Source of the DNA: Georgenia sp. SYP-B2076
Lineage (GTDB): Bacteria; Actinomycetota; Actinomycetes; Actinomycetales; Actinomycetaceae
DNA length: 64,000 nucleotides
NCBI RefSeq assembly: GCF_003991205.1
Contig: NZ_RXOZ01000011.1
Location: 248,001 to 312,000 of the forward strand
Reading direction: 5' to 3'
Within the stretch, counting starts at the first letter, position 1. Every line of letters begins with the position of its first letter. The notes beneath the pieces are model-generated. The model saw only the letters and a list, made by a program, of their open reading frames with translations. It was not told where the DNA came from and did not search any database. A program made the position numbers and the translations under genes. This document shows, piece by piece, positions 1-64,000 of this stretch.

Positions 1-1
1 T

Positions 2-634
2 TTCGGCCGCTTCGCCGCGGCGCTGGGGCAGCCGGCCGAGCCGGACGCCGTGTTCGGCGCGCTGCTGCGCGAGGCGCTGAACGGTGACGCCGACGGCGGC
101 GGGCTGCTCGCTTACAACTACCTGTCCGGCGAGCCGATCACCGGTCTCGCCGAGGGGCGCCCCTTGGTCGTCCGGACGCCGGGCAGCCGGCTCACCCTCG
201 CGAACTTCGCGCGCACGCAGGTGTACAGCGCCTTCGCGACGCTGAGCCTGGGCATGCGCGTGCTCGAGGCCGAGGGCGTTGAGCTCGACACCTTGTTCGC
301 CCACGGCGGCATGTTCCGGACGGCAGCGGTGGCGCAGCGGCTGCTGGCCGCCGCCGTCCGGGCTCCGGTAGCCGTCGCGCGGACCGCGAGCGAGGGTGGG
401 CCGTGGGGGATGGCCGTGCTCGCGGCTTACCTAACGGCCGACGAGCAGGATCTGGGCACCTACCTCCGCACGCGGGTCTTCGCCGACGCCGCCGTGGACG
501 TCGTCGAGCCCGACGCCGCGGACCTCGAGGGCTTCGAGGCCTTCCTCGAGCGCTACGTGGCGGGTCTTGCGATCGAACGGGCCGCCGTCGAGGCGACCGC
601 GCAGCAGGGCCAGACGCAAGGAGGCCGGTCATGA
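2..634 (+). CDS. FGGY-family carbohydrate kinase, C-terminal part (5' end outside the window)
   Basis: The reading frame is open from base 2, so the gene begins upstream of the window; about 210 C-terminal residues are present. They look like the second actin-like domain of FGGY sugar kinases (xylulokinase/ribulokinase group): a glycine-rich segment with HGGMFRT, followed by SEGGPWGMAVLAAY, which shapes the ATP site. Such enzymes phosphorylate pentuloses or related sugars in the cytoplasm. The exact sugar cannot be read from this half. The stop codon overlaps the start of a 31-codon frame (ATGA), as expected if a sugar operon continued here, but no isomerase or epimerase follows. Kinase family is fairly sure; substrate is not. 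Confidence 0.85.
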   Translation, partial: FGRFAAALGQPAEPDAVFGALLREALNGDADGGGLLAYNYLSGEPITGLAEGRPLVVRTPGSRLTLANFARTQVYSAFATLSLGMRVLEAEGVELDTLFAHGGMFRTAAVAQRLLAAAVRAPVAVARTASEGGPWGMAVLAAYLTADEQDLGTYLRTRVFADAAVDVVEPDAADLEGFEAFLERYVAGLAIERAAVEATAQQGQTQGGRS

Positions 635-726
635 CAGCGCGCGTCCTGAACACGTACCCAGGTGCGCGACCCTTGCCCAAGCCCTCATGGCACGTCGCCC
701 GGAAGTGGCTTCCGCCGCGAGGCTAG
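631..726 (+). CDS. possible 31-residue remnant or small ORF coupled to the kinase
   Basis: An ATG overlaps the kinase stop as ATGA and has AGGAGG-like sequence just upstream (GGAGGCCGG), which is what a translationally coupled second gene looks like. The frame stops after 31 codons, at TAG 724-726, only 8 bases before the methyltransferase start. The product is basic and Pro/Trp-containing and I do not recognise it. It may be the start of a lost sugar-operon gene cut by a rearrangement, or simply spurious. Confidence 0.25.
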   Translation: MTARVLNTYPGARPLPKPSWHVARKWLPPRG

Positions 727-734
727 GGTGAAAC

Positions 735-1736
735 ATGCGACCCGACACGATCGCGCGGCTCGCCCGCAGCGGCAAGATGTGGCCGATGGTCGCCGTCATG
801 CGCATCATCCGCGGCTCCTACCGCGCCGCGTTCCTCGGCACCGCCTTGGGGGAGGGGCTGCTCCAGCGGCTCGCTACCCCGGCCACCTTCGAGGTACTCG
901 TGAAGGAGCTCGGCATACCTCCGCACACCCGCGAGGGTCTGCGCGCTTGGCTTGCCCTTGGCATCCGGCTCGGGGATCTGGGGCTCGACGAGCGCGGATA
1001 CCGGCTGCGCAGCCGACTGGCACGCAGGCTCGCCCGCCCCGGCAACGACCCCATCGCGGCGCTGCTCGAGCAGGTCTCGGTCATCGATCATCGGTACATC
1101 ACGCAGATCCCCGCCCGCGCTCGTGCCGGGAAGCTGTTCGCGATGGCGGAGACGGACGACTCGGTCGTCATCCGTGCCTCGCGCGCCGGCGAGGAGCTCA
1201 TCCACGAGGCGATCGACCTCGTCGTCCCACCCCGAGGCCGGCTCCGCCTGCTGGAGGTGGGCTGCGGCACCGGCACGCACATCCGGCACGCCGCCCAGCG
1301 CAACCCCGACCTCACCGCGGTCGGGCTGGACATCGACCCGGCCGCAGCGGACGTCGCGCGCGCGAACATCGAGCGGTGGGGCCTGAGCGACCGAGTCACC
1401 ATCGACACCGGCGACATCCGCACCTGGACGGGCCAGGGCGCCGACGTCGCCACGCTGCACCAGAACATCTACTACTTCCGCGATCGAGTGGCCGCGCTCG
1501 CACGGATCAGGACCATGCTGCGGCCGGGCGGCGCCTTGCTCGTCACCTCGATGGCTGGCGGCCGCAGCGCGGGGGTGGCGAGCCTGAACCTGTGGGGTGC
1601 GATGACCGAGGGCGCCACACCGCTGCCGTCGGCGAGCCAGGTGGCCGCCGACCTCGACATGGCCGGATACGAGCGGGTGGAGACGGTGAAGCTGGTGCCC
1701 GACGGGAGCTTCTACGCGGTCATCGGCCGCGGCTGA
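735..1736 (+). CDS. class I SAM-dependent methyltransferase
   Basis: The product has 333 residues. The N-terminal third is helical and resembles the dimerisation/winged-helix region of small-molecule O-methyltransferases. The SAM-binding fold starts near residue 170 with LLEVGCGTGTHI (motif I), then GLDIDPAAADVARAN (acidic ribose-binding loop) and LRPGGALLVTS (post-III). This implies transfer of a methyl group from S-adenosylmethionine to a small acceptor; the acceptor is unknown. The ATG at 735 is the first start after the upstream stop and gives a complete N-terminus. The FAD monooxygenase downstream on the same strand suggests a pair of tailoring or detoxifying enzymes. Family is clear, substrate is not. 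Confidence 0.85.
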   Translation: MRPDTIARLARSGKMWPMVAVMRIIRGSYRAAFLGTALGEGLLQRLATPATFEVLVKELGIPPHTREGLRAWLALGIRLGDLGLDERGYRLRSRLARRLARPGNDPIAALLEQVSVIDHRYITQIPARARAGKLFAMAETDDSVVIRASRAGEELIHEAIDLVVPPRGRLRLLEVGCGTGTHIRHAAQRNPDLTAVGLDIDPAAADVARANIERWGLSDRVTIDTGDIRTWTGQGADVATLHQNIYYFRDRVAALARIRTMLRPGGALLVTSMAGGRSAGVASLNLWGAMTEGATPLPSASQVAADLDMAGYERVETVKLVPDGSFYAVIGRG

Positions 1737-1825
1737 GTGCTGCCCACACAGGTAGGTCCCGGCCGAGCACCACCATCGAGCGGTGCGAGAATGGCCGCGT
1801 CTCACAGTCGCAGCGGGGTGATGCC

Positions 1826-3073
1826 ATGGGCCAGCCTCGGGTGCTGATCTCGGGTGCCAGCGTGGCGGGCCCGGTGCTGGCCTACTGGTTGCACCGGTTC
1901 GGCTTTCGACCCACCGTGGTCGAGCGGACCGCCGAGCTGCGCGCGGGAGGCGGCGGTCACGCCGTCGACCTGTTCGGTCCGGCCCTTGACGTCATGGACT
2001 GGATGGGTGTCGGGGACCAGGTGGAGCGCGCCCGGACCACAACCGAGGTCATCGCGCTGGTCCGTCCCGGGCGACCCTGGGTTGAGGTGCCCGCGGAGAT
2101 GCTCAGCGAAGGGGTGTCGGAACGCCACATCGAGATCATGCGCGGCGACCTCGCTCGGATCGTGTTCGATGCGACCCGGAACCAGGTGGAGTACGTCTTC
2201 GGTGACTCGATCACGGCCCTGCAGGACGAGGGCGGCGCGGTGCGGGCGACCTTCGAGCACGCCGGTCCGCGACACTTCGACCTGGTGGTCGGGGCGGACG
2301 GCCTGCACTCGATCACCCGACGCCTCATCTTCGGGCCGGAGGAGCGCTTCTCGCGGTTCCTGGGCGGCTACCTGGCAGTGTTCACCGTGCCCAACCACCT
2401 GGCCCTCGAGAACCGCATGATCGGCCTCAGCGTGCCGGGCCGGACCGCGTGGCTGTACCCGGTCGGTGATCGCACCCACGCGCGAGCGGGTTTCTTGTGG
2501 CGCGCACCGCGACTGCACGACTACGACCGGCACGACCTGGATGCGCAACGCCGGCTGCTGCACGAGCTCTACGGCGATCTGGGGTGGGAGGTGCCCCGGC
2601 TGCTCGCGGGGCTGGACCGGGCCGACGACCTCTACATGGACTCGATCACTCAGATCGTCATGCCGACGTGGACGGGGGGTCGGGTGGCCCTGGTCGGTGA
2701 CGCCGGCTACTGCCCGGGCCCGGCAGTTGGCGGCGGCACCAGCTTGGCGGTGATCGGGGCGTACCTGTTGGCCAGTGAGCTCGTCAGGGCCGGCGGGGAC
2801 CCCACCGACGGGTTCGCCGCCTACCAGCGCGCTCTGGAACCCGTCGTGCGACACAGCCGCTCGATCGGGCCCGCCGCGATCGACCTGGTCATCCCGGCGA
2901 CGCGCCGGCGGATCTGGATCCTGGCGCAGGCGATGCGCCTGCTGCCCCGCCTCCCGCTTGTGGTGCGGCGCAGGATCACCACCGGCGGCGGCAGCGCCTC
3001 GGCCATGCTCGACGAGGCTCGCCTGACCCCACCAGACCTGCTGCCGCGACTGACCGGGCTCAGCGGGCGGTGA
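1826..3073 (+). CDS. FAD-dependent monooxygenase (PHBH/TetX-like)
   Basis: A 415-residue flavoprotein of the aromatic hydroxylase group. Motifs are in the expected order: the N-terminal dinucleotide fold VLISGASVAGPVLAYWL, the DG motif VVGADGLHSITRR near residue 155, and the GD motif ALVGDAGYCPGPAVGGG near residue 290, which contacts FAD. Such enzymes use NAD(P)H and O2 to hydroxylate aromatic or polycyclic compounds, including some drugs. The ATG at 1826 is chosen because it begins directly at the Rossmann strand and has GCGGGG upstream; the open frame extends much further 5' but only as an antisense/overlap shadow. Its last 14 bases overlap the 3' end of the convergent cytochrome gene. Confidence 0.88.
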   Translation: MGQPRVLISGASVAGPVLAYWLHRFGFRPTVVERTAELRAGGGGHAVDLFGPALDVMDWMGVGDQVERARTTTEVIALVRPGRPWVEVPAEMLSEGVSERHIEIMRGDLARIVFDATRNQVEYVFGDSITALQDEGGAVRATFEHAGPRHFDLVVGADGLHSITRRLIFGPEERFSRFLGGYLAVFTVPNHLALENRMIGLSVPGRTAWLYPVGDRTHARAGFLWRAPRLHDYDRHDLDAQRRLLHELYGDLGWEVPRLLAGLDRADDLYMDSITQIVMPTWTGGRVALVGDAGYCPGPAVGGGTSLAVIGAYLLASELVRAGGDPTDGFAAYQRALEPVVRHSRSIGPAAIDLVIPATRRRIWILAQAMRLLPRLPLVVRRRITTGGGSASAMLDEARLTPPDLLPRLTGLSGR

Positions 3074-3986
3074 CCTTGCCCGTCAGGGAGGCGACGGGCT
3101 GGAGGAACATCGGCCGGGCCAGCACCCACCCGACGACGACGACCGCGAGCGCACCGGCGAAGAACCCGAAGCCCGTCCAGCCGGCGTCGTCGCGGGCGGC
3201 GAAGATGTGGTTGAGGTTGCGCAGGGCGCCGGTCGCCATGACGAGGGTGACGTGCGTGACGATGAACAGGACGAAGTAGACCATCACCGGCAGGTGCAGC
3301 TTGCGGGCCAGGTCGACCGGGAAGACCTTCCCGGCGCGCGTCCACCGCTTCGACCACGCCGACGACATGCGGAAGCCCGTGATCGCAGCCAGCGGCGCCG
3401 CGACGAAGATCGTCACGAAGTACGTCAGGGACTGCAGGGCGTTGTAGTGGATCCAGCCGTTCTCGGTCGGCCAGTCGAGGGACAGGTACTGCAGGCCCAC
3501 CGAGGCGGCGTTGGGGAGCACCTCCCACGTCGTCGGGACGATCCGCAGCCACTGCCCGGTGGCGAAGAGGAGGACGACGAACACGGCGCCGTTGAGCAAC
3601 CACAGGGCATCGAGCGAGAGGTGCAGCCACAGGTCGAGGCTGATCTTCGTGGGGGCGCCCTTGGTCCGGGGGAACCGCTTGTTGTTGCGGGTCCAGTACG
3701 CCTCAGGCCGTCGGGTCGTGCGGACCTGCCACCCGGTCCGGATGATCAGCACCATGAAGAACAGGTTGAGGAAGTGCTGCCAGCCGGCCCAGGCCGGCAG
3801 CCCGGTCGGCGCGGCCGCCGGCACCGCTCCCGTGCCCGGGTAGCGCTCCACGAACGAGGCCACCGCCGGGAGGCCGATGAGCCATCGTGCGGCGAGCACC
3901 GCGATCGCGAGGCAGCCGACAGCGACAAGTGCTGCGAGCAGGGCCCGGGAGGTCCGGCTGGTCCTCTTGGCGGTCGATGTCGTCAC
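3060..3986 (-). CDS. cytochrome b/b6-type integral membrane protein
   Basis: A 308-residue membrane protein with an N-terminal helix (about 15-37) and four further hydrophobic segments. Histidines placed as bis-haem ligands of a cytochrome b561/hydrogenase-type b subunit are visible: WQHFLNLFF, LWLHLSLDAL, KLHLPVMVYF and FIVTHVTLV. Such proteins pass electrons between quinone and a partner oxidoreductase on the outer face of the membrane; a molybdopterin enzyme is the common partner in actinobacteria, but none is nearby. It is transcribed alone, convergent with the monooxygenase (14-bp overlap). Family assignment is good; partner unknown. Confidence 0.8.
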   Translation of the reverse strand: MTTSTAKRTSRTSRALLAALVAVGCLAIAVLAARWLIGLPAVASFVERYPGTGAVPAAAPTGLPAWAGWQHFLNLFFMVLIIRTGWQVRTTRRPEAYWTRNNKRFPRTKGAPTKISLDLWLHLSLDALWLLNGAVFVVLLFATGQWLRIVPTTWEVLPNAASVGLQYLSLDWPTENGWIHYNALQSLTYFVTIFVAAPLAAITGFRMSSAWSKRWTRAGKVFPVDLARKLHLPVMVYFVLFIVTHVTLVMATGALRNLNHIFAARDDAGWTGFGFFAGALAVVVVGWVLARPMFLQPVASLTGKVTAR

Positions 3987-4113
3987 GATTGCTCCCTACT
4001 GTTCTGGCGGTCTGGTCGCCGGGTCGTGCGCGTCGGCGACGGCGCGGCGGTGGCGCCGGCACCGGCGGCCGGGCGAGCGAACCAGCGCTTCCACATCGAC
4101 GGCGGTCAGCATG

Positions 4114-4130
4114 CGTTCAGCTCTCGAACG
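4114..4130. promoter_or_regulatory. inverted repeat upstream of the cytochrome b gene
   Basis: CGTTC-N7-GAACG, a perfect 5-bp inverted repeat, lies about 130 bases upstream of the cytochrome start in the 264-base stretch between that gene and the Etf terminator. It may be an operator; no matching regulator is identifiable. The remainder of this stretch holds no convincing gene. Confidence 0.25.
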
Positions 4131-4250
4131 AGTATGGCTGAGTGCGGCTCCTCAGGAGAAGAGCGTTAATCCGCGGTGGCTCCCAAGCAAAAGTTAGCAT
4201 CGGGGTCCCTGCCGGGGCTGCGCGCGACCGTGGTGAGCCCGGACGACGAC

Positions 4251-4281
4251 GGCCCCGCCGATCGCGCAGATCGGCGGGGCC
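4251..4281 (-). terminator. strong hairpin terminator of the etfBA operon
   Basis: A perfect 13-bp inverted repeat (GGCCCCGCCGATC and its complement) with a 5-base loop starts 16 bases after the EtfA stop codon. There is no clear T tract, as is usual for high-GC actinobacterial terminators. Confidence 0.85.
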
Positions 4282-4296
4282 GGGAGGCGTCGACGG

Positions 4297-5277
4297 TCAG
4301 CCGACGAGCGCCCCCGCCCGGCGGGCGCCGATCTCCTCGGTGAGCTGGGGGAGGATGGTGAAGAGGTCCCCGACCACGCCGAGGTCGGCGAAGTCGAAGA
4401 TCAGGGCGTCGGGGTCCTTGTTGATGGCGACGACGGTCTTGGCGGACTGCATGCCGGCGCGGTGCTGGATCGCTCCGGAGATGCCCACGGCGATGTACAG
4501 GTCCGGGGACACGGTCGCGCCGGTCTGACCCACCTGCGTGCGATGGTCGACGTACCCGGCGTCGACGGCGGCACGAGAGGCGCCGACCGCCGCGCCGAGG
4601 GCGTCGGCCAGGTCCTCGACGAGGGCGAAGCTCTGCCTGGACCCGAGTCCGCGGCCGCCCGAGACGACGATCCGCGCCGAGCGGAGGTCCGGGCGGTCGG
4701 TCGCCGTCGCCCGCGCGTGGCGGGCCACGATCCGCGCGCCGGAGCCGGCCGACGGCGTCAGCCTGACGACGCGGTGAGCGGCGGCCGGCGGTGCGGCGCC
4801 GTCGCGGGCGCCCGGGGTGACGCCGATGACGGGGACCGACCCGGGCCGGGTTGCCGCCGTCACCACGTACTCGCCACCGAGCACCTGCTGGGTCGTCGTC
4901 ACCCGGCCGTCGACCAGGGCGACGTCGCTCGCGTCGGGCGCGAAGCCGCCGCCGAGCCGGACGGCGAGCCGGGCCCCCGCCTCACGGGCGTCGGGGGAGT
5001 CCGGGACCAGGACCGCGGCGACGTCGGACCCTGCGGCCACGGCGGCCTCGAGGGCGTCGACGTGCGGCGTGACCAGGAAGTCCGTGCCCTCGGCGACGTA
5101 GACGGCTTCCGCGCCGAGGGCGGCGAGCTGCTCGACCAGCGGGTCGACGGCGGTGCCGGGGATGACGGACAGGACCGCGGCGGGGGTGCCGAGGTCGGCG
5201 GCGACGGCAAGCGGGGTGGTGACGGCCGGGTCGACATGCCCGCCGGTCAGCTCGGCAAGGACGAGGATGGTGCTCAC
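4297..5277 (-). CDS. etfA: electron transfer flavoprotein, alpha subunit
   Basis: 326 residues, normal for the family. The N-terminal domain begins [13 protein letters not shown]; the C-terminal FAD domain (from about 200) carries [11 protein letters not shown], the VGQTG segment, [14 protein letters not shown] and [21 protein letters not shown], the standard EtfA/FixB signature. With EtfB it accepts electrons from acyl-CoA dehydrogenases and passes them to the ETF:quinone oxidoreductase. It follows etfB by 7 bases. Its position, divergent from a LysR gene and next to an acyl-CoA dehydrogenase/CaiB cluster, suggests a dedicated ETF for that pathway, as in carnitine-type operons. Confidence 0.95.
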
Positions 5278-5284
5278 GGTGTTC

Positions 5285-6064
5285 TCACTTTCCGATCAGC
5301 TGGTGCTCGGCGAGGAAGTCGGCGATCCGGCGGGCGGCGTCGCCGTCGTCGGTGACGACGTCGCCCCTGGCCCGCGGGGGCTTCTCGGCGACCGAGGTGA
5401 TGGTCCAGGCGGCGTTGGCCGCGCCGACGGCGGCGGTCTCCAGGCCGAGGTCCGCGAGCGTCAGGACTCGCTTCGGCTTCCGCTTCGCCCCCATGACGCC
5501 GCGGAAGCTCGCCACGCGGGGCTCGGCGGCCTTCTCCGTCACGGACACCACCGCCGGGAGGTCGGCCGCCACCTCGTAGGTGGTGGACCCGGCGTCGCGC
5601 CGGCCGCTGACGCCGGTACCGGTCACGGTGGCCTCGGTCAGGTACGTCAGGTGCGGCACGCCGAGCCGTTCGGCGAGCATCGCCGGCACGGCTCCGACCT
5701 GACCGTCGGTCGATGCCGCACCGGCGACCACGAGGTCGAACCCGGTGGCACGTGCGGCGCCGGCCAGGACCGCGGAGGTCTGCACGGCGTCGGACCCGGC
5801 GATCGCGTCGTCGAGGACGTGGACCGCCTCGTCGGCGCCGATGGCCAGGGTCTTCTTGAGGGCGTCCATGGCGTCATCCGGTCCCACGGTGAGCGTGACC
5901 ACCTCGCCGCCGACCGCGTCCCTGGTCTCCAACGCCCAGGCAAGCGCGCGAGAGGTGATCTCGTCGATCACCCCGTCGGCCCTGTCGATCTCGCCCGTGA
6001 CCGTGTCAAGGCGCCTCGGCTCCTCCGTGTCCGGCACGTACTTCACCAGCACCAGAATCTTCAT
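5285..6064 (-). CDS. etfB: electron transfer flavoprotein, beta subunit
   Basis: The start at 6064 gives [15 protein letters not shown], the canonical EtfB N-terminus; a longer frame to 6097 adds 11 atypical residues. The 259-residue product contains the AMP-binding region ([23 protein letters not shown], near 55) and [15 protein letters not shown] near 115. It is the first gene of the minus-strand etfBA operon. It pairs with EtfA to carry electrons from the neighbouring acyl-CoA dehydrogenase. Promoter elements must lie in the 189-base region shared with the divergent LysR gene. Confidence 0.95.
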
Positions 6065-6159
6065 GCGGTTCACGCCTCCTCGTTGACGGCGGCCCACCGC
6101 GGTGGCGGCGGTGCTCCTGCGTCACCGAGTATGTGCGGGCTCACTTCCCCTGGAAAAGG

Positions 6160-6198
6160 CCTAGAATCTAGGGTGCTTCCCAACATCTGATTAGTTGG
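6160..6198. promoter_or_regulatory. candidate LysR operators between etfB and the LysR gene
   Basis: Two inverted repeats lie side by side in the divergent region: CCTAGA-A-TCTAGG (6160-6172) and CCAAC-N9-GTTGG (6180-6198). Both are locally AT-richer than their surroundings. Position between a LysR gene and the divergent operon is the typical place for LysR binding. Which one is bound is inference. Confidence 0.45.
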
Positions 6199-6253
6199 TC
6201 GGGCTCGGAGGGCCAGCCACGCCTGTCGATGTCGACGACCGGGAGGACCAGCG

Positions 6254-7237
6254 ATGAGCGCGACGACGCGCCCTGGCGACAGCAACGACAGCACGACACC
6301 GGGCGTCGAGGCCGACCCGGCCGTCCCGCATCTGGTGCCCTTCACGCTGCGCCAGCTGCAGATGTTCGTGACGGTCGCCGAGGCGGGGACGATCAGCCGC
6401 GCCGCCGAACGGCTCTACGTCTCCGAGACGGGGGTGTCCCTGGCGATCAACCAGCTCGAGCGCACGCTGGGCGTGAAGCTCCTCAACCGGCGACGGGCGC
6501 ACGGCGTCACCGTGACCACCACCGGCCAGTCGGTGCTCGCCTCCGCGCGCCAGATCCTCGGCGAGGCGGGAGACCTCTACGAGGAGATCTCCGGCACCGG
6601 CGACCTCACCGGCGGGCTCTCGCTCGGGTGCTTCCCCAGCATCGGACCCACGATGATGCCGTTGCTGGTACGGACCTTCCTCGAGAACCACCCGCACGTG
6701 GCGCTCAGGTTCCGGGAGGACTCGCCCGAGGTGCTCCACACCGACCTCGAGGCCGGACTGCTGGACCTCATCGTCACCTACGACCTCGGCCTGCCCCAGA
6801 ACGTCCGGCAGCTTCCGCTGCTCGACCTGCGGCCGTGCGTCCTCGTCGGCGAGGACCACTGGGCGGCGCACCGGGAGGGACCCGTCGACCTCGCGGAGCT
6901 CGCCGACGAGCCCTACGTCCTCCTCGACAACCCCGTGAGCGCCAACCACAGCCTCTCTCTCTGCCGGTCCGCCGGCTTCGAGCCCCGCGTCGGCTACAAG
7001 TCGCAGAACTTCGAGACCGTGCGCTCGTTCGTGGGCCGGGGCCTGGGCTGGACCATCAACCTCATGCGGCCGAAGGTCGGCACCACGCACGAGGGCCTGA
7101 GCATCGTCACGAAGGAGATCACCGACGACGTCGGGGCCGTGCGGATCGTGGCCGCCTGGCCCCAGGGTCGTCCGCTGAGCCGTAACGCCAAGGCCTTTCT
7201 GGAGCTGGCGCGGGACGTCGTCCCCGACTCGATGTAG
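6254..7237 (+). CDS. LysR-type transcriptional regulator
   Basis: 327 residues. The winged helix-turn-helix spans about 30-90 (FTLRQLQMFVTVAEAGTI then SRAAERLYVSETGVSLAINQ), followed by the periplasmic-binding-like effector domain from about 120 to 315. LysR proteins normally control an adjacent divergent operon in response to a pathway metabolite, and here they sit between etfBA (minus) and the acyl-CoA dehydrogenase/CaiB operon (plus). The start ATG has GAGGACCAG upstream and leaves a 25-residue unstructured leader before the HTH; an internal start is possible. The likely role is substrate-responsive control of both flanking units. Confidence 0.93.
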   Translation: MSATTRPGDSNDSTTPGVEADPAVPHLVPFTLRQLQMFVTVAEAGTISRAAERLYVSETGVSLAINQLERTLGVKLLNRRRAHGVTVTTTGQSVLASARQILGEAGDLYEEISGTGDLTGGLSLGCFPSIGPTMMPLLVRTFLENHPHVALRFREDSPEVLHTDLEAGLLDLIVTYDLGLPQNVRQLPLLDLRPCVLVGEDHWAAHREGPVDLAELADEPYVLLDNPVSANHSLSLCRSAGFEPRVGYKSQNFETVRSFVGRGLGWTINLMRPKVGTTHEGLSIVTKEITDDVGAVRIVAAWPQGRPLSRNAKAFLELARDVVPDSM

Positions 7238-7281
7238 CGGCGCCCGCCGCGCATTCCAAAGGTGCGGTTGGGAAACAGCGC

Positions 7282-7322
7282 GGGATTTTGTCCCTTTTCG
7301 CGGTATGTGGCGCGAAACATAC
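7282..7322 (+). promoter_or_regulatory. candidate operator/promoter of the catabolic operon
   Basis: Two dyads lie about 100-140 bases before the acyl-CoA dehydrogenase start: GGGA-N5-TCCC (7282-7294) and GTATGT-N8-ACATAC (7303-7322). The second is a perfect 6-bp inverted repeat with AT-rich arms, unusual in this GC-rich sequence. They are plausible binding sites for the LysR protein encoded just upstream. Confidence 0.45.
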
Positions 7323-7421
7323 TCGACCGTGCGCCAGAGCCGGCGCCAGCCCGAACCGGGCCGAGGCCGGCGCAGCGCCGTCCGAGCCACCCGGCCACCG
7401 GTCACGACGAGGGAGTCATCC

Positions 7422-8615
7422 ATGCAGTCCACGGCGTCGCCCGTCATCAGTCCTCCCGTCCTCTTTCATCCCGAGCACGAGGAGTTCGCGTCCTGGGTCC
7501 GTGAGTTCGCCGCGCCCTTCAGCGACGGCTACCTCGCGCGGGCCCACAGCGAGGAGTTCCCGTGGGACCTCGCCAAGGACATGGCCGCGCAGGGCCTCCT
7601 GGGCCTCGGCACGTCGGAGGAGCGCGGCGGGTCCGGGCGGCTGGGGGAGGAGCTGACCAAGGTCCACCTCGGCATCGCCCACGAGGAGCTCGCATACGGA
7701 GACTTCTACCTCTCGCAGCTGTCCTACACGTGCAACCTCATGGCGCCGCTGCTTGAGCGCTTCCTCCCGGCCGAGTCCGCCGACGAGTGGGTCCCGGGCA
7801 TCGTCCGCGGCGAGCACATCGTGGCCTTCGGCCTCACGGAGCCCGGCAGCGGCTCCGACGCGCAGGCCATGCGGGCCCGCGCCGAGCGGGTCCCCGGCGG
7901 CTGGAAGCTCAACGGCGAGAAGACCTCGATCACGTTCGCGCCGCACGCCAAGGCCATGGTCGCCGTCGTGCGCGTCCGCGACGAGAACGGCGATCCGGGC
8001 GGCGTCACCGCTTTCCTGGTGCCGCTCGACGCCACGGGCGTCACCGTCCAGAAGTTCGCCGACCCGGGCTGGAAGCCGCTGGGGCGCGCCGCCGTCTTCC
8101 TCGACGACGTCTTCGTCCCGGACACCCTGCGCGTCGGCGGCGTCGGCGACGCCTTCCGGCTCGTCATGCGCGAGTTCGACTACACGCGCTCGGTCATCGG
8201 GCTCATGTCCTCGGGCGTGGCCCGCAAGGCCCTCGACATCACCATCGGCTACGTCAAGCAGCGCGAGGCGTTCGGCAAGCCAGTCGCCGCGTACCAGGGC
8301 GTCTCCTTCCCCATCGCCGAGCACGCCACGAAGCTCGAGGCCGCCCGCTGGCTCAGCTACCGCGCCCTCTCGCTCGCCGACGCCGGGCAGAGCTTCACGA
8401 AGGAGGCGGCGATGGTCAAGTGGTGGGTCAACCAGGTCGCCCTGGAGGCCATCCACGACACGATCATCCTGCACGGGCACACCGGCTACTCCGAGGAGAT
8501 GCCCCTCCAGGCGATGTACCGCGACGTCGCCGGCCTGGAGATCGGGGAGGGCACCCCCCAGATCCAGAAGCTCGTCATCGCCCGCTCCCTGCTGGGCAGG
8601 GAGGCGACGGCATGA
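7422..8615 (+). CDS. acyl-CoA dehydrogenase
   Basis: The ATG at 7422 (ribosome site GAGGGAG) gives 397 residues, normal length; an earlier GTG in frame adds a basic, unlikely extension. The flavin-contact motif AFGLTEPGSGSDAQ lies near 135, FSVS-like substrate-site sequences follow, and the C-terminus holds GEGTPQIQKLVIAR with the catalytic-base glutamate near residue 376. It should introduce an alpha,beta double bond into an acyl-CoA and deliver electrons to the neighbouring EtfAB. It is the first gene of a run of four overlapping genes. Similarity in organisation to CaiA suggests a CoA-bound polar or branched substrate. Confidence 0.95.
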   Translation: MQSTASPVISPPVLFHPEHEEFASWVREFAAPFSDGYLARAHSEEFPWDLAKDMAAQGLLGLGTSEERGGSGRLGEELTKVHLGIAHEELAYGDFYLSQLSYTCNLMAPLLERFLPAESADEWVPGIVRGEHIVAFGLTEPGSGSDAQAMRARAERVPGGWKLNGEKTSITFAPHAKAMVAVVRVRDENGDPGGVTAFLVPLDATGVTVQKFADPGWKPLGRAAVFLDDVFVPDTLRVGGVGDAFRLVMREFDYTRSVIGLMSSGVARKALDITIGYVKQREAFGKPVAAYQGVSFPIAEHATKLEAARWLSYRALSLADAGQSFTKEAAMVKWWVNQVALEAIHDTIILHGHTGYSEEMPLQAMYRDVAGLEIGEGTPQIQKLVIARSLLGREATA

Positions 8616-9868
8616 CGGCCCCCGCGGCCGGGCGCGCCCTCGAAGGGCTGCGCGTCATCGACCTCACGCAGGCTCTCGCCGGGCCGTTCTGCACCTCGCT
8701 CCTGGCCGACCAGGGCGCCGAGGTCATCAAGATCGAGCCGCCGCGCGGCGACATGCTCCGCAAGACCGGGCCGTTCGCCGCCGACGACGCCACGCGCCCC
8801 ATGGGCGGCGTCTTCCAGAACGCCAACCGCAACAAGCGCAGCGTCGTCCTCGACCTCAAGGTCCCCGCGGCGCGCGAGATCCTCCTCGACCTCGTCGACG
8901 GCGCCGACGTCCTCGTCGAGAACTTCTCCAAGGGCGTCATGGACCGCTTCGGACTCGGCTACGAGACCCTCTCCGCCCGCAACCCCCGCCTGGTCTACAC
9001 CTCGATCCGCGGCTTCGGGGACGACCGGGGCGGCACCAGCCCCTACAGCCACTGGCCGGCCTTCGACATCGTCGCCCAGGCGATGGGCGGCCTCATGAGC
9101 ATCACCGGCACCGACGCCGACCACCCCGTGCGGGTCGGCTCCGGTGTGGGCGACACGGTGCCGGCGCTGTTCGCCGCGTTCGGGACCATGTGCGCGGTCG
9201 TCGAGGCCAGGCGCTCCGGCCGCGGTCAGTACGTCGACGTCGCCATGGTCGACGCCGTGCTCGCCGTCTCCGAGGTCGTCGTCAACAACTACGCCCACAC
9301 CGGCGACGTGCCGAGCCCCATCGGCAACCAGCTGCGCGGGTTCGCGCCCTTCGACGCGGTGCCCGCGAAGGACGGGACCGTCACGCTCGGCGCCCCGCAC
9401 AACCCCCAGTGGGCGAAGCTCTGCCACATCATGGGACGTGCGGAGCTGGTCGACGACCCCCGCTTCGCGGACGACCACGCCCGCTGGGTCAACCGCGACG
9501 CCGTCTACGAGATCGTCACCGGCTGGACCCGCCGGCACACCGTCGCCGAGCTGATGGGCCTCCTCGGCGGGAAGGTGCCGCTCGGCCCGATCTTCGACGC
9601 CGCGGACATCTTCGCCGACCCCCACTTCGCCGCCCGCCAGATGCTCCCCACGGTGGTCAACCCCGGGACGGGCCGCGAGGTCGCCGTCACCGGGGTCGTC
9701 CCCAAGCTGCACCGCACGCCTGGAAAGGTCGCCCGCCGGGCCCCGCTGCTCGGCGAGCACACCCTCGAGATCCTCCGCGAGCTCGGCTACGACGACGACC
9801 GCGTCGCCGGCCTCGAGTCCGCCGGCGCCGTCGCCGTCGCCACCCAGAAAGAAGGAGCTTCCTCATGA
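8612..9868 (+). CDS. class III (CaiB/BaiF-type) CoA-transferase
   Basis: 418 residues. The N-terminus (GLRVIDLTQALAGPFCTSLL, then LADQGAEVIKIEPPRGD) and the YVDVAMVDAVLAV block carrying the expected catalytic aspartate (about residue 214) are typical of family III CoA-transferases, which move CoA between carboxylates through an aspartyl-CoA thioester intermediate. It overlaps the dehydrogenase by ATGA and the next gene likewise, so the products are probably made together. The likely job is activation of the pathway acid to its CoA ester, using a CoA donor such as the product thioester. The substrate is unknown. Confidence 0.93.
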   Translation: MTAPAAGRALEGLRVIDLTQALAGPFCTSLLADQGAEVIKIEPPRGDMLRKTGPFAADDATRPMGGVFQNANRNKRSVVLDLKVPAAREILLDLVDGADVLVENFSKGVMDRFGLGYETLSARNPRLVYTSIRGFGDDRGGTSPYSHWPAFDIVAQAMGGLMSITGTDADHPVRVGSGVGDTVPALFAAFGTMCAVVEARRSGRGQYVDVAMVDAVLAVSEVVVNNYAHTGDVPSPIGNQLRGFAPFDAVPAKDGTVTLGAPHNPQWAKLCHIMGRAELVDDPRFADDHARWVNRDAVYEIVTGWTRRHTVAELMGLLGGKVPLGPIFDAADIFADPHFAARQMLPTVVNPGTGREVAVTGVVPKLHRTPGKVARRAPLLGEHTLEILRELGYDDDRVAGLESAGAVAVATQKEGASS

Positions 9869-11055
9869 AGATCACCCGCATCGAGCTGACCCCGGTCTCC
9901 ACGCCCCTGGTGAAGCCGTTCCTCATGCCCGGCACCCGCATCACGCACATCCACAGCGTGCTGCTCAAGATCTACACGGACACGGGCCACGTCGGCTTCG
10001 GCGACTCGGGCGACACGTCGACGTGGTACCGCGGCGAGACGCAGGACTCGATGATGGCGATGATCGGCGACCACATCGCGCCCCGGTCCCTGCTCGGCCA
10101 GGACCCGCTCAGCATCGAGAAGATCGTCGGCGAGATGGACACGTTCGTCCGCGACAACAACCAGGCGAAGGCGCTCGTCGACTTCGCGCTGCACGACCTC
10201 AAGGGCAAGGTCGCCGGGATGCCGGTGTACCAGCTGCTCGGCGGCAAGACCGCCGACGCCTCCGTGCAGGGCTGGGTCGCCTCCGCCGGCCCCGCCGAGC
10301 AGATCGCCGCCGAGGCCCAGCACGCGCTCGCGCAGGGCTACAGCCTCATCAAGATCAAGAGCAAGGGGTCCGTCGAGGAGGACGTGCGCAACGTCGCCAC
10401 CCTGCGCGAGGCCATCGGCGACGACGTCCGCCTCGTCGTCGACGTCAACGGGTTCTGGAACTACGACCAGGCGCTGACGGCCCTGCGCAAGCTCGACAAG
10501 TTCGACATGTACTGCATCGAGCAGCCCCTGCCGCACTGGGACATCGAGGGCCTCGCCCGCCTCCGCCAGCGGGTCGGCACGCCAATCTTCGCCGACGAGT
10601 CCGCCCAGGAGCTGCACCACCTCAAGGAGATCATCGACCGGCGCGCCGCGGACGGTCTCTTCATCAAGATGCAGAAGGCCGGTGGCCTGCTCAAGGCCCA
10701 GCGCTGGCTCACCCTCGCCCGGCTGGCCGACCTGCCCGTCATGAGCGGCTGCATGATCGGCTCCGGCCTCGAGGCGAGCCCCTCCGCGCACCTCATGATC
10801 GCCAACCAGTGGGCGTCGCAGTTCACCCACGAGAACCTCGGGCCGATGATCATCAACAGCCAGTTCGAGAACGAGCAGCAGCCGATCACCCAGGACATCG
10901 CGGCGAACGTGCCGCTCTTCAAGGACGGCAAGCTCTACCCGAACGAGGGACCCGGCTACGGCATCGAGCTCAACGAGCAGTTCATCGCCGACAACCGCAC
11001 GCCCGGCAAGTCCGTCAAGACCGTCGCGGCCGAGCCCGCGGCCGTGCTGGTGTGA
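9865..11055 (+). CDS. enolase-superfamily enzyme (MLE/mandelate racemase type)
   Basis: 396 residues with the two-domain enolase-superfamily plan: N-terminal capping domain (1-130) and a barrel. The active-site set of the muconate-lactonising subgroup is visible: K163-x-K165 (LIKIKSKG), metal ligands D193 (VVDVNG), E219 (IEQPL) and D244 (FADES), and K268 before MQKAGG. These enzymes abstract a proton alpha to a carboxylate, giving racemisation, epimerisation, cycloisomerisation or dehydration. It has a good GAAGGAG ribosome site and overlaps its neighbours. Its free-acid chemistry inside a CoA-ester pathway is unusual; function cannot be stated more closely. Confidence 0.9.
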   Translation: MKITRIELTPVSTPLVKPFLMPGTRITHIHSVLLKIYTDTGHVGFGDSGDTSTWYRGETQDSMMAMIGDHIAPRSLLGQDPLSIEKIVGEMDTFVRDNNQAKALVDFALHDLKGKVAGMPVYQLLGGKTADASVQGWVASAGPAEQIAAEAQHALAQGYSLIKIKSKGSVEEDVRNVATLREAIGDDVRLVVDVNGFWNYDQALTALRKLDKFDMYCIEQPLPHWDIEGLARLRQRVGTPIFADESAQELHHLKEIIDRRAADGLFIKMQKAGGLLKAQRWLTLARLADLPVMSGCMIGSGLEASPSAHLMIANQWASQFTHENLGPMIINSQFENEQQPITQDIAANVPLFKDGKLYPNEGPGYGIELNEQFIADNRTPGKSVKTVAAEPAAVLV

Positions 11056-12218
11056 TGGCTGCCGGCCACGGCCCCCTCGCGGGGATGCGCGTCGTCGAGC
11101 TCGGCGGCCTCGGGCCCGCGCCGTTCGCGGCGATGCTCCTGGCCGACCTCGGCGCGGACGTCGTCCGCATCGAGCGTCGGGGCGCCGGCTTCACCATGCC
11201 GATCCCGGACGAGCTCGACACGCTCCAGCGCGGCAAGGACCGGATCACCGTGGACGTCAAGCACCCCGACGGCCGCGAGCTCGTCCTGCGGCTGGTGGAC
11301 AAGTCCGACGTCCTGCTCGACCCGTACCGCCCAGGCGTCGCCGAGCGGCTGGGCATCGGCCCCGACGCCTGCCTCGAGCGCAACCCCGGCCTGGTCTACG
11401 GCCGCATGACCGGGTGGGGCCAGGACGGCCCGCTCGCCGCCCGGGCCGGCCACGACCCGACCTATCTGGCGATGACCGGCGCGCTGCATGCCATCGGCCG
11501 GGCGGGCGGTCCGCCGCAGCTGCCGCTCAGCCTCGTCGGGGACTTCGGTGGCGGCGCGATGTATCTCGTCACCGGCGTCCTCGCCGCCCTGTGGGAGCGG
11601 CAACGCTCCGGGCGCGGGCAGGTCGTCGACGCCGCGATCGTCGACGGCGTCGCGCACCTCATGGCCTCGCCGTACTCGCTGCTCGCCGGCGGCGCGTGGA
11701 ACGACGAGCGCGGCACCAACCTCGTCGACTCCGGCGCCCCGTTCGTCGACGTCTACGAGACCGCGGACGGCCGGCACGTGGCGGTCGCCGCCCTGGAGGC
11801 GCCGTTCTACGCCCAGCTCCTCCGCGGGCTCGGCCTCGAGGACGACGAGGACCTCCCCGGCCAGTGGGAGCGCGCCCGGTGGCCCGAGCTGCGGGAGCGG
11901 TTTGCCGCCGTGATTGCCGCCCGCACCCGAGACGAGTGGTGGGACGTCTTCCGGGACACGGACGCCTGCGTCGCCCCGGTGCTGTCCATGGCGGAGGCGC
12001 CGCGCAACGAGCACCTGCGGGCCCGCGGCGTCTTCGTCGAGCGGGACGGGCACGTCGAGCCCGCACCCGCCCCTCGGTTCAGCCGGACCGCGCCGCCTCC
12101 GCCGCGCCGGGTCAGCCCGCCGGACACCGTCCCGGCCGCGGACGTGCTCGCGAGCTGGGACGCCCCGCACGCGCCGCTCACCTCGGGTGCGCTGCGCCAG
12201 CCCGCGCCCACCAGCTGA
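11055..12218 (+). CDS. alpha-methylacyl-CoA racemase-like protein
   Basis: 387 residues of the CaiB fold but of the AMACR/MCR branch: MRVVELGGLGPAPFAAMLLA at the N-terminus, GRMTGWGQDGPLA, AGHD with H133, and LSLVGDFGGGAM with D163. The 30-residue spacing of H133 and D163 equals that of the catalytic His/Asp pair of mycobacterial MCR (126/156). It should interconvert the 2R and 2S forms of a 2-methyl-branched acyl-CoA. It overlaps the enolase-like gene by one base (TGATG). Together with CaiB and the dehydrogenase it argues for an alpha-branched acid as pathway substrate. A CoA-transferase role is the alternative. Confidence 0.9.
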   Translation: MAAGHGPLAGMRVVELGGLGPAPFAAMLLADLGADVVRIERRGAGFTMPIPDELDTLQRGKDRITVDVKHPDGRELVLRLVDKSDVLLDPYRPGVAERLGIGPDACLERNPGLVYGRMTGWGQDGPLAARAGHDPTYLAMTGALHAIGRAGGPPQLPLSLVGDFGGGAMYLVTGVLAALWERQRSGRGQVVDAAIVDGVAHLMASPYSLLAGGAWNDERGTNLVDSGAPFVDVYETADGRHVAVAALEAPFYAQLLRGLGLEDDEDLPGQWERARWPELRERFAAVIAARTRDEWWDVFRDTDACVAPVLSMAEAPRNEHLRARGVFVERDGHVEPAPAPRFSRTAPPPPRRVSPPDTVPAADVLASWDAPHAPLTSGALRQPAPTS

Positions 12219-12312
12219 CCTACCGACCCTGGCTCACCGACCCGGCGGCGCTCCCGCCCCTGGCACCCATCCCGTCCCGATCCGGAGCTGTACCCAAAGG
12301 AGGGTCACGCCC

Positions 12313-13644
12313 ATGGCTACGACAATGACCGAACAGGCGCCGCGGCGCTCACCCCTGGCCTTCCTCGGCACAGGCGAGGCGCGCAAGGTCGTGCTCTCGA
12401 GCTACCTCGGAAGCACCATCGAGTTCTACGACTTCATCCTCTACGCCACCGCCTCGTCGATCGTCTTCGGCCCGGTCTTCTTCGCGAACCTCGACCCGTT
12501 GGTCGGGACCGCCGCCTCGTACGCGACCTTCGCCACGGGCTACCTCGCCCGCCCGATCGGCGGCATCGTCTTCGGGCACTTCGGCGACCGGATCGGCCGC
12601 AAGCGCATGCTCATGCTGTCGATGACCATCATGGGCCTCGCCTCCTTCCTCGTGGGCGTCGTGCCCCCCGTCGAGACGTGGGGCGCGGTCATGCTCGTCG
12701 CCCTGCGCGCGATCCAGGGCATCGCGATCGGGGGCGAGTGGGGCGGCGCGGCCCTCATGTCGCTCGAGCACGCGGACGACCGCCGCCGGGGCCTCGCGGC
12801 CTCATTCGCCAACGCCGGCGGCCCCAGCGGGGCCTTCCTCGGGACCGCCGCGCTCGCTCTCGTCGCCCTCATGCCCAGGGACCAGTTCCTGGCGTGGGGC
12901 TGGCGCCTGCCGTTCCTGTTCTCCCTGGTCCTCCTCGTCATCGGCCTGTACGTCCGGTCGAAGATCAGCGAGAGCCCGGTCTTCAAGGCCGCGCTCGCGG
13001 CCGAGGAGACCAAGGAGCAGGTGAAGAAGGTGCTCCCGCTGGCCCAGGTCCTCAAGAAGCCGCGCACCGTGCTGTCCGTCGGTCTCGCGGGCGTCGGCGG
13101 CTTCACGATCCAGGCGACCTTCTCGACGTTCGCGATCACCTACGCCGTCGCCCACGGCGTCAGCGAGTCCCACGGCCTGTGGGCCTTCGCCCTGTCCCAG
13201 CTGGTCGCCGCCGTCACGATCCCGGTCTTCGCCAGCCTCTCCGACCGCGTGGGGCGCCGGCCGGTCATGCTCGCGGGCGTCGTCGGGATGGCGCTCCTCG
13301 CCTACCCGATCTTCCTGCTCCTGGGCACGGGCAGCTTCGCGCTCGTCATGCTCGGCTTCCTCGTCGCCCTGCCGTTGCTTCAGGCCCTGACGTTCGGCCC
13401 GATGGCCGCGTTCCTCGCCGAGAACTTCTCGACGACGTCGCGCTACACGGGCGCCTCCCTCGGGTACCAGATGGCCAGCCTCCTCGGTGCGGGCTTCACC
13501 CCGCTGATCGTCGCGTCGATCTTCGCCGCCAGCGGCGGCCAGATCACGAGCGTGCTGTGGTTCCTCATCCCGATGTGCGCGCTGAGCGCCCTCGCGCTCG
13601 TGTTCCTCACCCGCGAGAGCCGGCACCGCGACATCTCCGCCTGA
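12313..13644 (+). CDS. MFS transporter, metabolite:H+ symporter type
   Basis: 443 residues with about 12 membrane segments. The N-terminal SYLGSTIEFYDFILY, the loop GHFGDRIGRKRML (MFS motif A) and QGIAIGGEWGGAALMSLEH are characteristic of the MHS group (ShiA, KgtP, ProP, citrate and aromatic-acid carriers). It should import an organic acid with protons. An ideal AAAGGAGGG lies 8-9 bases before the ATG. It follows the racemase by 94 bases and precedes the aldehyde dehydrogenase, so it probably brings in the pathway substrate. Confidence 0.92.
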   Translation: MATTMTEQAPRRSPLAFLGTGEARKVVLSSYLGSTIEFYDFILYATASSIVFGPVFFANLDPLVGTAASYATFATGYLARPIGGIVFGHFGDRIGRKRMLMLSMTIMGLASFLVGVVPPVETWGAVMLVALRAIQGIAIGGEWGGAALMSLEHADDRRRGLAASFANAGGPSGAFLGTAALALVALMPRDQFLAWGWRLPFLFSLVLLVIGLYVRSKISESPVFKAALAAEETKEQVKKVLPLAQVLKKPRTVLSVGLAGVGGFTIQATFSTFAITYAVAHGVSESHGLWAFALSQLVAAVTIPVFASLSDRVGRRPVMLAGVVGMALLAYPIFLLLGTGSFALVMLGFLVALPLLQALTFGPMAAFLAENFSTTSRYTGASLGYQMASLLGAGFTPLIVASIFAASGGQITSVLWFLIPMCALSALALVFLTRESRHRDISA

Positions 13645-13682
13645 CGCCCGCCCGGGCACCACCCTTCACGAAAGGACGAACC

Positions 13683-15149
13683 ATGACCCTCACGGAAGCC
13701 CAGCAGGTGACGATGCCCTGGGACGGAGCACTCTTCGACGGCACCTGGAAGGCCGCTGCCAGCACGGTCGACGTGGTCGCACCCGCCACGGGCCAGCGCA
13801 TCGCGACGGTCGGCGCGGCAGGCGTCGACGACCTCGACGCCGCGGTCCGGTCCGCCACGGAGGCGCAGAAGACGTGGGCGGCGCTCACCTACGACCAGCG
13901 GGCCAAGGTCTTCCGCCGGGCGTCCGCCCTGCTGGCCGAGGACCCCGACCGGCTCGTTCGCTGGCTGGTGCCGGAGTCCGGCTCCGGCATGGGCAAGGCG
14001 CAGTTCGAGGTCGGTCTCGTCGTCGCCGAGCTCGACGAGTGCGCCGGCATCACGTCGCTGCCCTACGGCGAGCTCCTGCGGTCCTCGAAGCCGCGACTGT
14101 CCCTCGCGCGCCGCGTGCCCTTCGGGGTGGTCGGCGTGATCTCCCCGTTCAACTTCCCCGCCATCCTGTCGATGCGGTCGGTCGCCCCTGCGCTCGCCGC
14201 CGGGAACGCCGTCATCCTCAAGCCGGACCCCCGCACGCCCATCTCCGGGGGCCTGGCGCTGGCCGAGCTCTTCGCCGAGGCCGGGCTCCCCGCGGGGCTG
14301 CTCCACGTGCTGCCCGCCGGGGCCGACGTCGGAGCTGCCCTCGTGGCCCACCCCGGCGTGCCCTGCCTCTCCTTCACCGGCTCCACCGCCGCGGGACGGG
14401 CGATCGGCCAGGCGGCCGGGCCCCTGCTCAAGACGGTGCACCTGGAGCTCGGCGGCAACAACGCGCTCCTGGTGCTCCCGGACGCGGACGTGGACGCCGC
14501 CGCATCGGCCGGGGCGTGGGGCTCGTTCCTGCACCAGGGGCAGATCTGCATGACGACCGGCCGGCACCTCGTGCACGCCTCGATCGCCCAGGAGTACACG
14601 GCCAAGCTCGCCGAGAAGGCCCGGCACATCCCGGTCGGGGACCCGACCGACCCCGCCAACCCCCTCGGCCCCATCATCGACGAGCGCCAGCGGGACAAGG
14701 TCCACGCGCTGGTCACCGCCTCGGTCGAGCAGGGGGCCACCCTGGCCGCCGGCGGCGAGTACGACGGGCTGTTCTACCGGCCCACCGTGCTCGCCGACGT
14801 GCCGAAGGACGCCCCGGCGTTCACCGAGGAGATCTTCGGCCCCGTCGCGCCGGTCACCACGTACGAGACCGTGGAGGAGGCGCTCGAGATCATCAACTCC
14901 TCCGAGTACGGGCTCTCCGTCGCCATCCTCACCTCGGACGCCTTCAAGGCCTTCGAGCTCGCGGCGCACATCGACAGCGGGGCGGTGCACATCAACGACC
15001 AGACGGTCGACGACGAGGCGGTCATCCCGTTCGGCGGCGTCAAGGCCTCCGGCGTCGGAGGCCGCTTCGGGGCGCGGGCGAGCCTCGAGTCGTTCACGGA
15101 GGTCCAATGGGTCACCGTGCAGTCGGAGATCGAGCGCTACCCCTTCTGA
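13683..15149 (+). CDS. aldehyde dehydrogenase, benzaldehyde-dehydrogenase-like
   Basis: 488 residues, full length. Catalytic features are present: GVISPFNFP (NAD site), HLELGGN with E255 and HQGQICM with nucleophile C289. The C-terminal NDQTVDDEAVIPFGGVKASG resembles benzaldehyde/vanillin dehydrogenases more than short-chain aliphatic ones. It oxidises an aldehyde to the acid with NAD(P)+, so in this cluster it could supply the carboxylate that the CoA-transferase activates. Ribosome site GAAAGGACG. The following sequence has hairpins, so it probably ends the operon. Confidence 0.93.
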   Translation: MTLTEAQQVTMPWDGALFDGTWKAAASTVDVVAPATGQRIATVGAAGVDDLDAAVRSATEAQKTWAALTYDQRAKVFRRASALLAEDPDRLVRWLVPESGSGMGKAQFEVGLVVAELDECAGITSLPYGELLRSSKPRLSLARRVPFGVVGVISPFNFPAILSMRSVAPALAAGNAVILKPDPRTPISGGLALAELFAEAGLPAGLLHVLPAGADVGAALVAHPGVPCLSFTGSTAAGRAIGQAAGPLLKTVHLELGGNNALLVLPDADVDAAASAGAWGSFLHQGQICMTTGRHLVHASIAQEYTAKLAEKARHIPVGDPTDPANPLGPIIDERQRDKVHALVTASVEQGATLAAGGEYDGLFYRPTVLADVPKDAPAFTEEIFGPVAPVTTYETVEEALEIINSSEYGLSVAILTSDAFKAFELAAHIDSGAVHINDQTVDDEAVIPFGGVKASGVGGRFGARASLESFTEVQWVTVQSEIERYPF

Positions 15150-15152
15150 CCC

Positions 15153-15169
15153 CGCCGGTCACCGGCGGT
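15153..15169 (+). terminator. short GC hairpin after the aldehyde dehydrogenase
   Basis: CCGCCGG-TCA-CCGGCGG, a perfect 7-bp stem with a 3-base loop starting 4 bases after the stop codon. It is likely a rho-independent-like terminator of the catabolic operon, without a T tract. Confidence 0.5.
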
Positions 15170-15216
15170 GCCCGCCACCGCGTGCACTGGGGCGGCCGCG
15201 GTCAACCGGTCGTGCT

Positions 15217-15262
15217 CGGCCGGACCAGGTCGTAGATCGCGGAGCATGACCTGGTCCGGCCG
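15217..15262. repeat. 15-bp perfect inverted repeat
   Basis: Arms 15217-15231 and 15248-15262 are exact reverse complements (core GGCCGGACCAGGTC) separated by 16 bases. It lies in the 209-base gap between the aldehyde dehydrogenase and the alpha/beta hydrolase. It may be a second terminator or a regulatory dyad; a partial copy of one arm (ACGACCAGTCCG) follows at about 15267. No gene is seen in the gap. Confidence 0.55.
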
Positions 15263-15358
15263 GGTACGACCAGTCCGCCCGGGTGCGGCCGGCGGCACCG
15301 TCCCGGCGCCCCGATAATCCGTTCTCGATCTCGACAGCGAAGGCATACTGTCTCGCCC

Positions 15359-16063
15359 ATGGACTCGGGCGACGTCGAGCTGGTGCTGGTTCCCTCCCCG
15401 CTGCTCGGGCCCGCGACCTGGGAGCCGGTGGCGGCCCGTCTTCGCGGGTGGGGCCGGAAGGTGGCCGTCCTCGGGCAGTCCGTCGGTGCGCCGACGGACG
15501 CGGACCTCACGCCCCAGGGCGAGCTGGCACGGCTGGTCGCGGCCATCCCGGACGGCCGCCCGGTCGTCCTGGTGCCGCACAGCAACGCCGGCCTGTTCGT
15601 GGCGGGCATCGCGGCGCGGCGCCACGTCGTCGGCGCCATCTTCGTCGACGCCGGGTTCCCGCCGGAGGAGGGCCACGTGCCCCTGGCGCCGGTGGCGTTC
15701 CAGGAGCACCTGCGGGCGCTCGCGGACGCCGACGGCGTCCTTCCCCCGTGGGCCGAGTGGTGGGGCGAGAACCAGGTGACCGACCTCTTCCCCGACGCGT
15801 CGACGCGTCGGCTCGTCGAGGCCGAGCAGCGCCGGATGCCGCTGTCGTACTTCACGAGCGGGCTCGACGCTCCGGCGGGCTGGCGCACATTCCCGTGTGC
15901 CTACCTGGCGTTCGGTGACACCTACGCGCAGGAGCGGGACCGCGCCATGGACCTGGGCTGGCCGGTGACGACGATCACGGGTGGCCACCTGCACCTTCTC
16001 CACGAGCCGGACCGGGTCGCGGAGGCGATCACCGCGCTGGTCACGCGGCTCGGGCTCGCGTGA
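15359..16063 (+). CDS. alpha/beta hydrolase-fold protein
   Basis: 234 residues. The nucleophile elbow reads VVLVPHSNAGLFV (H-S-N-A-G, a variant of GxSxG), a central acid is plausible at FVDAGFP or FGDTY, and a C-terminal histidine is found in GGHLHLLHEPDRVA. It resembles the actinobacterial alpha/beta hydrolases that hydrolyse esters or lactones, but the first glycine of the elbow is replaced. No signal peptide, so cytoplasmic. The start ATG lies in a weakly AT-richer patch. Its stop overlaps the GTG start of the next gene. Specific substrate unknown. Confidence 0.8.
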   Translation: MDSGDVELVLVPSPLLGPATWEPVAARLRGWGRKVAVLGQSVGAPTDADLTPQGELARLVAAIPDGRPVVLVPHSNAGLFVAGIAARRHVVGAIFVDAGFPPEEGHVPLAPVAFQEHLRALADADGVLPPWAEWWGENQVTDLFPDASTRRLVEAEQRRMPLSYFTSGLDAPAGWRTFPCAYLAFGDTYAQERDRAMDLGWPVTTITGGHLHLLHEPDRVAEAITALVTRLGLA

Positions 16064-16962
16064 GCGGCTCGCTGGTCCGGCCGGGCGGCGCCATGCGGCA
16101 GCACGAGGTCACCGTCGAGGTGCGCGGCCCGTGGTCGTTGGCCACCAGCCGCGCGTTCTGGGAGGGTTTCGCGCCGGCCGCGCTGCCCGCGCAGGGCAGC
16201 GAGCAGGGGCTCCACACCGTCTTTCGCGTCGAGGCGGACTGGAGCCGCGCCGAGGCGACAGTGGCCCAGCAGGACGACGCCGCCCGGGTCCGGGTGGCCG
16301 GGGACGGCGATCTCGACGCCGCCGCCGCCCAGGTCTGCCGCTTCCTGTCCCTGGACGTCGACGCCCGCGGCTGGCCCGACGTCGGCGACCGCGACCCGGT
16401 CATCGCCGCCGCCCAGGCGCAGCTGCCGGGCCTGCGCCCGTGCGGATTCCACTCCCCGTACGAGGCCGCAGCCTGGGCGGTGCTGTCCCAACGCGTCCGC
16501 ATCGTCCAGGCTGCCCGGCTGCGCGACGACCTCGTCCGGCACCACGGCGACGGCGGCGCCTTCCCGCCCCCGCAGACGCTGCGCGCGCTCGAGCTGGACC
16601 TGCCGGGCCGCAAGGGCGAGTACCTGCACGCCGTCGCGGACGCCGCGCTCGAGGGGCGGCTGGACGGCGCTGCGCTCCGCTCGGTCGAGCCGGACGAGGC
16701 CGTCCGCGCGGTGCAGGAGGTCAAGGGCCTGGGCCCGTTCGCCGCCGAGCTCGTCGTCGTCCGAGGCGCCAACGCCCCCGACGCCCTGCCCCGCCACGAG
16801 AGCCGGCTCGAGGCCGAGGTCGCCGAGCGCTACGGCGCAGACCGCAGCCTCGATGACGTGGCCCGGGCCTGGCGGCCCTTCCGCACCTGGGCGGCGGTCC
16901 ACCTCCGCATCCTCCGCGAGCGGCGGACGGCGGAGATCGGCGGCCGCGCCGGCCCCCGCTGA
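16060..16962 (+). CDS. AlkA-like DNA-3-methyladenine glycosylase-family protein
   Basis: 300 residues from GTG 16060 (GTGA overlap with the hydrolase); ATG 16093 is an alternative giving 289. The C-terminal two thirds match the helix-hairpin-helix glycosylase fold: AAAWAVLSQRV, then the hairpin EVKGLGPFAAELVVVRG near 225. In AlkA the hairpin is followed by a DD pair whose second Asp is catalytic; here the corresponding stretch reads LPRHESRL, so the aspartate seems replaced by His-Glu. It may act on alkylated DNA, use a Glu, or be a non-catalytic lesion binder. Family likely, activity doubtful. Confidence 0.75.
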   Translation: MSGSLVRPGGAMRQHEVTVEVRGPWSLATSRAFWEGFAPAALPAQGSEQGLHTVFRVEADWSRAEATVAQQDDAARVRVAGDGDLDAAAAQVCRFLSLDVDARGWPDVGDRDPVIAAAQAQLPGLRPCGFHSPYEAAAWAVLSQRVRIVQAARLRDDLVRHHGDGGAFPPPQTLRALELDLPGRKGEYLHAVADAALEGRLDGAALRSVEPDEAVRAVQEVKGLGPFAAELVVVRGANAPDALPRHESRLEAEVAERYGADRSLDDVARAWRPFRTWAAVHLRILRERRTAEIGGRAGPR

Positions 16963-16998
16963 CGGCGCCTCGAGCGGTGCGCGGGCCGGCGGCACCGT

Positions 16999-17021
16999 GG
17001 GCCCCTGCTGCGAGCAGGCCC
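16999..17021. terminator. hairpin between convergent genes
   Basis: CCTGCT-GCG-AGCAGG stem, extended by GGG/CCC across a 2-base bulge, directly beside the stop of the AIM24 gene. It may terminate both the glycosylase (plus) and AIM24 (minus) transcripts. Confidence 0.5.
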
Positions 17022-17022
17022 G

Positions 17023-17748
17023 TCAGCCGCCGAAGAGGTCTCCGAGGCCGCCGCTCTTGCCGCCGGAGGCCTGGTGCCCGGCGGTGCCGACCGACTCGCT
17101 GGGCTGGACCAGCACGTACCCCTGGCCGCCGAAGGCCATCTGGAACGTCTCGCCCGTGCCGCCCCGGACCATCGACTTCAGGCCGCCGGTGCTCACGCGC
17201 ACGTCCATGCTCACCCCGGCCGTCCAGAGGACGACGGCCTGCGCGTCACCGAACGTGGGCGCGCCGGCCACGTCCAGGGCGACCGGCTCGCCCTCCGTGG
17301 TGATGGCCACGAAGCCCGTGCCCCGCAACGAGACGTTGTAGAGGCCGCCGGTCATCGCGGCGCCACGGGCCTGGATGCGGCGGATGTCCCAGTCGATGGA
17401 CGAGGAGAAGGCGAGCACGTTGTTGCCGTTGACGGAGATGGCGTCGTTCTCTAGGTAGATGACCTGAACCTCGGCGGCGGAGTTGGCGGCGAAGAGCTCG
17501 CCCTGCCCGGAGCAGTGCATCATGTCGACGCCCTCGCCGGTCACCGCCGACTTGACCATCTTCCCGAGCCCGCCGGAGCCCTTGTTCTCGAAGCGGATGT
17601 CGCCCTGGTACGCGACCATCGACCCGCTCTTGGCCCACACGGGGCCGTAGCCCATCTGGATCTTGAGGAGCTTCTTGTTCTGGAGGGAGAACTGCTCCTG
17701 CGAGCTGTTCTCTCGGAAGTCGTTGAACAGCGATCCGTGGATGGCCAT
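17023..17748 (-). CDS. AIM24 family protein
   Basis: The ATG at 17748 gives 241 residues and the usual AIM24-type opening (MAIHGSLFNDF). The body is beta-rich with repeated glycine turns: VWAKSGSMVAYQGDIRFE, FAANSAAEVQVIYLENDAISVNG, GLYNVSLRGTGFVAITTEG and a C-terminal Gly/Ser tail. Bacterial AIM24 proteins are cytoplasmic, double-stranded beta-helix-like, and of unknown function, although some are linked to envelope stress. It is the last minus-strand gene before the giant-protein operon, with a 156-base gap that holds no gene and no clear terminator. Confidence 0.85.
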   Translation of the reverse strand: MAIHGSLFNDFRENSSQEQFSLQNKKLLKIQMGYGPVWAKSGSMVAYQGDIRFENKGSGGLGKMVKSAVTGEGVDMMHCSGQGELFAANSAAEVQVIYLENDAISVNGNNVLAFSSSIDWDIRRIQARGAAMTGGLYNVSLRGTGFVAITTEGEPVALDVAGAPTFGDAQAVVLWTAGVSMDVRVSTGGLKSMVRGGTGETFQMAFGGQGYVLVQPSESVGTAGHQASGGKSGGLGDLFGG

Positions 17749-17904
17749 GGTGTCGGTCCCGTCGTGGGTGGTGGCGCCCGCGCCTGGGCGGTGTCCCCGC
17801 ACACTATCGACCGTGGCCGCCCTGCCGCGGAGGTCCGGACGGCGATGTCGGGAGGCGCGCCTCCGGGCCGGGCCGCGCAGCCCGGCGCCGTCTGGTCCGT
17901 GCGT

Positions 17905-20900
17905 TCAGGTCAGGGGGACGACATCGGCGTGGACCTGCCGGCGGGCCGGTCCGCCGTCGGCGGGGAGCACCTCGAACTCCCGCACGGCCACGCGCAGGGG
18001 CGCGCCGCCGCCCGCCGGTACGGGGACGTCGCCGGTCCAGGTCGCGGTGCCGTCGTCGCCCAGCACGGCGGTCAGCTCCACCTCCGCCCCGGCCGCGGCC
18101 CAGCCGAGGGCCGGGTGGGCGAAGCGGGGATCCTTCGCCTCGACGACGGCGGCCACGACGTTGGTGCCCGCGACCACCGCCCCGCCCCCGTCCCGCGCGG
18201 CGGACGGCGCGGGGCCGCTGAGCGAGAGGCGCACGGCGCCGCCGTCCCCGGGGACGCAGCTGAGCGACCGCTCCGGGACCGTCTGGACAAAGGCGGTGGG
18301 CACGATCGGGGAGAGCTCGCAGCCCGGGATGGACCGGGGCTGATAGCGGGCCAGTCCCAGCCGCACGAACGGGAAGTAGGCCGCGCCGCTGCTGAACTCC
18401 ACGTCGCAGTACCACGCCTGGCGACCCTCGTCCCAGACCGGCTCGAAGGCCGCCAGGTCCACCCACGGCCCGGGTGAGGTGCCGGCGGCGTGCAGGGGCA
18501 CGCTCCGCACCCGGAGCCGGGCGCCCGGGAAGGACTCGGCGAGGAGCGGCTGGGGGAGCGTCGAGGCGTGCCCGGGGTCCTGGAGCCGGAGCGTGATCTC
18601 CCGGGACAGGTCGCTCTCGGACGTGATCGGGCTCCCGGTGCAGGCCACCGCCAGGAGCTCGCCGGCGCCGGAGGAGAACCACCCGCGATCCAGCCAGACC
18701 CGCAGCCCGGGGCCGCTGCGCCGGGAGGACGTCGCGCCGTCGTCAGTCCGTGACTGGGCGTAGTCCAGCAGCGGGAGCACCTGCAGCACGCTGGGCTGCG
18801 CCGGGGGTGCGCTGCTGAGCACGTCCAGCACCAGGGGCTGGCCGGCGGACATGCCGTCCTCGGCAGGCATGGCCGGGTCGAAGTACTCGCGGAAGCGGGT
18901 CGCGGCGCTGGGCCGGTAGGTCACCCGCCGGTAGCGGGTGTCGCCGAACTCGTGCGCCCTGAGCTGCTCGAGCTGCGCGGCCCCGGCCTCGAGACGGCGG
19001 CGCTCGCGGGCGCCGAGGCCCGGCGCCCCGGCCTCGGCCAGCAGCTGCAGGCGCCGCGTCTCCGGGGGCCATTCCCCACGAGTGCGGAACTCCACGAGCC
19101 CCGCGTCCACCTGGTCGATCAGGGTGGTGATCTCCGGGATCCACGGGGTGCCGAAGGGCTCGGGGACCGGGAGCGAGAAGACCTCCCGGGTCACCTGCGA
19201 GACCATCTCCTCCGCGCTCGCGCAGTGCACGCCGGCGTCGTCACGGACCTCGGCCCAGGTCGCCGCGAGCCGCAGGGTGGCGGTGGAGGGCTGGTCGAAG
19301 GAGAAGCGCCCGTGCAGCTGCGCGGCGGTGGCGCCCCTGTCCCGCTGCAGCACCGGGGGGCCGCCTGCGACGCCCGCGGCGTCCGGCTCCAGGTCGAGCT
19401 CGCCCGGCTCCAGGGGACGCTGGACGGCGTGGACCAGCGCGACGTCCCGCCAGGGTGCGGTCATCCAGTGCGTGCCCCGCTTGATCGCCTCGTAGACCTG
19501 CTCGGCGTCGCCCGGGCCGAGCTCCTCGCGGCACCAGCCCATGATCCCGAACACGTCCGGGTCGTTCTCGAAGAGCGAGGACAGCCTCAGGTTGCCGGTG
19601 CGCCCGGCGGGCAGGCTCAGCCGGAGCGTCCGCCCGTCCGGGTCCAGCGCTGCGCCGTGGTCCCCCTCGCCCAGCACGACCCGCAGCGGGCGGGGGTCGT
19701 GCCACCCGGCGCCGGGTGGGAAGGGCAGCCGCAGCTCCACCGCGGGGAGGCCGGGGTCCAGGGTGACGCGTGCCAGCACCCCGGACGCCAGCGGGTCCGG
19801 CAGGTACGGCAGCGCGGTGGCGTCCGCGTCGATGGTCACGTACCCCTCGGCGGTGCCGCCGGCCGCGCCGCCGTCGCCGCCGCGGACCCCGGTGGGCACG
19901 AACAGGGCGCCCGGCGCGCCGCGGAAGCTGCCGCTCTCGCGTCCGGCGACGGCGTAGAGCTCCTGGGTGGCGGCGACGGCGTCGTCCGGGGACAGGCCGC
20001 GCACCGCGTCGATCGCGTCGTCCAGGAGGCCGTGCGCCTCCACCAGCTGCAGTGAGGCCTTGGCGGCGGCGGCGTGACGCTCGCAGGTGTCGCGGAAGCG
20101 CAGGCTGGGCTCCGCCGCGCCCTGGCTCGCGGCGGCGTACTCGGCGGCGGTGACGCCCGGGGCGCTGCGCACGACCAGCCGCTCGAGCCCCTCGCCGGGG
20201 CCGAAGGGGTGGCGCGGCACCAGCTCCGGCGGCGGGACGGGCTCGAAGCGCCGGTGGTCCAGCGGTGCGGCGGGCGCGGCGTGGACGTACCGGGGCAGGC
20301 CCGTGCCCTCCAGCGTCTGGCTCAGACCGTCCGCCACCGCCGGGCTGTGTGAGTTCCCGGCCAGGTCCACGGTGCGCAGCCGCAGCCGGTACCGCGCCTG
20401 GAAGCGCAGCCGCGGGAGCGAGCCCGGCACCGCCGTGGCGGTGATGGACAGGCGCGTGGTGCCCACGTCCAGGTCGGCCGCCGGCGGCGCGGGCTCCTGC
20501 TCGACGGGCCGCCCGGGGCGGGGCACGGCCAGGGACCAGCCGTCCCAGGTGACCAGGGCCTCGTGCGCGTACAGCGCGCCGTCCGGGTCCGCGGGCCGCT
20601 CCGTCGTGTCGGCCTCCCCGGTGAGGGAGAGCTGCACCGCTCCCTCGTCCTCCGTCACGAAGGCCTGCTCCGGGTCCCGGCCGGGCACGTAGGTGACGTG
20701 GCGGGCGTGCAGGGAGCGCCAGGTGCCGTCCGTGAGGACGTCCATTCGGTAGCCGCGCACCAGGTCCTCCGCGGCGAGCACGGGCGGGTCGTCCGGATCC
20801 GCCTCGAGGGCGTCGTTGTTGCGCCGGGCCTGGTAGAGGTCCTCGTGCAGCTCCTGGGCGTGGCCGGCGTGCACGACGGCGATGCCCCCGGTGCGGGCGG

Positions 20901-22137
20901 CGGGGACCCCGTCGCGGTCGGGCTCGTCGAGCGGGCGCTGCTCGGCGGTGTCCTGGCGCTGCAGGGTGGCGGCCATGCCCAGCGCCTTGAGGGCCAGGCC
21001 GTCCACGTCCACGCCGACGGGCTCGAAGCGGGCGGGGTCCAGGTGCAGGAAGCCGTGGGCGAAGTCCTCACGGGCGGTGCGCTCGACGGCGGTGAAGAAG
21101 GCCTGGCCGTCGATCTGGGTGAGTCGGCACTCGGTCCAGGGCGTCACGTCGGCGTTCCACAGGTCCGGGTCCTGGCCGCGCGGCGGGAAGGCGGAGGGGC
21201 GCTCCACCCGCAGGCGGAGCAGGGTGCCGGGGGCGCCGTCGACGGTCTGCGGCACGAAGTCGGGACGGATCACCAGGTCGATGACCAGGCCGAGACGGCG
21301 CAGCGCCGCGGGGTGGTCGCCCAGGGCGGAGAGGTGGTGGTGGAAGTCGAGCCGCCGCTCCAGCTCCGTGCGGGCGGTGGCCCGGTCCGCGGGGAAGTCC
21401 CTGGGATCCTCGGCCGGGGGGCGGGCGTGGAAGCCGGCCAGCGCGTAGAAGGCCTCGGCGGTGCCCGTCGGCTGGCCGGGCCCGGTGGACGGGCCGAAGG
21501 GCCGGATGAGCCCGGGGTCGGCGGTGCGGTGCTCCTGCCGGAGCTGCCGCGCCCGTTCCGCCGCGCCGCCCAGCGCCGCGCGCAGCCTGTCGGTGAGCTC
21601 CCCCTCATCCGTGGCGCCCTCGAAGACGCCGCGGTTCGCCACCGCGCGCAGCTCCCCGAAGCGGCCCGCCAGGGTCCGCCGGTCGGTGTCGGCGCCCTGC
21701 GGCGGGGGGCCCCACGGGGAGGCGTTGCGGCTGGTGACCGGCAGATCGTCCCGGGCGTCCAGGGCCAGGGCCGCCCACTGCCCGCGCAGGTGGGCGTGCA
21801 CGTCGCGGAGCGGGTAGCTGATCAGCGGCCGGTCCGCGAGGTCGGCGAACGCGAAGGCGCGCACCGTCGTCGCTGGCGGGAACAGGGCCCCCCATAACCT
21901 GCCCTCGGCGCCGACGGCGACGTGCTGGGGCGCCTCGGTGCCGCCGTCGGCGCGCTCCAGGGTCAGGGTCAGCCCGTCGAGCACCGAGCGCCAGTCGGCG
22001 AGGTCCGGGAAGTCCGCCAGCGTGGCCGGCGCCTCCGGCCGCAGCCGCGGGGCGACGAACACCGAGGCGGCGAGCATGCCGTCCTCGGTCAGCCCGCCCG
22101 GCAGGAGGATCCACTGGACCAGCTGGTGGCGCCTCAT
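17905..22137 (-). CDS. giant unknown protein (1410 aa)
   Basis: A very long open frame with ribosome site GGGAGGA before ATG 22137. There is no signal peptide or membrane segment. The N-terminus (MRRHQLVQWILLPGG then LTEDGMLAASVFVAPRLRPE) resembles a family of large unannotated bacterial proteins that travel with hemopexin or structural proteins. The middle contains beta-sandwich-like stretches (FQARYRLRLRTVDLAGNS near 595) and an HAGHAQELHEDLYQARRNN helix. I recognise no catalytic motif. It is the last gene of the minus-strand trio, 37 bases after the 988-aa gene. A structural or adhesive role is inference only. Confidence 0.85.
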   Translation of the reverse strand: MRRHQLVQWILLPGGLTEDGMLAASVFVAPRLRPEAPATLADFPDLADWRSVLDGLTLTLERADGGTEAPQHVAVGAEGRLWGALFPPATTVRAFAFADLADRPLISYPLRDVHAHLRGQWAALALDARDDLPVTSRNASPWGPPPQGADTDRRTLAGRFGELRAVANRGVFEGATDEGELTDRLRAALGGAAERARQLRQEHRTADPGLIRPFGPSTGPGQPTGTAEAFYALAGFHARPPAEDPRDFPADRATARTELERRLDFHHHLSALGDHPAALRRLGLVIDLVIRPDFVPQTVDGAPGTLLRLRVERPSAFPPRGQDPDLWNADVTPWTECRLTQIDGQAFFTAVERTAREDFAHGFLHLDPARFEPVGVDVDGLALKALGMAATLQRQDTAEQRPLDEPDRDGVPAARTGGIAVVHAGHAQELHEDLYQARRNNDALEADPDDPPVLAAEDLVRGYRMDVLTDGTWRSLHARHVTYVPGRDPEQAFVTEDEGAVQLSLTGEADTTERPADPDGALYAHEALVTWDGWSLAVPRPGRPVEQEPAPPAADLDVGTTRLSITATAVPGSLPRLRFQARYRLRLRTVDLAGNSHSPAVADGLSQTLEGTGLPRYVHAAPAAPLDHRRFEPVPPPELVPRHPFGPGEGLERLVVRSAPGVTAAEYAAASQGAAEPSLRFRDTCERHAAAAKASLQLVEAHGLLDDAIDAVRGLSPDDAVAATQELYAVAGRESGSFRGAPGALFVPTGVRGGDGGAAGGTAEGYVTIDADATALPYLPDPLASGVLARVTLDPGLPAVELRLPFPPGAGWHDPRPLRVVLGEGDHGAALDPDGRTLRLSLPAGRTGNLRLSSLFENDPDVFGIMGWCREELGPGDAEQVYEAIKRGTHWMTAPWRDVALVHAVQRPLEPGELDLEPDAAGVAGGPPVLQRDRGATAAQLHGRFSFDQPSTATLRLAATWAEVRDDAGVHCASAEEMVSQVTREVFSLPVPEPFGTPWIPEITTLIDQVDAGLVEFRTRGEWPPETRRLQLLAEAGAPGLGARERRRLEAGAAQLEQLRAHEFGDTRYRRVTYRPSAATRFREYFDPAMPAEDGMSAGQPLVLDVLSSAPPAQPSVLQVLPLLDYAQSRTDDGATSSRRSGPGLRVWLDRGWFSSGAGELLAVACTGSPITSESDLSREITLRLQDPGHASTLPQPLLAESFPGARLRVRSVPLHAAGTSPGPWVDLAAFEPVWDEGRQAWYCDVEFSSGAAYFPFVRLGLARYQPRSIPGCELSPIVPTAFVQTVPERSLSCVPGDGGAVRLSLSGPAPSAARDGGGAVVAGTNVVAAVVEAKDPRFAHPALGWAAAGAEVELTAVLGDDGTATWTGDVPVPAGGGAPLRVAVREFEVLPADGGPARRQVHADVVPLT

Positions 22138-22174
22138 GCGGTCCTCCCGGTGCCCGCGGGGTTCCGTGCGGCGC

Positions 22175-25141
22175 TCATGCGAAGGCCTGCAGGTAGCCGG
22201 CCCACTCGGCCGGGGTCACGGTGTCCGCGAAGGAGGGGTCGCCATCGGAGCCGGCGAACCGGCGCTCCACCGAGAGGGAGACCGAGGTCGAGAAGAAGGC
22301 CACCCGGACCGAGACGGTGAGGCTGGCCTGCCCCCACACCTCGGAGCCGGCCGGCTTCTTGCGGTAGGTGAAGGCCAGGTAGAACTCGAGGGACACGGAG
22401 ATCAGGCCCAGGACCTCCAGGTAGCCGCCGCAGCGGAGGTAGCCGGTCAGGGTGACCACCGGGCCGGTGAGCCCGAAGTAGATGCCGGCCATGACGGACA
22501 CGCCGCCGGAGGCGACACCGAGGTTCAGGGCGATGTTCCCGCCGAACTCGATCGAGGCCTCGACCTCCTCGATCCCGTTGGCGCTGACCCCGACGGCGAA
22601 GAAGCCGCCGCCGCCGAACAGGCTCACCGTGACGAGGAAGGGGCTGTGCCGCTCGGACACGGCGAAGCGCACGCCGGCGGGCCGGTCCGTGAACGGCAGG
22701 GACAGGGCCGCGGAGAGGGCGATGTTCTGGAGGCTGAAGATGCCCACCGCCACGTCCGGCACGCCGAGGGTGTACCCGGCCACGACGCCCTGGGCGTCCA
22801 CCGTCACGCTGGGCGGGTCGTCGAAGCCGTCGGCCGGGAGGATGGCCTGCAGCGCGCTCACGAACGCGAGCGGCCCCTCGAACGTGATGTCCACGTCCCT
22901 CGCGCCGAGCTCCGTCTTCTTCCCGTCCTCCTGCCGGAAGGTCAGCTCGCCGAGGGTCACGCTCAGCGCCTTGGCGAAGGTCAGCCGGGCGCCGCGGAGG
23001 TGGCCGCGGACCCCCGCGGTGACCTGGCCGCCGCGCTCCACCGCGGTCCGTGCGTCCAGCAGCAGGTCGGCGCGGTCCAGGTCCAGGGTCAGCGGGCCGA
23101 TGCTCTCGCTCCTCAGCCGCGGCTTCCACAGGAAGCGCGACTCCACCCGGTCCGGGACGGCGGCGCCCGGCGGGGTCCGGGTGGTGACCAGGCGCGGCGG
23201 GCTGAGGGTGAAGGCCTGGTCCTCCAGCTGGGCGTCGGTGGGCAGGGGGCCGGTGGCCGCGGCGCCGTCGAACGGCAGCTCCGCGAGGACCTTCGTGAGC
23301 GCGATGGTGCCGAAGAGCCGCATGTCCGCGAACGCGCCCAGGTCCACGTCGCCGGCCTGGAGCGCGTCGGGGCTGGCCACCGGGCCCAGGCCCCGGGAGA
23401 GCGCCGTCACTGTCTGGCTGGGGCTGGCCAGGCCCCCGCCGCGCTGCGCGGGGAAGCCGAGCTCCAGGGGCTGGGCGAGACCCAGGAACAGCTCCGCCCG
23501 GTTGCCGCCGGGCGCGAAGCCGTGGTCGAGGTACTCCTTCGCGGGGACCAGCACCTGCGGTGCGGCCGTGCCCAGGAGGTCGTCCACCGCGGGGGAGGAG
23601 CCGGTGACGGCGGCCATCCGGGGCAGGAACCGGGGCAGGTACCCGTCCGGCGCCGCCTCGACCCTCATGACGTGCTCCGAGGGCGGCCCGCCCCAGTAGG
23701 GCTGCTCGATGTCGTAGGTGAGGCTCTGTGCCCTCACGGTGGTGGAGCCGGCCCGGACCGCGGCGGGCGCCGCGGCCAGCGCCTGCCCGGCCAGCGGGAT
23801 CACCGCGGGCCCCGGGAACGGCGGGTGGTCGAAGACGGCGCGGATGGTGCGGTGCTGGTCCAGGACGCCGAAGGGCACGAACATGAGCGGGAGGGTGAAC
23901 GTCAGCGTGCCGCCCGCCACGTCGGTCGCCGTGGCGCCGAAGCGCACATAGTCGCCGCCGTCCGGCTGGGTCAGCCAGAACGGCCTCGTGTCGTAGCCCT
24001 CCACGTGCGCAACCCGGGCGGACAGGGTGGTGAGCCGGATGCTCCGCAGCGGCAGCTCGTGGCCGTCGTGGGCGAAGGCCGGCGCCAGCGGGGCGTAGTC
24101 CAGGAGCGGCTGCTGGACCACCACCTGGGCGGTGCGCAGCAGGTAGGCCTTCGCGCCGAACAGGGCGCCGCCCCCGGGGGCTTGGCCGACCGTCTGGACG
24201 CCGCCGGGGAGCCGTTCGACCGTCTCGACGTAGACGGCCCGGTGCCCGGTGCCGCACAGGAACCCGACGATGACGGTCCGGACGAAGTGGTCCCGGCCCA
24301 GCGCCGCCGTGTGCTGGTACTTCCGCAGGCTCAGCGGCACGTAACCGGCAGGGGGCGGGGCCGGCTCGGGGTAGTCCCACTGCGCGTCGAGCTCAGCGTT
24401 GGCCCCCAGGGCGGTCAGCTCCAGCCGGTCGGCCCGGATCGGCACCGGGGTGAACGCGGGAGGCTGCGCGCCCGGCGCGGGCGGCTCGCCGACCGGGAGG
24501 CCGAAGTCCGAGCTCAGGCGCACGATCTGCTCCCGGACGGTGGGGCTCAGCGCGCCGGGGACGGTGTCCGCCGTCCCGGGGCCGCCCCGCTGGGCCAGCG
24601 CCCGCACGTCGGCGCCCGGCCGGCCGCCGTCGCCGGGGCCGGCGACGAGGACGGCGCTCCACAGCTGGGCGTGCCCGGCGGAGCCGGCGCCGTTGTCGGT
24701 GCGCCAGCGCCCGGTGGGGTCGGGGGAGAGCAGGAGGCGGTACGGGAACTCGATGGCCGTCTCGAGCGGCCCGGGTTCGGCCGGCGCGGGGATCCCCGGG
24801 GCCGGGGCCGTGCCGCGCGGCAGGGCCGTGGGGGCGAGGAGTGGCTCCCAGGCGTCCCACCCCAGCAGCCCGTCCGGGGTGAGCGGCACGCTGCCGGCCG
24901 GCACGCGGAACACCAGCCTGGTGGGCCCGGACAGGGCGGTGGGCACCGGCGGCCAGGGGAGCGCGGTGGGGTCGTCGAAGACGCCCTCCGCGAGCGCCTG
25001 CGGCGGCAGGCGCACGACGACGATCGCGTCCTGGGCGGGGTCCTCGCGCTCCAGCGTGGTGCCGTCGGGGGAGGGAGCCAGGTTCACCAGCTCCAGCTCG
25101 AGGGTGAGCAGGTCCTCCGGGCGCAGGACGGCGATCCTCAC
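22175..25141 (-). CDS. giant unknown protein (988 aa) with Gly/beta-rich C-terminus
   Basis: GTG 25141 is chosen because it overlaps the stop of the upstream hemopexin gene (GTGA) and starts VRIAVLRPEDLLTLELELVN; the frame continues 5' only as a shadow. The first 550 residues look globular and Pro-rich. The last 250 (FGGGGFFAVGVSANGIEE, GVASGGVSVMAGIYFG and similar) are alternating hydrophobic/glycine beta strands that would suit a beta-helix, needle or barrel-like assembly. No signal peptide. No known family recognised. Gene order hemopexin, 988 aa, 1410 aa with coupled starts implies one complex. Confidence 0.85.
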   Translation of the reverse strand: MRIAVLRPEDLLTLELELVNLAPSPDGTTLEREDPAQDAIVVVRLPPQALAEGVFDDPTALPWPPVPTALSGPTRLVFRVPAGSVPLTPDGLLGWDAWEPLLAPTALPRGTAPAPGIPAPAEPGPLETAIEFPYRLLLSPDPTGRWRTDNGAGSAGHAQLWSAVLVAGPGDGGRPGADVRALAQRGGPGTADTVPGALSPTVREQIVRLSSDFGLPVGEPPAPGAQPPAFTPVPIRADRLELTALGANAELDAQWDYPEPAPPPAGYVPLSLRKYQHTAALGRDHFVRTVIVGFLCGTGHRAVYVETVERLPGGVQTVGQAPGGGALFGAKAYLLRTAQVVVQQPLLDYAPLAPAFAHDGHELPLRSIRLTTLSARVAHVEGYDTRPFWLTQPDGGDYVRFGATATDVAGGTLTFTLPLMFVPFGVLDQHRTIRAVFDHPPFPGPAVIPLAGQALAAAPAAVRAGSTTVRAQSLTYDIEQPYWGGPPSEHVMRVEAAPDGYLPRFLPRMAAVTGSSPAVDDLLGTAAPQVLVPAKEYLDHGFAPGGNRAELFLGLAQPLELGFPAQRGGGLASPSQTVTALSRGLGPVASPDALQAGDVDLGAFADMRLFGTIALTKVLAELPFDGAAATGPLPTDAQLEDQAFTLSPPRLVTTRTPPGAAVPDRVESRFLWKPRLRSESIGPLTLDLDRADLLLDARTAVERGGQVTAGVRGHLRGARLTFAKALSVTLGELTFRQEDGKKTELGARDVDITFEGPLAFVSALQAILPADGFDDPPSVTVDAQGVVAGYTLGVPDVAVGIFSLQNIALSAALSLPFTDRPAGVRFAVSERHSPFLVTVSLFGGGGFFAVGVSANGIEEVEASIEFGGNIALNLGVASGGVSVMAGIYFGLTGPVVTLTGYLRCGGYLEVLGLISVSLEFYLAFTYRKKPAGSEVWGQASLTVSVRVAFFSTSVSLSVERRFAGSDGDPSFADTVTPAEWAGYLQAFA

Positions 25142-26400
25142 AGGAGCGCCCGGATCTCCGCCGGGAGCCCCGGATCGTCCGGGGCCAGGGTGACGCCGGG
25201 GCGCGCGCCCTCGACGTCGCGAATCTTCGACCGCATCGCCAGGAGCTGGTCGTCGTTGAGGTCCCGGACCACGGTCGTCACCGGCACCCCGGTCGCGGCC
25301 GCGACGTCGGCGGCGTACTGGGCCGGGTTGTTCCCGTCCGACGCCGGTGCGTACCGCTCGAACGCGGCGAGGATGGTCAGGTCGCGGTAGCCGGGCCCGC
25401 GCAGCAGCTTCCCGATCGCCGCGAAGCCGATCTCCTCGGTGGGGAAGATCATGAAGTTGTGCCAGTTCGCCTTGCCCGGGTACTGGCCGAGGTCGGGACC
25501 CCCCTGGCCCCCGGTGATGTTGCCCGGGTTCATGTTGAGCCAGGCGAAGGTTCCCTCGAAGCCCCGCATGTGCGGCCGGCCGCGGCGGATCTCGCCGTCG
25601 GCGTGGACGACGAAGTTGAAGATCTCTGGGCCGTGGCCCAGGTAGTCCGTCTCCGACGTCGACCCCGGGAACCAGGTGGTCCGGGGGATGTTCTGGCCCG
25701 TCGAGACCTGGCCCGCGTAGTACCAGGCGTGGTCGCCGGGACCGAGCCCGCCCGCCGGCGCCGGGCCGGCACCGGACGTCAGCCTGACCCAGATCGCGTC
25801 GACCGGGGCCGTGAGACCCGGCCAGCTGCCGTCGACGGCGGCGGGGTAGCCCGGGAGGGCGGTCAGCGTGGCGGCGTCCACGGCGGCGTAGTCGCTGCCC
25901 TTGAAGAAGTACGCCCTGCCGCTGGGCCATGCCACGACCGCGTCGAGCGCATCGGCGAACCCGATGTCGGCGAGCCCGGCGAACTCGTCGCCGACGGGCC
26001 TGGGGTACCCGGCGTCGACCCCGTCGGACGCGATGTCGTAGCGCAGGACCTGGTCACCCTTGAAGAAGTACGCCTTGCCGTTGCCCCAGTTGGCGGACGC
26101 CCCGATCGAGTCCGCGAAGCCGGCGCCGTCGAACCCCGTCCACTGGTCGGCGATGGTGAGCGGGTAGCCCGGATCGACGGCGTTCGTCTGCTGGTCGATG
26201 CGCAGGTACGACGTCCCCTTGAAGAGGTACGCCTTGCCGGCGCCGAGGTCGAGCACCGTGTCGATGTCGCGGTCGAACCCCGCGTCGGCGAGGCCGGCCC
26301 AGCCCCCGGTGATGGGCTTGGGGTACCCGGCGTCGACGGCGTCGGCCTCAACGTCATAGCGGGCGTACATGTCGCCGAGAAGGACGTAGGCCTTGGTCAC
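25138..26400 (-). CDS. hemopexin-repeat protein with phage lysin-like C-terminal domain
   Basis: 420 residues. Four hemopexin-like blades occupy 1-205, each with a KAYxFKGxxYxRxD / AGYPxxI pattern (near 3, 56, 107 and 158), predicting a four-bladed propeller. The C-terminal half (about 225-420) has LNMNPGNITGG, FMIFPTEEIGFAAIGKLL and FERYAPASDGNNPAQYAADV with TGVPVTTV. This resembles the lytic/structural domain of tectivirus P5-like and related phage proteins that act on peptidoglycan. No signal peptide. It is the first gene of the minus-strand giant-protein operon. The combination of propeller and lysin-like domain suggests a surface- or particle-bound binding module; activity not proven. 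Confidence 0.85.
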   Translation of the reverse strand: MTKAYVLLGDMYARYDVEADAVDAGYPKPITGGWAGLADAGFDRDIDTVLDLGAGKAYLFKGTSYLRIDQQTNAVDPGYPLTIADQWTGFDGAGFADSIGASANWGNGKAYFFKGDQVLRYDIASDGVDAGYPRPVGDEFAGLADIGFADALDAVVAWPSGRAYFFKGSDYAAVDAATLTALPGYPAAVDGSWPGLTAPVDAIWVRLTSGAGPAPAGGLGPGDHAWYYAGQVSTGQNIPRTTWFPGSTSETDYLGHGPEIFNFVVHADGEIRRGRPHMRGFEGTFAWLNMNPGNITGGQGGPDLGQYPGKANWHNFMIFPTEEIGFAAIGKLLRGPGYRDLTILAAFERYAPASDGNNPAQYAADVAAATGVPVTTVVRDLNDDQLLAMRSKIRDVEGARPGVTLAPDDPGLPAEIRALL

Positions 26401-26429
26401 GGTCGTGGCTCCCAGAACGATGGCGGGGC

Positions 26430-26447
26430 GCGCTCAGCGGTGAGCGC
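26430..26447. promoter_or_regulatory. inverted repeat in the hemopexin-gene leader
   Basis: GCGCTCA-GCGG-TGAGCGC, a perfect 7-bp dyad 30 bases upstream of the hemopexin start. It could be an operator or an mRNA hairpin in the 5' leader. Confidence 0.35.
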
Positions 26448-26509
26448 GGCGCGCGCTCCGCCCGCTGCGGGAGCGCGTGCCCGTGATCGTGCTCGCGGCG
26501 CGTGACCAC

Positions 26510-26614
26510 GGCGTTACCGGTGGCGTACGAGCCCGCGCCGACGGCGGCGCGGGCGCGGGCTGCTGGGCCCCGGGATCGTCCGGTAACTCCTGGGTAACGC
26601 CGACTCCCTAGCGT
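26510..26614 (+). promoter_or_regulatory. promoter region of the M23-like gene with paired 9-bp sites
   Basis: GGCGTTACC (26510-26518) and its exact complement GGTAACGCC (26593-26601) flank the promoter zone, with a third partial copy (GGTAAC) at 26582. A TAGCGT -10-like box (26609-26614) follows. The 272-base divergent region also serves the hemopexin operon on the other strand. The sites may bind a shared regulator; the LuxR-type protein encoded downstream is one candidate. Confidence 0.4.
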
Positions 26615-26672
26615 CGGGCGAACGCACGGCCCCGGGTGTCCGGACGGCCGAGGAGACGGAAGGACAGCCCTC

Positions 26673-27431
26673 ATGACCGCCTTCGACATCGACGTGTCCA
26701 GCCCGTTCCCCACCGGGTTCACCGGCGGCCTGGGCGGCCCGCACCAGGGCGGTCACCAGCCGCCCGACTGGTACATCGAGTACGGCATGGACCTCGGGGC
26801 GACCGAGGGCACCGAGGTCCACGCCGCCTTCGACGCCCACATCACCAAGCTCGCCCCGCACGACCCCGCCACCGACAGTGGCAAGGTGTACGGGGCGCAG
26901 CTGTTCATGCGGGCCCCGAACGACATGATGGGCGGGTTCTACACGCACATGACGCACGTGCCGCCGTCCCTGGCGGTCGGCTCCGCCGTCGCACGCGGCG
27001 ACGTCCTGGGGACCGTGCTCGCGTTCGACGGGATCCCGCCCCACCTGGCGCTGGTGGAGATCATCGGCGGCGCGCCCGGCGGCCAGTACCGCGGCGTGGA
27101 CCTCTACCAGCTCTTCCTGGACTCGGCGCTCTCCGAGACCGTGACCCCGGTGACCTTCATGCAGGACGGCTCGCCGCCGTCACCCGGCGCGGGCGGCGGC
27201 GGGCCCAAGGTCTACCACCTCGGCACGCTGCGGGGGATCCAGGAGGCGCTGGCGGTGCTCGGCTTCGACCCGGGCGTCATCGACGGACTGGACGGACCGA
27301 ACACCCGCGCGGCCGTCGCGCAGTTCCAGGGCTCGCAGGGGCTCGAGCCGGACGGGCAGTGCGCGGGGGCGACGCTCGACGCGCTTGCCGCGGCGATGAC
27401 GCAGCAGGGCTATCAGGTCGACGGGGTGTGA
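26673..27431 (+). CDS. degenerate M23-like protein with peptidoglycan-binding domain
   Basis: 252 residues. Residues 1-165 follow the LytM/M23 beta fold (YGMDLGATEGTEVHAAFDAH, VARGDVLGTV, PHLALVEI). However, the first zinc-binding HxGxD reads EYGMD and the HxH reads HLA, so both metal sites lack a histidine. A Gly/Pro linker leads to a C-terminal PG_binding_1 domain (about 187-245, with PGVIDGLDGPNTRAAVAQFQ). No signal peptide. GGAAGGAC ribosome site. Divergent from the hemopexin/giant operon, which has its own wall-related domain. It is probably a wall-binding, non-hydrolytic component. Confidence 0.85.
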   Translation: MTAFDIDVSSPFPTGFTGGLGGPHQGGHQPPDWYIEYGMDLGATEGTEVHAAFDAHITKLAPHDPATDSGKVYGAQLFMRAPNDMMGGFYTHMTHVPPSLAVGSAVARGDVLGTVLAFDGIPPHLALVEIIGGAPGGQYRGVDLYQLFLDSALSETVTPVTFMQDGSPPSPGAGGGGPKVYHLGTLRGIQEALAVLGFDPGVIDGLDGPNTRAAVAQFQGSQGLEPDGQCAGATLDALAAAMTQQGYQVDGV

Positions 27432-27512
27432 CCGGCGACCGCGGGGGGGCGGGTCGGCCCTCGTCGGGCGTCCGGCCCGCGTGGCGGGCGTCAGCGGTCC
27501 GGACGGGGAGGG

Positions 27513-30200
27513 TCAGAGCCGCGCCGGGGCGACGCTCTCCGGCAGCAGCCCGAGCCGGCCCACGACGCGGACCGCGTCGCGCCGCGACGTCACCCCGAGC
27601 TTGCGGTTGATCGACTTGAGGTGCTGCTTCACGGTGTTCACCGAGATGCCGAGCTCGTCGGCGATCTCCGCGTTCGTGCTCATCGGCAGGAACGCGACCA
27701 CCGACAGCTCCCGGTCGGTCAGCGCCTCCGGCGGGTGGCCGGCGCCGACCGGGGCCGGGACGCGCCGCGACGCGGCCAGCGCCTGCCCCGCCGGGCCCCG
27801 GTGCGTGCCCGCCACCTCCAGGTGACGGCGCAGCAGCGTGTCGAGGCGGCCGGTGGTGTGCAGGAGGTAGGCGACCGTGCCGGCCGCGTCCGCGGCGCCC
27901 AGTGCCCGCGCGATCGCCTCGCCCGCGGAGGCGTCGTGGCGCATCCGGTCCTCGGCGAGGCCGACGAGCCCCCACGCCCTCGCCGCCCAGCTCGTCTGGC
28001 TGGCCAGCAGCCCCGCGAGCGCGGGCCGGACCTGGTCCGCCTGCCCGGTGGCCAGCAGCACGCCGGCCCGGGCCAGGGCGATGACGTCCACCTCCGGTGC
28101 CGACTCGTCGGCGTCCCGGGCGGCCGGGCGGCCGGCCGCGTCGTCGTGCGCGACCAGGACGGCGCGGGCCCGCTCGGGTGCGCCCGCAGCGAGCTCCACG
28201 TCGACGACCAGCGCCGTCCGCAGCCGCACGAGGTGGATCATGCCGGGGTACCTGCGGAGCCACGCGTCGACGTCCGCCAGGCCGCGCCGCGCGCCGGCGA
28301 CGTCGCCCGCGATCAGCCGGCGATACGTCGCCGCGAGCCGGAGCCCGGCGCCGACGAACGGGTCATGCCCCCGGGCCTCACGCGCGTCGCCGAGGACCCG
28401 GTCGACCTCGCCGAGCTCGCCGCGCTCGAGGCCCGCGGCCGCGAGCGCCAGCAGGGCCGCGCCCGTCTCGGGCGACCTGCTCGTCCCCTGCGACTCGGCG
28501 GCGCGCAGCGCCCGGAGGGCCTCGGCCCGTGACCGCTCGACCAGCCCCAGGCCGCCCTCGGCGAGGGCGACGTACCCCCGGAGGTGGACCTCGCCGGAGC
28601 CGTGGACGGCGCCAGCGCGGGCGTCGGCGAGCGCGGCGCGGAGCAGGTCCAGGGCCCGTCGCGGGCGCCCCAGCCACAGCTCACCGACCCCCAGGAGGCC
28701 CCCGGCCGCGCCGCGGTAGGCGGCCCAGGCGCCGGCGTCGGCCGTGGTCAGCGTGCGGGCGAGGCGGTCGGCCCGGCGCGCCGCCCGGACCATGCGCACG
28801 GGGTCGCCGGCCCGCTCCGCCGCCGTGGCCTGCAGGATCCGGAGCACGACGGCGGCGACGGTGCGCCGCGGATCCGGCAGCGTCCCCAGGCCGGGCTCGG
28901 CCCGGCGGAGCAGCGCGGCGGCGTCGTCGTCGTCCCGGCAGAACGCACCGAGCGCCAGGGCGAGGGCCAGCTCGGCGTCGTCCAGCGCGGCCTCGGGCGG
29001 GATCCGGCCGAGCGTGGCCCCCAGCTCGCCGCGGCCGGCCGTGAAGATCTGGGTGGCGGCGGAGCGCAGCGCGACCCGTCCCATGAGCTCCCGGTCGTCG
29101 GAGTCGAGCACCAGCCCGAGCGCGGCCAGCCCTTCGCCGGCCGCCTCGAGCCAGGCGACGGCGCGGCGCCCGAGCTCACGGCGCAGGTCCGGCCGCTCCT
29201 TCTCGAGCCGGGTGCGCAGCATCTGGAGCAGCAGCGGGTGGTAGCGGTACCACCCGCCGTCGAGCTCCACCACGAGCACGTTGTCGCGCACGAGGGACTC
29301 GAGGATCGCCCCGGCCGACTCCTCGCCCGTGATCGCCCGCGCCAGCGGCGCGCACACGCGATCCGTCACGCTGGTCCGCAGGAGGAACTCCGAGCGGTCC
29401 GCGCCCAGGCCGCGCAGCACCTCACCGCCGAGGTATCCCGTCACCAGGGAGTGACGGCCGTCGAACTCACCGACGGCCCGGACCGGGTCGGCCGCGGCCT
29501 CCAGGGCCAGCGTCGCCAGCCGGAGGCCGGCCGCCCACCCCTCGGTGGTCTCCATCAGGCGGCCCAGCGCCGGCTCCGGGAGGGGCACGTCCCGGTCCTC
29601 GAGGAGCCGGCTCGCCTCCGCCTCGGTGAACGCCAGGTCCGCCGCGCGCAGCTCGCCGAGATCGCCGGCGATCCGGAGGCGGTGCAGCGGCAGGGCCGGG
29701 TCGTGCCTGGAGACGAGCACCAGGGCCACGCGAGGGGGCGGGCTGCGCAGCAGCGGCTCCAGGGACTCCGTGGCGTTCCCGCCCTCCAGCTCGTGGAGGT
29801 CGTCGAGCACCAGCACGAGGGGGCGGGCGGGCAGCCGCGCGCACACCAGCGCCACGAAGTCCTCGTCGGGCACGGGCGGGACGGTGAGGCCGCCGAGGAC
29901 CTCGTCACCGAGCACGCCCCGGACCGCGAGGAGCACCGTCGTCCACAGCCGGTGCGCGTCCCGCTCGGTCCGGTCGAGGGAGGCCCAGACGACCGGTCCC
30001 GGCGGGTGGCCCGCCCGGACCCAGCCGGCGACGGCGTACGTCTTCCCCGCGCCCGCCCCGCCGGTCACCAGGGTCACCGGGTGCCTGACGGCGTCGTCGA
30101 GCAGACCCAGGACCCGTTCCCGCCGGACCACGCCGGCGGAGAGCTGCGGGACGGTGAGCCGGGCCTCGAGCAACGCCGGCACGGGGGCCTGCGGGTCCAC
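27513..30200 (-). CDS. MalT-like LuxR-family ATP-dependent regulator
   Basis: 895 residues from GTG 30200, preceded by AGGAGAAGG. Plan of the STAND/MalT group: N-terminal NTPase with Walker A GGAGAGKT (near 48) and Walker B LVLVLDDLHEL (near 124), a long TPR-like helical sensor region, and a C-terminal LuxR helix-turn-helix (LTDRELSVVAF ... ISVNTVKQHLKSINRKLGV) over the last 60 residues. Such proteins bind ATP and a ligand, oligomerise, and activate transcription. It follows two small membrane/envelope genes by 44 bases and converges on the M23-like gene. Target genes are not known. Confidence 0.9.
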   Translation of the reverse strand: MDPQAPVPALLEARLTVPQLSAGVVRRERVLGLLDDAVRHPVTLVTGGAGAGKTYAVAGWVRAGHPPGPVVWASLDRTERDAHRLWTTVLLAVRGVLGDEVLGGLTVPPVPDEDFVALVCARLPARPLVLVLDDLHELEGGNATESLEPLLRSPPPRVALVLVSRHDPALPLHRLRIAGDLGELRAADLAFTEAEASRLLEDRDVPLPEPALGRLMETTEGWAAGLRLATLALEAAADPVRAVGEFDGRHSLVTGYLGGEVLRGLGADRSEFLLRTSVTDRVCAPLARAITGEESAGAILESLVRDNVLVVELDGGWYRYHPLLLQMLRTRLEKERPDLRRELGRRAVAWLEAAGEGLAALGLVLDSDDRELMGRVALRSAATQIFTAGRGELGATLGRIPPEAALDDAELALALALGAFCRDDDDAAALLRRAEPGLGTLPDPRRTVAAVVLRILQATAAERAGDPVRMVRAARRADRLARTLTTADAGAWAAYRGAAGGLLGVGELWLGRPRRALDLLRAALADARAGAVHGSGEVHLRGYVALAEGGLGLVERSRAEALRALRAAESQGTSRSPETGAALLALAAAGLERGELGEVDRVLGDAREARGHDPFVGAGLRLAATYRRLIAGDVAGARRGLADVDAWLRRYPGMIHLVRLRTALVVDVELAAGAPERARAVLVAHDDAAGRPAARDADESAPEVDVIALARAGVLLATGQADQVRPALAGLLASQTSWAARAWGLVGLAEDRMRHDASAGEAIARALGAADAAGTVAYLLHTTGRLDTLLRRHLEVAGTHRGPAGQALAASRRVPAPVGAGHPPEALTDRELSVVAFLPMSTNAEIADELGISVNTVKQHLKSINRKLGVTSRRDAVRVVGRLGLLPESVAPARL

Positions 30201-30244
30201 GACCTTCTCCTGTCGCCGTGAGACGACGCGGTTCGCCTGGAAGC

Positions 30245-30727
30245 CTATCCCCGCACCGGGTCCTCGGGGCACCCCCCGACGGGCGGGCGGACGTGGATCT
30301 CCCGGACCTCCAGGGCGAGGTCCTCGAGGCGGTCGAGAAGGGCGAAGAGCGCGTCCGGGTCGGCGAGGCGGACCCGGACGGTCGTGGTGGCCGGATCCTG
30401 GGTCACCTCCGCCCCCTCGATCGCGGGCCCGACCAGGTCGGCCACCAGCCCGACGAGGCCGACCTCGGCGACGGCCCGCGGCGGCCCGGGCCGGTGCGGG
30501 CGGGCTGGCCGCGAGGGGGCGCGGCCCCGCACCGGGACGACGTGGCGGATCGTCAGGCCGTCGCGGCGCAGGCGCGCCAGCACCCCCATGAGCGCGGCCT
30601 GGTCCGCCACGTGCCCGCGCAGGACCACGCGACCCGCCTGGCGCCGCACGACGAAACCCTCGAGCTCGCCGAGGACGGCGGCGGAGGGCTCGCCGGCCGC
30701 GCTGATCGAGAGGTCGATACCGGTCAT
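30245..30727 (-). CDS. conserved hypothetical protein, two repeated alpha/beta halves
   Basis: 160 residues from ATG 30727. The two halves look alike: DGLTIRHVVPVRGR and LVGPAIEGAEVTQDP/VRVRLADPDALFALLDRLEDLALEVREIHV resemble small ferredoxin-like or ACT-like units. The middle is rich in Arg/Pro. No signal peptide or membrane segment. I do not recognise the family. It lies between lapA-like and LuxR genes on the same strand (14 and 44 bases), so co-transcription with both is likely. Confidence 0.7.
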   Translation of the reverse strand: MTGIDLSISAAGEPSAAVLGELEGFVVRRQAGRVVLRGHVADQAALMGVLARLRRDGLTIRHVVPVRGRAPSRPARPHRPGPPRAVAEVGLVGLVADLVGPAIEGAEVTQDPATTTVRVRLADPDALFALLDRLEDLALEVREIHVRPPVGGCPEDPVRG

Positions 30728-30741
30728 GGTGGGCGCGGGCG

Positions 30742-30963
30742 CTACCGGCGCCGCCGGGACAGCAGCCACGCGACAACCATGCCGAGGAGGAAGACGACGG
30801 ACAGGGTCAGCCACTGGGGCGACACGACCCGGACGGCGAAGAGCTGGACGGCGACGGGGCTGCGGTTCTGGAGGATGAACACCACCGCACACGCGGCCAG
30901 CGCCAGGCCGAGCCAGGTGCGGCCGCTGAGGCGTCTGCGCGTGGCCGGGCTCTTCTCGCTCAT
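30742..30963 (-). CDS. LapA domain-containing small membrane protein
   Basis: 73 residues: a short basic N-terminus, a first membrane helix (TWLGLALAACAVVFILQNRS, about 16-35), the NRSPVAVQLFAVRV link typical of DUF1049/LapA, and a second helix (LTLSVVFLLGMVVAWLLS) ending in RRRR. In other bacteria LapA-type proteins act with LapB in envelope biogenesis; in actinobacteria the role is unknown. GGGAGGTCC ribosome site. Divergent from the DUF1269 gene. Confidence 0.8.
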   Translation of the reverse strand: MSEKSPATRRRLSGRTWLGLALAACAVVFILQNRSPVAVQLFAVRVVSPQWLTLSVVFLLGMVVAWLLSRRRR

Positions 30964-31068
30964 CGGACCTCCCTCGGGGGCGGGCAGCACCCGGGCTCCC
31001 GCGCGCCGGGACGCGCCCGCGGCTCCCGGCCGTGCCCATCCTGGCGCGGGCCCGGCCGCGCGCGGACC

Positions 31069-31081
31069 ACCCGTTCCGGGT
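31069..31081 (+). promoter_or_regulatory. ACCCG-N3-CGGGT operator-like dyad (copy 1)
   Basis: ACCCG-TTC-CGGGT followed by GAT and CCGGG lies between the divergent LapA and DUF1269 genes, 89 bases before the latter. An equivalent dyad with the same following bases occurs at 33958-33970 before the aminopeptidase. The two share spacing and context, suggesting a common regulator. Confidence 0.5.
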
Positions 31082-31169
31082 GATCCGGGGGCCCGGGACC
31101 GGCACGAGTGTGGGAGCACGCAGTCGCACCGCGCCCGGTCGATGCGCACCTCGCCTCGAAGGAGACCCC

Positions 31170-31661
31170 ATGTCCGAGCTGATCATCCTTGGGTACGACG
31201 ACCACGCCACGGCCGAGAAGGCCTACGAGAAGGTCCTGGAGCTGCAGCAGGACTTCGTGGTCAACCTGACCGGGCTCGCCGTGGTCCGCATCGACCCGGA
31301 CGGCAAGAAGCACGTGGACACCCCCGCGCACATCGTCGGCGCCTCGGCCGCCTCGGGGGCGCTGTGGGGCACGATCTTCGGCCTCCTCTTCCTCGTCCCC
31401 GCGTTCGGCATGCTCGTCGGCGGCGCGCTGGGCGCGCTCACGGGGAAGCTGAGCAAGACCGGCATCGACAGGGCCTTCCGGGACCGGGTGGAGGACATGC
31501 TCACGCCCGGCCACGCCGCCGTCGTCGTCATGGCCAAGAAGCTCACCGAGGACAAGTTCGCCGCCGCGCTCCGCCCGTTCGGGGGCAGCGTCCTGCAGAC
31601 CTCCCTCTCCGAGGAGGACGAGAAGGAGCTGGCGGAGGAGCTGGCCACGCCCGCGGGCTGA
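31170..31661 (+). CDS. DUF1269 family membrane-associated protein
   Basis: 163 residues. After MSELIILGYDDHATAEKAYE comes a glycine-zipper membrane hairpin (GALWGTIFGLLFLVPAFGML then VGGALGALTGKL, about 67-98) and a C-terminal alpha/beta part (HAAVVVMAKKLTEDKF, SVLQTSLSEEDEKEL). This matches the DUF1269/DUF1269-like family found in bacterial stress and envelope operons; function unknown. GAAGGAG ribosome site. It may share the ACCCG-N3-CGGGT site upstream with the aminopeptidase operon. Confidence 0.85.
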   Translation: MSELIILGYDDHATAEKAYEKVLELQQDFVVNLTGLAVVRIDPDGKKHVDTPAHIVGASAASGALWGTIFGLLFLVPAFGMLVGGALGALTGKLSKTGIDRAFRDRVEDMLTPGHAAVVVMAKKLTEDKFAAALRPFGGSVLQTSLSEEDEKELAEELATPAG

Positions 31662-31693
31662 ACCCACGCGAGCAGAGCGGGCGGGGGCGGGAC

Positions 31694-32113
31694 ATGGCGG
31701 GGACCATGCGCCGGCGGTCCGCGGCGGCGGCCGTGGTGGCCGGTGCGCTGCTCGCCGCGTGCGCCGCGGCCGCGGGGGGCGCCGCGCCGGACCTGGCGGG
31801 CAAGAGCTTCGTCTCGAGCGGGGTGCGCGGCCACGACCTGGTGGCCGGCACCGACGTCCGGCTGCTGTTCGGGCAGGACACCATCTCGGTGAACGCGGGC
31901 TGCAACACGCTCACGGGCGCGGCGACCTGGGCCGGCGGCGTCCTCGCCGTCGACGCGCACATGGCCCAGACGATGATGGCGTGCTCGGGGGAGCTGACCG
32001 ACCAGGACGACTGGCTCAAGGTGCTGCTCACCTCTGACCCGGCCGTGGCCCTGGAGGGCAGGACCCTCACCATCGGTGACGACGCCGAGGGCCTCACCCT
32101 CGAGCAGGAGTGA
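31694..32113 (+). CDS. META-domain lipoprotein
   Basis: 139 residues. The N-terminus is a lipoprotein signal (RRRSAAAAVVAGALLAAC, lipobox LAAC with Cys about 25). The mature part is one META/HslJ-like domain: LAGKSFVSSGVRGHDLVAGT, NAGCNTLTGAATWAGGVL with the conserved NxxxG pattern, and TMMACSGELTDQDDWL. HslJ-type domains are small secreted beta proteins associated with envelope stress or novobiocin resistance in other bacteria. It follows the DUF1269 gene by 32 bases. Confidence 0.8.
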   Translation: MAGTMRRRSAAAAVVAGALLAACAAAAGGAAPDLAGKSFVSSGVRGHDLVAGTDVRLLFGQDTISVNAGCNTLTGAATWAGGVLAVDAHMAQTMMACSGELTDQDDWLKVLLTSDPAVALEGRTLTIGDDAEGLTLEQE

Positions 32114-32155
32114 CCGGCCGGGGGATGACCGTGACCGCACGGCCGGCAGGCTGAC

Positions 32156-33949
32156 ATGGATCCCGCGGTCACCAGCCTCGTGGTGCTCGCCGGCGCGGTC
32201 GCGCTGTTCCTGTGGAACCGGCTGCCGGTGGGCGTGGTCGCTGTCCTGACCGCGCTGTCCCTCTACGCCACCGGGGTGCTGGGCGCCGGTCAGGCGCTGG
32301 CCGGCTTCGGCGACCCGATCGTCATCTTCGTCGCGTCCCTGTTCGTGGTCAGCGAGGCGCTGGACGCCACCGGGGTGACCACGTGGGCCGGTCAGGCGCT
32401 CACGGACCGGGCGGGCACCGGGCGCCGGGAGCTGCTGGTCACCATCATGGTGCTCGCCGGCGTGCTGACCGCCGTCGTCAGCCCGAACGGCTCGGTCGCC
32501 GCGCTGCTGCCGATGGTCGTCGTCGTCGCGGTGCGCAACGGCCACTCACCGTCCCAGCTGGCGATGCCGCTCGCCTTCGCCGCGCACGCGGGGTCGTTGC
32601 TGGCCCTGTCCGGGAGCCCCGTCAACATCATCGTCAGCGATGCCGCCGCGCAGGAGGGCGCCGGACCGTTCGGGTTCTTCGAGTTCGCAATCCTGGGCGT
32701 CCCCCTGCTGGCCGTCACCATCGCGCTGTCGGCCCTGCTCGGCCCCCGGCTCCTGCCCGCCACGGCCGCCGGCTCGTCCCTGGCGGACCTGAGCCGGCAC
32801 GCGCGCACCCTGTCCGGGCACTACGCGCTCCAGGACGGCTTCTACCGCCTGACGGTCCGGGCCGGGTCGAGCCTCGTCGGGACGCCCCTGCCGGGTGGCG
32901 ACCCGCCCGGGCTGTCGGTGCTCGGCGTGCAGACCGCCCGCGGCGCCGCGCACCCGGCGGAGCACATCATCGACGCCGGCGACGCGATCATCGTGACGGG
33001 CCCCGCCGAGGCCGTCATCGCCTTCGCCGGGGCGCGGCAGCTGGACGTGGGGCTCCGGCCGGTCACCGCGGACGCCCTGCTGACCCGGGAGGCGGGCGTC
33101 GTCGAGGTGGTCGTCCCGCCCCGCTCGCCGCTCGTGGGGGAGCGGGTGTTCCCGGGGATGGTGCGCCTGGGCGAGGTCGTCATCCTCGCGGTGCGCCACC
33201 GCGGGCTGGACCGCGGGCCGCGCGGCGCCGTCCTCGGCGAGGGGGACAGCCTCCTCCTGCACGGCCCGTGGGCGGTGATCGACAGCCTCGTCGACGACCG
33301 CGACGTCCTCGTCGTCGACGCCCCGGACCGCGTCCGCCGCCAGGCCGTCCCGCTCGGCGCGAAGGCGATCGAGGCGCTCGCCGTCCTCGCCGCGATGGTG
33401 GTGCTGCTCGTCACCGGCGCCGTGCCGCCCGCCGTGGCGGGGCTCGGCGCGGCCGCCGCGATCGTGGCGCTGCGGGTGGTGACGCCGCAGCACGCCTACC
33501 GGGCGGTGTCCTGGCAGACCGTGGTCCTCCTCGGCGGGCTGATCCCGCTGTCGACGGCGATCTCGACCTCCGGGGCGGCGGACCTGCTCGCCGGGGCGCT
33601 CCTGGGCGTCGTCGGCAACCTCTCCCCGTACCTCCTCCTCCTCGTCGTCTTCGCGGTCACCGCGGCCCTCGGCCAGGTGGTGAGCAACACCGCGACGGCG
33701 CTGATCGTCGTCCCCATCGCGGTGGCGGCCGCCGTCGAGGGTCGGATCGCCGTCGAGCCGGTCCTCATGACCGTGGCCGTGGCCGGGGCGGCGTCCTTCC
33801 TCACCCCGATCGCGACCCCCGCGAACATGATGGTGATGGGCCCGGGCGGGTACCGGTTCGGCGACTACTGGCGCCTCGGCGCGGTGGTCCTCGTCGCGTG
33901 GCTGGCCATCGCGCTGCTCGTCATCCCGGTGGTCTGGCCGCTGCGGTGA
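32156..33949 (+). CDS. SLC13-type permease with two TrkA-C domains
   Basis: 597 residues. About ten membrane segments in two halves (1-205 and 400-597) flank a soluble middle of two TrkA-C/RCK-C-like units (about 220-400, e.g. GTPLPGGDPPGLSVLGVQ and VFPGMVRLGEVVILAV). The motifs SPNGSVAALLP and VVSNTATALIVVPIA are the paired substrate/Na+ site loops of divalent anion:Na+ symporters. Bacterial SLC13 proteins of this shape transport dicarboxylates, sulfate or related anions; the substrate cannot be told. It stands in a group with the META and aminopeptidase genes. Confidence 0.92.
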   Translation: MDPAVTSLVVLAGAVALFLWNRLPVGVVAVLTALSLYATGVLGAGQALAGFGDPIVIFVASLFVVSEALDATGVTTWAGQALTDRAGTGRRELLVTIMVLAGVLTAVVSPNGSVAALLPMVVVVAVRNGHSPSQLAMPLAFAAHAGSLLALSGSPVNIIVSDAAAQEGAGPFGFFEFAILGVPLLAVTIALSALLGPRLLPATAAGSSLADLSRHARTLSGHYALQDGFYRLTVRAGSSLVGTPLPGGDPPGLSVLGVQTARGAAHPAEHIIDAGDAIIVTGPAEAVIAFAGARQLDVGLRPVTADALLTREAGVVEVVVPPRSPLVGERVFPGMVRLGEVVILAVRHRGLDRGPRGAVLGEGDSLLLHGPWAVIDSLVDDRDVLVVDAPDRVRRQAVPLGAKAIEALAVLAAMVVLLVTGAVPPAVAGLGAAAAIVALRVVTPQHAYRAVSWQTVVLLGGLIPLSTAISTSGAADLLAGALLGVVGNLSPYLLLLVVFAVTAALGQVVSNTATALIVVPIAVAAAVEGRIAVEPVLMTVAVAGAASFLTPIATPANMMVMGPGGYRFGDYWRLGAVVLVAWLAIALLVIPVVWPLR

Positions 33950-33957
33950 CCCGGGTG

Positions 33958-33970
33958 ACCCGCAACGGGT
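33958..33970 (+). promoter_or_regulatory. ACCCG-N3-CGGGT operator-like dyad (copy 2)
   Basis: ACCCG-CAA-CGGGT followed by GATG and CCGGG, 77 bases before the aminopeptidase start; matches the copy at 31069-31081 in arms, spacer length and right flank. Confidence 0.5.
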
Positions 33971-34046
33971 GATGTCCGGGTGGGCGCGGGCGGGGAGGGT
34001 GGGCCGAGAGCGCGGGCGCGCCCGCCCGCGCGGAGGAGGGATCCCG

Positions 34047-35594
34047 ATGGTGCGGCGCCCGAACAAGCTCATCCCCGACTCCTTCACCCCGGTCCCGTCC
34101 CAGCTGTCGACGGCCACCGTGCGCGTGGTCGAGCGGTTCACGGACGTGGAGGCGACCGGCGTCGCCGTCCACACCGACGCCGAGGTCCCCGCCGAGCTGG
34201 GCCTCTCCCGCGACGACCTCGCCCGGGCCGGGTTCGAGGCCAAGGTCGGCAGCGCCCTCGCCCTGCCCCGCGCGCCCGGCCCGCTCCTCGTCGCGGTGGG
34301 TGCCGGACCGCTCGCCGAGCAGGGCGAGGCCTCGCTGCGCGACGTCGCGGCGGCCCTCGGGCGGGCGACCACCCGCGCCGCCCGGGTCGGGCTGCGCGTC
34401 CCCGCGCTCGGGGGCGTCGACGCCCGGGACGCGGCCCGGGCCCTGACGGAGGGGGTCGTGCTGGCACGCTACCGGTACTCGGCGCTGCGGAAGGAGCCCC
34501 AGGAGACCCCCCTCGCCGAGGTCCAGCTGCTGCTCGACGGGGCCGACGCGGCCGAGGCCTCGGCGGGGGCGGCGGCCGGGCTCGTCACGAGCCGCGCCGC
34601 CGCCATCGCCCGTGACCTCGCCAACACGCCGCCCGCGCACCTGACCGCCGCCGACCTCGCCGACGTCGCCGCCGAGCTGGGGCGGGCCCACGGGTTCGGC
34701 GTGGAGGTCTTCGGGCGGGACGAGCTCGTCGAGATGGGCTGCGGGGGGTTGCTGGGCGTCAACCGGGGCAGCGCCGAGGAGCCGCGCCTCGTCAAGCTCA
34801 CCTACGCGCCCCAGGGCGGGGCCGACGCGCACCTGGTGCTCGTCGGCAAGGGCATCATGTACGACTCCGGCGGCATCAGCCTCAAGCCCTCCGACCCCAT
34901 GCACCTGCTCATGAAGATGGACATGGGCGGGGCGGCGGCGATCCTCGGCGCCTTCACCGCCCTGGGCGACGCGGGGGTCGCCAGCCGGGTCACGGGGTTC
35001 CTCGCCTGCACGGACAACGTGCCCTCGGGGAGCGCCTACGTCCTCGGCGACGTGCTGCGCACCCGCGCCGGCAAGACCATCGAGGTGAAGAACACCGACG
35101 CCGAGGGCCGCCTGGTCATGAGCGACGCCCTGGTCCTCGCCACGGAGGAGTCGCCGTCCGCCGTCGTCACCATCGCGACGCTCACCGGCGCCGCGCTCGC
35201 GGCCCTCGGGACGGCGATGGCGGCGACGCTGGGCAACGACCAGGGCGTGGTCGAGCAGGTGCGGGCGGCCGCGGCCCGCACCGACGAGCCCGTCTGGCAG
35301 CTGCCCCTCGAGCGGAAGTACCGGAAGCAGCTGGACTCGGACATCGCCGACATCGCCAACCTGGGCGGCCCGCACGCGGGCGCCATCACCGCGGCCCTGT
35401 TCCTCGACGAGTTCGTGGGCGGCGTGCCCTGGGCGCACCTGGACATCTGCGGGCCGATGCAGGTCGACGCGGACGACGCGTGGCGCTCGAAGGGCGCCAC
35501 CGGCTACGGGGCGCGCCTGCTCCTCGAGCTGGCCCGCGGGTTCACCGCTCCCGCCGCCGGTGTGGCGACGCCCGAGCGGCAGGCGGTCGCATGA
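34047..35594 (+). CDS. pepA: leucyl aminopeptidase (M17)
   Basis: 515 residues. The C-terminal catalytic domain has the M17 signatures: GKGIMYDSGGISLKPSD with a metal-binding Asp and a Lys, MKMDMGGAAA, and NTDAEGRLVMSDAL with metal-binding Asp and Glu. The enzyme removes N-terminal residues from peptides in the cytoplasm, using two metal ions and a hexameric barrel. A GAGGAGGG ribosome site fixes ATG 34047. Its stop overlaps the ATG of a permease, so peptide breakdown and amino-acid movement may be coupled. Confidence 0.93.
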   Translation: MVRRPNKLIPDSFTPVPSQLSTATVRVVERFTDVEATGVAVHTDAEVPAELGLSRDDLARAGFEAKVGSALALPRAPGPLLVAVGAGPLAEQGEASLRDVAAALGRATTRAARVGLRVPALGGVDARDAARALTEGVVLARYRYSALRKEPQETPLAEVQLLLDGADAAEASAGAAAGLVTSRAAAIARDLANTPPAHLTAADLADVAAELGRAHGFGVEVFGRDELVEMGCGGLLGVNRGSAEEPRLVKLTYAPQGGADAHLVLVGKGIMYDSGGISLKPSDPMHLLMKMDMGGAAAILGAFTALGDAGVASRVTGFLACTDNVPSGSAYVLGDVLRTRAGKTIEVKNTDAEGRLVMSDALVLATEESPSAVVTIATLTGAALAALGTAMAATLGNDQGVVEQVRAAAARTDEPVWQLPLERKYRKQLDSDIADIANLGGPHAGAITAALFLDEFVGGVPWAHLDICGPMQVDADDAWRSKGATGYGARLLLELARGFTAPAAGVATPERQAVA

Positions 35595-36793
35595 ACCCGG
35601 TCCTGGCGTTCGTCGTCGTCATGGCGATCTGGACCGTCAGCGACCTCGTCGCCAAGAGGACGAAGTCGCTGCTGTCGTCCCTGTTCGTCGCGTCGGTCAT
35701 CTTCCTCATCGGGTTCCTCACCGACATCTTCCCGGGCGACATGCTCTCCAGCTCGGCGCTGCTCGGGCTGGGCGGGGTGGTGGTCGGGTTCATCATCGTC
35801 CACCTCGGCACCCTCATCAGCATCGAGGACTTCAAGAAGCAGTGGAGGACCCTGCTGATCGGGATCTCGACCGTGATCGGCATCGGGGTGCTGCTCCTCG
35901 TCGCGGCCCTGATCTTCGGGGGCCGGGCGCCGCGCGGGTACGAGGGGGTCGCGAGCGCCCTCGACTTCGTCATCGCCGGGACCGGGGCCCTGAGCGGCGG
36001 CACGATCTCCGTCCTCATCGTCCAGGAGGCGGCGCTCGGCTACGGGCTCACCGCCGTGGCGATCTTCCCCGTCCTCATCGCCGCGCTCCAGGGCCTGGTG
36101 GGCTTCCCGCTCACCTCCGTCATCCTGCGCAGCGAGGCGCAGCGCCTGCGGGGCGAGTACCGCGCCGGGAACCTCGCCCCCGCCGTCTCGGCCGGCACCG
36201 AGACCGAGCGGAGCACGAGGCTGCCGGCGGCCCTGCAGACCAGCGCGGGCACCCTGTTCGTGGTGGGCGTCGTGGTGCTGGTCTCGATCCTGGTCAACAA
36301 CGTCACGGACGGGATCCTCAACACCTTCGTGGTCGCCCTCCTGCTGGGGATCACGCTGCGCGCCACCGGTGTGCTCAGGCCCTCGGTGCTGGTGGGGATC
36401 GACGCCCTCGGGCTGATGATGATCTCCATCCTGATCCTCGTGTTCGCCCCGCTGGCCGGGGTGTCGCCCGCCGACGTCGGAGCGCTCGCCCTGCCGCTCG
36501 TCCTCGCCTTCGTGTTCGGGCTGGTCGGCATCGCGCTGTTCGCCGGCCTGGTCGGCAAGCTGCTAGGGTACAGCATCCCCATGTCGGTCGGCATCGGGCT
36601 CACCGCCCTCTACGGGTTCCCCGGCACCATGATCCTCAGCCAGGAGGCGGCACGCGGGGCCGGCGAGACCCCGGACGAGGTGGCGGCCATCGAGGCCGAC
36701 ATCCTCCCGAAGATGATCGTGGCCGGGTTCTCCACTGTGACGATCACCTCTGTGGTGGTCACGAGCATCATCGCCGCGCACATCGGCTCGTAG
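35591..36793 (+). CDS. multi-pass membrane permease, distantly GltS-like
   Basis: 400 residues, almost all hydrophobic with about 10-11 membrane segments. Two-fold symmetry is suggested by matching glycine-rich re-entrant stretches: FVIAGTGALSGGTISVLIVQ in the first half and GIGLTALYGFPGTMILSQEA in the second, the pattern of GltS/2-hydroxycarboxylate-type carriers. A Na+-linked organic-acid or amino-acid carrier is the best guess. The ATGA overlap with the M17 aminopeptidase is strong evidence for a common function, for example recycling or export of released amino acids. The family is not firmly recognised. Confidence 0.85.
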   Translation: MNPVLAFVVVMAIWTVSDLVAKRTKSLLSSLFVASVIFLIGFLTDIFPGDMLSSSALLGLGGVVVGFIIVHLGTLISIEDFKKQWRTLLIGISTVIGIGVLLLVAALIFGGRAPRGYEGVASALDFVIAGTGALSGGTISVLIVQEAALGYGLTAVAIFPVLIAALQGLVGFPLTSVILRSEAQRLRGEYRAGNLAPAVSAGTETERSTRLPAALQTSAGTLFVVGVVVLVSILVNNVTDGILNTFVVALLLGITLRATGVLRPSVLVGIDALGLMMISILILVFAPLAGVSPADVGALALPLVLAFVFGLVGIALFAGLVGKLLGYSIPMSVGIGLTALYGFPGTMILSQEAARGAGETPDEVAAIEADILPKMIVAGFSTVTITSVVVTSIIAAHIGS

Positions 36794-36821
36794 GGGCGCC
36801 GCCGGCCGCCGGCCTCGACGT

Positions 36822-36837
36822 TCAAACACGTGTTCGA
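36822..36837 (+). promoter_or_regulatory. LexA (SOS) box before dinB
   Basis: TCAAACACGTGTTCGA matches the actinobacterial LexA consensus TCGAAC-N4-GTTCGA at all but one position (third base). It lies 13-29 bases upstream of the dinB GTG, overlapping the presumed promoter, so dinB should be damage-inducible. Confidence 0.75.
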
Positions 36838-36850
36838 CTAGGCTGGGGTC

Positions 36851-38110
36851 GTGTCCGCCGGGCCGACGATCCTGCACGCCGATCTGGACGCCTTCTACGC
36901 GTCCGTCGAGCAGCTGCTCGACCCGGCCCTGCGCGCCCGGCCGGTCGCGGTGGGGGGCAGCGCCCGCGGCGGGGTGGTCCTCGCGGCGTCCTACGAGGCC
37001 AAGTCCCACGGCGTCCAGGGCGGCATGCCCGGCTGGCGGGCCGCTGAGCTGTGCCCCTCGCTCGTCTTCGTCCGGGGGCATTTCGACCGGTACCAGCGGC
37101 TCGCGGACCAGGTGATGGACATCCTCGGCGACGTGACCCCGGCGGTGCAGCGGATCTCCATCGACGAGGCCTTCCTCGACGTCTCCGGGTCGACGCACCT
37201 GTTCGGGCCGCCGGCCGCGATCGGGGCCCTGCTCCGCCGGCGGGTGCGCGCCGAGGCGGGGCTGCCGATCTCGGTCGGCGCCGCCCGGACCAAGCACCTG
37301 GCCAAGATCGCCTCCCAGGTCGCCAAGCCCGACGGTCTCGTGGTGGTCCAGCCGGACCAGGAACGCGCGTTCCTCGACCCGCTGCCCGTCGGCCTCATGT
37401 GGGGCGTGGGCCCGGTGACGGAGCGGCGGCTGGCCGAGCGGGGCATCCACGCGATCGGCGACCTCGCCGGGGCGCCTGGCCCCATGCTGGAACGCCTCCT
37501 CGGGCGTGCGGCCGGGGCCACCCTGCACGCCCTCGCCCTGAACGAGGACCCGCGCCGGGTCACGACGCCCGGCCGGACCCGGTCGGTCGGTGCGCAGTCC
37601 GCGCTCGGCCGCCGCCCGCCCACCCCGGAGCTCGTGCGGGCGGTGCTGGGGCACCTGGCCGAGCGGGTGGCCGGCCGGTTGCGCGCCAAGGGCACGGCGG
37701 GCCGCACCGTCACCGTCCGGGTGCGGTTCACCGGCATGCGCGCGGTGACGCGCTCCCTCACGCTGCCCGCGCCCGTCGCCACCACGCTGACCCTCACCGA
37801 GGTGGCCGAGCAGCTCGCCTGGCAGGCGATCGGGGAGCAGGACGAGCCGGCGGCCCAGATCAGCCTGCTCGCCATCTCCGTGTCGAACCTGAGCCACCAG
37901 CACGGCGTCCAGCTCGAGCTCCCCCTCGCCCCCGAGGACCCGTGGCGCCCGGGGTCGGCGACGGGATCGACGAGGTGGGCCCTGGACACGTCCATGGACG
38001 CCGTCCGCGCGCGGTTCGGGCGCGATGCGGTCGGCTACCTCCCGGCGACGCTGCGGCGTTCCGGTGGGGTCCCCGACGCCTTCCGGGAGCTCGCCGAGCG
38101 GGACCTGTGA
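36851..38110 (+). CDS. dinB: DNA polymerase IV (Y family)
   Basis: 419 residues. Y-family motifs are in place: HADLDAFYASVEQ with the first metal-binding Asp, AASYEAKSHGVQGGMPG, RISIDEAFLDVSG with the catalytic Asp-Glu pair near 104, GAARTKHLAKIASQVAKPDGL, and the helix-hairpin-helix region MWGVGPVTERRLAERGI. The C-terminus is the little-finger domain. It performs error-prone translesion synthesis. The final residues carry no clear beta-clamp peptide. The GTG at 36851 starts right after the LexA box and GGGGTC. Confidence 0.95.
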   Translation: MSAGPTILHADLDAFYASVEQLLDPALRARPVAVGGSARGGVVLAASYEAKSHGVQGGMPGWRAAELCPSLVFVRGHFDRYQRLADQVMDILGDVTPAVQRISIDEAFLDVSGSTHLFGPPAAIGALLRRRVRAEAGLPISVGAARTKHLAKIASQVAKPDGLVVVQPDQERAFLDPLPVGLMWGVGPVTERRLAERGIHAIGDLAGAPGPMLERLLGRAAGATLHALALNEDPRRVTTPGRTRSVGAQSALGRRPPTPELVRAVLGHLAERVAGRLRAKGTAGRTVTVRVRFTGMRAVTRSLTLPAPVATTLTLTEVAEQLAWQAIGEQDEPAAQISLLAISVSNLSHQHGVQLELPLAPEDPWRPGSATGSTRWALDTSMDAVRARFGRDAVGYLPATLRRSGGVPDAFRELAERDL

Positions 38111-38237
38111 CGGGTGCCGCGACCCTCGCCACCGCGACCCGACCGGCGCTAGCGTTCGTGCCAGTCGCGGATCGGCGCGGATCGGCGACCGGACGGCGGT
38201 CAGCGAGGTGAGCCGAGATGTCGGCAGGGCGGTCACG

Positions 38238-39482
38238 GTGACCGGGGGCCCGCGCGCGGGTCCGCCGACGCAGCAGCAGGACCTGGTCCTGCGGCACGAG
38301 CACCGCCTCACGACCCTCGCGCTGGAGGTCCTCCGGCTGCTCGCCAAGCCCCAGGAGGACGTCGACCGGCTGGTCGCGGACCAGCTGGAGAAGAACCCCG
38401 CCCTGCTGGCGGCCGGCCCGCGACGCTGCCGGTGGTGCGGCCTGTCCCTGGTGGACGGCCGCTGCCGGGCCTGCGGAGGCCCCGTGGGCCTCATGGCGGA
38501 GCCCCCCGCGGCGGCCGACGAGCGGGACGAGGTCCGGCTCGTCGCCCGCCAGCTCGCGCCGAGGGGCTGCGAGCGTGCCGTCGACGTCGTCATGGCCGGC
38601 CTCGACGCCCGCGGCCTCCTCCCGGGAGGGCTCGCGGAGCTGACGCCGCAGGGGTGCGCCCCGGCCCAGCTCGCCGCCGGTCTGCGCGCCGTCCAGGAGG
38701 CGGGACCACCGGGGACGGCGGCGCCGGACGCCGCCGCCGCGCTGCTCGCCCAGGCGCGCTGGCACGCGGCGCACGGCGGGCCACCGCTCCTCGTCCCCCT
38801 GCTGGGCGACCACCTCGCCGCGTTCGCCACCGACCGCGCCGCCGCGGCCGCCGCCCTCGGCGTGGGCGTGGCCGAGGTCGACGCCGTGGCCCGGTTCGTG
38901 CGCGCCCGCCTGACACCCGCGCCCCTGCCCAGCGGCGGCGGCCCGCGCCACCCCGCGCCGCCCGACGTCATCCTGCGGGCCCAGGACGGCGAGGTGAGCG
39001 CCGTCGTCCTGCGGCCCGACGACCTCGGGCTGGCGCTCGCGCCGGACGGGCCCGGGCGGGGCTGGCAGACCGCGCGCGCGGAGGCCCGCTCGCTCCTGGA
39101 CGTGCTGGACCGCCGGGCCGGTACCCTCCAGCGGCTCGCGGACGTCCTCGCGCACCGGCAGCGGGGGTTCGTGCTCCACGGGCCGGCGGCGCACCGCCCG
39201 CTCACGCGGGCGCAGGTCGCCGCGGAGGTGGGCGTCCACCCCTCGACGGTCTCCCGGGCGGTCGCCGGCGCGGTGGCCCGGCTCCCGGACGGGCGCATCG
39301 TCGCGCTCGCGGACTTCTTCGGCGGGGCCGTCTCCGCCCGGGCCGCCCTCGCCGCCATGCTGGGGTCCCCGCGGCCGCCCCGCAGCGACGCTGAGGCCGC
39401 GGCGCGCCTCGCCGAGACGGGGGTCGTGCTCGCCCGGCGGACCGTCGCCAAGTACCGCCGCGAGCTGGAAGAGGGCTCGTAG
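38238..39482 (+). CDS. rpoN: RNA polymerase sigma-54 factor (RpoN)
   Basis: 414 residues from GTG 38238 (GTG 38208 is an alternative). Region I is the Gln/Leu-rich activator-responsive helix (QQQDLVLRHEHRLTTLALEV then LEKNPALL, 12-57). Where most sigma-54 proteins have an acidic linker there is a zinc-ribbon-like C64xxC67-x8-C76xxC79. The core-binding region follows, then a helix-turn-helix (LTRAQVAAEVGVHPSTVSRA, about 315-340), and the RpoN box ARRTVAKYRR near the C-terminus, which reads the -24 element. Sigma-54 directs polymerase to GG-N10-GC promoters and needs an AAA+ activator. Both are found just downstream. Sigma-54 is generally thought absent from actinobacteria, making this gene unusual. 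A TAGCGT box at 38150 may be its promoter. Confidence 0.9.
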   Translation: MTGGPRAGPPTQQQDLVLRHEHRLTTLALEVLRLLAKPQEDVDRLVADQLEKNPALLAAGPRRCRWCGLSLVDGRCRACGGPVGLMAEPPAAADERDEVRLVARQLAPRGCERAVDVVMAGLDARGLLPGGLAELTPQGCAPAQLAAGLRAVQEAGPPGTAAPDAAAALLAQARWHAAHGGPPLLVPLLGDHLAAFATDRAAAAAALGVGVAEVDAVARFVRARLTPAPLPSGGGPRHPAPPDVILRAQDGEVSAVVLRPDDLGLALAPDGPGRGWQTARAEARSLLDVLDRRAGTLQRLADVLAHRQRGFVLHGPAAHRPLTRAQVAAEVGVHPSTVSRAVAGAVARLPDGRIVALADFFGGAVSARAALAAMLGSPRPPRSDAEAAARLAETGVVLARRTVAKYRRELEEGS

Positions 39483-39529
39483 CCCGGGAAGACGGCTTCT
39501 CCCCGGCGCGCCCGGACGCCTATCGCCGC

Positions 39530-39541
39530 GAAGCGTGCTTC
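39530..39541. promoter_or_regulatory. candidate activator site (UAS) for the sigma-54 promoter
   Basis: GAAGC-GT-GCTTC, a perfect dyad flanked by CGC, lies about 100 bases upstream of the expected start site, where enhancer-binding proteins usually bind. A half copy (GCTTCGCG) occurs at 39592-39599. Assignment to the downstream activator is inference. Confidence 0.35.
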
Positions 39542-39607
39542 CGGTGGCGTGGCCGGGCGGCCCTCGGGGCGGGCGTAAGTCCCCTCGTGCCGCTTCGCGC
39601 GCCGCCC

Positions 39608-39623
39608 TGGCACGGAACGTGCA
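39608..39623 (+). promoter_or_regulatory. sigma-54 promoter of the seven-gene operon
   Basis: TGGCACG-GAAC-GTGCA: a perfect -24 element and GG-N10-GC spacing (GG 39609-39610, GC 39621-39622), differing from the TTGCA -12 consensus at one base. Transcription would start near 39633, about 40 bases before the first start codon. The presence of rpoN upstream and a GAFTGA activator at the operon's far end support the assignment. Confidence 0.78.
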
Positions 39624-39673
39624 TATCGAAGGGTGTCGGGTCTCGTGCCGCTGCGACTGGAGGGAGCTGGGCC

Positions 39674-40303
39674 ATGCATGACATCGACAGAGCGCTCTTC
39701 GAGACCGAGGAGGAGGGGGAGACCTTCGAGGGAGAGTTCGCGGACAACCGTGAGCTCGCGCTCGCGGGCGAGCTCCTGGAGGTCACCAACGAGGAGGAGC
39801 TCGACCAGTTCCTCGGGAAGCTGCTCAGCGGCGCGGTGAAGGCCGGCCGCTCCTTCCTCGCCTCGGACGCCGGCAAGGCCGTCGGCGGGTTGCTCAAGAG
39901 CGCGGCCAAGACCGCCTTGCCCCAGGTCGGCCAGGCCCTCGGGAACTACCTCGTCCCCGGCGCCGGCGGCGCCGCCGGCCAGCGGGCCGGCGCGTTCGTG
40001 GGCAAGACCCTGGGGCTCGAGGTCGAGGGCATGACGGCCGAGGACCGCCAGTTCGAGACCGCCCGCGGGTTCGTCCGCTTCGCCGACGAGATGGCGCGCA
40101 CGGCCGTGGCGGCGCCGCCGACCGTCCCGGCGGCCGTGGCGGCGTCGCGCGCGGCGACCATCGCCGCGTCCCGTCACCTCCCGGGGCTCGTCCCGGTGGT
40201 CCAGCGGCTGCGCCCGCCGGGCGCGGGGCAGGGCGGTCCGCGCCGCCCCCGCTCCGGGCGCTGGGTGCGGCGCGGCTCGTCCATCGTCATCCTGAACGCC
40301 TAG
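39674..40303 (+). CDS. acidic/glycine-zipper protein A of the sigma-54 operon
   Basis: 209 residues; ATG 39674 has GGAGGGAG upstream. Three parts: an acidic leader (ETEEEGETFEGEF, 10-22), a core with LLEVTNEEELDQFLGKLLSG (39-58) followed by a Gly/Ala-rich helical region (60-115) that could insert in or line a membrane or shell, and a conserved R-GFVRFADEMA helix with AAPPTVPAAVAA. The last 35 residues are basic. It is a paralogue of the next gene product, with a near-identical DNA block encoding the TNEEELDQFLG segment. Similar acidic 'EFE' proteins occur in other phyla with no known function. First gene after the sigma-54 promoter. Confidence 0.85.
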   Translation: MHDIDRALFETEEEGETFEGEFADNRELALAGELLEVTNEEELDQFLGKLLSGAVKAGRSFLASDAGKAVGGLLKSAAKTALPQVGQALGNYLVPGAGGAAGQRAGAFVGKTLGLEVEGMTAEDRQFETARGFVRFADEMARTAVAAPPTVPAAVAASRAATIAASRHLPGLVPVVQRLRPPGAGQGGPRRPRSGRWVRRGSSIVILNA

Positions 40304-40313
40304 GAGTGGGGTC

Positions 40314-41258
40314 ATGACCGCTTATGAGAACGAGAACGCCTGGGCCGGCGAGGGCGGCCTGCAGGAGTGGGAGCTCGTCGGCGAGGGCCCGGGGTACGAG
40401 ACGGGCTGGGCCGGCGAGGGGGAGGGCGAGCTGTTCCAGGGCGAGGAGGAGGACGAGGGCGAGTACGCGGGCGAGTCCGAGGAGGGGGAGACGGCCCTCG
40501 CCCAGGAGCTCCTGGAGATCACCAACGAGGAGGAGCTCGACCAGTTCCTCGGCAGCCTCGTCCGCGGCGCCGGCAAGTTCCTCAAGTCGAGCGTGGGCAA
40601 GTCGGTCCTGGGCGTCCTGAAGAGCGTCGCCAAGACCGCGCTGCCCGTGGTCGGCTCCGCCATCGGGAGCTTCGTGGCGCCCGGCGTCGGCACCGCGATC
40701 GGCGGGAAGCTCGGGTCGATGGCCTCCAAGCTGCTCGAGGTCGACGAGCAGGAGATGCTCGGCGAGGTCCAGGCGGAGTACGAGGCCGCGCGCCGGTTCG
40801 TCCGGTTCGGGCGCGCTACCGTCCGGTACGCCGCCGCCGCACCGCCCAACGTCCCCCCGGGCGTCGTGGCCCGCACCGCCGCCACGACGGCGGCCCGGCG
40901 CTACGCCCCCGCCCTGCTCCGCGGCTCCTCCCAGGGCTGGCGGTCCCGCCGCGACGAGCGCTACGGCGCCCGGGGCCACCAGCAGGCCCCCCGCCAGTCG
41001 TACGGCGGCCGCGGCCAGGCCGGCTACGGGCAGCAGGCCTACGGGCAGGGGAGCTACGGCCAGGGGGGCTACGGCCAGGGGGGCTACGGCCAGGAGGGCT
41101 ACGGCGGCCAGGGCTACGGGCGGCGCCGCGCGCCGCGCGGCTACTACTACCCCGCGTACCCGGCGGCCGACGACTTCGCCCCCTGGGCGGCCGCCTGGGG
41201 CGACGGCGGTGGCCAGACGTGGGACGGCGACGACGGCGGGGGGTTCGAGTACCCATGA
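40314..41258 (+). CDS. acidic/glycine-zipper protein B with YGQG repeat tail
   Basis: 314 residues, paralogue of protein A. Residues 1-60 are strongly acidic (EGEGELFQGEEEDEGEYAGE). The core repeats LLEITNEEELDQFLGSLVRG, then a glycine-zipper stretch (GSAIGSFVAPGVGTAIGGKL, about 119-138), then RRFVRFGRATVRYAAAAPPNVPP. The tail is low-complexity: a basic Arg/Gln segment, five or more YGQG-type repeats (about 235-270), and an aromatic acidic end. Such Tyr/Gly/Gln tails favour self-association or condensation. It begins 10 bases after gene A and overlaps the protease gene by ATGA. Structural function is inference. Confidence 0.88.
   Translation: MTAYENENAWAGEGGLQEWELVGEGPGYETGWAGEGEGELFQGEEEDEGEYAGESEEGETALAQELLEITNEEELDQFLGSLVRGAGKFLKSSVGKSVLGVLKSVAKTALPVVGSAIGSFVAPGVGTAIGGKLGSMASKLLEVDEQEMLGEVQAEYEAARRFVRFGRATVRYAAAAPPNVPPGVVARTAATTAARRYAPALLRGSSQGWRSRRDERYGARGHQQAPRQSYGGRGQAGYGQQAYGQGSYGQGGYGQGGYGQEGYGGQGYGRRRAPRGYYYPAYPAADDFAPWAAAWGDGGGQTWDGDDGGGFEYP
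41023..41121 (+). repeat. tandem 15-bp repeats encoding YGQGG
   Basis: Several imperfect to exact copies of a GGCTACGGCCAGGGG unit encode the YGQG(G/S) tail of protein B. The central copies are identical at DNA level, so the number of units may vary between strains by slippage. Confidence 0.8.
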
Positions 41259-42577
41259 CCGCCCTGCAGGTGACCGCCACCACCGCTCGGTTGCTCGAGG
41301 TCGAGGCGGAGGCGCTGCTGGTGCGTCTCGGGCAGGTGCGGCCGTTCGTGCTGACCGAGACGATGGTGGTCGCGGCGAACCTGCCCTACCAGGCCCACCG
41401 CGCCATCGAGCGGTTCCTGTTCGACGGGCGCATGGCGCTGCGGCGTGAGGTCGTCGGCTTCCTCGGGTGGCTCCACGGTGCGGGCCGGGGCGCGCCGCCC
41501 GAGGAGCAGCAGCGCCGGTTCGTGGTCATCCGGCTGCGGTTCAACGACGTCCTGTCTCAGCTCGACATGTTCGCCGAGGTGCTCACGCAGCGCAGCGAGC
41601 AGACCACGGGTGTGTGGCTCTCCGGCCTCGACCACCTCGCGGCCGACGCGCTGCGGATGCCCGCGCCGCACCCGCAGCTGCCGCCGCAGATCTGCTATCT
41701 CGCCCGCGGGTCGGGCGCCGCGATCCGGCGGGCCCGGACCCGGCTGCCCGGCGGCCGCCTCAGCCCGGTGGCGATCATCCGCGTCCCGCGCGAGCGGATG
41801 GTCGGGCATGGCGTCGCCTCGTCCCTCGTGCACGAGGTCGGGCACCAGGCCGCGGCCCTCCTGGGTCTCGTCGAGTCGCTGCGCGCGGAGATCCGGGCGC
41901 GGGGCGACGGCGGAGCGTGGGAGACCTGGCACCGCACCGTCTCCGAGTGCGTGGCCGACTTCTGGGCGGTCGGCAAGCTCGGGATCTCCGCCACGCTCGG
42001 CCTCATGGCGGTCGTCAGCCTGCCGAGGTACTTCGTCTTCCGCCCGTCGGGGGAGGACCCGCACCCCACGCCGTACCTGCGGGTGCTGCTCAGCGCGGCG
42101 GTCGGGGACGTGCTCTACCCCCACCCGCAGTGGCGGCGCATGGCCGAGACGTGGCGGGCCTTCTATCCCACCGGCGGGCTGCCGGCGGACCACGCGCGCG
42201 CCGTCGCGGAGCTCGAGCCCACGGTGCCGGCCATGGCGCGGCTGCTCGCCGGCCACCGCCCGCCCAGCCTGGGCGGGCGCGCGCTCGCGGAGATCATGCC
42301 GCTGCGCCGCCGCCGTCCGGAGCAGCTGCTGGCCATGCACGCCGCCTGGCGGGACGATCTCGGCATCGTCGCGCGCCTGCCGCCCACGCTCGTCTTCGCC
42401 GCCGTCGGCCAGGCGCGGGCCGCCGGCCGGGTCAGCGCCGACCAGGAGAGCGACGTCCTCTCCTCCGTCCTCACCGCCTGGGCCGTCCGAGGCAGCCTCG
42501 AGGTCCTCGAGCGCGACGCCCGCGTCCCCTCCGCCGTCGGCACCCGTGCCGCCCAGCTAGAAAGGAAACTCCCATGA
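41255..42577 (+). CDS. putative zinc metalloprotease (HEVGH)
   Basis: 440 residues. The motif H193-E-V-G-H197 follows LVHEVGHQAAALLGL, and a downstream E231-C-V-A-D could supply the third zinc ligand, as in gluzincin-type peptidases. The N-terminal 190 residues are helical and unrecognised; the C-terminal part has an ATLGLMAVVSLPRYFVF segment that could touch a membrane. No signal peptide. ATGA overlaps on both sides couple it to proteins B and D of the operon. It may process the two acidic/glycine-zipper proteins. Catalytic motif is seen; substrate is inference. Confidence 0.85.
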   Translation: MTALQVTATTARLLEVEAEALLVRLGQVRPFVLTETMVVAANLPYQAHRAIERFLFDGRMALRREVVGFLGWLHGAGRGAPPEEQQRRFVVIRLRFNDVLSQLDMFAEVLTQRSEQTTGVWLSGLDHLAADALRMPAPHPQLPPQICYLARGSGAAIRRARTRLPGGRLSPVAIIRVPRERMVGHGVASSLVHEVGHQAAALLGLVESLRAEIRARGDGGAWETWHRTVSECVADFWAVGKLGISATLGLMAVVSLPRYFVFRPSGEDPHPTPYLRVLLSAAVGDVLYPHPQWRRMAETWRAFYPTGGLPADHARAVAELEPTVPAMARLLAGHRPPSLGGRALAEIMPLRRRRPEQLLAMHAAWRDDLGIVARLPPTLVFAAVGQARAAGRVSADQESDVLSSVLTAWAVRGSLEVLERDARVPSAVGTRAAQLERKLP

Positions 42578-44178
42578 CACCACCGCGCGCCAGGGCCACC
42601 GCCGGAACGCCGGAGCAGCCCGTGAGCATCAGGCTGGGCCGGGTCGACGCCGGCTCCGTCGTCTTCCGGATGGCCCACCTCCTGCCGGACCGGACCTACG
42701 GGGGCGTCCTGCGTGCCGCCGCCGGGGACGCGGTCGGCGTCATCGAGCTGGCCGGGACCGAGGCCGAGGCGGACCTCGACATCCACGACCTGCTGGTGGA
42801 CCAGGCATCGGGGCCGTACCTGTTCGAGATCCGCCACCAGCCCGCCGGCACGGAGCCGGCCCCGGCGAGCTACGACGAGACCGACCCGGCGACCTGGGTC
42901 CTGGACACGCAGCTCGCCTTCCAGTACGTGGCCGCCGCGGACGCCGTGGAGGAGCCGCCGGCGACGACGGTCCGCCTCACGCGCACGGCCACCGAGCCCA
43001 CCGGGGACGAGGTCCTGACGAGGATGGTCCTCGCCGGGTCCCGGCAGCGGCAGTTCGAGTTCTACGACGCCTACGTGCGCGCGCGGTTCGGCTCCCGCGA
43101 GCGCGTCCTGGCGCCCAACGCGTACGACCGCCTCGTCGACATCACGCGGGAGTTCCTCGCGCAGGCGCGGTGGTCCGAGGTGATCGACCCCACCGACCGG
43201 TACTTCAAGAACGGCGTCCTGCCGTACGTGGCCAACGTCGCGGAGCGCTACGCCGACGTCGTCGACAACCGGGACGTCCTGTCCGCGCTCGACCCGCAGA
43301 TCCTCGACGAGCCCCTGCCCGTCGAGCTCATCTGGAGCTACTGGCAGGAGGAGGGCGGCCTCGTGCAGAGCCTCAACCTCATCCTCGCCCGCTTCCAGAA
43401 CCGCCGGGTGGGGCCCGGCCCGAACCCGCTCGCGCGGTTCGACCTCCACCCGCTGCGGCCGCTCCGCCACCTGCTGTGGACGTTCGCGGAGGAGGAGGTC
43501 TCCCGGTTGACGGTGCGGCGCCGGGCGGCGGAGTACGAGTTCGAGTACGGCCTGGACCTCATCGGACGCGCGGTGCCCGGGCGGGGCCTGTACGTCGAGC
43601 GCCGCAACCGGTTCCTCGAGTCGTTCCACGCCCTGCTCCACGAGGCCCACAAGTTCTTCCACCGTGACGACGACACCACCGTGGTGGCGGACCCGTTCCC
43701 CGTCCTCAACGCCCTGCGGGACACCCACCTCGTCATGGCGGAGGGCGCGGAGAACCAGTTCGGCGACCTCCCCACCGAGGCGCGGGTCCAGATGCTCGTG
43801 ATGCAGGAGATCCTCGCCCAGCCCGAGATGCGCGACTTCCTGGGCGGCCGGCCGATGATGCCGTACGAGGAGCCGTGGATGGACCGGGTCGACACCATGA
43901 AGAACCTGTTCGGGTGGAGCCCGACCAGCATCACGCACTTCCACGAGCTCGCCGTCTACGGAGAGCAGCTGCTCCTGACGATCCGCTGGGGCAACTGGAA
44001 CGACACGTCGCTCGACGCCGCCAGCGCGGCCAACTGGGCCCGGGCGCTGCGCCCGCAGATCCAGCGCTACGTCCACGCCTACCGGGCCGTGACCGGGGTG
44101 GACCTGTCCGAGACGGTCGACGCCACGATGCCGGCGCTGCTCCTCGCGCGCAGGCTGCAGCCCGCCCGCCGGGCGTAG
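42574..44178 (+). CDS. unknown protein of the sigma-54 operon (534 aa)
   Basis: 534 residues, with AAAGGAAA ribosome site and ATGA overlap with the protease gene. Residues 1-130 look like a beta-rich domain (VSIRLGRVDAGSVVFRM, LPDRTYGGVLRAAAGDAVG). The rest is mainly helical, with an acidic and aromatic character (EYEFEYGLDLIGR, HALLHEAHKFFHRDDDTT, WSPTSITHFHELAVYGEQ). Several His/Glu pairs could bind metal but I see no known motif. No signal peptide or membrane helix. Position implies work with the metalloprotease. I do not recognise the family. Confidence 0.85.
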   Translation: MTPPRARATAGTPEQPVSIRLGRVDAGSVVFRMAHLLPDRTYGGVLRAAAGDAVGVIELAGTEAEADLDIHDLLVDQASGPYLFEIRHQPAGTEPAPASYDETDPATWVLDTQLAFQYVAAADAVEEPPATTVRLTRTATEPTGDEVLTRMVLAGSRQRQFEFYDAYVRARFGSRERVLAPNAYDRLVDITREFLAQARWSEVIDPTDRYFKNGVLPYVANVAERYADVVDNRDVLSALDPQILDEPLPVELIWSYWQEEGGLVQSLNLILARFQNRRVGPGPNPLARFDLHPLRPLRHLLWTFAEEEVSRLTVRRRAAEYEFEYGLDLIGRAVPGRGLYVERRNRFLESFHALLHEAHKFFHRDDDTTVVADPFPVLNALRDTHLVMAEGAENQFGDLPTEARVQMLVMQEILAQPEMRDFLGGRPMMPYEEPWMDRVDTMKNLFGWSPTSITHFHELAVYGEQLLLTIRWGNWNDTSLDAASAANWARALRPQIQRYVHAYRAVTGVDLSETVDATMPALLLARRLQPARRA

Positions 44179-44189
44179 GGCGGTGCGCG

Positions 44190-45233
44190 GTGCTCGACCT
44201 CACGTCCGCGAGCTTCCTCGGGTTCCGCCACGCGTCGGCGGAGCTCGGGGGGTGGGACCGGCTCACGACCGGCCGCCCGGCCGCGCTCGACGAGCCGCCC
44301 GCCGCCGCCGCCGTCGCCGGGCGGGTGGCGCGCACGCAGGGCGCCGCGGCCGGCGTGGTGCACCGCTCCACCCTCCACGCGCTCGGCGACGTCATCGAGC
44401 TCGAGCGGCCCGACGCCGTCGTCGTCGACGCCGCGGCCTACCCGTTCGCCGAGCTCGCCGCCGCGCGGGTCCTGCTCGGCGGCCGCGGGCAGCTGGCGAC
44501 CTTCGCCCACCACGACGCCGCGGACGCGCGGCGCGTGGTGGCCCGGTCCGGCGGGCGCGTCCTGCTCCTCACCGACGGCTGGTGCGGCGGGTGCAACCAT
44601 CCCGCGCCGCTGCTGGAGCTCGAGGCGCTCGCGCGGCGGTGCGGGGGTGTGCTCCTGGTCGACGACACCCAGGCCCTCGGGGTGCTCGGTCACCGGGGGG
44701 CGGGCGGCCCGCCGTTCGGGCGGGGCGGGGGCGGGACGTTCGCCTGGCTCGGCGGGCGCCCCGGCGCGGCCGTGCTCGTGGCGTCCCTGGCCAAGGCGTA
44801 CGGGGCGCCGCTCGCGGTCACGAGCGGGCCCGGCGGGACGGTCGCGCGGCTGCGCACCATCGGCACCCGGGTGCACGCCAGCCCGCCCAGCGCCGTCGAC
44901 CTCCTCGCCGCCCGTGCCGCCACGGGCGACCCGGGCGGCAACGAGCGACGGCGGGCACGCCTGGGCCGGCTCGTCCTCGCGGTCCGGGCCGCGCTGCGCC
45001 GCCTGCGGCTGCCGGTGCTCGGCCTGCCGTTCCCGGTCGTGCACACGAGGGGCCCGACGCCGGAGAGCACCCGGCGGCTGCACGCCCGCCTGCTGGCCCA
45101 GGGCGTGCGCGCCCTGCTGCTGGCGCCGCGGTGCCTGCCCGCCGTCACCCTGTCCCTCGCGCTGCGCGCCGACCTGGACCCCCGCGCCGCGGAGGAGGTG
45201 GCCGCCGCGCTGGCGGCGGCCACGGGCCGATGA
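44190..45233 (+). CDS. PLP-dependent alpha-oxoamine-synthase-like protein
   Basis: 347 residues from GTG 44190. It resembles the fold-type I group of KAPA synthase (BioF)/glycine C-acetyltransferase: VLLLTDGW, LLVDDTQALGVLGHRG, and VLVASLAKAYGAPLAV with the likely Schiff-base lysine. In the family the VDDTQ stretch is normally D-E/D-A-H; here His is Gln, and the protein is about 40 residues short at the N-terminus, so the chemistry may differ. Normal members join an amino acid to an acyl-CoA. It could make or tailor an amine or modify a protein in this operon. Function unproven. Confidence 0.85.
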   Translation: MLDLTSASFLGFRHASAELGGWDRLTTGRPAALDEPPAAAAVAGRVARTQGAAAGVVHRSTLHALGDVIELERPDAVVVDAAAYPFAELAAARVLLGGRGQLATFAHHDAADARRVVARSGGRVLLLTDGWCGGCNHPAPLLELEALARRCGGVLLVDDTQALGVLGHRGAGGPPFGRGGGGTFAWLGGRPGAAVLVASLAKAYGAPLAVTSGPGGTVARLRTIGTRVHASPPSAVDLLAARAATGDPGGNERRRARLGRLVLAVRAALRRLRLPVLGLPFPVVHTRGPTPESTRRLHARLLAQGVRALLLAPRCLPAVTLSLALRADLDPRAAEEVAAALAAATGR

Positions 45234-45997
45234 TCGTCGACGCGCACTGCCACGCGGGCACGGGCGACGGGCTGACCGGCCCCTGGGACACCGCGGCGCC
45301 GCTGAGCACCTACCTGCGGCGGGCGGACGCCGCCGGCATCGACCGCACCGTGGTGTTCGCGCCCCTCACCTCGGACTACCCGCGGGCAAACGCCGAGGTC
45401 GCGCGGCTCGTGCACGGCTCCCGGGGCCGGCTCACCGGGTTCGCGTTCGTGAGCCCGACGGCCGACCGCGGCCACGTGGCCGAGATGGTCCACCAGGCGG
45501 TCGACGGGTGGGGGTTCCGCGGCCTGAAGGTCCACTGGCGCGACGGCCACATCACCCGGGAGATCGCCGACGTCGCCCGCGCCCGCGCCCTGCCCGTCAT
45601 CTACGACCCCGCGGGGGACACCGGGACGGTCGAGACGGTCGCGCGGGCCTACCCGGACGTCGCGTGGATCATCCCGCACCTGTCGTCCTTCGCCGACGAC
45701 TGGAAGGCGCAGACCGCGTTCGTCGACCAGCTGGTCCGCCTGCCCAACGTCTTCGGCGACACCTCCGGCGTGCGGTACTTCGACGTCCTCGAGGACGCCG
45801 CCCGGCGCGCCGGCCCCGGAAAGGTCATCTTCGGCACCGACGGGCCGTTCCTCCATCCCGCCGTGGAGCTGACCAAGGTCCTCGCCCTCGGGCTGGACCC
45901 GCCCGCCCGCGCGCTGGTCCTCGGGGGCAACATCACCCGTCTCATGCGCGGCGTGCGCCGCGACAGCCACCGGCCGGTCCCGGCCGCCATCCCCTAG
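45230..45997 (+). CDS. amidohydrolase_2-family metal-dependent hydrolase
   Basis: 255 residues. It opens with MIVDAHCHAG, the metal-binding HxH of the amidohydrolase superfamily. KVHWRDG near 100, VIYDPAGD, IIPHLSSFADDW (His near 145) and KVIFGTDGPFLHP (catalytic Asp near 205) complete a TIM-barrel active site of the decarboxylase/lactonase branch. It should act on a small cyclic or carboxylated substrate. ATGA overlap with the PLP gene suggests sequential steps. One expected ligand (H in the NPGD position) is replaced by YDPAGD. Confidence 0.88.
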   Translation: MIVDAHCHAGTGDGLTGPWDTAAPLSTYLRRADAAGIDRTVVFAPLTSDYPRANAEVARLVHGSRGRLTGFAFVSPTADRGHVAEMVHQAVDGWGFRGLKVHWRDGHITREIADVARARALPVIYDPAGDTGTVETVARAYPDVAWIIPHLSSFADDWKAQTAFVDQLVRLPNVFGDTSGVRYFDVLEDAARRAGPGKVIFGTDGPFLHPAVELTKVLALGLDPPARALVLGGNITRLMRGVRRDSHRPVPAAIP

Positions 45998-46005
45998 GAG
46001 GACCC

Positions 46006-46590
46006 ATGTCGATGCAGCCCGCCGAGCTCCTCCAGGAAGAGGTGGCCCCCACCCCCAGCCGGCTCCAGCCGCCGCTCCGCTACCGCGGCACGCCAGGCTT
46101 CGGCGAGATCAAGGCGCACACGTACGCGGGTATCCGTGAGGGCATCCGCGACCTGCGTCGGCACGCGGCGGCGGCGGCCGCCGGCGACGAGCCCGTGCTG
46201 CTGACGTACGTCTACCGGCCGCGCTCGTCGACGCTGACCGTCTACGCGCTGCGCCCCCGCGCCAGCATCCTCCAGCCGGGCAGCCGGTCGCCGAGCAAGC
46301 TGCCCCGCGGGGGCCGGGCGTGGGTCGACGGCCTGGGCACGTGGCACGAGGTGACGTCCATCGCGGTGCCCGCGCACCCCGAGATGAAGAGCTGGCTCCA
46401 GGTCGTCGGGCCCACCGTGCGCGGCTCGGCCTTCGAGCCGCTGGTCCGCCGGGCCTTCATCGAGGGGCTCCGGCCGAAGCGGCACCTGACCGCGCGCAAG
46501 GACCCGGTGGCCACGGGGGCGGACGTGCGCTGGCAGGAGCTCGCCGAGTACCTCTACGAGCTCGCCGGGGAGCTGTCGGCGCCGCGTTGA
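46006..46590 (+). CDS. unknown protein of the sigma-54 operon (194 aa)
   Basis: 194 residues with a perfect TAGGAGGA ribosome site. It starts with an acidic/proline leader, then RYRGTPGFGEIKAHTYAGIR, and a small beta region (PVLLTYVYRPRSSTLTVYAL, WHEVTSIAVPAHPEM). The C-terminal 70 residues are basic then acidic. No signal peptide, membrane helix or recognised fold. It is the last gene of the operon; its final 37 bases overlap the 3' end of the convergent activator gene. Confidence 0.82.
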   Translation: MSMQPAELLQEEVAPTPSRLQPPLRYRGTPGFGEIKAHTYAGIREGIRDLRRHAAAAAAGDEPVLLTYVYRPRSSTLTVYALRPRASILQPGSRSPSKLPRGGRAWVDGLGTWHEVTSIAVPAHPEMKSWLQVVGPTVRGSAFEPLVRRAFIEGLRPKRHLTARKDPVATGADVRWQELAEYLYELAGELSAPR

Positions 46591-47948
46591 CCGGGCGCCG
46601 CCGGCGGGCCGCCCCCCTCGGGCGCCGCACCGTCCCGCCCGCCGGCGGTGCGGTAGTCGACGGCGCGACGGCTGACCCCCAGGAGCCGCGCGGCGCCCGC
46701 CGCGCCGCCCCCTTCCGCGAGCGCGACCTCCGTCGCCAGCGCCGCCGTCGTCTCCTTGAGCCGGCGCAGCCCCACGCCCGCGACGAGCGCGCCGCGGACG
46801 GCGACGGCGAGGTCGTCGGCCCACCCGCGCGCCCGCGTGGTGGGTACGGCGCCGACGGCGGGCCGGTCGTCGGGCGGCAGGTCGCCCGGCGTGACGGGGC
46901 CGTCGCCGACGTGGCGGGCGGCCACCCGCACCGCCAGCTGGCGCAGGTCCCGGACGTTGCCGGGGTAGTCCCGGTCGGTGACGACGGCGGCGACCTCCGG
47001 GGTGATGCCGGGCGCCGGCTCGCCCGGGCGCGCGGCGGCGAGGAAGTGACGGAAGAGCGGGACGATGTCCTCGGGTCGCTCCCGCAGCGGCGGCACGCGC
47101 ACGGTCGCCGCCGCCAGCCGGTAGTACAGGTCGCGGCGGAACCGGCCGGCCTCCGCCTCGGCGAGGAGGTCGCGGTTCGTGGCCGCCACGAGCCGGAAGC
47201 GGGCCCGGTGCCAGCGGGTGCCGCCCACGGCCTTGTACGTCCCCTCCTGCACCACGCGCAGCAGGGCCGGCTGGAGGTCCGTCGGCAGCTCGCCGACCTC
47301 GTCGAGCAGGAGGGTGCCGCCGTCGGCGAGCGCGAAGGCCCCCAGCCGCGCGCCCGACGCGCCGGTGAACGCGCCCTTCTCGTGCCCGAAGAGCTCCGAG
47401 CCCAGGAGCGTGGGCACGACGGTCGTGCAGTCCACGAGCTGGAGCTCGGGCTTGCCCGACCGGGAGTCCAGCCGGTCGACGAGGCGCGCCACGACCTCCT
47501 TGCCCGTCCCCGTCTCCCCGGTGAGCAGGACCGGCGAGTGCGTGAAGCGGGCGATCTCCACCACGTCACGGAGCAGGTCGCGCCAGCGGGGCGACGCCCC
47601 GACGGCCATCGAGCGGACCTCGGCGGAGTCGACCAGCGCCTCCACGGCCGCCCACCGCTCCAGGCGCACCAGGACCTCGCGGGCGTCGGCGCCCGGGGCG
47701 CGGAGCACATCGGCCGCGCCGGCCTCCAGGAGCCACCACGGGCTCAGGTCCTCGCCGGTCACCGCCACGAGGACCCGTCCGCCGCCGGCCAGCGTCGCCA
47801 GCAGCTCGTCCGACGCGCCGTCGGCGACGACGACACCCGGTTCCGGGCCCTCCCGCTCCTCGACCAGGCCGGCCGCCAGCAGCGCGCCGACGAGGCCCTG
47901 GACGGTGTCGGTCCGTCGTGCCAGCACGCGCAGCCACGCCACAGGCAC
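46554..47948 (-). CDS. sigma-54-dependent transcriptional activator (bEBP)
   Basis: 464 residues from GTG 47948 (GGGAGG upstream). Domains: 1-110 a receiver-like fold without an obvious phosphorylatable Asp (VLVAVTGEDLSPWWLLEAGA); AAA+ domain with Walker A GETGTGKE (144-151), the sigma-54-contacting GAFTGA loop (192-197), Walker B GGTLLLDEVGEL (about 210-221) and an FRRDLYYRLA arginine segment; and a C-terminal Fis-type helix-turn-helix (GAARLLGVSRRAVDYR). GAFTGA is used only to remodel sigma-54 holoenzyme, so it is the natural partner of the rpoN gene here. Its gene converges on the operon it presumably controls. Confidence 0.92.
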   Translation of the reverse strand: MPVAWLRVLARRTDTVQGLVGALLAAGLVEEREGPEPGVVVADGASDELLATLAGGGRVLVAVTGEDLSPWWLLEAGAADVLRAPGADAREVLVRLERWAAVEALVDSAEVRSMAVGASPRWRDLLRDVVEIARFTHSPVLLTGETGTGKEVVARLVDRLDSRSGKPELQLVDCTTVVPTLLGSELFGHEKGAFTGASGARLGAFALADGGTLLLDEVGELPTDLQPALLRVVQEGTYKAVGGTRWHRARFRLVAATNRDLLAEAEAGRFRRDLYYRLAAATVRVPPLRERPEDIVPLFRHFLAAARPGEPAPGITPEVAAVVTDRDYPGNVRDLRQLAVRVAARHVGDGPVTPGDLPPDDRPAVGAVPTTRARGWADDLAVAVRGALVAGVGLRRLKETTAALATEVALAEGGGAAGAARLLGVSRRAVDYRTAGGRDGAAPEGGGPPAAPGQRGADSSPASS

Positions 47949-47968
47949 CCCCTGCCTCCCGCGACTCG

Positions 47969-47979
47969 GACTGACAGTC
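47969..47979. promoter_or_regulatory. small palindrome before the activator gene
   Basis: GACTG-A-CAGTC, a perfect 5-bp dyad 21 bases upstream of the activator GTG. It is in a position to be an autoregulatory operator. Confidence 0.3.
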
Positions 47980-48086
47980 TGGGGGGCCGGGCGTGACGGC
48001 GCCGTTACCGGGCGGCGGCGTCGGCGGTGACCGCCGCGGGTCAGGCCGGCGCGGGCAGCAGCTCGGCGAGGAGGGCCTCGGCGCGC

Positions 48087-48123
48087 GCCGGCGCCCCCGG
48101 TCGGGACGACCGGGGGCGCCGGC
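48087..48123 (-). terminator. strong terminator after the Mn-catalase gene
   Basis: A perfect 16-bp stem (GCCGGCGCCCCCGGTC and complement) with a GGGAC loop, 31 bases beyond the stop of the minus-strand catalase gene. The rest of the 205-base gap to the activator start holds nothing else convincing. Confidence 0.88.
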
Positions 48124-48153
48124 TACTCAGCCTCGCATTGACCGCCCGCAGGA

Positions 48154-49122
48154 TTACTTCGTCTCGGCCGACGGCGGGACGGGCCCGTACAGCGGCAGGA
48201 CCTCGGCCATCTCCATGTCCGCCGTGGCCTGGATCAGCGCGAGCAGCTCGGGATCGAGCCCGGGGGAGAACTCCTCGAACCGTTCCTCGGCGATCGTGGC
48301 GGGCACGCCCTCAGGGGCCTGCTCGGCGGCCATGAGCTCGGTGCCGTCCTTCGACGGCGACATGCCCTGGAAGATCCGGCCCGCCTCTGAGGCGCTCATG
48401 AGGTCGAACGTGTACTGCTTGCTCTGCAGCCCCAGGTCGAGCAGCTTCTTGACCTCCGGGAACTTCTCCGCGCTGGTCTTCGGGATGGGCAAGGCCTTCG
48501 CCCAGTCGACACCCAGGGTCTCGAGGGCGCGTGCGTACGCGTTCTCGTGCGCCTGGTCGCGGACGATGAGGTAGGCGATGGTCGACCGGGCGGTCTTGTT
48601 GTCCGTCATCTCGTAGATCCGGCACTTCTGCAGCCGGCCGGTGGACTCGAGCATGAGGTTGTAGAGCAGGTCCAGCACGAGGTTGCCGGAGTTGTACACG
48701 TAGCTGCCGCTCCACGGGTTCCCCGCGGCGTCGACGGGCAGCGCCCCCTGGGCGCCGACCAGGTAGTGGTGGATGTTGCTGGTGTCGAGCGCGATCCTCA
48801 GCGGTGTCGCCCCGCCGGCGCCCGGGGTGTCGAGGGGGTCGGTCGGCTTGCCGTTGTAGCGGGGGGAGCCGTCCAGCAGGCGCGCGATGGTGGTCCCGAT
48901 CAGCTCGACGTGGCTGATCTCCTCCGTGCCGATGCCCTGGAGCAGGTCGCGGTACGGCTTGCCGGCGGGTCCCCGGAAGTTGATGCTCTGGAACAGGTAC
49001 TGCATCATCGTCCGCATCTCGCCGAACTGCCCGCCGAGCCCCTCCTGCAGGGCGTTGGCGGCCGCCGGGTCGGGCTCGTCGGCGACGATCTCGTTGATGA
49101 GGCGTTGCACGTGCAGGTACAT
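48154..49122 (-). CDS. manganese catalase
   Basis: 322 residues from ATG 49122. Matches the di-manganese (non-haem) catalase family: YLHVQRLINEIVADEPDPAA at the start, EMRTMMQYLFQSINFRG and GIGTEEISHVELIGTTIARL (Glu/His metal ligands), GSYVYNSGNLVLDLLYNLMLE, and a second ferritin-like helix pair RSTIAYLIVRDQAHENAYARAL. It breaks down H2O2 in the cytoplasm. It is a single-gene unit with a strong terminator. Upstream there are two palindromes that may bind a redox or metal regulator. Confidence 0.92.
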   Translation of the reverse strand: MYLHVQRLINEIVADEPDPAAANALQEGLGGQFGEMRTMMQYLFQSINFRGPAGKPYRDLLQGIGTEEISHVELIGTTIARLLDGSPRYNGKPTDPLDTPGAGGATPLRIALDTSNIHHYLVGAQGALPVDAAGNPWSGSYVYNSGNLVLDLLYNLMLESTGRLQKCRIYEMTDNKTARSTIAYLIVRDQAHENAYARALETLGVDWAKALPIPKTSAEKFPEVKKLLDLGLQSKQYTFDLMSASEAGRIFQGMSPSKDGTELMAAEQAPEGVPATIAEERFEEFSPGLDPELLALIQATADMEMAEVLPLYGPVPPSAETK

Positions 49123-49215
49123 ACTGTCCTCCGGCTCGAGCGAAGAGCGGCGACGTCGGTCCCACGCTGCGGAGATGTCACCGCAAGGTCGTCGCCCACG
49201 CTTCCGCACGACCCG

Positions 49216-49258
49216 GGGATCGGCATCCCGAGATGACCCTCCAGGGATCGGCGATCCC
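49216..49258. promoter_or_regulatory. two GGGATC-type palindromes upstream of the Mn-catalase
   Basis: GGGAT-CGGC-ATCCC (49216-49229) and GGGATC-GGC-GATCCC (49244-49258), near-identical dyads about 28 bases apart. They lie 94-136 bases before the catalase start and just after the FkbM stop (same strand). They could be tandem operators of the catalase gene or a terminator of FkbM. Confidence 0.42.
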
Positions 49259-49296
49259 GGCAGGCAGCTCCGGTACCGGATGCACGGACCCCGCCA

Positions 49297-50064
49297 CTAC
49301 GCCGGCAGCGGCCGGTCCGCGCGCACCGCGTACACGTCGCCCGGGCGCTCGGCCGGGTCCAGCGCGCTCAGCGCCGCGCCGACGGCGTCGGCGTCGAGCC
49401 ACTCGGAGGTGGCCCAGCGGAACGTCTCCAGCCGGGAGAAGGTGTACCGGTAGTCGCCCAGCTCGCGGACCCGCTGGACGCAGGCAACCGCCCGGTCCAT
49501 GACCACCGGGATGTACTCGAACGAGAGGGCGGCCAGCGGGCGGCTCAGGCCCGTGAGGGCCTCCAGCTCGAACCCCTCGACGTCGATCTTGCAGAACTGC
49601 GGCTCGCCGTGCCGCTCGATCAGCTCGTCCAGGGTGTGCAGCGGCACCACGATCTCCTCGTCCCAGCGGGTCGAGCGGAACGTCGAGTCCCTGCGCACGT
49701 CGTCGATCCACGACCGGGCCAGGGTCGAGACGGTGGGGGTGCGCGTGCTGAGCTGGAGCCGTCCCTGCCCCGGCGTCGCCGCGACCGCGCAGGGCTCGAT
49801 GGTGACCTCCCGGTCACGGCCGTACAGCAGCCGGAGGACGGCGAGAAGGTCGGGCTGGGGCTCGACCGCCACCACCCTGGCCCCGATCCGGCGGAAGGCC
49901 CGCACCCGGTTCCCGGCGTGCGAGCCGACGTCGAACGCGAGGTCGCCGGGCCCGAGGAAGGCCCGGTAGAACTCCGCCATCCGGCGCTTGCGCCAGTCGG
50001 TGCCGTAGGACATGACCAGCGAGCGCGCGAGGCCCTGCGCGCGGGCGAGACGTCGGTGCGTCAT
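49297..50064 (-). CDS. FkbM-family SAM-dependent methyltransferase
   Basis: 255 residues from ATG 50064. SAM motif I is DLAFDVGSHAGNRVRAFRR (about 55-73), followed by VVAVEPQPDLLAVL and CKIDVEGFELEALTGL, the hallmark KID-EG of FkbM proteins. Family members O-methylate sugars, glycolipids or natural products. The N-terminal 50 residues are basic and aromatic (SYGTDWRKRRMAEFYRAFL). The gene is alone, divergent from the cysteine operon. Substrate unknown. Confidence 0.85.
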   Translation of the reverse strand: MTHRRLARAQGLARSLVMSYGTDWRKRRMAEFYRAFLGPGDLAFDVGSHAGNRVRAFRRIGARVVAVEPQPDLLAVLRLLYGRDREVTIEPCAVAATPGQGRLQLSTRTPTVSTLARSWIDDVRRDSTFRSTRWDEEIVVPLHTLDELIERHGEPQFCKIDVEGFELEALTGLSRPLAALSFEYIPVVMDRAVACVQRVRELGDYRYTFSRLETFRWATSEWLDADAVGAALSALDPAERPGDVYAVRADRPLPA

Positions 50065-50193
50065 CGCGGAATCATGACACCCGGGCGCGCCGCGCGCCCG
50101 GCCCACGGCCCCGTGTCGTCGCCCGGTTTCGGGGGTCGCCGCCGGGCGGCCCCGGATCCCGCGGGCGTCGCCGGCGCGCGCCGGGTGCCGGGC

Positions 50194-50227
50194 ACGGTTC
50201 CCGGATCCGGGAACCGTCCGCTACAGT
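50194..50227 (+). promoter_or_regulatory. promoter with 24-bp perfect palindrome for the cysteine operon
   Basis: Bases 50194-50217 form a perfect 24-bp palindrome (half-site ACGGTTCCCGGA). It is followed after 4 bases by TACAGT (50222-50227), a good TAnnnT -10 box. The palindrome covers the -35 position, so a bound dimer would control polymerase directly. The -10 places the start of transcription at about 50234-50235, exactly on the ATG of the leader peptide. Confidence 0.68.
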
Positions 50228-50234
50228 CGCGGGC

Positions 50235-50264
50235 ATGTCTTCGGTGGTCCTCCTCTGTTGTTGA
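50235..50264 (+). CDS. cysteine leader peptide MSSVVLLCC
   Basis: Nine codons ending TGT-TGT-TGA, encoding M-S-S-V-V-L-L-C-C. It sits 7 bases after the -10 box, so it should be translated leaderlessly from the 5' end of the mRNA. Adjacent terminal Cys codons upstream of cysteine-forming genes are the hallmark of cysteine-responsive attenuators described in mycobacteria. Slow reading of the Cys codons when cysteinyl-tRNA is scarce would change the structure of the downstream leader. Confidence 0.72.
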   Translation: MSSVVLLCC

Positions 50265-50335
50265 GCGACAGCGCCCCAGCCCTGCCGCCCGTCGCCCCAC
50301 CCTCGTAGCCACGTCGCCGCGAGTCCACCAGAGGA
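50251..50335 (+). promoter_or_regulatory. predicted anti-Shine-Dalgarno pairing in the cysteine leader
   Basis: TCCTCTG (50251-50257), spanning the Leu-Leu-Cys codons of the leader peptide, is the exact complement of CAGAGGA (50329-50335), the ribosome site of the cystathionine beta-synthase gene. A ribosome stalled at the Cys codons would cover the first strand and free the second. This is a structural prediction by eye. Confidence 0.45.
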
Positions 50336-50341
50336 CATCCC

Positions 50342-51706
50342 ATGAGGTATGCAGAATCCGTCGTCGACCTGGTCGGCGACACCCCCCTCGTCAAGCTCGC
50401 GCACGTCACCGGTGACGTGCGGGCCACGGTGCTCGTCAAGCTCGAGTACCTCAACCCGGGCGGGTCCAGCAAGGACCGCATCGCCAAGCGGATCATCGAG
50501 GCGGCGGAGGCCGAGGGCAACCTCGCGCCCGGCGGCACCATCGTCGAGCCGACGTCCGGCAACACGGGCGTGGGGCTCGCGCTCGTGGCCCAGCAGCGCG
50601 GCTACCGCTGCGTCTTCGTCGTCCCCGACAAGGTGGGGGAGGACAAGCGCAACGTGCTGCGCGCCTACGGCGCCGAGGTCGTCGTCACCCCGACGTCGGT
50701 GCCCCCGGACAGCCCCGAGTCCTACTACAGCGTCTCGGACCGGCTCGCCGCCGAGATCCCCGGCGCGTTCAAGCCGAACCAGTACGAGAACCCCAACGGC
50801 CCCCTGAGCCACTACGAGTCGACCGGGCCGGAGATCTGGCGGGACACCGACGGGCGCCTCACCCACTTCGTGGCGGGCGTCGGCACCGGCGGCACGATCA
50901 GCGGCACCGGCCGGTACCTCAAGGAGGTCTCCGGCGGCGCCGTGCGGGTCGTCGGCGCCGACCCGGTGGGCTCGGTGTACTCCGGCGGCACCGGCCGCCC
51001 CTACCTCGTCGAGGGCGTGGGGGAGGACTTCTGGCCCGGCGCGTACGACCCCTCGGTCGTCGACGAGATCGTGGCCGTCACGGACGCCGAGTCGTTCGCC
51101 ATGACGCGGCGCCTCGCGCAGGAGGAGGGCATCCTCGTCGGCGGGTCCAGCGGCATGGCCGTGGCCGCGGCGCTGCGGGCCGCGAAGGACCTGACCGAGG
51201 ACGACGTCGTCGTCGTCCTCCTGCCCGACGGCGGACGCGGGTACCTCGGCAAGATCTTCAACGACGCCTGGATGCGCTCCCACGGCTTCTCGCCCGACCC
51301 GGACGGGCGCACCGTGGCCGACGTGCTGCGGGCCAAGACGGGCCACCTGCCCGACCTCGTGCACGCCCACCCGGGCGACACGGTCCGCGAGGTCATCGAC
51401 ATGCTCACCGAGTACGGCGTCTCCCAGCTCCCCATCCTCCTGGCGGAGCCGCCGGTCGTCATCGGGGAGGTGGCCGGCTCCATCAGCGAGCGCGCGCTCG
51501 TCGACCTCGTCTTCTCCCGGGACGTCCAGATGAGCGACCCCATCTCGACGGTGGCCGGACCACCGCTTCCCCTCATCGGCATCAACGAGACGGTGGGCGC
51601 CGCCCGGGCCGCGCTCGGCGGGGTGGACGCCCTGCTGGTCACCGACGTCGGTCAACCGGTCGGCGTGCTCACCCGCCACGACCTGCTCGCCTACGCCGGC
51701 GGCTGA
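50342..51706 (+). CDS. cbs: cystathionine beta-synthase
   Basis: 454 residues. Fold-type II PLP enzyme: GDTPLVKL, NPGGSSKDRIAKRII with the Schiff-base lysine K44, PTSGNTGVGLAL (phosphate loop) and VAGVGTGGTISGTGRYL. A C-terminal pair of CBS domains (about 325-454) follows. It condenses serine (or O-acetylserine) with homocysteine to cystathionine, the first reverse transsulfuration step. AGAGGA ribosome site, 107-base leader with Cys peptide. It is the first gene of the operon with the gamma-synthase/lyase gene, 13 bases apart. Confidence 0.95.
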   Translation: MRYAESVVDLVGDTPLVKLAHVTGDVRATVLVKLEYLNPGGSSKDRIAKRIIEAAEAEGNLAPGGTIVEPTSGNTGVGLALVAQQRGYRCVFVVPDKVGEDKRNVLRAYGAEVVVTPTSVPPDSPESYYSVSDRLAAEIPGAFKPNQYENPNGPLSHYESTGPEIWRDTDGRLTHFVAGVGTGGTISGTGRYLKEVSGGAVRVVGADPVGSVYSGGTGRPYLVEGVGEDFWPGAYDPSVVDEIVAVTDAESFAMTRRLAQEEGILVGGSSGMAVAAALRAAKDLTEDDVVVVLLPDGGRGYLGKIFNDAWMRSHGFSPDPDGRTVADVLRAKTGHLPDLVHAHPGDTVREVIDMLTEYGVSQLPILLAEPPVVIGEVAGSISERALVDLVFSRDVQMSDPISTVAGPPLPLIGINETVGAARAALGGVDALLVTDVGQPVGVLTRHDLLAYAGG

Positions 51707-51719
51707 GAGAAGGACTGTC

Positions 51720-52865
51720 ATGACAGGTTTCCGCACCCGCGCCATCCACGCCGGGCAGGAGTTCGACCCCACCACCGGTGCGGTCATCCCCCCGATCTAC
51801 CAGACCTCCACGTTCGTCCAGGACGGCATCGGCGGGCTGCGCGGCGGGTACGAGTACAACCGGAGCGCCAACCCGACCAGGACGTCCCTGCAGACGCTGC
51901 TCGCCTCGCTCGAGGGCGGCCGGCACGCCTACTCGTTCGCCTCCGGCCTGGCCGCCGAGGACACCCTGCTGCGCGCGCTGCTCCGCCCCGGCGACCACGT
52001 CGTCCTGGGCAACGACGTCTACGGCGGCACGCACCGCCTCCTCGACCGGGTGCTGGGCGCCTGGGGCGTCGAGATCACCGCGGTCGAGCTCACCGACCTG
52101 GGCGCCGTCCGCGCCGCCGTCCGGCCCGGCAGCACCAAGGTGCTGTGGGTGGAGACGCCGAGCAACCCGCTCATGAAGATCACCGACATCGCGGCTCTCG
52201 CGGAGCTCGGCCACGACGCCGGGCTCACCGTCGTCGTGGACAACACCTTCGCGTCGCCCGCGCTGCAGCGGCCGCTCGACCTGGGCGCCGACGTCGTCGT
52301 GCACTCGACCACCAAGTACATCGGCGGGCACTCCGACGTCCTCGGCGGCGCCCTCGTGATGGATGACGACGCGCTCGCCGAGAAGGTGGGCTTCCTCCAG
52401 TTCGCGGTCGGCGCCGTCTCGGCGCCCATGGACGCCTGGCTGACCGTGCGGGGCATCAAGACGCTGCCGGTGCGCATGGCGCAGCACAGCGCCAACGCCC
52501 AGGCGATCGCGGAGCACCTCGTGGGCCACCCCGCCGTCGAGCGGGTCTACTACCCCGGGCTGGAGCAGCACCCCGGCCACGACATCGCAGCGCGCCAGAT
52601 GTCCGGCTTCGGCGGGATGATGTCCCTCGCCCTGACGGGCGGACCGCAGGCCGCCCGCCGCCTCGCCGAGGGGACGGAGCTGTTCCAGCTGGCCGAGTCC
52701 CTCGGCGGGGTGGAGTCGCTCATCGGCTACCCCGACGCCATGACGCACGCCTCCGTGCGGGGGACGGCGCTGGCGGTGCCGGAGAACGTGGTGCGGCTGT
52801 CCGTAGGCCTCGAGGACGTCACCGACCTCGTCGCCGACCTCGACGAGGCGCTCGCCCGCCTCTGA
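51720..52865 (+). CDS. metB: cystathionine gamma-synthase / gamma-lyase
   Basis: 381 residues, Cys/Met-metabolism PLP family: the opening FRTRAIHAGQEFDPTTGAVI, YEYNRSANPTRTSLQ, VVVDNTFASPALQRPL and VVHSTTKYIGGHSDVLGGAL with the PLP lysine. Actinobacterial members often carry both gamma-synthase and gamma-lyase activity. With cystathionine beta-synthase upstream and a Cys leader, cleavage of cystathionine to cysteine is the likely physiological direction. The symbol follows common annotation; the reaction cannot be settled from sequence. AGAAGGA ribosome site. Confidence 0.93.
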   Translation: MTGFRTRAIHAGQEFDPTTGAVIPPIYQTSTFVQDGIGGLRGGYEYNRSANPTRTSLQTLLASLEGGRHAYSFASGLAAEDTLLRALLRPGDHVVLGNDVYGGTHRLLDRVLGAWGVEITAVELTDLGAVRAAVRPGSTKVLWVETPSNPLMKITDIAALAELGHDAGLTVVVDNTFASPALQRPLDLGADVVVHSTTKYIGGHSDVLGGALVMDDDALAEKVGFLQFAVGAVSAPMDAWLTVRGIKTLPVRMAQHSANAQAIAEHLVGHPAVERVYYPGLEQHPGHDIAARQMSGFGGMMSLALTGGPQAARRLAEGTELFQLAESLGGVESLIGYPDAMTHASVRGTALAVPENVVRLSVGLEDVTDLVADLDEALARL

Positions 52866-52882
52866 GCCCGCGGCCGGCGGGC
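52866..52882 (+). terminator. hairpin directly after the gamma-synthase stop
   Basis: GCCCGC-GGCCG-GCGGGC, perfect 6-bp stem and 5-base loop beginning at the base after the stop codon. Probably ends the cysteine biosynthesis operon. Confidence 0.6.
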
Positions 52883-52917
52883 GTCCGCTGCGTGAGACGC
52901 CGCCCGGCGCCGGAAAT

Positions 52918-52934
52918 ATCCGAGCAGCCCGGAT
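52918..52934 (+). promoter_or_regulatory. inverted repeat and possible -35 before the ABC transporter
   Basis: ATCCG-N7-CGGAT lies 57 bases before the substrate-binding protein gene and is followed by TTGACG (52943-52948), which fits a -35 element. A sulfur- or amino-acid-responsive operator is possible. Confidence 0.3.
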
Positions 52935-52990
52935 CCTTACGCTTGACGGTGGCGTACCGACGGTGCGCCGTGAGAGACGCAGGAGAAGAC

Positions 52991-53809
52991 ATGAAGCGAG
53001 CACGGTACGCGGTCGCCCTGGCGGCGGCACTGACGGCGACCCTGGCGGCATGCTCCTCCGGCGGGTCGGGCGGCGGGAGCACCGGGGCGGCGAGCTCGCA
53101 GGCCGACTCCGCGCTGGCCCAGGTGCAGGAGTCCGGGGTCCTGCGCGTCGGGACGGAGGGCACCTACGCCCCGTTCACGTTCCACGACGCCTCGACGAAC
53201 GACCTCACCGGGTATGACGTCGACGTCATCACCGCGGTCGCGGACAAGCTGGGGGTCAAGCCGGAGTTCAGCGAGACCCAGTGGGACGCGATCTTCCCCG
53301 GGCTCGAGGCCGGCCGGTACGACGTCATCGCGAACCAGGTGAGCATCACCGAGGAGCGGCAGGCCAAGTACGACATGTCCGAGCCGTACACCGTGTCCAC
53401 CGGTGTGGTCATCACGCGCGCCGACGACAACGAGATCACGTCCATGGCGGACGTCAAGGGCCGCACCGCCGCGCAGACCGCGACGTCGAACTGGAACAAG
53501 ATCGCCACCGACGCCGGCGCGAAGGTCGAGCCCGTCGAGGGGTTCACCCAGACGGTGGCGCTGCTCAAGCAGGGCCGGATCGACCTGACCTTCAACGACA
53601 ACCTCGCCGTCCTCGACTACCTGAAGTCCACGGGGGACAAGGACGTGAAGATCGCGTTCGAGACGGACGAGAGCACCTCCCAGGCGCTGGCCATGCGCAA
53701 GGACTCCGGCCTGCTGGACGCCGTCAACGGCGCCCTGGGCGACCTCCGGGCGGACGGCACGTTGACGGAGATCTCCCAGAAGTGGTTCGGCGAGGACGTC
53801 AGCCAGTGA
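52991..53809 (+). CDS. amino-acid ABC transporter substrate-binding lipoprotein (cystine type)
   Basis: 272 residues. Lipoprotein signal with lipobox LAAC (MKRARYAVALAAALTATLAAC), then a Ser/Gly linker and a type-II periplasmic-binding fold: VLRVGTEGTYAPFTFHD, GYDVDVITAVADKLGVKPEF, YDVIANQVSITEERQAKYDM, and ALRK-like C-terminal helix. Closest in feel to cystine/polar amino-acid binding proteins (FliY/TcyA). It is anchored outside the membrane and delivers its ligand to the permease encoded next. The neighbouring cysteine operon supports cystine as substrate. Confidence 0.93.
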   Translation: MKRARYAVALAAALTATLAACSSGGSGGGSTGAASSQADSALAQVQESGVLRVGTEGTYAPFTFHDASTNDLTGYDVDVITAVADKLGVKPEFSETQWDAIFPGLEAGRYDVIANQVSITEERQAKYDMSEPYTVSTGVVITRADDNEITSMADVKGRTAAQTATSNWNKIATDAGAKVEPVEGFTQTVALLKQGRIDLTFNDNLAVLDYLKSTGDKDVKIAFETDESTSQALAMRKDSGLLDAVNGALGDLRADGTLTEISQKWFGEDVSQ

Positions 53810-53822
53810 GACGCGGGCCGCG

Positions 53823-54488
53823 ATGAGCGACCGCCTGGACCTCATCCTCAGCTCGGTCGGGCCGCTGCTCAGCGGCGCGGTCCTCGGGACGATCCCGCTG
53901 ACCCTGCTGTCCTTCGCGGGCGGCCTGGTCATCGCGCTCGTCGTGGCGCTGATGCGGCTCTCGCACCGGCGGGTGCTCGCGCTCCCGGCGCGCGCCTACG
54001 TCTCGGTCGTGCGCGGGACCCCGCTGCTGGTCCAGCTGTTCATCATCTTCTACGCCCTGCCCTCGCTCGGGCTGGTGATCAACCCCTTCCCCTCGGCCGT
54101 CATCGCGTTCTCCCTCAACGTCGGCGGCTACGCGTCGGAGGCGATCCGCGCCGCGATCCTCTCCGTGCCCCGCGGGCAGTGGGAGGCGGCGCAGACGGTG
54201 GGCATGGGGTACGGGCTCACCATGCGCCGCGTCGTCCTCCCGCAGGCGCTGCGGGTGGCAGTGCCCACCCTGTCCAACACGTTCATCTCGCTGGTCAAGG
54301 ACACCTCGCTCGCCTCGACGATCCTGGTGACCGAGATGCTCCGCAAGGCGCAGGAGATCGCGGCGCCCACCTACGCCTTCCTCGAGCTGTACTCCCTCGC
54401 GGCCGTGATCTACTGGCTCATCTGCCTGGTGCTCTCGGCGGGGCAGACCCGGCTCGAGAAGCACCTGTCCCGGTACGTGACCGTATGA
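53823..54488 (+). CDS. amino-acid ABC transporter permease
   Basis: 221 residues with five membrane segments. The HisM-type coupling motif EAAQTVGMGYGLTMRRVVLPQAL (near 120-142) contacts the ATPase; SLVKDTSLASTILVTEML follows. It forms the homodimeric channel of a polar amino-acid importer. It starts 13 bases after the binding-protein gene and is followed after 34 bases by the ATPase gene. Confidence 0.93.
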   Translation: MSDRLDLILSSVGPLLSGAVLGTIPLTLLSFAGGLVIALVVALMRLSHRRVLALPARAYVSVVRGTPLLVQLFIIFYALPSLGLVINPFPSAVIAFSLNVGGYASEAIRAAILSVPRGQWEAAQTVGMGYGLTMRRVVLPQALRVAVPTLSNTFISLVKDTSLASTILVTEMLRKAQEIAAPTYAFLELYSLAAVIYWLICLVLSAGQTRLEKHLSRYVTV

Positions 54489-54522
54489 GCGGCGGGCCGG
54501 GGCGCCGAGGAGGAGGCGAGCG

Positions 54523-55272
54523 ATGAGCCTGGTGCAGGTGCGCGGACTGCGGAAGTCCTTCGGGGCCCACGTGGTCCTGGGCGGCATCGACCTGGAGGTC
54601 GAGGAGGGCAGCGTCACCGTGCTCATCGGGCCGTCCGGGTCGGGCAAGACCACGCTGCTGCGCTGCCTCAACGGCCTCGAGACCCCGGAGGCGGGCGTCG
54701 TGCAGATCGGCGACGCCCGCGTCGACTTCGCCGCCGCGCCGTCGCCCGCAGACGTCCGCCGCCTGCGCGCCCGGTCGGGCATGGTCTTCCAGGCCCACAA
54801 CCTCTTCCCGCACCGCACGGCGCTGGAGAACGTCACCGAGGGGCCCGTCTACGCCCAGCGCCGCCCCCGCGAGGAGGCCGAGGCGGACGCCCGGGCGCTG
54901 CTGACCAAGGTGGGGCTCGCCGACAAGGCCGACTCCTACCCGTACCAGCTCTCCGGCGGCCAGCAGCAGCGGGTGGGCATCGCCCGCGCGCTCGCCCTGC
55001 GGCCCGCCCTCATGCTCTTCGACGAGCCCACGTCCGCGCTCGACCCGGAGACCGTCGGCGAGGTCCTCACCGTCATGCGGGACCTCGCGGCGGAGGGGTG
55101 GACGATGGTGGTGGTGACGCACGAGATGCGGTTCGCCCACCAGGTCGCCGACCACGCCGTCTTCCTCGACGGCGGCGTCGTCGTCGAGCAGGGCGCCCCG
55201 GCCGACGTCCTCGGCCGGCCCGCGCACGAGCGCACCAAGCAGTTCCTGCGCCGCATCCTCGACCCGCTCTGA
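54523..55272 (+). CDS. amino-acid ABC transporter ATPase
   Basis: 249 residues. Walker [10 protein letters not shown] (near 38), Q-loop [16 protein letters not shown], signature [15 protein letters not shown], Walker [16 protein letters not shown] and switch histidine VVTHEMRFA are all intact. It powers import by the permease above. GGAGGAGG ribosome site. Last gene of the transporter operon, followed by a hairpin shared with the convergent gene. Confidence 0.95.
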
Positions 55273-55281
55273 CCCCTGGTC

Positions 55282-55306
55282 CCGGCCCGAGCCGACCCCG
55301 GGCCGG
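55282..55306. terminator. hairpin between convergent genes
   Basis: CCGGCCC-N11-GGGCCGG, 7-bp perfect stem in the 34-base gap between the ABC ATPase (plus) and the deazaflavin-type protein (minus). Probably bidirectional. Confidence 0.5.
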
Positions 55307-55732
55307 CTAGCGGTCCGGCTCGAGCAGCACGAGCGCGATCTCCCGCCGGGTGCGCCGCTGGTACCCGGCGTAGTTCCGGTGGTCGGCAGTGATCCGCGGC
55401 CAGAGGTCAGCCCGCTCCGCGGGGGTGGCCACGCGTGCCCGCATGCGCCGCCGCGGCCCACCCTGCAGGGCCACCAGGACCTCCGGGTGCGCCCGCAGGT
55501 TCAGGAGCCACGCCGGTGGCTGGTCGTCGCCGCCGCGGGACGCCACGACGACGAGCGCCTCGCCGTCCTGGACCGGCGAGGTGAGGATCACCGTGTGAGG
55601 CCGTCCGCTCCTGCGGCCGGTCGTGGTGAGCTCGAGCACGGGCATCCGGGCCACGGTCGACCCCACGCGCCCGGTCCTCAGGAACAGGCGGTGCATCGCG
55701 TTCAGGGCCTTGAACGCCAGGTCGGCGGGCAT
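55307..55732 (-). CDS. deazaflavin-dependent nitroreductase (DDN)-family protein
   Basis: 141 residues from ATG 55732. The split-barrel signature [20 protein letters not shown] (near 35-54), [27 protein letters not shown], and [16 protein letters not shown] at the C-terminus match the F420-binding DDN family of actinobacteria. Members reduce quinones or nitro compounds, or protect against oxidative stress. The N-terminal [19 protein letters not shown] helix may lie on the membrane. Single gene, convergent with the transporter operon. Confidence 0.85.
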
Positions 55733-55825
55733 GCGGCCAACGTACTCGCGGGGCGCAGGGCCAGACGCGCGGACTTGGCCCGGACGCGTGGGGGCAGGCC
55801 CGGGCGGCGCGCCCGGCGCGCGCCT

Positions 55826-55831
55826 TATCGT
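55826..55831 (+). promoter_or_regulatory. -10 box TATCGT of the SGNH/deformylase transcript
   Basis: TATCGT fits TAnnnT and ends 6 bases before the GTG at 55838, so the mRNA would begin at the start codon (leaderless), a common arrangement in actinobacteria. Confidence 0.5.
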
Positions 55832-55837
55832 GGTGCG

Positions 55838-57010
55838 GTGACGACGCGCGCGCCCCGGGCGGCCCTGCTCGCGGCGCTGCTGGCGCTGGTGCTCGCGTGC
55901 TGCGGGCCCGCGCAGCGCGACGAGGCCACGGAGCCCTCGATGGCGCCCACCTCGCCGGGGGCCATGCGGCTCGCCGTGGTGGGGGACTCGATCACCGACG
56001 CCGACAGCCGCGACCTGTCCGGCGGGCGGCCGGGGCCGGGTTCGTGGGTCTTCTACGCCGCCGGGGGCGAGGTGGCGTTCGTGGGCGGGTGGGCCGAGTG
56101 GGGTGCGACGACGGCGCAGATGGCGGCGGCCGCCCGCCCGGTCCCGGCCGACGTGCTCGTCATCCTGGCCGGCACCAACGATGCCGGCAGCGGCGTGCCG
56201 TTCGCCCAGACCGCCGCGCACCTCGTCGCGGTCGCCGATGCGGTGGGGGCGCAGCGCGTGGTGCTCTCGGCGGTGCCGCCGATCGACGCGGCTCCGGAGG
56301 TCGCGACCGAGCTCAACGCCCGGCTCTCGGGCCTGGCCCGGGACCACGGGTGGGAGTGGGTGGACGCCGCTGCCGGGCTGCGCGACGGAGACCGTTTCGC
56401 TCCCGGGATGAGCACCGACGGCCTGCACCCGACCCGTGCGGGCGCCCGGGTCATCGGCGGCGCCGTCCGCGACGCCCTCCTGGCGCGCGGCCCGGTGCCG
56501 CGGGCGTGGGAACATAGCGGTATGGCAATGCGTGAGATCCGTGTCGTCGGTGATCCTGTGCTGCGCACTCCGTGCGCCGAGATCACCGACATCGATGACC
56601 GTGTCCGTTCCCTGGTGGAGGACCTGCTGGAGACCGTCGACGCAGACGGCCGGGCCGGGCTGGCCGCCAACCAGATCGGGGTCGGCCTGCGGGCCTTCTC
56701 CTGGAACATCGACGACGAGGTGGGCTACGTGCTCAACCCCCGGCTCGTCGAGGTCTCCGAGGACGAGTACCAGGACGGTGACGAGGGCTGCCTCTCCGTC
56801 CCCGGCCTGTGGTTCCCCACCCAGCGCGCGTGGTACGCGCGTGTCGAGGGGATCGACCTGGACGGCAAGAAGGTCGTCGTCGAGGGGGAGGAGCTCATGG
56901 GGCGCTGCCTGCAGCACGAGTGTGACCACCTCGACGGGATGCTCTACCTCGACCGCCTCGAGAAGGGCGTTCGCAAGAAGGCGATGAAGGCGATCCGCGA
57001 GCAGCTCTAG
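55838..57010 (+). CDS. SGNH hydrolase lipoprotein reading in frame into peptide deformylase
   Basis: From GTG 55838 the frame is open for 390 residues. Residues 1-25 are a lipoprotein signal ([13 protein letters not shown]). Residues 35-228 form an SGNH/GDSL esterase: block [14 protein letters not shown], block [11 protein letters not shown] and block [10 protein letters not shown], with Ser, Asn, Asp and His all present. No stop codon intervenes before the deformylase sequence at residue 229. Either one fused polypeptide is made or, more likely, deformylase has its own internal start and the long form is a minor product. A secreted lipoprotein attached to a cytosolic ribosome enzyme would be hard to rationalise; an assembly or sequencing slip should be excluded. 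Confidence 0.65.
56522..57010 (+). CDS. def: peptide deformylase
   Basis: 162 residues from ATG 56522 (ATG 56528 is an alternative). All three family motifs are intact: [17 protein letters not shown] (motif 1, GxGxAAxQ variant), EGCLSVPG (motif 2, metal-binding Cys) and [16 protein letters not shown] (motif 3, HExxH). It removes the formyl group from nascent proteins at the ribosome and is usually essential. No separate stop or clear Shine-Dalgarno divides it from the SGNH coding region. Motifs leave no doubt about the enzyme; its true start is uncertain. Confidence 0.92.
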
Positions 57011-57027
57011 CCCACGGGCGGCACGCC

Positions 57028-57053
57028 CGCGCGGCGCCCCCGCGCGGCGCCCC
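57028..57053 (+). repeat. tandem duplication of a 13-bp unit after def
   Basis: CGCGCGGCGCCCC occurs twice in direct succession 17 bases beyond the deformylase stop. It may contribute to a terminator structure or be a simple slippage product. Confidence 0.5.
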
Positions 57054-57275
57054 CGCTCCGGGTGGGGGCATCGGCGTGCGGCCGGTGCGACCAGCGTCGA
57101 ATCCCGGCGGGGCCGATATTCCGGTGCGGAATGGTCCGCCGGAAACCGACGGCGCCGCGACCTTTCCGTCCCCGCGGCCGTGTGTTTACGACCGGATACG
57201 TCTCATTTAGGCATCATTCCGTCGTGACACGCGTTCTTTACCCGCGTTCGGTAGCGCGGCCGCGCCGCGTCGGGC
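57054..57275. other. non-coding stretch between def and DUF3145
   Basis: Part of a 362-base gap. It is less GC-rich than its surroundings near 57180-57245 (GTTTACGACCGG, CTCATTTAGGCATC), where a promoter for the downstream gene probably lies, but no pair of -35/-10 boxes stands out. No gene, RNA gene or strong dyad is seen. Confidence 0.4.
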
Positions 57276-57371
57276 ATGATGATGACTGTTCGCCGCGCGA
57301 ACACGTTTCGCCTGGTCATGCGTGAGGTCGTTGGGGAAGACGCATCTCGACACACGACCAGGAGGAGTTGA
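57276..57371 (+). CDS. possible 31-codon upstream ORF before DUF3145
   Basis: ATGATGATG begins a 31-residue frame (MMMTVRRANTF...) whose TGA ends one base before the DUF3145 ATG and whose final codons contain that gene's ribosome site (AGGAGGAG). This could couple translation of the two. No protein family recognised; may be chance. Confidence 0.22.
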   Translation: MMMTVRRANTFRLVMREVVGEDASRHTTRRS

Positions 57372-57372
57372 C

Positions 57373-57873
57373 ATGAGTGGTGCCCACACCCGCGGCGTCA
57401 TTTTCGTGCACTCTGCGCCCCGTGCGCTGTGCCCACACATCGAGTGGGCCACGGGGACGGTGCTCGACGCCCGTGTAGCCATGGAGTGGACCGCCCAGCC
57501 GGCCGCCCCAGGGCTGTTCCGTGCTGAGTACTCCTGGGGCGGACCTGTCGGCACCGGGGCGCGTCTGGCATCGGCGCTGCGCGGATGGACGCACCTGCGT
57601 TACGAGATCACCGAGGAAGCGAGCCCGGGCTGCGACGGCGGACGCTGGTCGCACACCCCCGAGCTCGGGATCTTCCACGCGCAGACGGACGTGCACGGCA
57701 ACGTGGTGGTCCCGGAGGACCGCGTCCGCGCAGCGCTGGAGTTCGCCACGGAGCCGGCGCGGATGCGCCAGGAGATGGAGCTCGCCCTCGGGCAGGCCTG
57801 GGACGACGAGCTGGAGCCCTTCCGGTACGCGGGTGCGGGTGCCCCCGTCCGGTGGTTGCACCGGGTCGGCTGA
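57373..57873 (+). CDS. DUF3145 family protein
   Basis: 166 residues from ATG 57373 (AGGAGGAG). Sequence features SGAHTRGVIFVHSAPRALCP, HIEWATG, AQPAAPGLFRAEYSWGG and LRYEITEEASPGCDGGRWSH are typical of DUF3145, a family confined to actinobacteria and often found beside the fatty-acid synthase genes. Its function is unknown. No signal peptide. The gene is convergent with the fab cluster, separated by two hairpins. Confidence 0.9.
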   Translation: MSGAHTRGVIFVHSAPRALCPHIEWATGTVLDARVAMEWTAQPAAPGLFRAEYSWGGPVGTGARLASALRGWTHLRYEITEEASPGCDGGRWSHTPELGIFHAQTDVHGNVVVPEDRVRAALEFATEPARMRQEMELALGQAWDDELEPFRYAGAGAPVRWLHRVG

Positions 57874-57899
57874 GACCGCCGACCGGGCGGTGAGCCGGC

Positions 57900-57922
57900 G
57901 GCCGGCCACCCACCGGCCGGCC
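57900..57922 (+). terminator. hairpin after DUF3145
   Basis: GGCCGGCC-N7-GGCCGGCC, an 8-bp inverted repeat 27 bases after the stop of DUF3145. Each arm is itself palindromic. Likely contributes to termination. Confidence 0.5.
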
Positions 57923-57975
57923 GTCGGCCGGCTGCTCCCCACCGGTCGGCCGCACCCGGCCACCAGACAGAAGAC

Positions 57976-58010
57976 GACGACGGCGCCCCCCGCGGGGGCG
58001 CCGTCGTCGC
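57976..58010. terminator. strong bidirectional terminator between DUF3145 and fabF
   Basis: A perfect 15-bp stem (CGACGACGGCGCCCC and complement) with loop CCGCG, 21 bases beyond the fabF stop on the minus strand. It separates the convergent DUF3145 and fab transcripts. Confidence 0.88.
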
Positions 58011-58031
58011 CTTACGTGTGTCGGTGCGCGC

Positions 58032-59273
58032 TCAGACCGAGCGCACCACCAGGGCGACGTTGTGGCCGCCGAACCCGAAGGCGTTGTTGATCGCCGCGAT
58101 GTCGCCCGCGCGCAGCGCCCGCGGGCGATCACGCACCAGGTCGATCTCGATGCCGTCCTGGAGCTGGTCCACGTTGATCGTGGGGGGCGCGACGTGCTCG
58201 CGGATGGCGAGGACGGTCAGCACGGTCTCCAGGGCCCCGGCGCCGCCCAGCAGGTGGCCGGTCATGGACTTCGTCGCGGACACGGCCGCGTTGTCCGCCT
58301 CCCCGCCGAGCGCGCGGTGGATGGCCTTGGCCTCCACCCCGTCGCCCGCGGGGGTCGACGTCGCGTGCGCGTTGACGTGGACGATGTCGGAGGCGGCGAT
58401 GTCGGCGTCGTCCAGGGCGATGCGCATGGCGCGTTCCTGGCCCGAGCCGGTCGGGTCGGGCGGGGCGATGTCGAAGGCGTCGGCGGTCATCCCGACGCCG
58501 GCCACGACGGCGTGCACCCGCGCGCCCCGGGCCGCGGCGTGCTCCGCGGACTCCAGGATCACGATGCCGGCGCCCTCGCCCATGACGAAGCCGTCCCGGT
58601 CAACGTCGTAGGGCCGGGAGGCGGCCGCCGGGTCGTCGTTGCGGGTGGACAGCGCCTGCATCTTGGCGAAGGCGGCCAGCGGGAGCGGGTGGATCGCGGC
58701 CTCGGTGCCGCCGGCGATGACGACGTCCGCACGGCCGGAGCGGATCATCTCCACGCCGGTGCCGATGGCCTCGGCGCCCGAGGCGCAGGCGGAGATCGGC
58801 GCGTGCGCGCCGGCCTTGGCGCCGAAGGCGACGGAGACGTTCGCGGCGGGGGAGTTGGCCATGAGCATGGGCACGGTCAGCGGCATGACCCGCCGGGCGC
58901 CCTTCTCCTTGAGAGTGTCCCACGCGCTGAGGATGGTCCACACGCCGCCGATGCCGGATCCGACGACGGCGCCGAGGCGCTCACCGTCGACCTGCGGGCT
59001 GCCGGCGTCCGCCCACGCCTCGCGCGCCGCCACCATGGCGTACTGCGCGGAGGGGTCCATCCGGCGGGTCTCGGGGCGGGTCAGGACGGTGTCCGGGGTG
59101 ACGGCGATCTGCCCGGCGAAGTTGACGGGGATCTCGTACTGCTCCGCCCAGTCGTTCTCGAGGGTGCGGACGCCGGACCGGCCGGCCAGGATCGCCTCCC
59201 AGGTCGAGGCGACGTCCCCGCCGAGGGGGTTGGTGGTGCCCATTCCGGTGATGACGACGGCGGTTCGTGCCAT
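58032..59273 (-). CDS. fabF: beta-ketoacyl-ACP synthase II
   Basis: 413 residues from ATG 59273. Catalytic triad of elongating ketosynthases is clear: ISACASGAEAIGTG (Cys near 170), VHVNAHATSTPAGD (His) and SATKSMTGHLLGGAGALE (His with Lys). It extends acyl-ACP with malonyl-ACP in type II fatty-acid synthesis. It is the last gene of fabD-fabH-acpP-fabF, the classical actinobacterial order, 152 bases after acpP. Confidence 0.95.
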   Translation of the reverse strand: MARTAVVITGMGTTNPLGGDVASTWEAILAGRSGVRTLENDWAEQYEIPVNFAGQIAVTPDTVLTRPETRRMDPSAQYAMVAAREAWADAGSPQVDGERLGAVVGSGIGGVWTILSAWDTLKEKGARRVMPLTVPMLMANSPAANVSVAFGAKAGAHAPISACASGAEAIGTGVEMIRSGRADVVIAGGTEAAIHPLPLAAFAKMQALSTRNDDPAAASRPYDVDRDGFVMGEGAGIVILESAEHAAARGARVHAVVAGVGMTADAFDIAPPDPTGSGQERAMRIALDDADIAASDIVHVNAHATSTPAGDGVEAKAIHRALGGEADNAAVSATKSMTGHLLGGAGALETVLTVLAIREHVAPPTINVDQLQDGIEIDLVRDRPRALRAGDIAAINNAFGFGGHNVALVVRSV

Positions 59274-59425
59274 GACGTGCTCCAGGTGGCTCGGACGGCG
59301 GCACCGAGGCGCCGGCCGTGGGTGGGTGACGCGGCGGCGCCGCGCCGGGACGGACGGCCGGGACGGCGGTCCGCCCGGGCGCGGCACCGGGCCGCGTCGG
59401 TTGGGCGCCTGCGCGCCCCTCCGTG

Positions 59426-59677
59426 TCAGGCCGTCTGGGCGCCGTTGATGTAGTTCACGGCGTCCTGGACGGTCTTGAGGTTGCCGACCTCCTCGTCGGG
59501 GATGCGGACCTCGAACTTCTCCTCGGCGAGCGTGGCGATCGTCATCATCGACAGGGAGTCGACGTCGAGGTCGTCGGTGAAGGACTTCTCCGCGGTGACG
59601 GACTCGACGGGAAGGCCCGTCTCCTCGTTGACGATCTCGGCCAGCCCGGCAAGGATGTCCTGCTCGCTGTAAGCCAT
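59426..59677 (-). CDS. acpP: acyl carrier protein
   Basis: 83 residues, typical length. The phosphopantetheine-accepting serine lies in DDLDVDSLSMM near residue 41; flanking acidic helices (EQDILAGLAEIVNEETG, EEKFEVRIPDEEV) are normal. It carries growing acyl chains between the Fab enzymes. It lies between fabH and fabF with 123- and 152-base spacers, longer than the other junctions, which may allow separate mRNA ends and higher expression. Confidence 0.95.
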   Translation of the reverse strand: MAYSEQDILAGLAEIVNEETGLPVESVTAEKSFTDDLDVDSLSMMTIATLAEEKFEVRIPDEEVGNLKTVQDAVNYINGAQTA

Positions 59678-59800
59678 GGGGGGTCTCCGTTTCGTTGGGG
59701 TGAAAGTTGTCGGTTGACAGTGTGGTCGGGACGGGGGGCGCACACCAGGGGGCGCGCGGCGCGAGCGGGCGTGATGCCGCACTCCCCGTCACGAGGGCGG

Positions 59801-60826
59801 TTACGGCAGGACGACGACCTGCGCGGCGTAGGCGAGGCCCGCGCCGAAGCCGATCTGCAGGGCAAGATCGCCGGTCTTGGCCTGCCCCTCCCGCAGGAGG
59901 CGCTCGGTGGCCAGCGGGATGGACGCGGCGGAGGTGTTGCCGGTCTCGGCGATGTCGCGGGCCACGACGACGTCCTCGCGCAGGCCGAGCTTCTTGACCA
60001 TGTGGTCGATGATGCGCATGTTGGCCTGGTGCGGGATGAACACGTCGATGTCCTCGGCCCGCAGCCCGGCGGCGGCGATGGCCTGCTCCGCCACGGGCGT
60101 CATCTGGAACACGGCCCACTTGTACACGGACGGGCCCTCCTGGCGCAGCGTGGGCCACTCGATGTCCTCGACCAGGGTCCCGGGAGGGGCGTCGCGGTAG
60201 TCGAGCCAGGAGTGGGTCTGGCGGATCATCTTGGCGGCCGAGCCGTCCGAGCCCCAGATGGTCCGGCCGATGCCCGGGGTGTCCGAGGGGCCGACGACGG
60301 CGGCGCCCGCGCCGTCGCCGAGGAGGAAGCTGATGGACCGGTCGGTCGGGTCGATGAAGTCCGACATCTTCTCGACGCCGACGACGAGCACGTGGCCCGC
60401 AGCCCCGGAGCGCACGAGCGCGTCGGCCTGGGCGATCCCGTAGGCGTAGCCGGCGCAGGCGGCGGAGATGTCGTAGGCGGCGGCCGGCGTGGCGCCGATG
60501 CGGTCGGCGACCAGGGTCGCGAGCGAGGGGGTCTGCTCGTACCAGGTCACGGTCGAGACGATGACGGCGTCGACGTCCTTGCCCGTGATCCCGGCCGCGG
60601 CCAGCGCGCCCAGCGCCGCGCCCTCGGCGAGGTCCTCGACGGCGACGTCGGCGCCGGCGCGGCGGCGGGAGACGATGCCGGTGCGCTGCCGGATCCACTC
60701 GTCCGAGGAGTCGATGGGGCCGACGATGTCGTCGTTGACGACGACGTTCTCACCGCGGACGCCGCCCACGCCGAGGATGCGGGCGTGCTGGACGGGCTGC
60801 GCGGCGCGCAGGGTGGGTCGGCTCAT
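59801..60826 (-). CDS. fabH: beta-ketoacyl-ACP synthase III
   Basis: 341 residues from ATG 60826. Active-site Cys in DISAACAGYAYGI (near 120), His in VFIPHQANMRIIDHM, and Asn in AETGNTSAASIPLA form the KAS III triad; SDEWIRQRTGI and the GDGAGAAVVG loop are also typical. It starts fatty-acid synthesis by condensing acyl-CoA with malonyl-ACP, and in actinobacteria usually prefers branched starters. Its start overlaps the fabD stop by 4 bases. Confidence 0.95.
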   Translation of the reverse strand: MSRPTLRAAQPVQHARILGVGGVRGENVVVNDDIVGPIDSSDEWIRQRTGIVSRRRAGADVAVEDLAEGAALGALAAAGITGKDVDAVIVSTVTWYEQTPSLATLVADRIGATPAAAYDISAACAGYAYGIAQADALVRSGAAGHVLVVGVEKMSDFIDPTDRSISFLLGDGAGAAVVGPSDTPGIGRTIWGSDGSAAKMIRQTHSWLDYRDAPPGTLVEDIEWPTLRQEGPSVYKWAVFQMTPVAEQAIAAAGLRAEDIDVFIPHQANMRIIDHMVKKLGLREDVVVARDIAETGNTSAASIPLATERLLREGQAKTGDLALQIGFGAGLAYAAQVVVLP

Positions 60827-61752
60827 CGGGATCCTCCATGGCGGGTCATCAGTTCGCGGGCTGCCGGCAGGTCGCCCGGGCGCTTGATCGCCACGGACTC
60901 GACCCCCGGCAGCGTACGGCGTGCGAGCCTCGTGAGGACGCCACCGGGGCACAGCTCGACGACGCCGGTGACGCCGAGGGCGAGGAGCTGCTCGCAGCAC
61001 AGGTCCCACCGGACGGGGTTCGCCACCTGGGTGACCATGCGGGAGAGCGCCTCCTCGCCGGAGGTGACCACGGCGCCGTCGGCGTTGGAGAGCAGCGCGG
61101 TGGTCGGGTCGGCCGGCGAGAGGCTGTCGGCCATCTCGCGCACACGGGCGACGGCGGGCCGCATGTGCTCGGTGTGGAAGGCGCCCGCCACCTCCAGCGG
61201 GACCACGCGGGCCTTCGCCGGGTGGGCGGCGCTCAGGGCGTCGAGCTGGGCGCGCGTGCCGGCGGCGACCACCTGGCCGCCGCCGTTGACGTTGGCGGCC
61301 GTGAGGCCCAGCCGCGCCAGGGTCGCGGTGACCTCCTCGGGGTCGCCGCCGACGAGCGCGGTCATGCCGGTCGGCTCCGTGGCGGCGGCGTCGGCCATCG
61401 CGAGCCCGCGCTCGCGCACCAGCAGCAGGGCCTGCTCGTCGCTGAGGACGCCGGCGACGGCGCTGGCGGCCAGCTCGCCCACCGAGTGCCCGGCGACGGC
61501 GTCCGGGCGCGGGAGCCCGGCGTCGAGGGTCAGGGCGTGCCAGCTCAGCAGCGAGGCGGCGGTGAGCAGCGCCTGGGCGACGCGGGTGTCCTTGATGGTC
61601 TCCGCGTCGGCGTCGGTGCCCAGGTGCGCGAGGTCGAGCTCGGTCACCGCCGAGTACCGGTCCAGGAGGGTCCGCAGGGACGGGACCTCCAGCCAGCTGG
61701 CGAGCATCCCGGGGGTCTGGGCGCCCTGTCCAGGGCACAAGAGGGCTAGCAC
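60823..61752 (-). CDS. fabD: malonyl-CoA:ACP transacylase
   Basis: 309 residues from GTG 61752. LLCPGQGAQTPGM opens the fold; nucleophile Ser in DAVAGHSVGELAA (near 95), catalytic His in GAFHTEHM (near 200). It loads malonyl groups onto AcpP. It is the first gene of the fab operon; the 161-base region upstream carries candidate FasR sites. Confidence 0.95.
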   Translation of the reverse strand: MLALLCPGQGAQTPGMLASWLEVPSLRTLLDRYSAVTELDLAHLGTDADAETIKDTRVAQALLTAASLLSWHALTLDAGLPRPDAVAGHSVGELAASAVAGVLSDEQALLLVRERGLAMADAAATEPTGMTALVGGDPEEVTATLARLGLTAANVNGGGQVVAAGTRAQLDALSAAHPAKARVVPLEVAGAFHTEHMRPAVARVREMADSLSPADPTTALLSNADGAVVTSGEEALSRMVTQVANPVRWDLCCEQLLALGVTGVVELCPGGVLTRLARRTLPGVESVAIKRPGDLPAARELMTRHGGSR

Positions 61753-61807
61753 CCTCCCACTCTGCCAACCGCGGCGGCACGGACCGTGCCTCCGACGCCT
61801 ACCAACT

Positions 61808-61837
61808 CATACGGACGCCTTTGTATGAAACCTACAA
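61808..61837 (-). promoter_or_regulatory. candidate FasR binding site upstream of fabD
   Basis: TTGTA-N7-TACAA (61821-61837) with an overlapping CATAC-N10-GTATG dyad (61808-61827). A related TTGTG-N7-TACAA occurs at 63140-63156 just upstream of the fasR-like gene. The AT-rich dyad lies 56-86 bases before the fabD start, a fitting place for an activator. Confidence 0.52.
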
Positions 61838-61913
61838 GGGTGTGACTCACGTCTCACCGCCGTCGCGCCACTTCCGGCCCCCGCGATGGTATGCATCCAC
61901 AGTGGCGCGCCCT

Positions 61914-63110
61914 TCACACCCCGCTGTGCGCGGAGGCGTTCTCGGCCAGCCGGCCCACGGCGAGGGCGACCTGGAGCACGAAGCCCTCGCGCGCGTCGGT
62001 CGGGTCCCACCCGACGACCTGCCCGATGCGCCGCAGCCGGTAGCGCACGGTGTTGGGGTGGACGTAGAGCCCGCGCGCCGCGCCCTCGAGCGAACGGCCC
62101 TGCGCCACGTACTCCTCGAGGGTCTGGACGAGCGTCGCGCCGCCGGCCAGGAGCGGCTTGTACAGGTCCTCGATCAGGGTGCGGCGCGCGAGCGGGTCCC
62201 CGTTGAGCATGCGCTCCGGGAGCAGCTCGTCCGCCATGATCGGGCGCGGTGCGCCGGGCCACGCGCGCACGGCGAGCAGGCCGGCCAGCGCGGCGCGCGC
62301 CGAGCGCCCGGCGTCGCCCACCTCGCGCACCTCGGGACCGAAGACCACCGGGCCGGGGCCGAACCGGGGGAGCAGGGACTGGGCGGCCGCGCGCAGGTCG
62401 CCCTCCCCGCCGAGGACGACCACGAGACGGTCCCCCTGGATGCCGACCAGCGCGTCCTGCGCGGCGCGCAGGCAGGCGCGCCGCAGGTCGGCCGTCCGCC
62501 GCTCGTCGAGCGCCGCCTGGAGCTGGCCGACGACGACGATGGTGCGCCCGTGCCCCGACCAGCCGAGGGCCGCGATCCGGGAGCGCAGCGAGTCGTCGGA
62601 GACACCGCGCACGAGCGAGTCGACCACCAGCGCCTCGAGGCGCGCGTCCCAGGCGCCGCGCGTCTCCGCCGCGCGGGCGTAGATCTCGGCCGCGGAGAAG
62701 GCGACCTCGCGGGAGTAGACGAGCACGGCGTCGCGCAGGTCCCGCTGCTGCCCCGGCTCGGCCAGCTGCACGGCGTTGTCCTCGACGACCTCGACCACGA
62801 TGCGCACGAGCTGGAGGGTGTGCTGCAGCGAGATCGACCGGGTCAGCTCCGGCGGGGCGGCACGGAAGATCTCCTGGGCGTTGTAGGAGCCGTTGGCCGG
62901 CTCCTCGTACCAGGCGACGAAGGCGGCGATGCCGGCCTGGGCCACGAGGCCGATCCAGGAACGGTCCTCTGCGGCGAGCTGGCGGTACCACCCGAGCTCG
63001 GCGTCGAGCCGTCTGAGGGCCGCCGCCTTGAGCATGTCCGACCCGGCGCGTAGCCGGCGCACGACGTCGGGCCTGTCCTCCTCGCGCCCGGCGCGCTCGC
63101 TCACGGTCAT
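61914..63110 (-). CDS. fasR: PucR-type regulator of fatty-acid synthesis (FasR-like)
   Basis: 398 residues. A long N-terminal sensory region (about 1-300) with SYNAQEIFRAAPPELTRSIS is followed by the PucR C-terminal helix-turn-helix (GAARGLYVHPNTVRYRLRRI, near 345-370). In Streptomyces the gene at this exact position, directly upstream of fabD-fabH-acpP-fabF, encodes the FasR activator; the assignment here rests on that synteny and the domain. It would tune membrane-lipid synthesis to acyl precursors. The gene is separated from fabD by 161 bases, so it has its own transcript or a shared one. Confidence 0.9.
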   Translation of the reverse strand: MTVSERAGREEDRPDVVRRLRAGSDMLKAAALRRLDAELGWYRQLAAEDRSWIGLVAQAGIAAFVAWYEEPANGSYNAQEIFRAAPPELTRSISLQHTLQLVRIVVEVVEDNAVQLAEPGQQRDLRDAVLVYSREVAFSAAEIYARAAETRGAWDARLEALVVDSLVRGVSDDSLRSRIAALGWSGHGRTIVVVGQLQAALDERRTADLRRACLRAAQDALVGIQGDRLVVVLGGEGDLRAAAQSLLPRFGPGPVVFGPEVREVGDAGRSARAALAGLLAVRAWPGAPRPIMADELLPERMLNGDPLARRTLIEDLYKPLLAGGATLVQTLEEYVAQGRSLEGAARGLYVHPNTVRYRLRRIGQVVGWDPTDAREGFVLQVALAVGRLAENASAHSGV

Positions 63111-63139
63111 GGGAGGAGAGCATAGGGGCGCACGCGAAA

Positions 63140-63156
63140 TTGTGGGATGCCTACAA
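63140..63156. promoter_or_regulatory. second TTGTR-N7-TACAA site, before fasR and the divergent gene
   Basis: TTGTG-N7-TACAA, the same arms and spacer as the site before fabD, lies 30 bases upstream of the fasR start and 72 bases before the divergent gene. Suggests FasR autoregulation and possibly co-regulation of the neighbour. Confidence 0.48.
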
Positions 63157-63214
63157 ACACCGCGGACGCCCGCGCCGTGCGTGCCATCGGACGGCGGCCC
63201 GGCGGCTCACCGGA

Positions 63215-63220
63215 TATGGT
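63215..63220 (+). promoter_or_regulatory. -10 box of a leaderless transcript
   Basis: TATGGT fits TAnnnT and ends 7 bases before ATG 63228, so the transcript probably begins at the start codon. Confidence 0.45.
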
Positions 63221-63227
63221 CGTATGC

Positions 63228-63908
63228 ATGGCATTCCTTGATCGGCTCTTCGCCTTGCTGTCGCGGAAGAAACCAGGGCACCTCGTCGGTGCGCGGCGGC
63301 CCTCGGCCGTGGCGCGCACCGAGGACGCCCCCCGGGAGGACCGTCTGAGGGCCAAGCTGATCGAAGACCCCAACGACATCGGCGCCTTCGTCGCGCTGGC
63401 CGAGCTCGTCCGGCGCCGCGCCGCCGGCGTGGGCCCCGCGGACCCGCTCACCGCCGAGCAGCTGCCCGCCGATGTCAAGCGGGCCTCCGACGTCGCGGTG
63501 TGGGCGCTGGCCGAGGAGATCGCCGGGAACCCCCGCGCCTGGTACGCCCTGGTCGAGCTGGGGCGCCTGTCCCTGGTGGACGACCACGAGGGCGCCATGC
63601 GCCGCCTCAACCACGCCTGCGAGCGGGAGACCACCGGACGCGCTCTGGCCGAGAGCGTCCGGATGCTGCGCGAGGCGGGCCTGCCCGGTGACGGCCTGGG
63701 CCTGGGCGTGGGGCACTGGTCGCCCAAGGACAACAGCATCGAGGCGGGCCGGCAGGTGGTGCTCGCCGCCCTCGAGGCCGGTCGGCCCGCCGACGCCCGC
63801 CGCCACCTGGAGTCGCTAGGCCAGGCGCGCGACCACGCGGCGGCCGTCACCGCCGCCCGGGAGCTCGAGCCGCTCGTCGCCCGCGCCGAGGTCGGCAACG
63901 AGGTTTGA
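63228..63908 (+). CDS. conserved actinobacterial hypothetical protein, TPR-like
   Basis: 226 residues from ATG 63228; an in-frame ATG at 63216 overlaps the -10 box. A basic N-terminus (MAFLDRLFALLSRKKPG) is followed by helical repeats (ALAELVRRRAA, AWALAEEIAGNPRAWYALVELGRLSLVDDHEGAMRRL) that resemble tetratricopeptide units. It is divergent from the fasR-like gene. No enzyme motif. Probably cytoplasmic; function unknown. Confidence 0.75.
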   Translation: MAFLDRLFALLSRKKPGHLVGARRPSAVARTEDAPREDRLRAKLIEDPNDIGAFVALAELVRRRAAGVGPADPLTAEQLPADVKRASDVAVWALAEEIAGNPRAWYALVELGRLSLVDDHEGAMRRLNHACERETTGRALAESVRMLREAGLPGDGLGLGVGHWSPKDNSIEAGRQVVLAALEAGRPADARRHLESLGQARDHAAAVTAARELEPLVARAEVGNEV

Positions 63909-64000
63909 GGCGTCCGCCGCGGTCGGCGACGGGGCCTGGGGCGTTCGCCGCGGACGGCGATGACGTCTGAGGCGGACGGCAGCGACGTCTGAGGCGCGCC
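63909..64000 (+). repeat. imperfect tandem repeats at the window end
   Basis: Units starting (T)GAGGCG or GGGGCG and containing CCGCGG/CGGCGA follow each other; GACGTCTGAGGCG occurs twice exactly (from 63963 and from 63985). It may continue beyond the window. No gene seen. Confidence 0.35.

Follow-up and report, generated by a model that had tools for sequence, protein, structure and literature searches.

How can an operon with a sigma-54-type promoter be switched on in an actinobacterium, a member of a phylum said to lack working sigma-54? The question is raised by a window of 64,000 nt from Georgenia sp. SYP-B2076 (GCF_003991205.1, contig NZ_RXOZ01000011.1, 248,001-312,000, forward strand), in which an earlier note had found an RpoN protein, a promoter, a seven-gene operon and a GAFTGA activator within 10 kb and had read them as a transferred, self-contained regulon around an undescribed cellular system. 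All four parts were confirmed, and we consider it very probable that the island constitutes an autonomous sigma-54 regulon. The presence, conservation and co-occurrence of its parts are evident from the sequences; binding, activation and the restriction to a single target are inferred in the absence of expression or binding data.

Sigma factor, promoter and activator

The island of about 10 kb comprises rpoN, two dyads, a -24/-12 promoter, the operon B-H and the activator gene (Table 1). The dyads and a CxxC-x8-CxxC insert in RpoN are additions to the parts listed in the earlier note. For rpoN an alternative GTG start at 38208 would add 10 aa. The operon consists of seven open frames (39674-46590), all directed away from the promoter. 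No Pfam match above cut-off was obtained for B, C, D, E, H and the N-terminus of the activator; matches below cut-off were recorded for C (0.024) and B (0.18). Gene calls in the fetched loci are crude and were made for this analysis; in locus L042 the first called frame overlaps the promoter-like site.

Table 1. Features of the island, in positions of the 64,000-nt window
Feature	Position	Strand	Basis or remark
rpoN, divergent sigma-54, 414 aa	38238..39482	+	GTG start; Pfam, TIGR02395, region-I model, tree
Cys4 (CxxC-x8-CxxC) zinc-ribbon-like insert in RpoN, residues 64-79	38427..38474	+	alignment of island RpoNs
activator-site-like dyad 1, GGAAGACGGCTTCT	39487..39500	.	6/8 consensus positions
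activator-site-like dyad 2, CGAAGCGTGCTTCC	39529..39542	.	7/8 consensus positions; start 42 bp past dyad 1
-24/-12 promoter, TGGCACGGAACGTGC	39608..39622	+	10/11 consensus positions; like elements before operon in related loci
gene B, 209 aa; acidic start, Gly/Ala-rich middle, tail GRWVRRGSSIVILNA	39674..40303	+	B/C homologues in 18 operon loci
gene C, 314 aa; B paralogue, Gly-rich segment, Tyr/Gly-rich C-terminal part	40314..41258	+	
gene D, 440 aa; gluzincin-like HExxH ... ExxxD	41255..42577	+	motif residues invariant
gene E, 534 aa; without family; C-terminal two thirds conserved	42574..44178	+	
gene F, 347 aa; alpha-oxoamine-synthase-like PLP enzyme	44190..45233	+	Aminotran_1_2; Lys202 kept
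gene G, 255 aa; Amidohydro_2 metal-dependent hydrolase	45230..45997	+	Pfam 2.5e-16
gene H, 194 aa; no family; last gene of operon	46006..46590	+	relatives in L062, L041
sigma-54 activator (bEBP), 464 aa, GAFTGA	46554..47948	-	Sigma54_activat; convergent to operon at far end

The earlier note had taken the 414-aa protein for a sigma-54 factor that should match three Pfam domains. This held for Sigma54_DBD (1.2e-24) and Sigma54_CBD (2e-8, 34.6 bits versus a cut-off of 22.9), both above cut-off, but not for Sigma54_AID, which found no match. The RpoN box ARRTVAKYRR is present. A region-I model of our own, built from 11 of 20 other RpoNs (a simple pattern found 13, two divergent ones being omitted), gives the window protein 15.9 bits around residues 12-56, compared to 5.6 for the best of 1000 shuffled decoys; region I exceeds all 1000 decoys in four of the five island RpoNs, and that of L042 lies under the best decoy. 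The TIGR02395 match (8.8e-32, 110.7 bits) stays under the curated cut-off of 277.35, which is a naming threshold and no test of function. In the phylogeny proposed earlier, the five island RpoNs form one clade with long branches (support 100/98). They share the Cys4 insert, which is incomplete in two; its four Cys columns are invariant across three aligned proteins, in one via a one-residue gap. The Pfam DZR match of the insert (0.049) lies below cut-off, and two CxxC motifs occur in none of the 20 other RpoNs. Open frame, RpoN box and operon linkage are retained in all five island hosts.

The promoter carries TGGCAC and TGC elements in a GG-N10-GC arrangement, 51 bp before the start of B, and is the only site in the window with at least 10 of 11 consensus positions. 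Sites with at least 9 are common (12 in the window, one of them at 10); 17 of the 18 loci have such a site before the operon, L046 reaching only 8. The pattern TGGCAC-N6-TGC has 22 matches in the host genome and a reversed control pattern 157; since this control, with its different CpG content, is not a neutral one, the count is read only as no excess. Twenty of the 21 other sites were inspected and all fall into coding-like stop-to-stop frames, a call based on a crude G+C test by which intergenic sites can be missed.

The two dyads lie 66 to 121 bp upstream of the promoter, and the pair occurs at a single place in the 4.28-Mb genome. Perfect dyads were absent from the window's own locus (26 kb examined), while two perfect CGAA-N6-TTCG dyads, 41-43 bp apart, are found in 12 of 13 loci without rpoN. 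Perfect pairs are present in 13 of all 18 loci, each immediately upstream of the operon, and in none of 30 simulations of 362 kb. Three islands have their dyads spaced by 20, and L046 by 32; the locus of G986 has two promoter-like sites and a pair 42 bp apart, the dyad being of different sequence.

The AAA+ domain of the activator matches Sigma54_activat (1.7e-52) and contains GAFTGA; a sensor domain was not recognised by Pfam. The C-terminal Fis-type helix-turn-helix HTH_8 was detected in 8 of 15 activator members at 0.1, that of the window protein being weak (0.38). As for RpoN, a phylogeny had been suggested to place the activator: it falls among operon-linked activators from other phyla (SH-aLRT 100), and the operon-linked proteins separate from 26 other activators of two hosts. 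Four "generic" rows of this tree (L099-L102) are second copies of island proteins. At 1e-20 there is one activator each in G050, G058, G783 and G986, compared with 34 in a Nitrospira and 19 in a Pseudoduganella host.

By this arrangement the island RpoN would bind the host core polymerase and park it at the promoter at 39608, which the activator, placed at the two dyads, would open using ATP and its GAFTGA loop; B-C-D-E-F-G-H would be switched on as one unit. In hosts with sigma-54 (Proteobacteria, Nitrospira) the activator-operon pair would borrow the resident factor, and in Actinobacteria without it rpoN would travel along with the pair.

Distribution and origin

The host genome has a single RpoN and a single clear sigma-54 activator, and the two lie within the island. 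RpoN was found in none of eight congeners and none of 28 other family members. Order-level draws (396 genomes) yielded RpoN at 64-89 bits in four genomes from four families, the same four having D at more than 500 bits; RpoN is missing from the three genomes of the order in which D-like proteins were found (G457, G667, G737). The fifth host, G986, belongs to the same class and another order and carries rpoN inside the gene group. Among sampled genomes of the class, strong RpoN matches concern five hosts, the window host included, each adjoining the operon or part of it; the four further hosts are from other families, and the pairing in G050 is partial because its contig ends after D. The claim of a self-contained regulon is, as far as sequences can tell, borne out by the sole RpoN and sole clear activator, the single genomic place of the dyad pair and these four additional hosts. 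Likewise, the host is not full of unrelated sigma-54 regulons, a finding that would have refuted the note; this rests mainly on the single activator, together with the promoter count.

The core of the operon and the activator also occur, with no rpoN at the locus, in Burkholderiales, on rhizobial plasmids and in Nitrospira. Two operon-bearing plasmids tested have no RpoN, and a canonical RpoN is encoded in all five tested host genomes of rpoN-free loci. In the D tree two of the five actinobacterial islands remain unresolved.

Transfer at some time, as the earlier note had claimed, is supported by the patchy presence and the cross-phylum relatives. A recent event could not be demonstrated, because no integrase was seen within the island, no clean empty site was found in congeners, and the G+C content is 0.766 compared to 0.738 in the rest of the window. 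dinB is present at 81-83% identity in six of eight congeners with different flanks; in G006 and G007 only about 6 kb, not 18 kb, separate dinB from the block matching window positions 56522-62930, and the genes in between are different ones. The stretch is variable.

Vertical descent of an ancestral actinobacterial sigma-54 system, lost nearly everywhere and not moved between genomes, would be compatible with this G+C content, which does not look foreign, and with RpoNs of 127-197 bits in 15 genomes belonging to other groups within the phylum (draw of 396). However, the branch supported by 100/98 splits the island RpoNs from those of the 15 genomes, the island activators cluster with proteobacterial operon-linked ones, and presence in four of 396 order genomes and in none of 36 congeners and family members would demand many losses; we judge this descent improbable. 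Also improbable is a decayed, non-functional RpoN remnant beside an operon read by an ordinary sigma factor, an interpretation in line with the missing AID match, scores far under the curated RpoN cut-offs, the long branches and the region I of L042, but opposed by the frame, box and linkage kept in five of five hosts, the promoter with paired dyads upstream, the region I of the other four proteins and the single clade. An autonomous regulon remains our preferred reading.

Operon cargo

The operon points to a conserved gene set, present in three or more phyla and without assigned function. D and E belong to no family in Pfam, NCBIfam, PADLOC or PHROG at the thresholds used, and no description was found in the literature searched, in agreement with the notion of an undescribed system. 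None of the seven cargo proteins matches PADLOC anti-phage models at 0.1; the AAA domain of the activator is recognised by RtcR models and, weakly, by TRIP13, and RpoN matches mad1 (0.045) over its helix-turn-helix. Relatives of D were found neither in viral contigs nor in phage records.

Gluzincins are defined by HExxH followed by a downstream ExxxD. In D the residues H193, E194, H197, E231 and D235 are invariant in 11 of 11 sequences, and D is likely a zinc peptidase, activity and fold being inferred. A distant D-like protein of L065 aligns with D (hhalign probability 98.6%); profiles of the PDB gave no relative of D at E 1. For E a single PDB match at 0.85 was taken as chance. Proteins of D-like clusters (L048, L064, L065), taken for relatives of E by visual comparison, were dropped as such for lack of hhalign support (probabilities 0.6 to 2.9%), and the E tree, with its long branches, was left out of the evidence. 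AlphaFold models are unusable (mean pLDDT 52 for D, 38 for E). F matches Aminotran_1_2 above cut-off (7.8e-5) and bioF far under cut-off (5.7e-12). Lys202 of F is kept in 14 of 14 rows, and H6, H8, H150 and D204 of G in 15 of 15, counts that exclude L099-L102. H has a 39% relative in L062 and a weak match in L041 (E 0.002).

With low confidence, we regard the cargo as an envelope-directed protein module, in which B/C would form an envelope or particle scaffold processed by D with E as a partner, F and G would synthesise or alter a small molecule, and wall- or nucleic-acid-active enzymes would sit in an exchangeable slot. Equally tentative is the wider idea of a cross-phylum mobile module, undescribed as far as found, whose Gly-rich scaffold, zinc peptidase and E protein might form a machine assembling or delivering such enzymes, its own zinc-ribbon sigma-54 suiting it to sigma-54-free hosts.

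It is rather doubtful that the cargo is a polymorphic effector module directed against other cells, its enzymes for degrading walls or nucleic acids being interchangeable. In five loci an adjacent slot is indeed occupied, namely by PG_binding_1 alone (L006) or together with GIY-YIG (L045), by Glucosaminidase, DUF2272 and PG_binding_1 (L047), by Amidase_2 (L096) or by a trypsin-like domain (L007); however, neither an immunity gene nor an apparatus for secretion was identified, the window's own H falls into no family, H of L041 matches Tox-REase-9 only below cut-off, and three other operon-locus proteins in the same scan gave nothing above cut-off. A modified peptide product, with B and C as precursors, D as maturation peptidase and F and G as tailoring enzymes, is unlikely: small paralogues do have a peptidase-like protein and two enzymes of tailoring type as neighbours, but B and C are long for precursors, their core motif is shared by 13 of the 22 loci searched in different phyla instead of varying freely, and L096 lacks matches of F and G.

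Comparison with known sigma-54 systems

Regulons of the NtrC/NifA type share with the island the core-binding and DNA-binding domains, the RpoN box and, by our own model though not by Pfam, a region I of the sigma factor, as well as a GAFTGA AAA+ activator, a -24/-12 promoter and upstream dyads. In contrast, the island apparently has a single promoter in a host otherwise without sigma-54, its RpoN bears the Cys4 insert and a weak region I, and its activator is without a recognised sensor domain. The island resembles a natural case in which an own sigma factor overcomes the regulatory barrier to transfer, and it could serve as an orthogonal switch in high-G+C hosts.

RpoN on accessory DNA is also represented, as far as the accessible parts of the sources indicate, by the second rpoN on plasmids or megaplasmids (Rhizobium; Bradyrhizobium DOA9). 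Plasmid records matching the window RpoN number 182, none spanning 80% of the protein; the best 25 cover 43-46%. Hosts of a plasmid-borne second rpoN are generally known to have a chromosomal sigma-54 as well. PMC4843759, judging from its available part, concerns rpoH and is not evidence here.

A further comparison is offered by a survey of 2025 (PMC12316311), the accessible portion of which argues that the RpoNs of Alloactinosynnema, Modestobacter and Citricoccus are decayed and non-functional. Like the island RpoN they are rare, divergent, of poor domain scores and from the same phylum, and they probably belong to the same family, an inference made without sequence comparison; the difference is that no gene neighbourhood is given in that portion of the survey, where they are judged non-functional. 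The island is a contrary case, without bench data, and, having one promoter and one activator, opens the function of an actinobacterial RpoN to a direct test.

Setting of the island and its sigma factor

The genome of the window's host (4.28 Mb, 37 contigs) carries between dinB and a Mn-catalase gene, in this order, rpoN, an intergenic control region, seven codirectional genes B–H and a convergent gene for a sigma-54 activator. The window's neighbour genes fit an actinobacterium; they include a gene for a DUF3145 protein, a family which we take to be actinobacterial, and a cystathionine-synthase-type gene, for which Nonomuraea and Nocardia supply the two top matches in a plasmid collection. 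In a congener (G008), a phage integrase lies just downstream of dinB together with prophage-like frames recognized by eye; the region 3′ of dinB is thus a possible hot spot for insertions.

Coordinates of features in the window and in related loci
Feature	Sequence	Coordinates	Strand	Remark
dinB	window	36851-38110		flanks island on rpoN side
Tyr/Gly/Gln-rich low-complexity repeat (YGQGGYGQ...)	window	40998-41120		in C
Mn-catalase gene	window	48154-49209	minus	flanks island on activator side
Phage integrase	L139 (G008)	3193-4305		
D-like cluster	L064 (G737)	6825-10664		
D-like cluster	L065 (G667)	4596-12630		
D-like cluster	L048	7558-16456		

The assignment of the 414-aa protein to sigma-54 in the earlier note is borne out by Pfam for the DNA-binding and core-binding domains, which are clear, and not for the AID, which gave no Pfam match; the protein scores far under the curated RpoN equivalog cut-off. 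With a model built here from 11 other RpoNs, region I was located at approximately residues 12–56 (15.9 bits). Four of the five island RpoNs exceed all 1000 shuffled decoy sequences (maximum 5.6 bits), while that of the actinobacterial locus L042 (3.4) does not. Four cysteines are situated between region I and the core-binding domain and are aligned in three island RpoNs, with L042 through a gap. The same two CxxC pairs are present in the RpoN of L062, and one pair plus CC in that of L096 (both actinobacterial island loci). Two such pairs occur in none of 20 other RpoNs and one pair in two of these. A sigma-54 with a zinc ribbon was not found described among the literature matches listed.

Association of rpoN with the operon

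In an order-level draw of 396 genomes, RpoN was matched in 10 at 1e-3, four of them at 64–89 bits (the window's host G000, G050, G058 and G783); the other six matches are partial, three at 23–25 bits just over the Pfam cut-off and three below it. D was found in seven genomes of an order-level draw of 396, above 500 bits in the same four and at 73–127 bits in three, in which RpoN was not found. The two draws look alike, their identity not being established. By hand calculation and ignoring relatedness, the chance of the four-in-four overlap is about one in a billion. A class-level draw (n=394) gave RpoN in seven genomes at 1e-3, three at 81–89 bits (G000, G058 and G986) and four at 20–23 bits. 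G783 and G058 contain the whole gene set in the order of the window; in G050, rpoN adjoins the activator, followed by B/C and D, where the contig stops; and in G986, of another order, B/C, D, E and the activator surround rpoN without a match to F or G. Each of these four genomes has one activator at 1e-20. The corresponding numbers are 34 in a Nitrospira host and 19 in a Pseudoduganella host of rpoN-free relatives, the operon-linked one included.

Cargo, relatives and history

A genome-contig scan with E revealed 10 loci in Burkholderiales and Nitrospira, and plasmid records contain copies in Rhizobium (two), Ensifer and Paraburkholderia besides one D-like cluster (L048). The 13 loci that we interpret as operon loci (the 10 of the scan and the plasmid copies L045–L047) show no rpoN match in the fetched stretches. 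Canonical RpoN (192–220 bits) is encoded elsewhere in all five host genomes tested; two plasmids tested have no RpoN.

Control regions were compared in 18 loci, the five actinobacterial and these 13. A promoter-like site matching at least 9/11 positions precedes the operon in 17 of them, and L046 has one at 8/11. Sites of at least 9/11 are common by chance (12 in the 64-kb window), the operon's being the only one there at 10. A looser promoter pattern matched 22 times in the window's genome versus 157 times for the reversed control, which is not neutral because it is richer in CpG. A search for perfect CGAA-N6-TTCG pairs with starts 15–60 bp apart covered the other loci completely and 26 kb of the window, 362 kb in total; all 13 found lie just upstream of the operon, in 12 of the 13 proteobacterial, plasmid and Nitrospira loci at a spacing of 41–43 and in L041 (actinobacterial) at 20, and none arose when the whole set was simulated 30 times with a Markov model. 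Pairs with at least one imperfect dyad were found in L042 and L062 (7/8 and 8/8, 20 bp apart), L046 (7/8 and 8/8, 32 bp) and the window (6/8 and 7/8, 42 bp). G986 has two copies of a different dyad 42 bp apart, the second beginning 46 bp before the promoter-like site. In our reading, spacings near 21 and 42 approximate two and four helix turns. A GAAG-N4-CTTC pair with a 27–33-bp spacer occurs at one place in the window's genome.

Motif residues are retained in the members compared: HExxH and ExxxD of the likely zinc peptidase D in 11/11, the PLP lysine of F in 14/14 rows, and H6, H8, H150 and D204 of the amidohydrolase-like G in 15/15 rows, one from L048. Among 22 loci searched, 13 contain the core motif of the Gly-rich B/C, and 10 encode proteins, 11 in total, whose C-terminal tail resembles GRWVRRGxxIVI. 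A scan of ten more proteins from related loci gave matches over the cut-off for five that are encoded in operon loci (PG_binding; PG_binding with GIY-YIG; Glucosaminidase with DUF2272 and PG_binding; Amidase_2; trypsin-like), and an L048 protein matches M20 peptidase. Some other E members have very weak Ig-like matches. That the cargo is an envelope-directed protein module is an inference which we favour at low confidence. The earlier note's view of an undescribed system holds insofar as no family was found for D and E of the window in Pfam, NCBIfam, PADLOC or PHROGs, and neither the operon nor a self-contained sigma-54 island was found described among the literature matches listed, whose coverage is incomplete.

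The D-like protein of L064, in a genome without RpoN, has in its vicinity a SIR2_2-domain protein (Pfam 9.5e-12) and an acidic protein of large size; the locus may be a relative of the module that is free of sigma-54 and has a defence-like neighbour. L065 and L048 contain E/F-rich, Gly-rich proteins, and a frame judged by eye to be a LuxR-like regulator takes the place of the sigma-54 activator; L048 also has a 55% relative of G.

The five island RpoNs are separated from 20 others by a single branch (support 100/98). A quick activator tree, calculated without L009, which stops before its activator, unites the operon-linked activators of five actinobacterial, 11 proteobacterial and one Nitrospira loci (SH-aLRT 100) and places 26 of the remaining activators of two hosts outside this group. 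The D tree groups three of the actinobacterial islands and leaves the other two unresolved; all five form one group in 34% of bootstrap trees. The activator and D trees indicate that the association of activator and cargo is old and spans phyla; the G+C content (0.766 in the island versus 0.738 in the remainder of the window) gives no sign that the island came recently from a donor of lower G+C. The rpoN gene is either an addition made in actinobacteria or a part that was retained.

Sigma-54 in the host and its phylum

The window's genome has one RpoN copy and one Sigma54_activat match at 181 bits; four more at 21–34 bits are taken as other AAA+ proteins. As judged from the genome sequence, the host has no other sigma-54 system, in agreement with the earlier note's requirement that it not be full of unrelated sigma-54 regulons. 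RpoN was found in 0/8 congeners, 0/28 other family members and 2/22 other order members sampled. In a phylum-level draw (n=396) it was matched in 21 genomes at 1e-3, 18 over the cut-off, and 15 of these, at 127–197 bits, lie outside the host's class. Canonical-looking RpoN is therefore present elsewhere in the phylum, which limits the claim of absence to the host's class. Divergent RpoNs beside an activator were also observed in other groups of the phylum (L043 of G337, L044 of G393); the 12 and 14 kb retrieved there contain no match to B–E.

In PMC3162934, Actinobacteria are said to be without a sigma-54 system. PMC12316311 gives RpoN in four of 173, one misclassified, and concludes from domain scores and similarity that the phylum is effectively without functional RpoN. 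For the present hosts, the islands constitute evidence, albeit predicted from sequence, against that conclusion.
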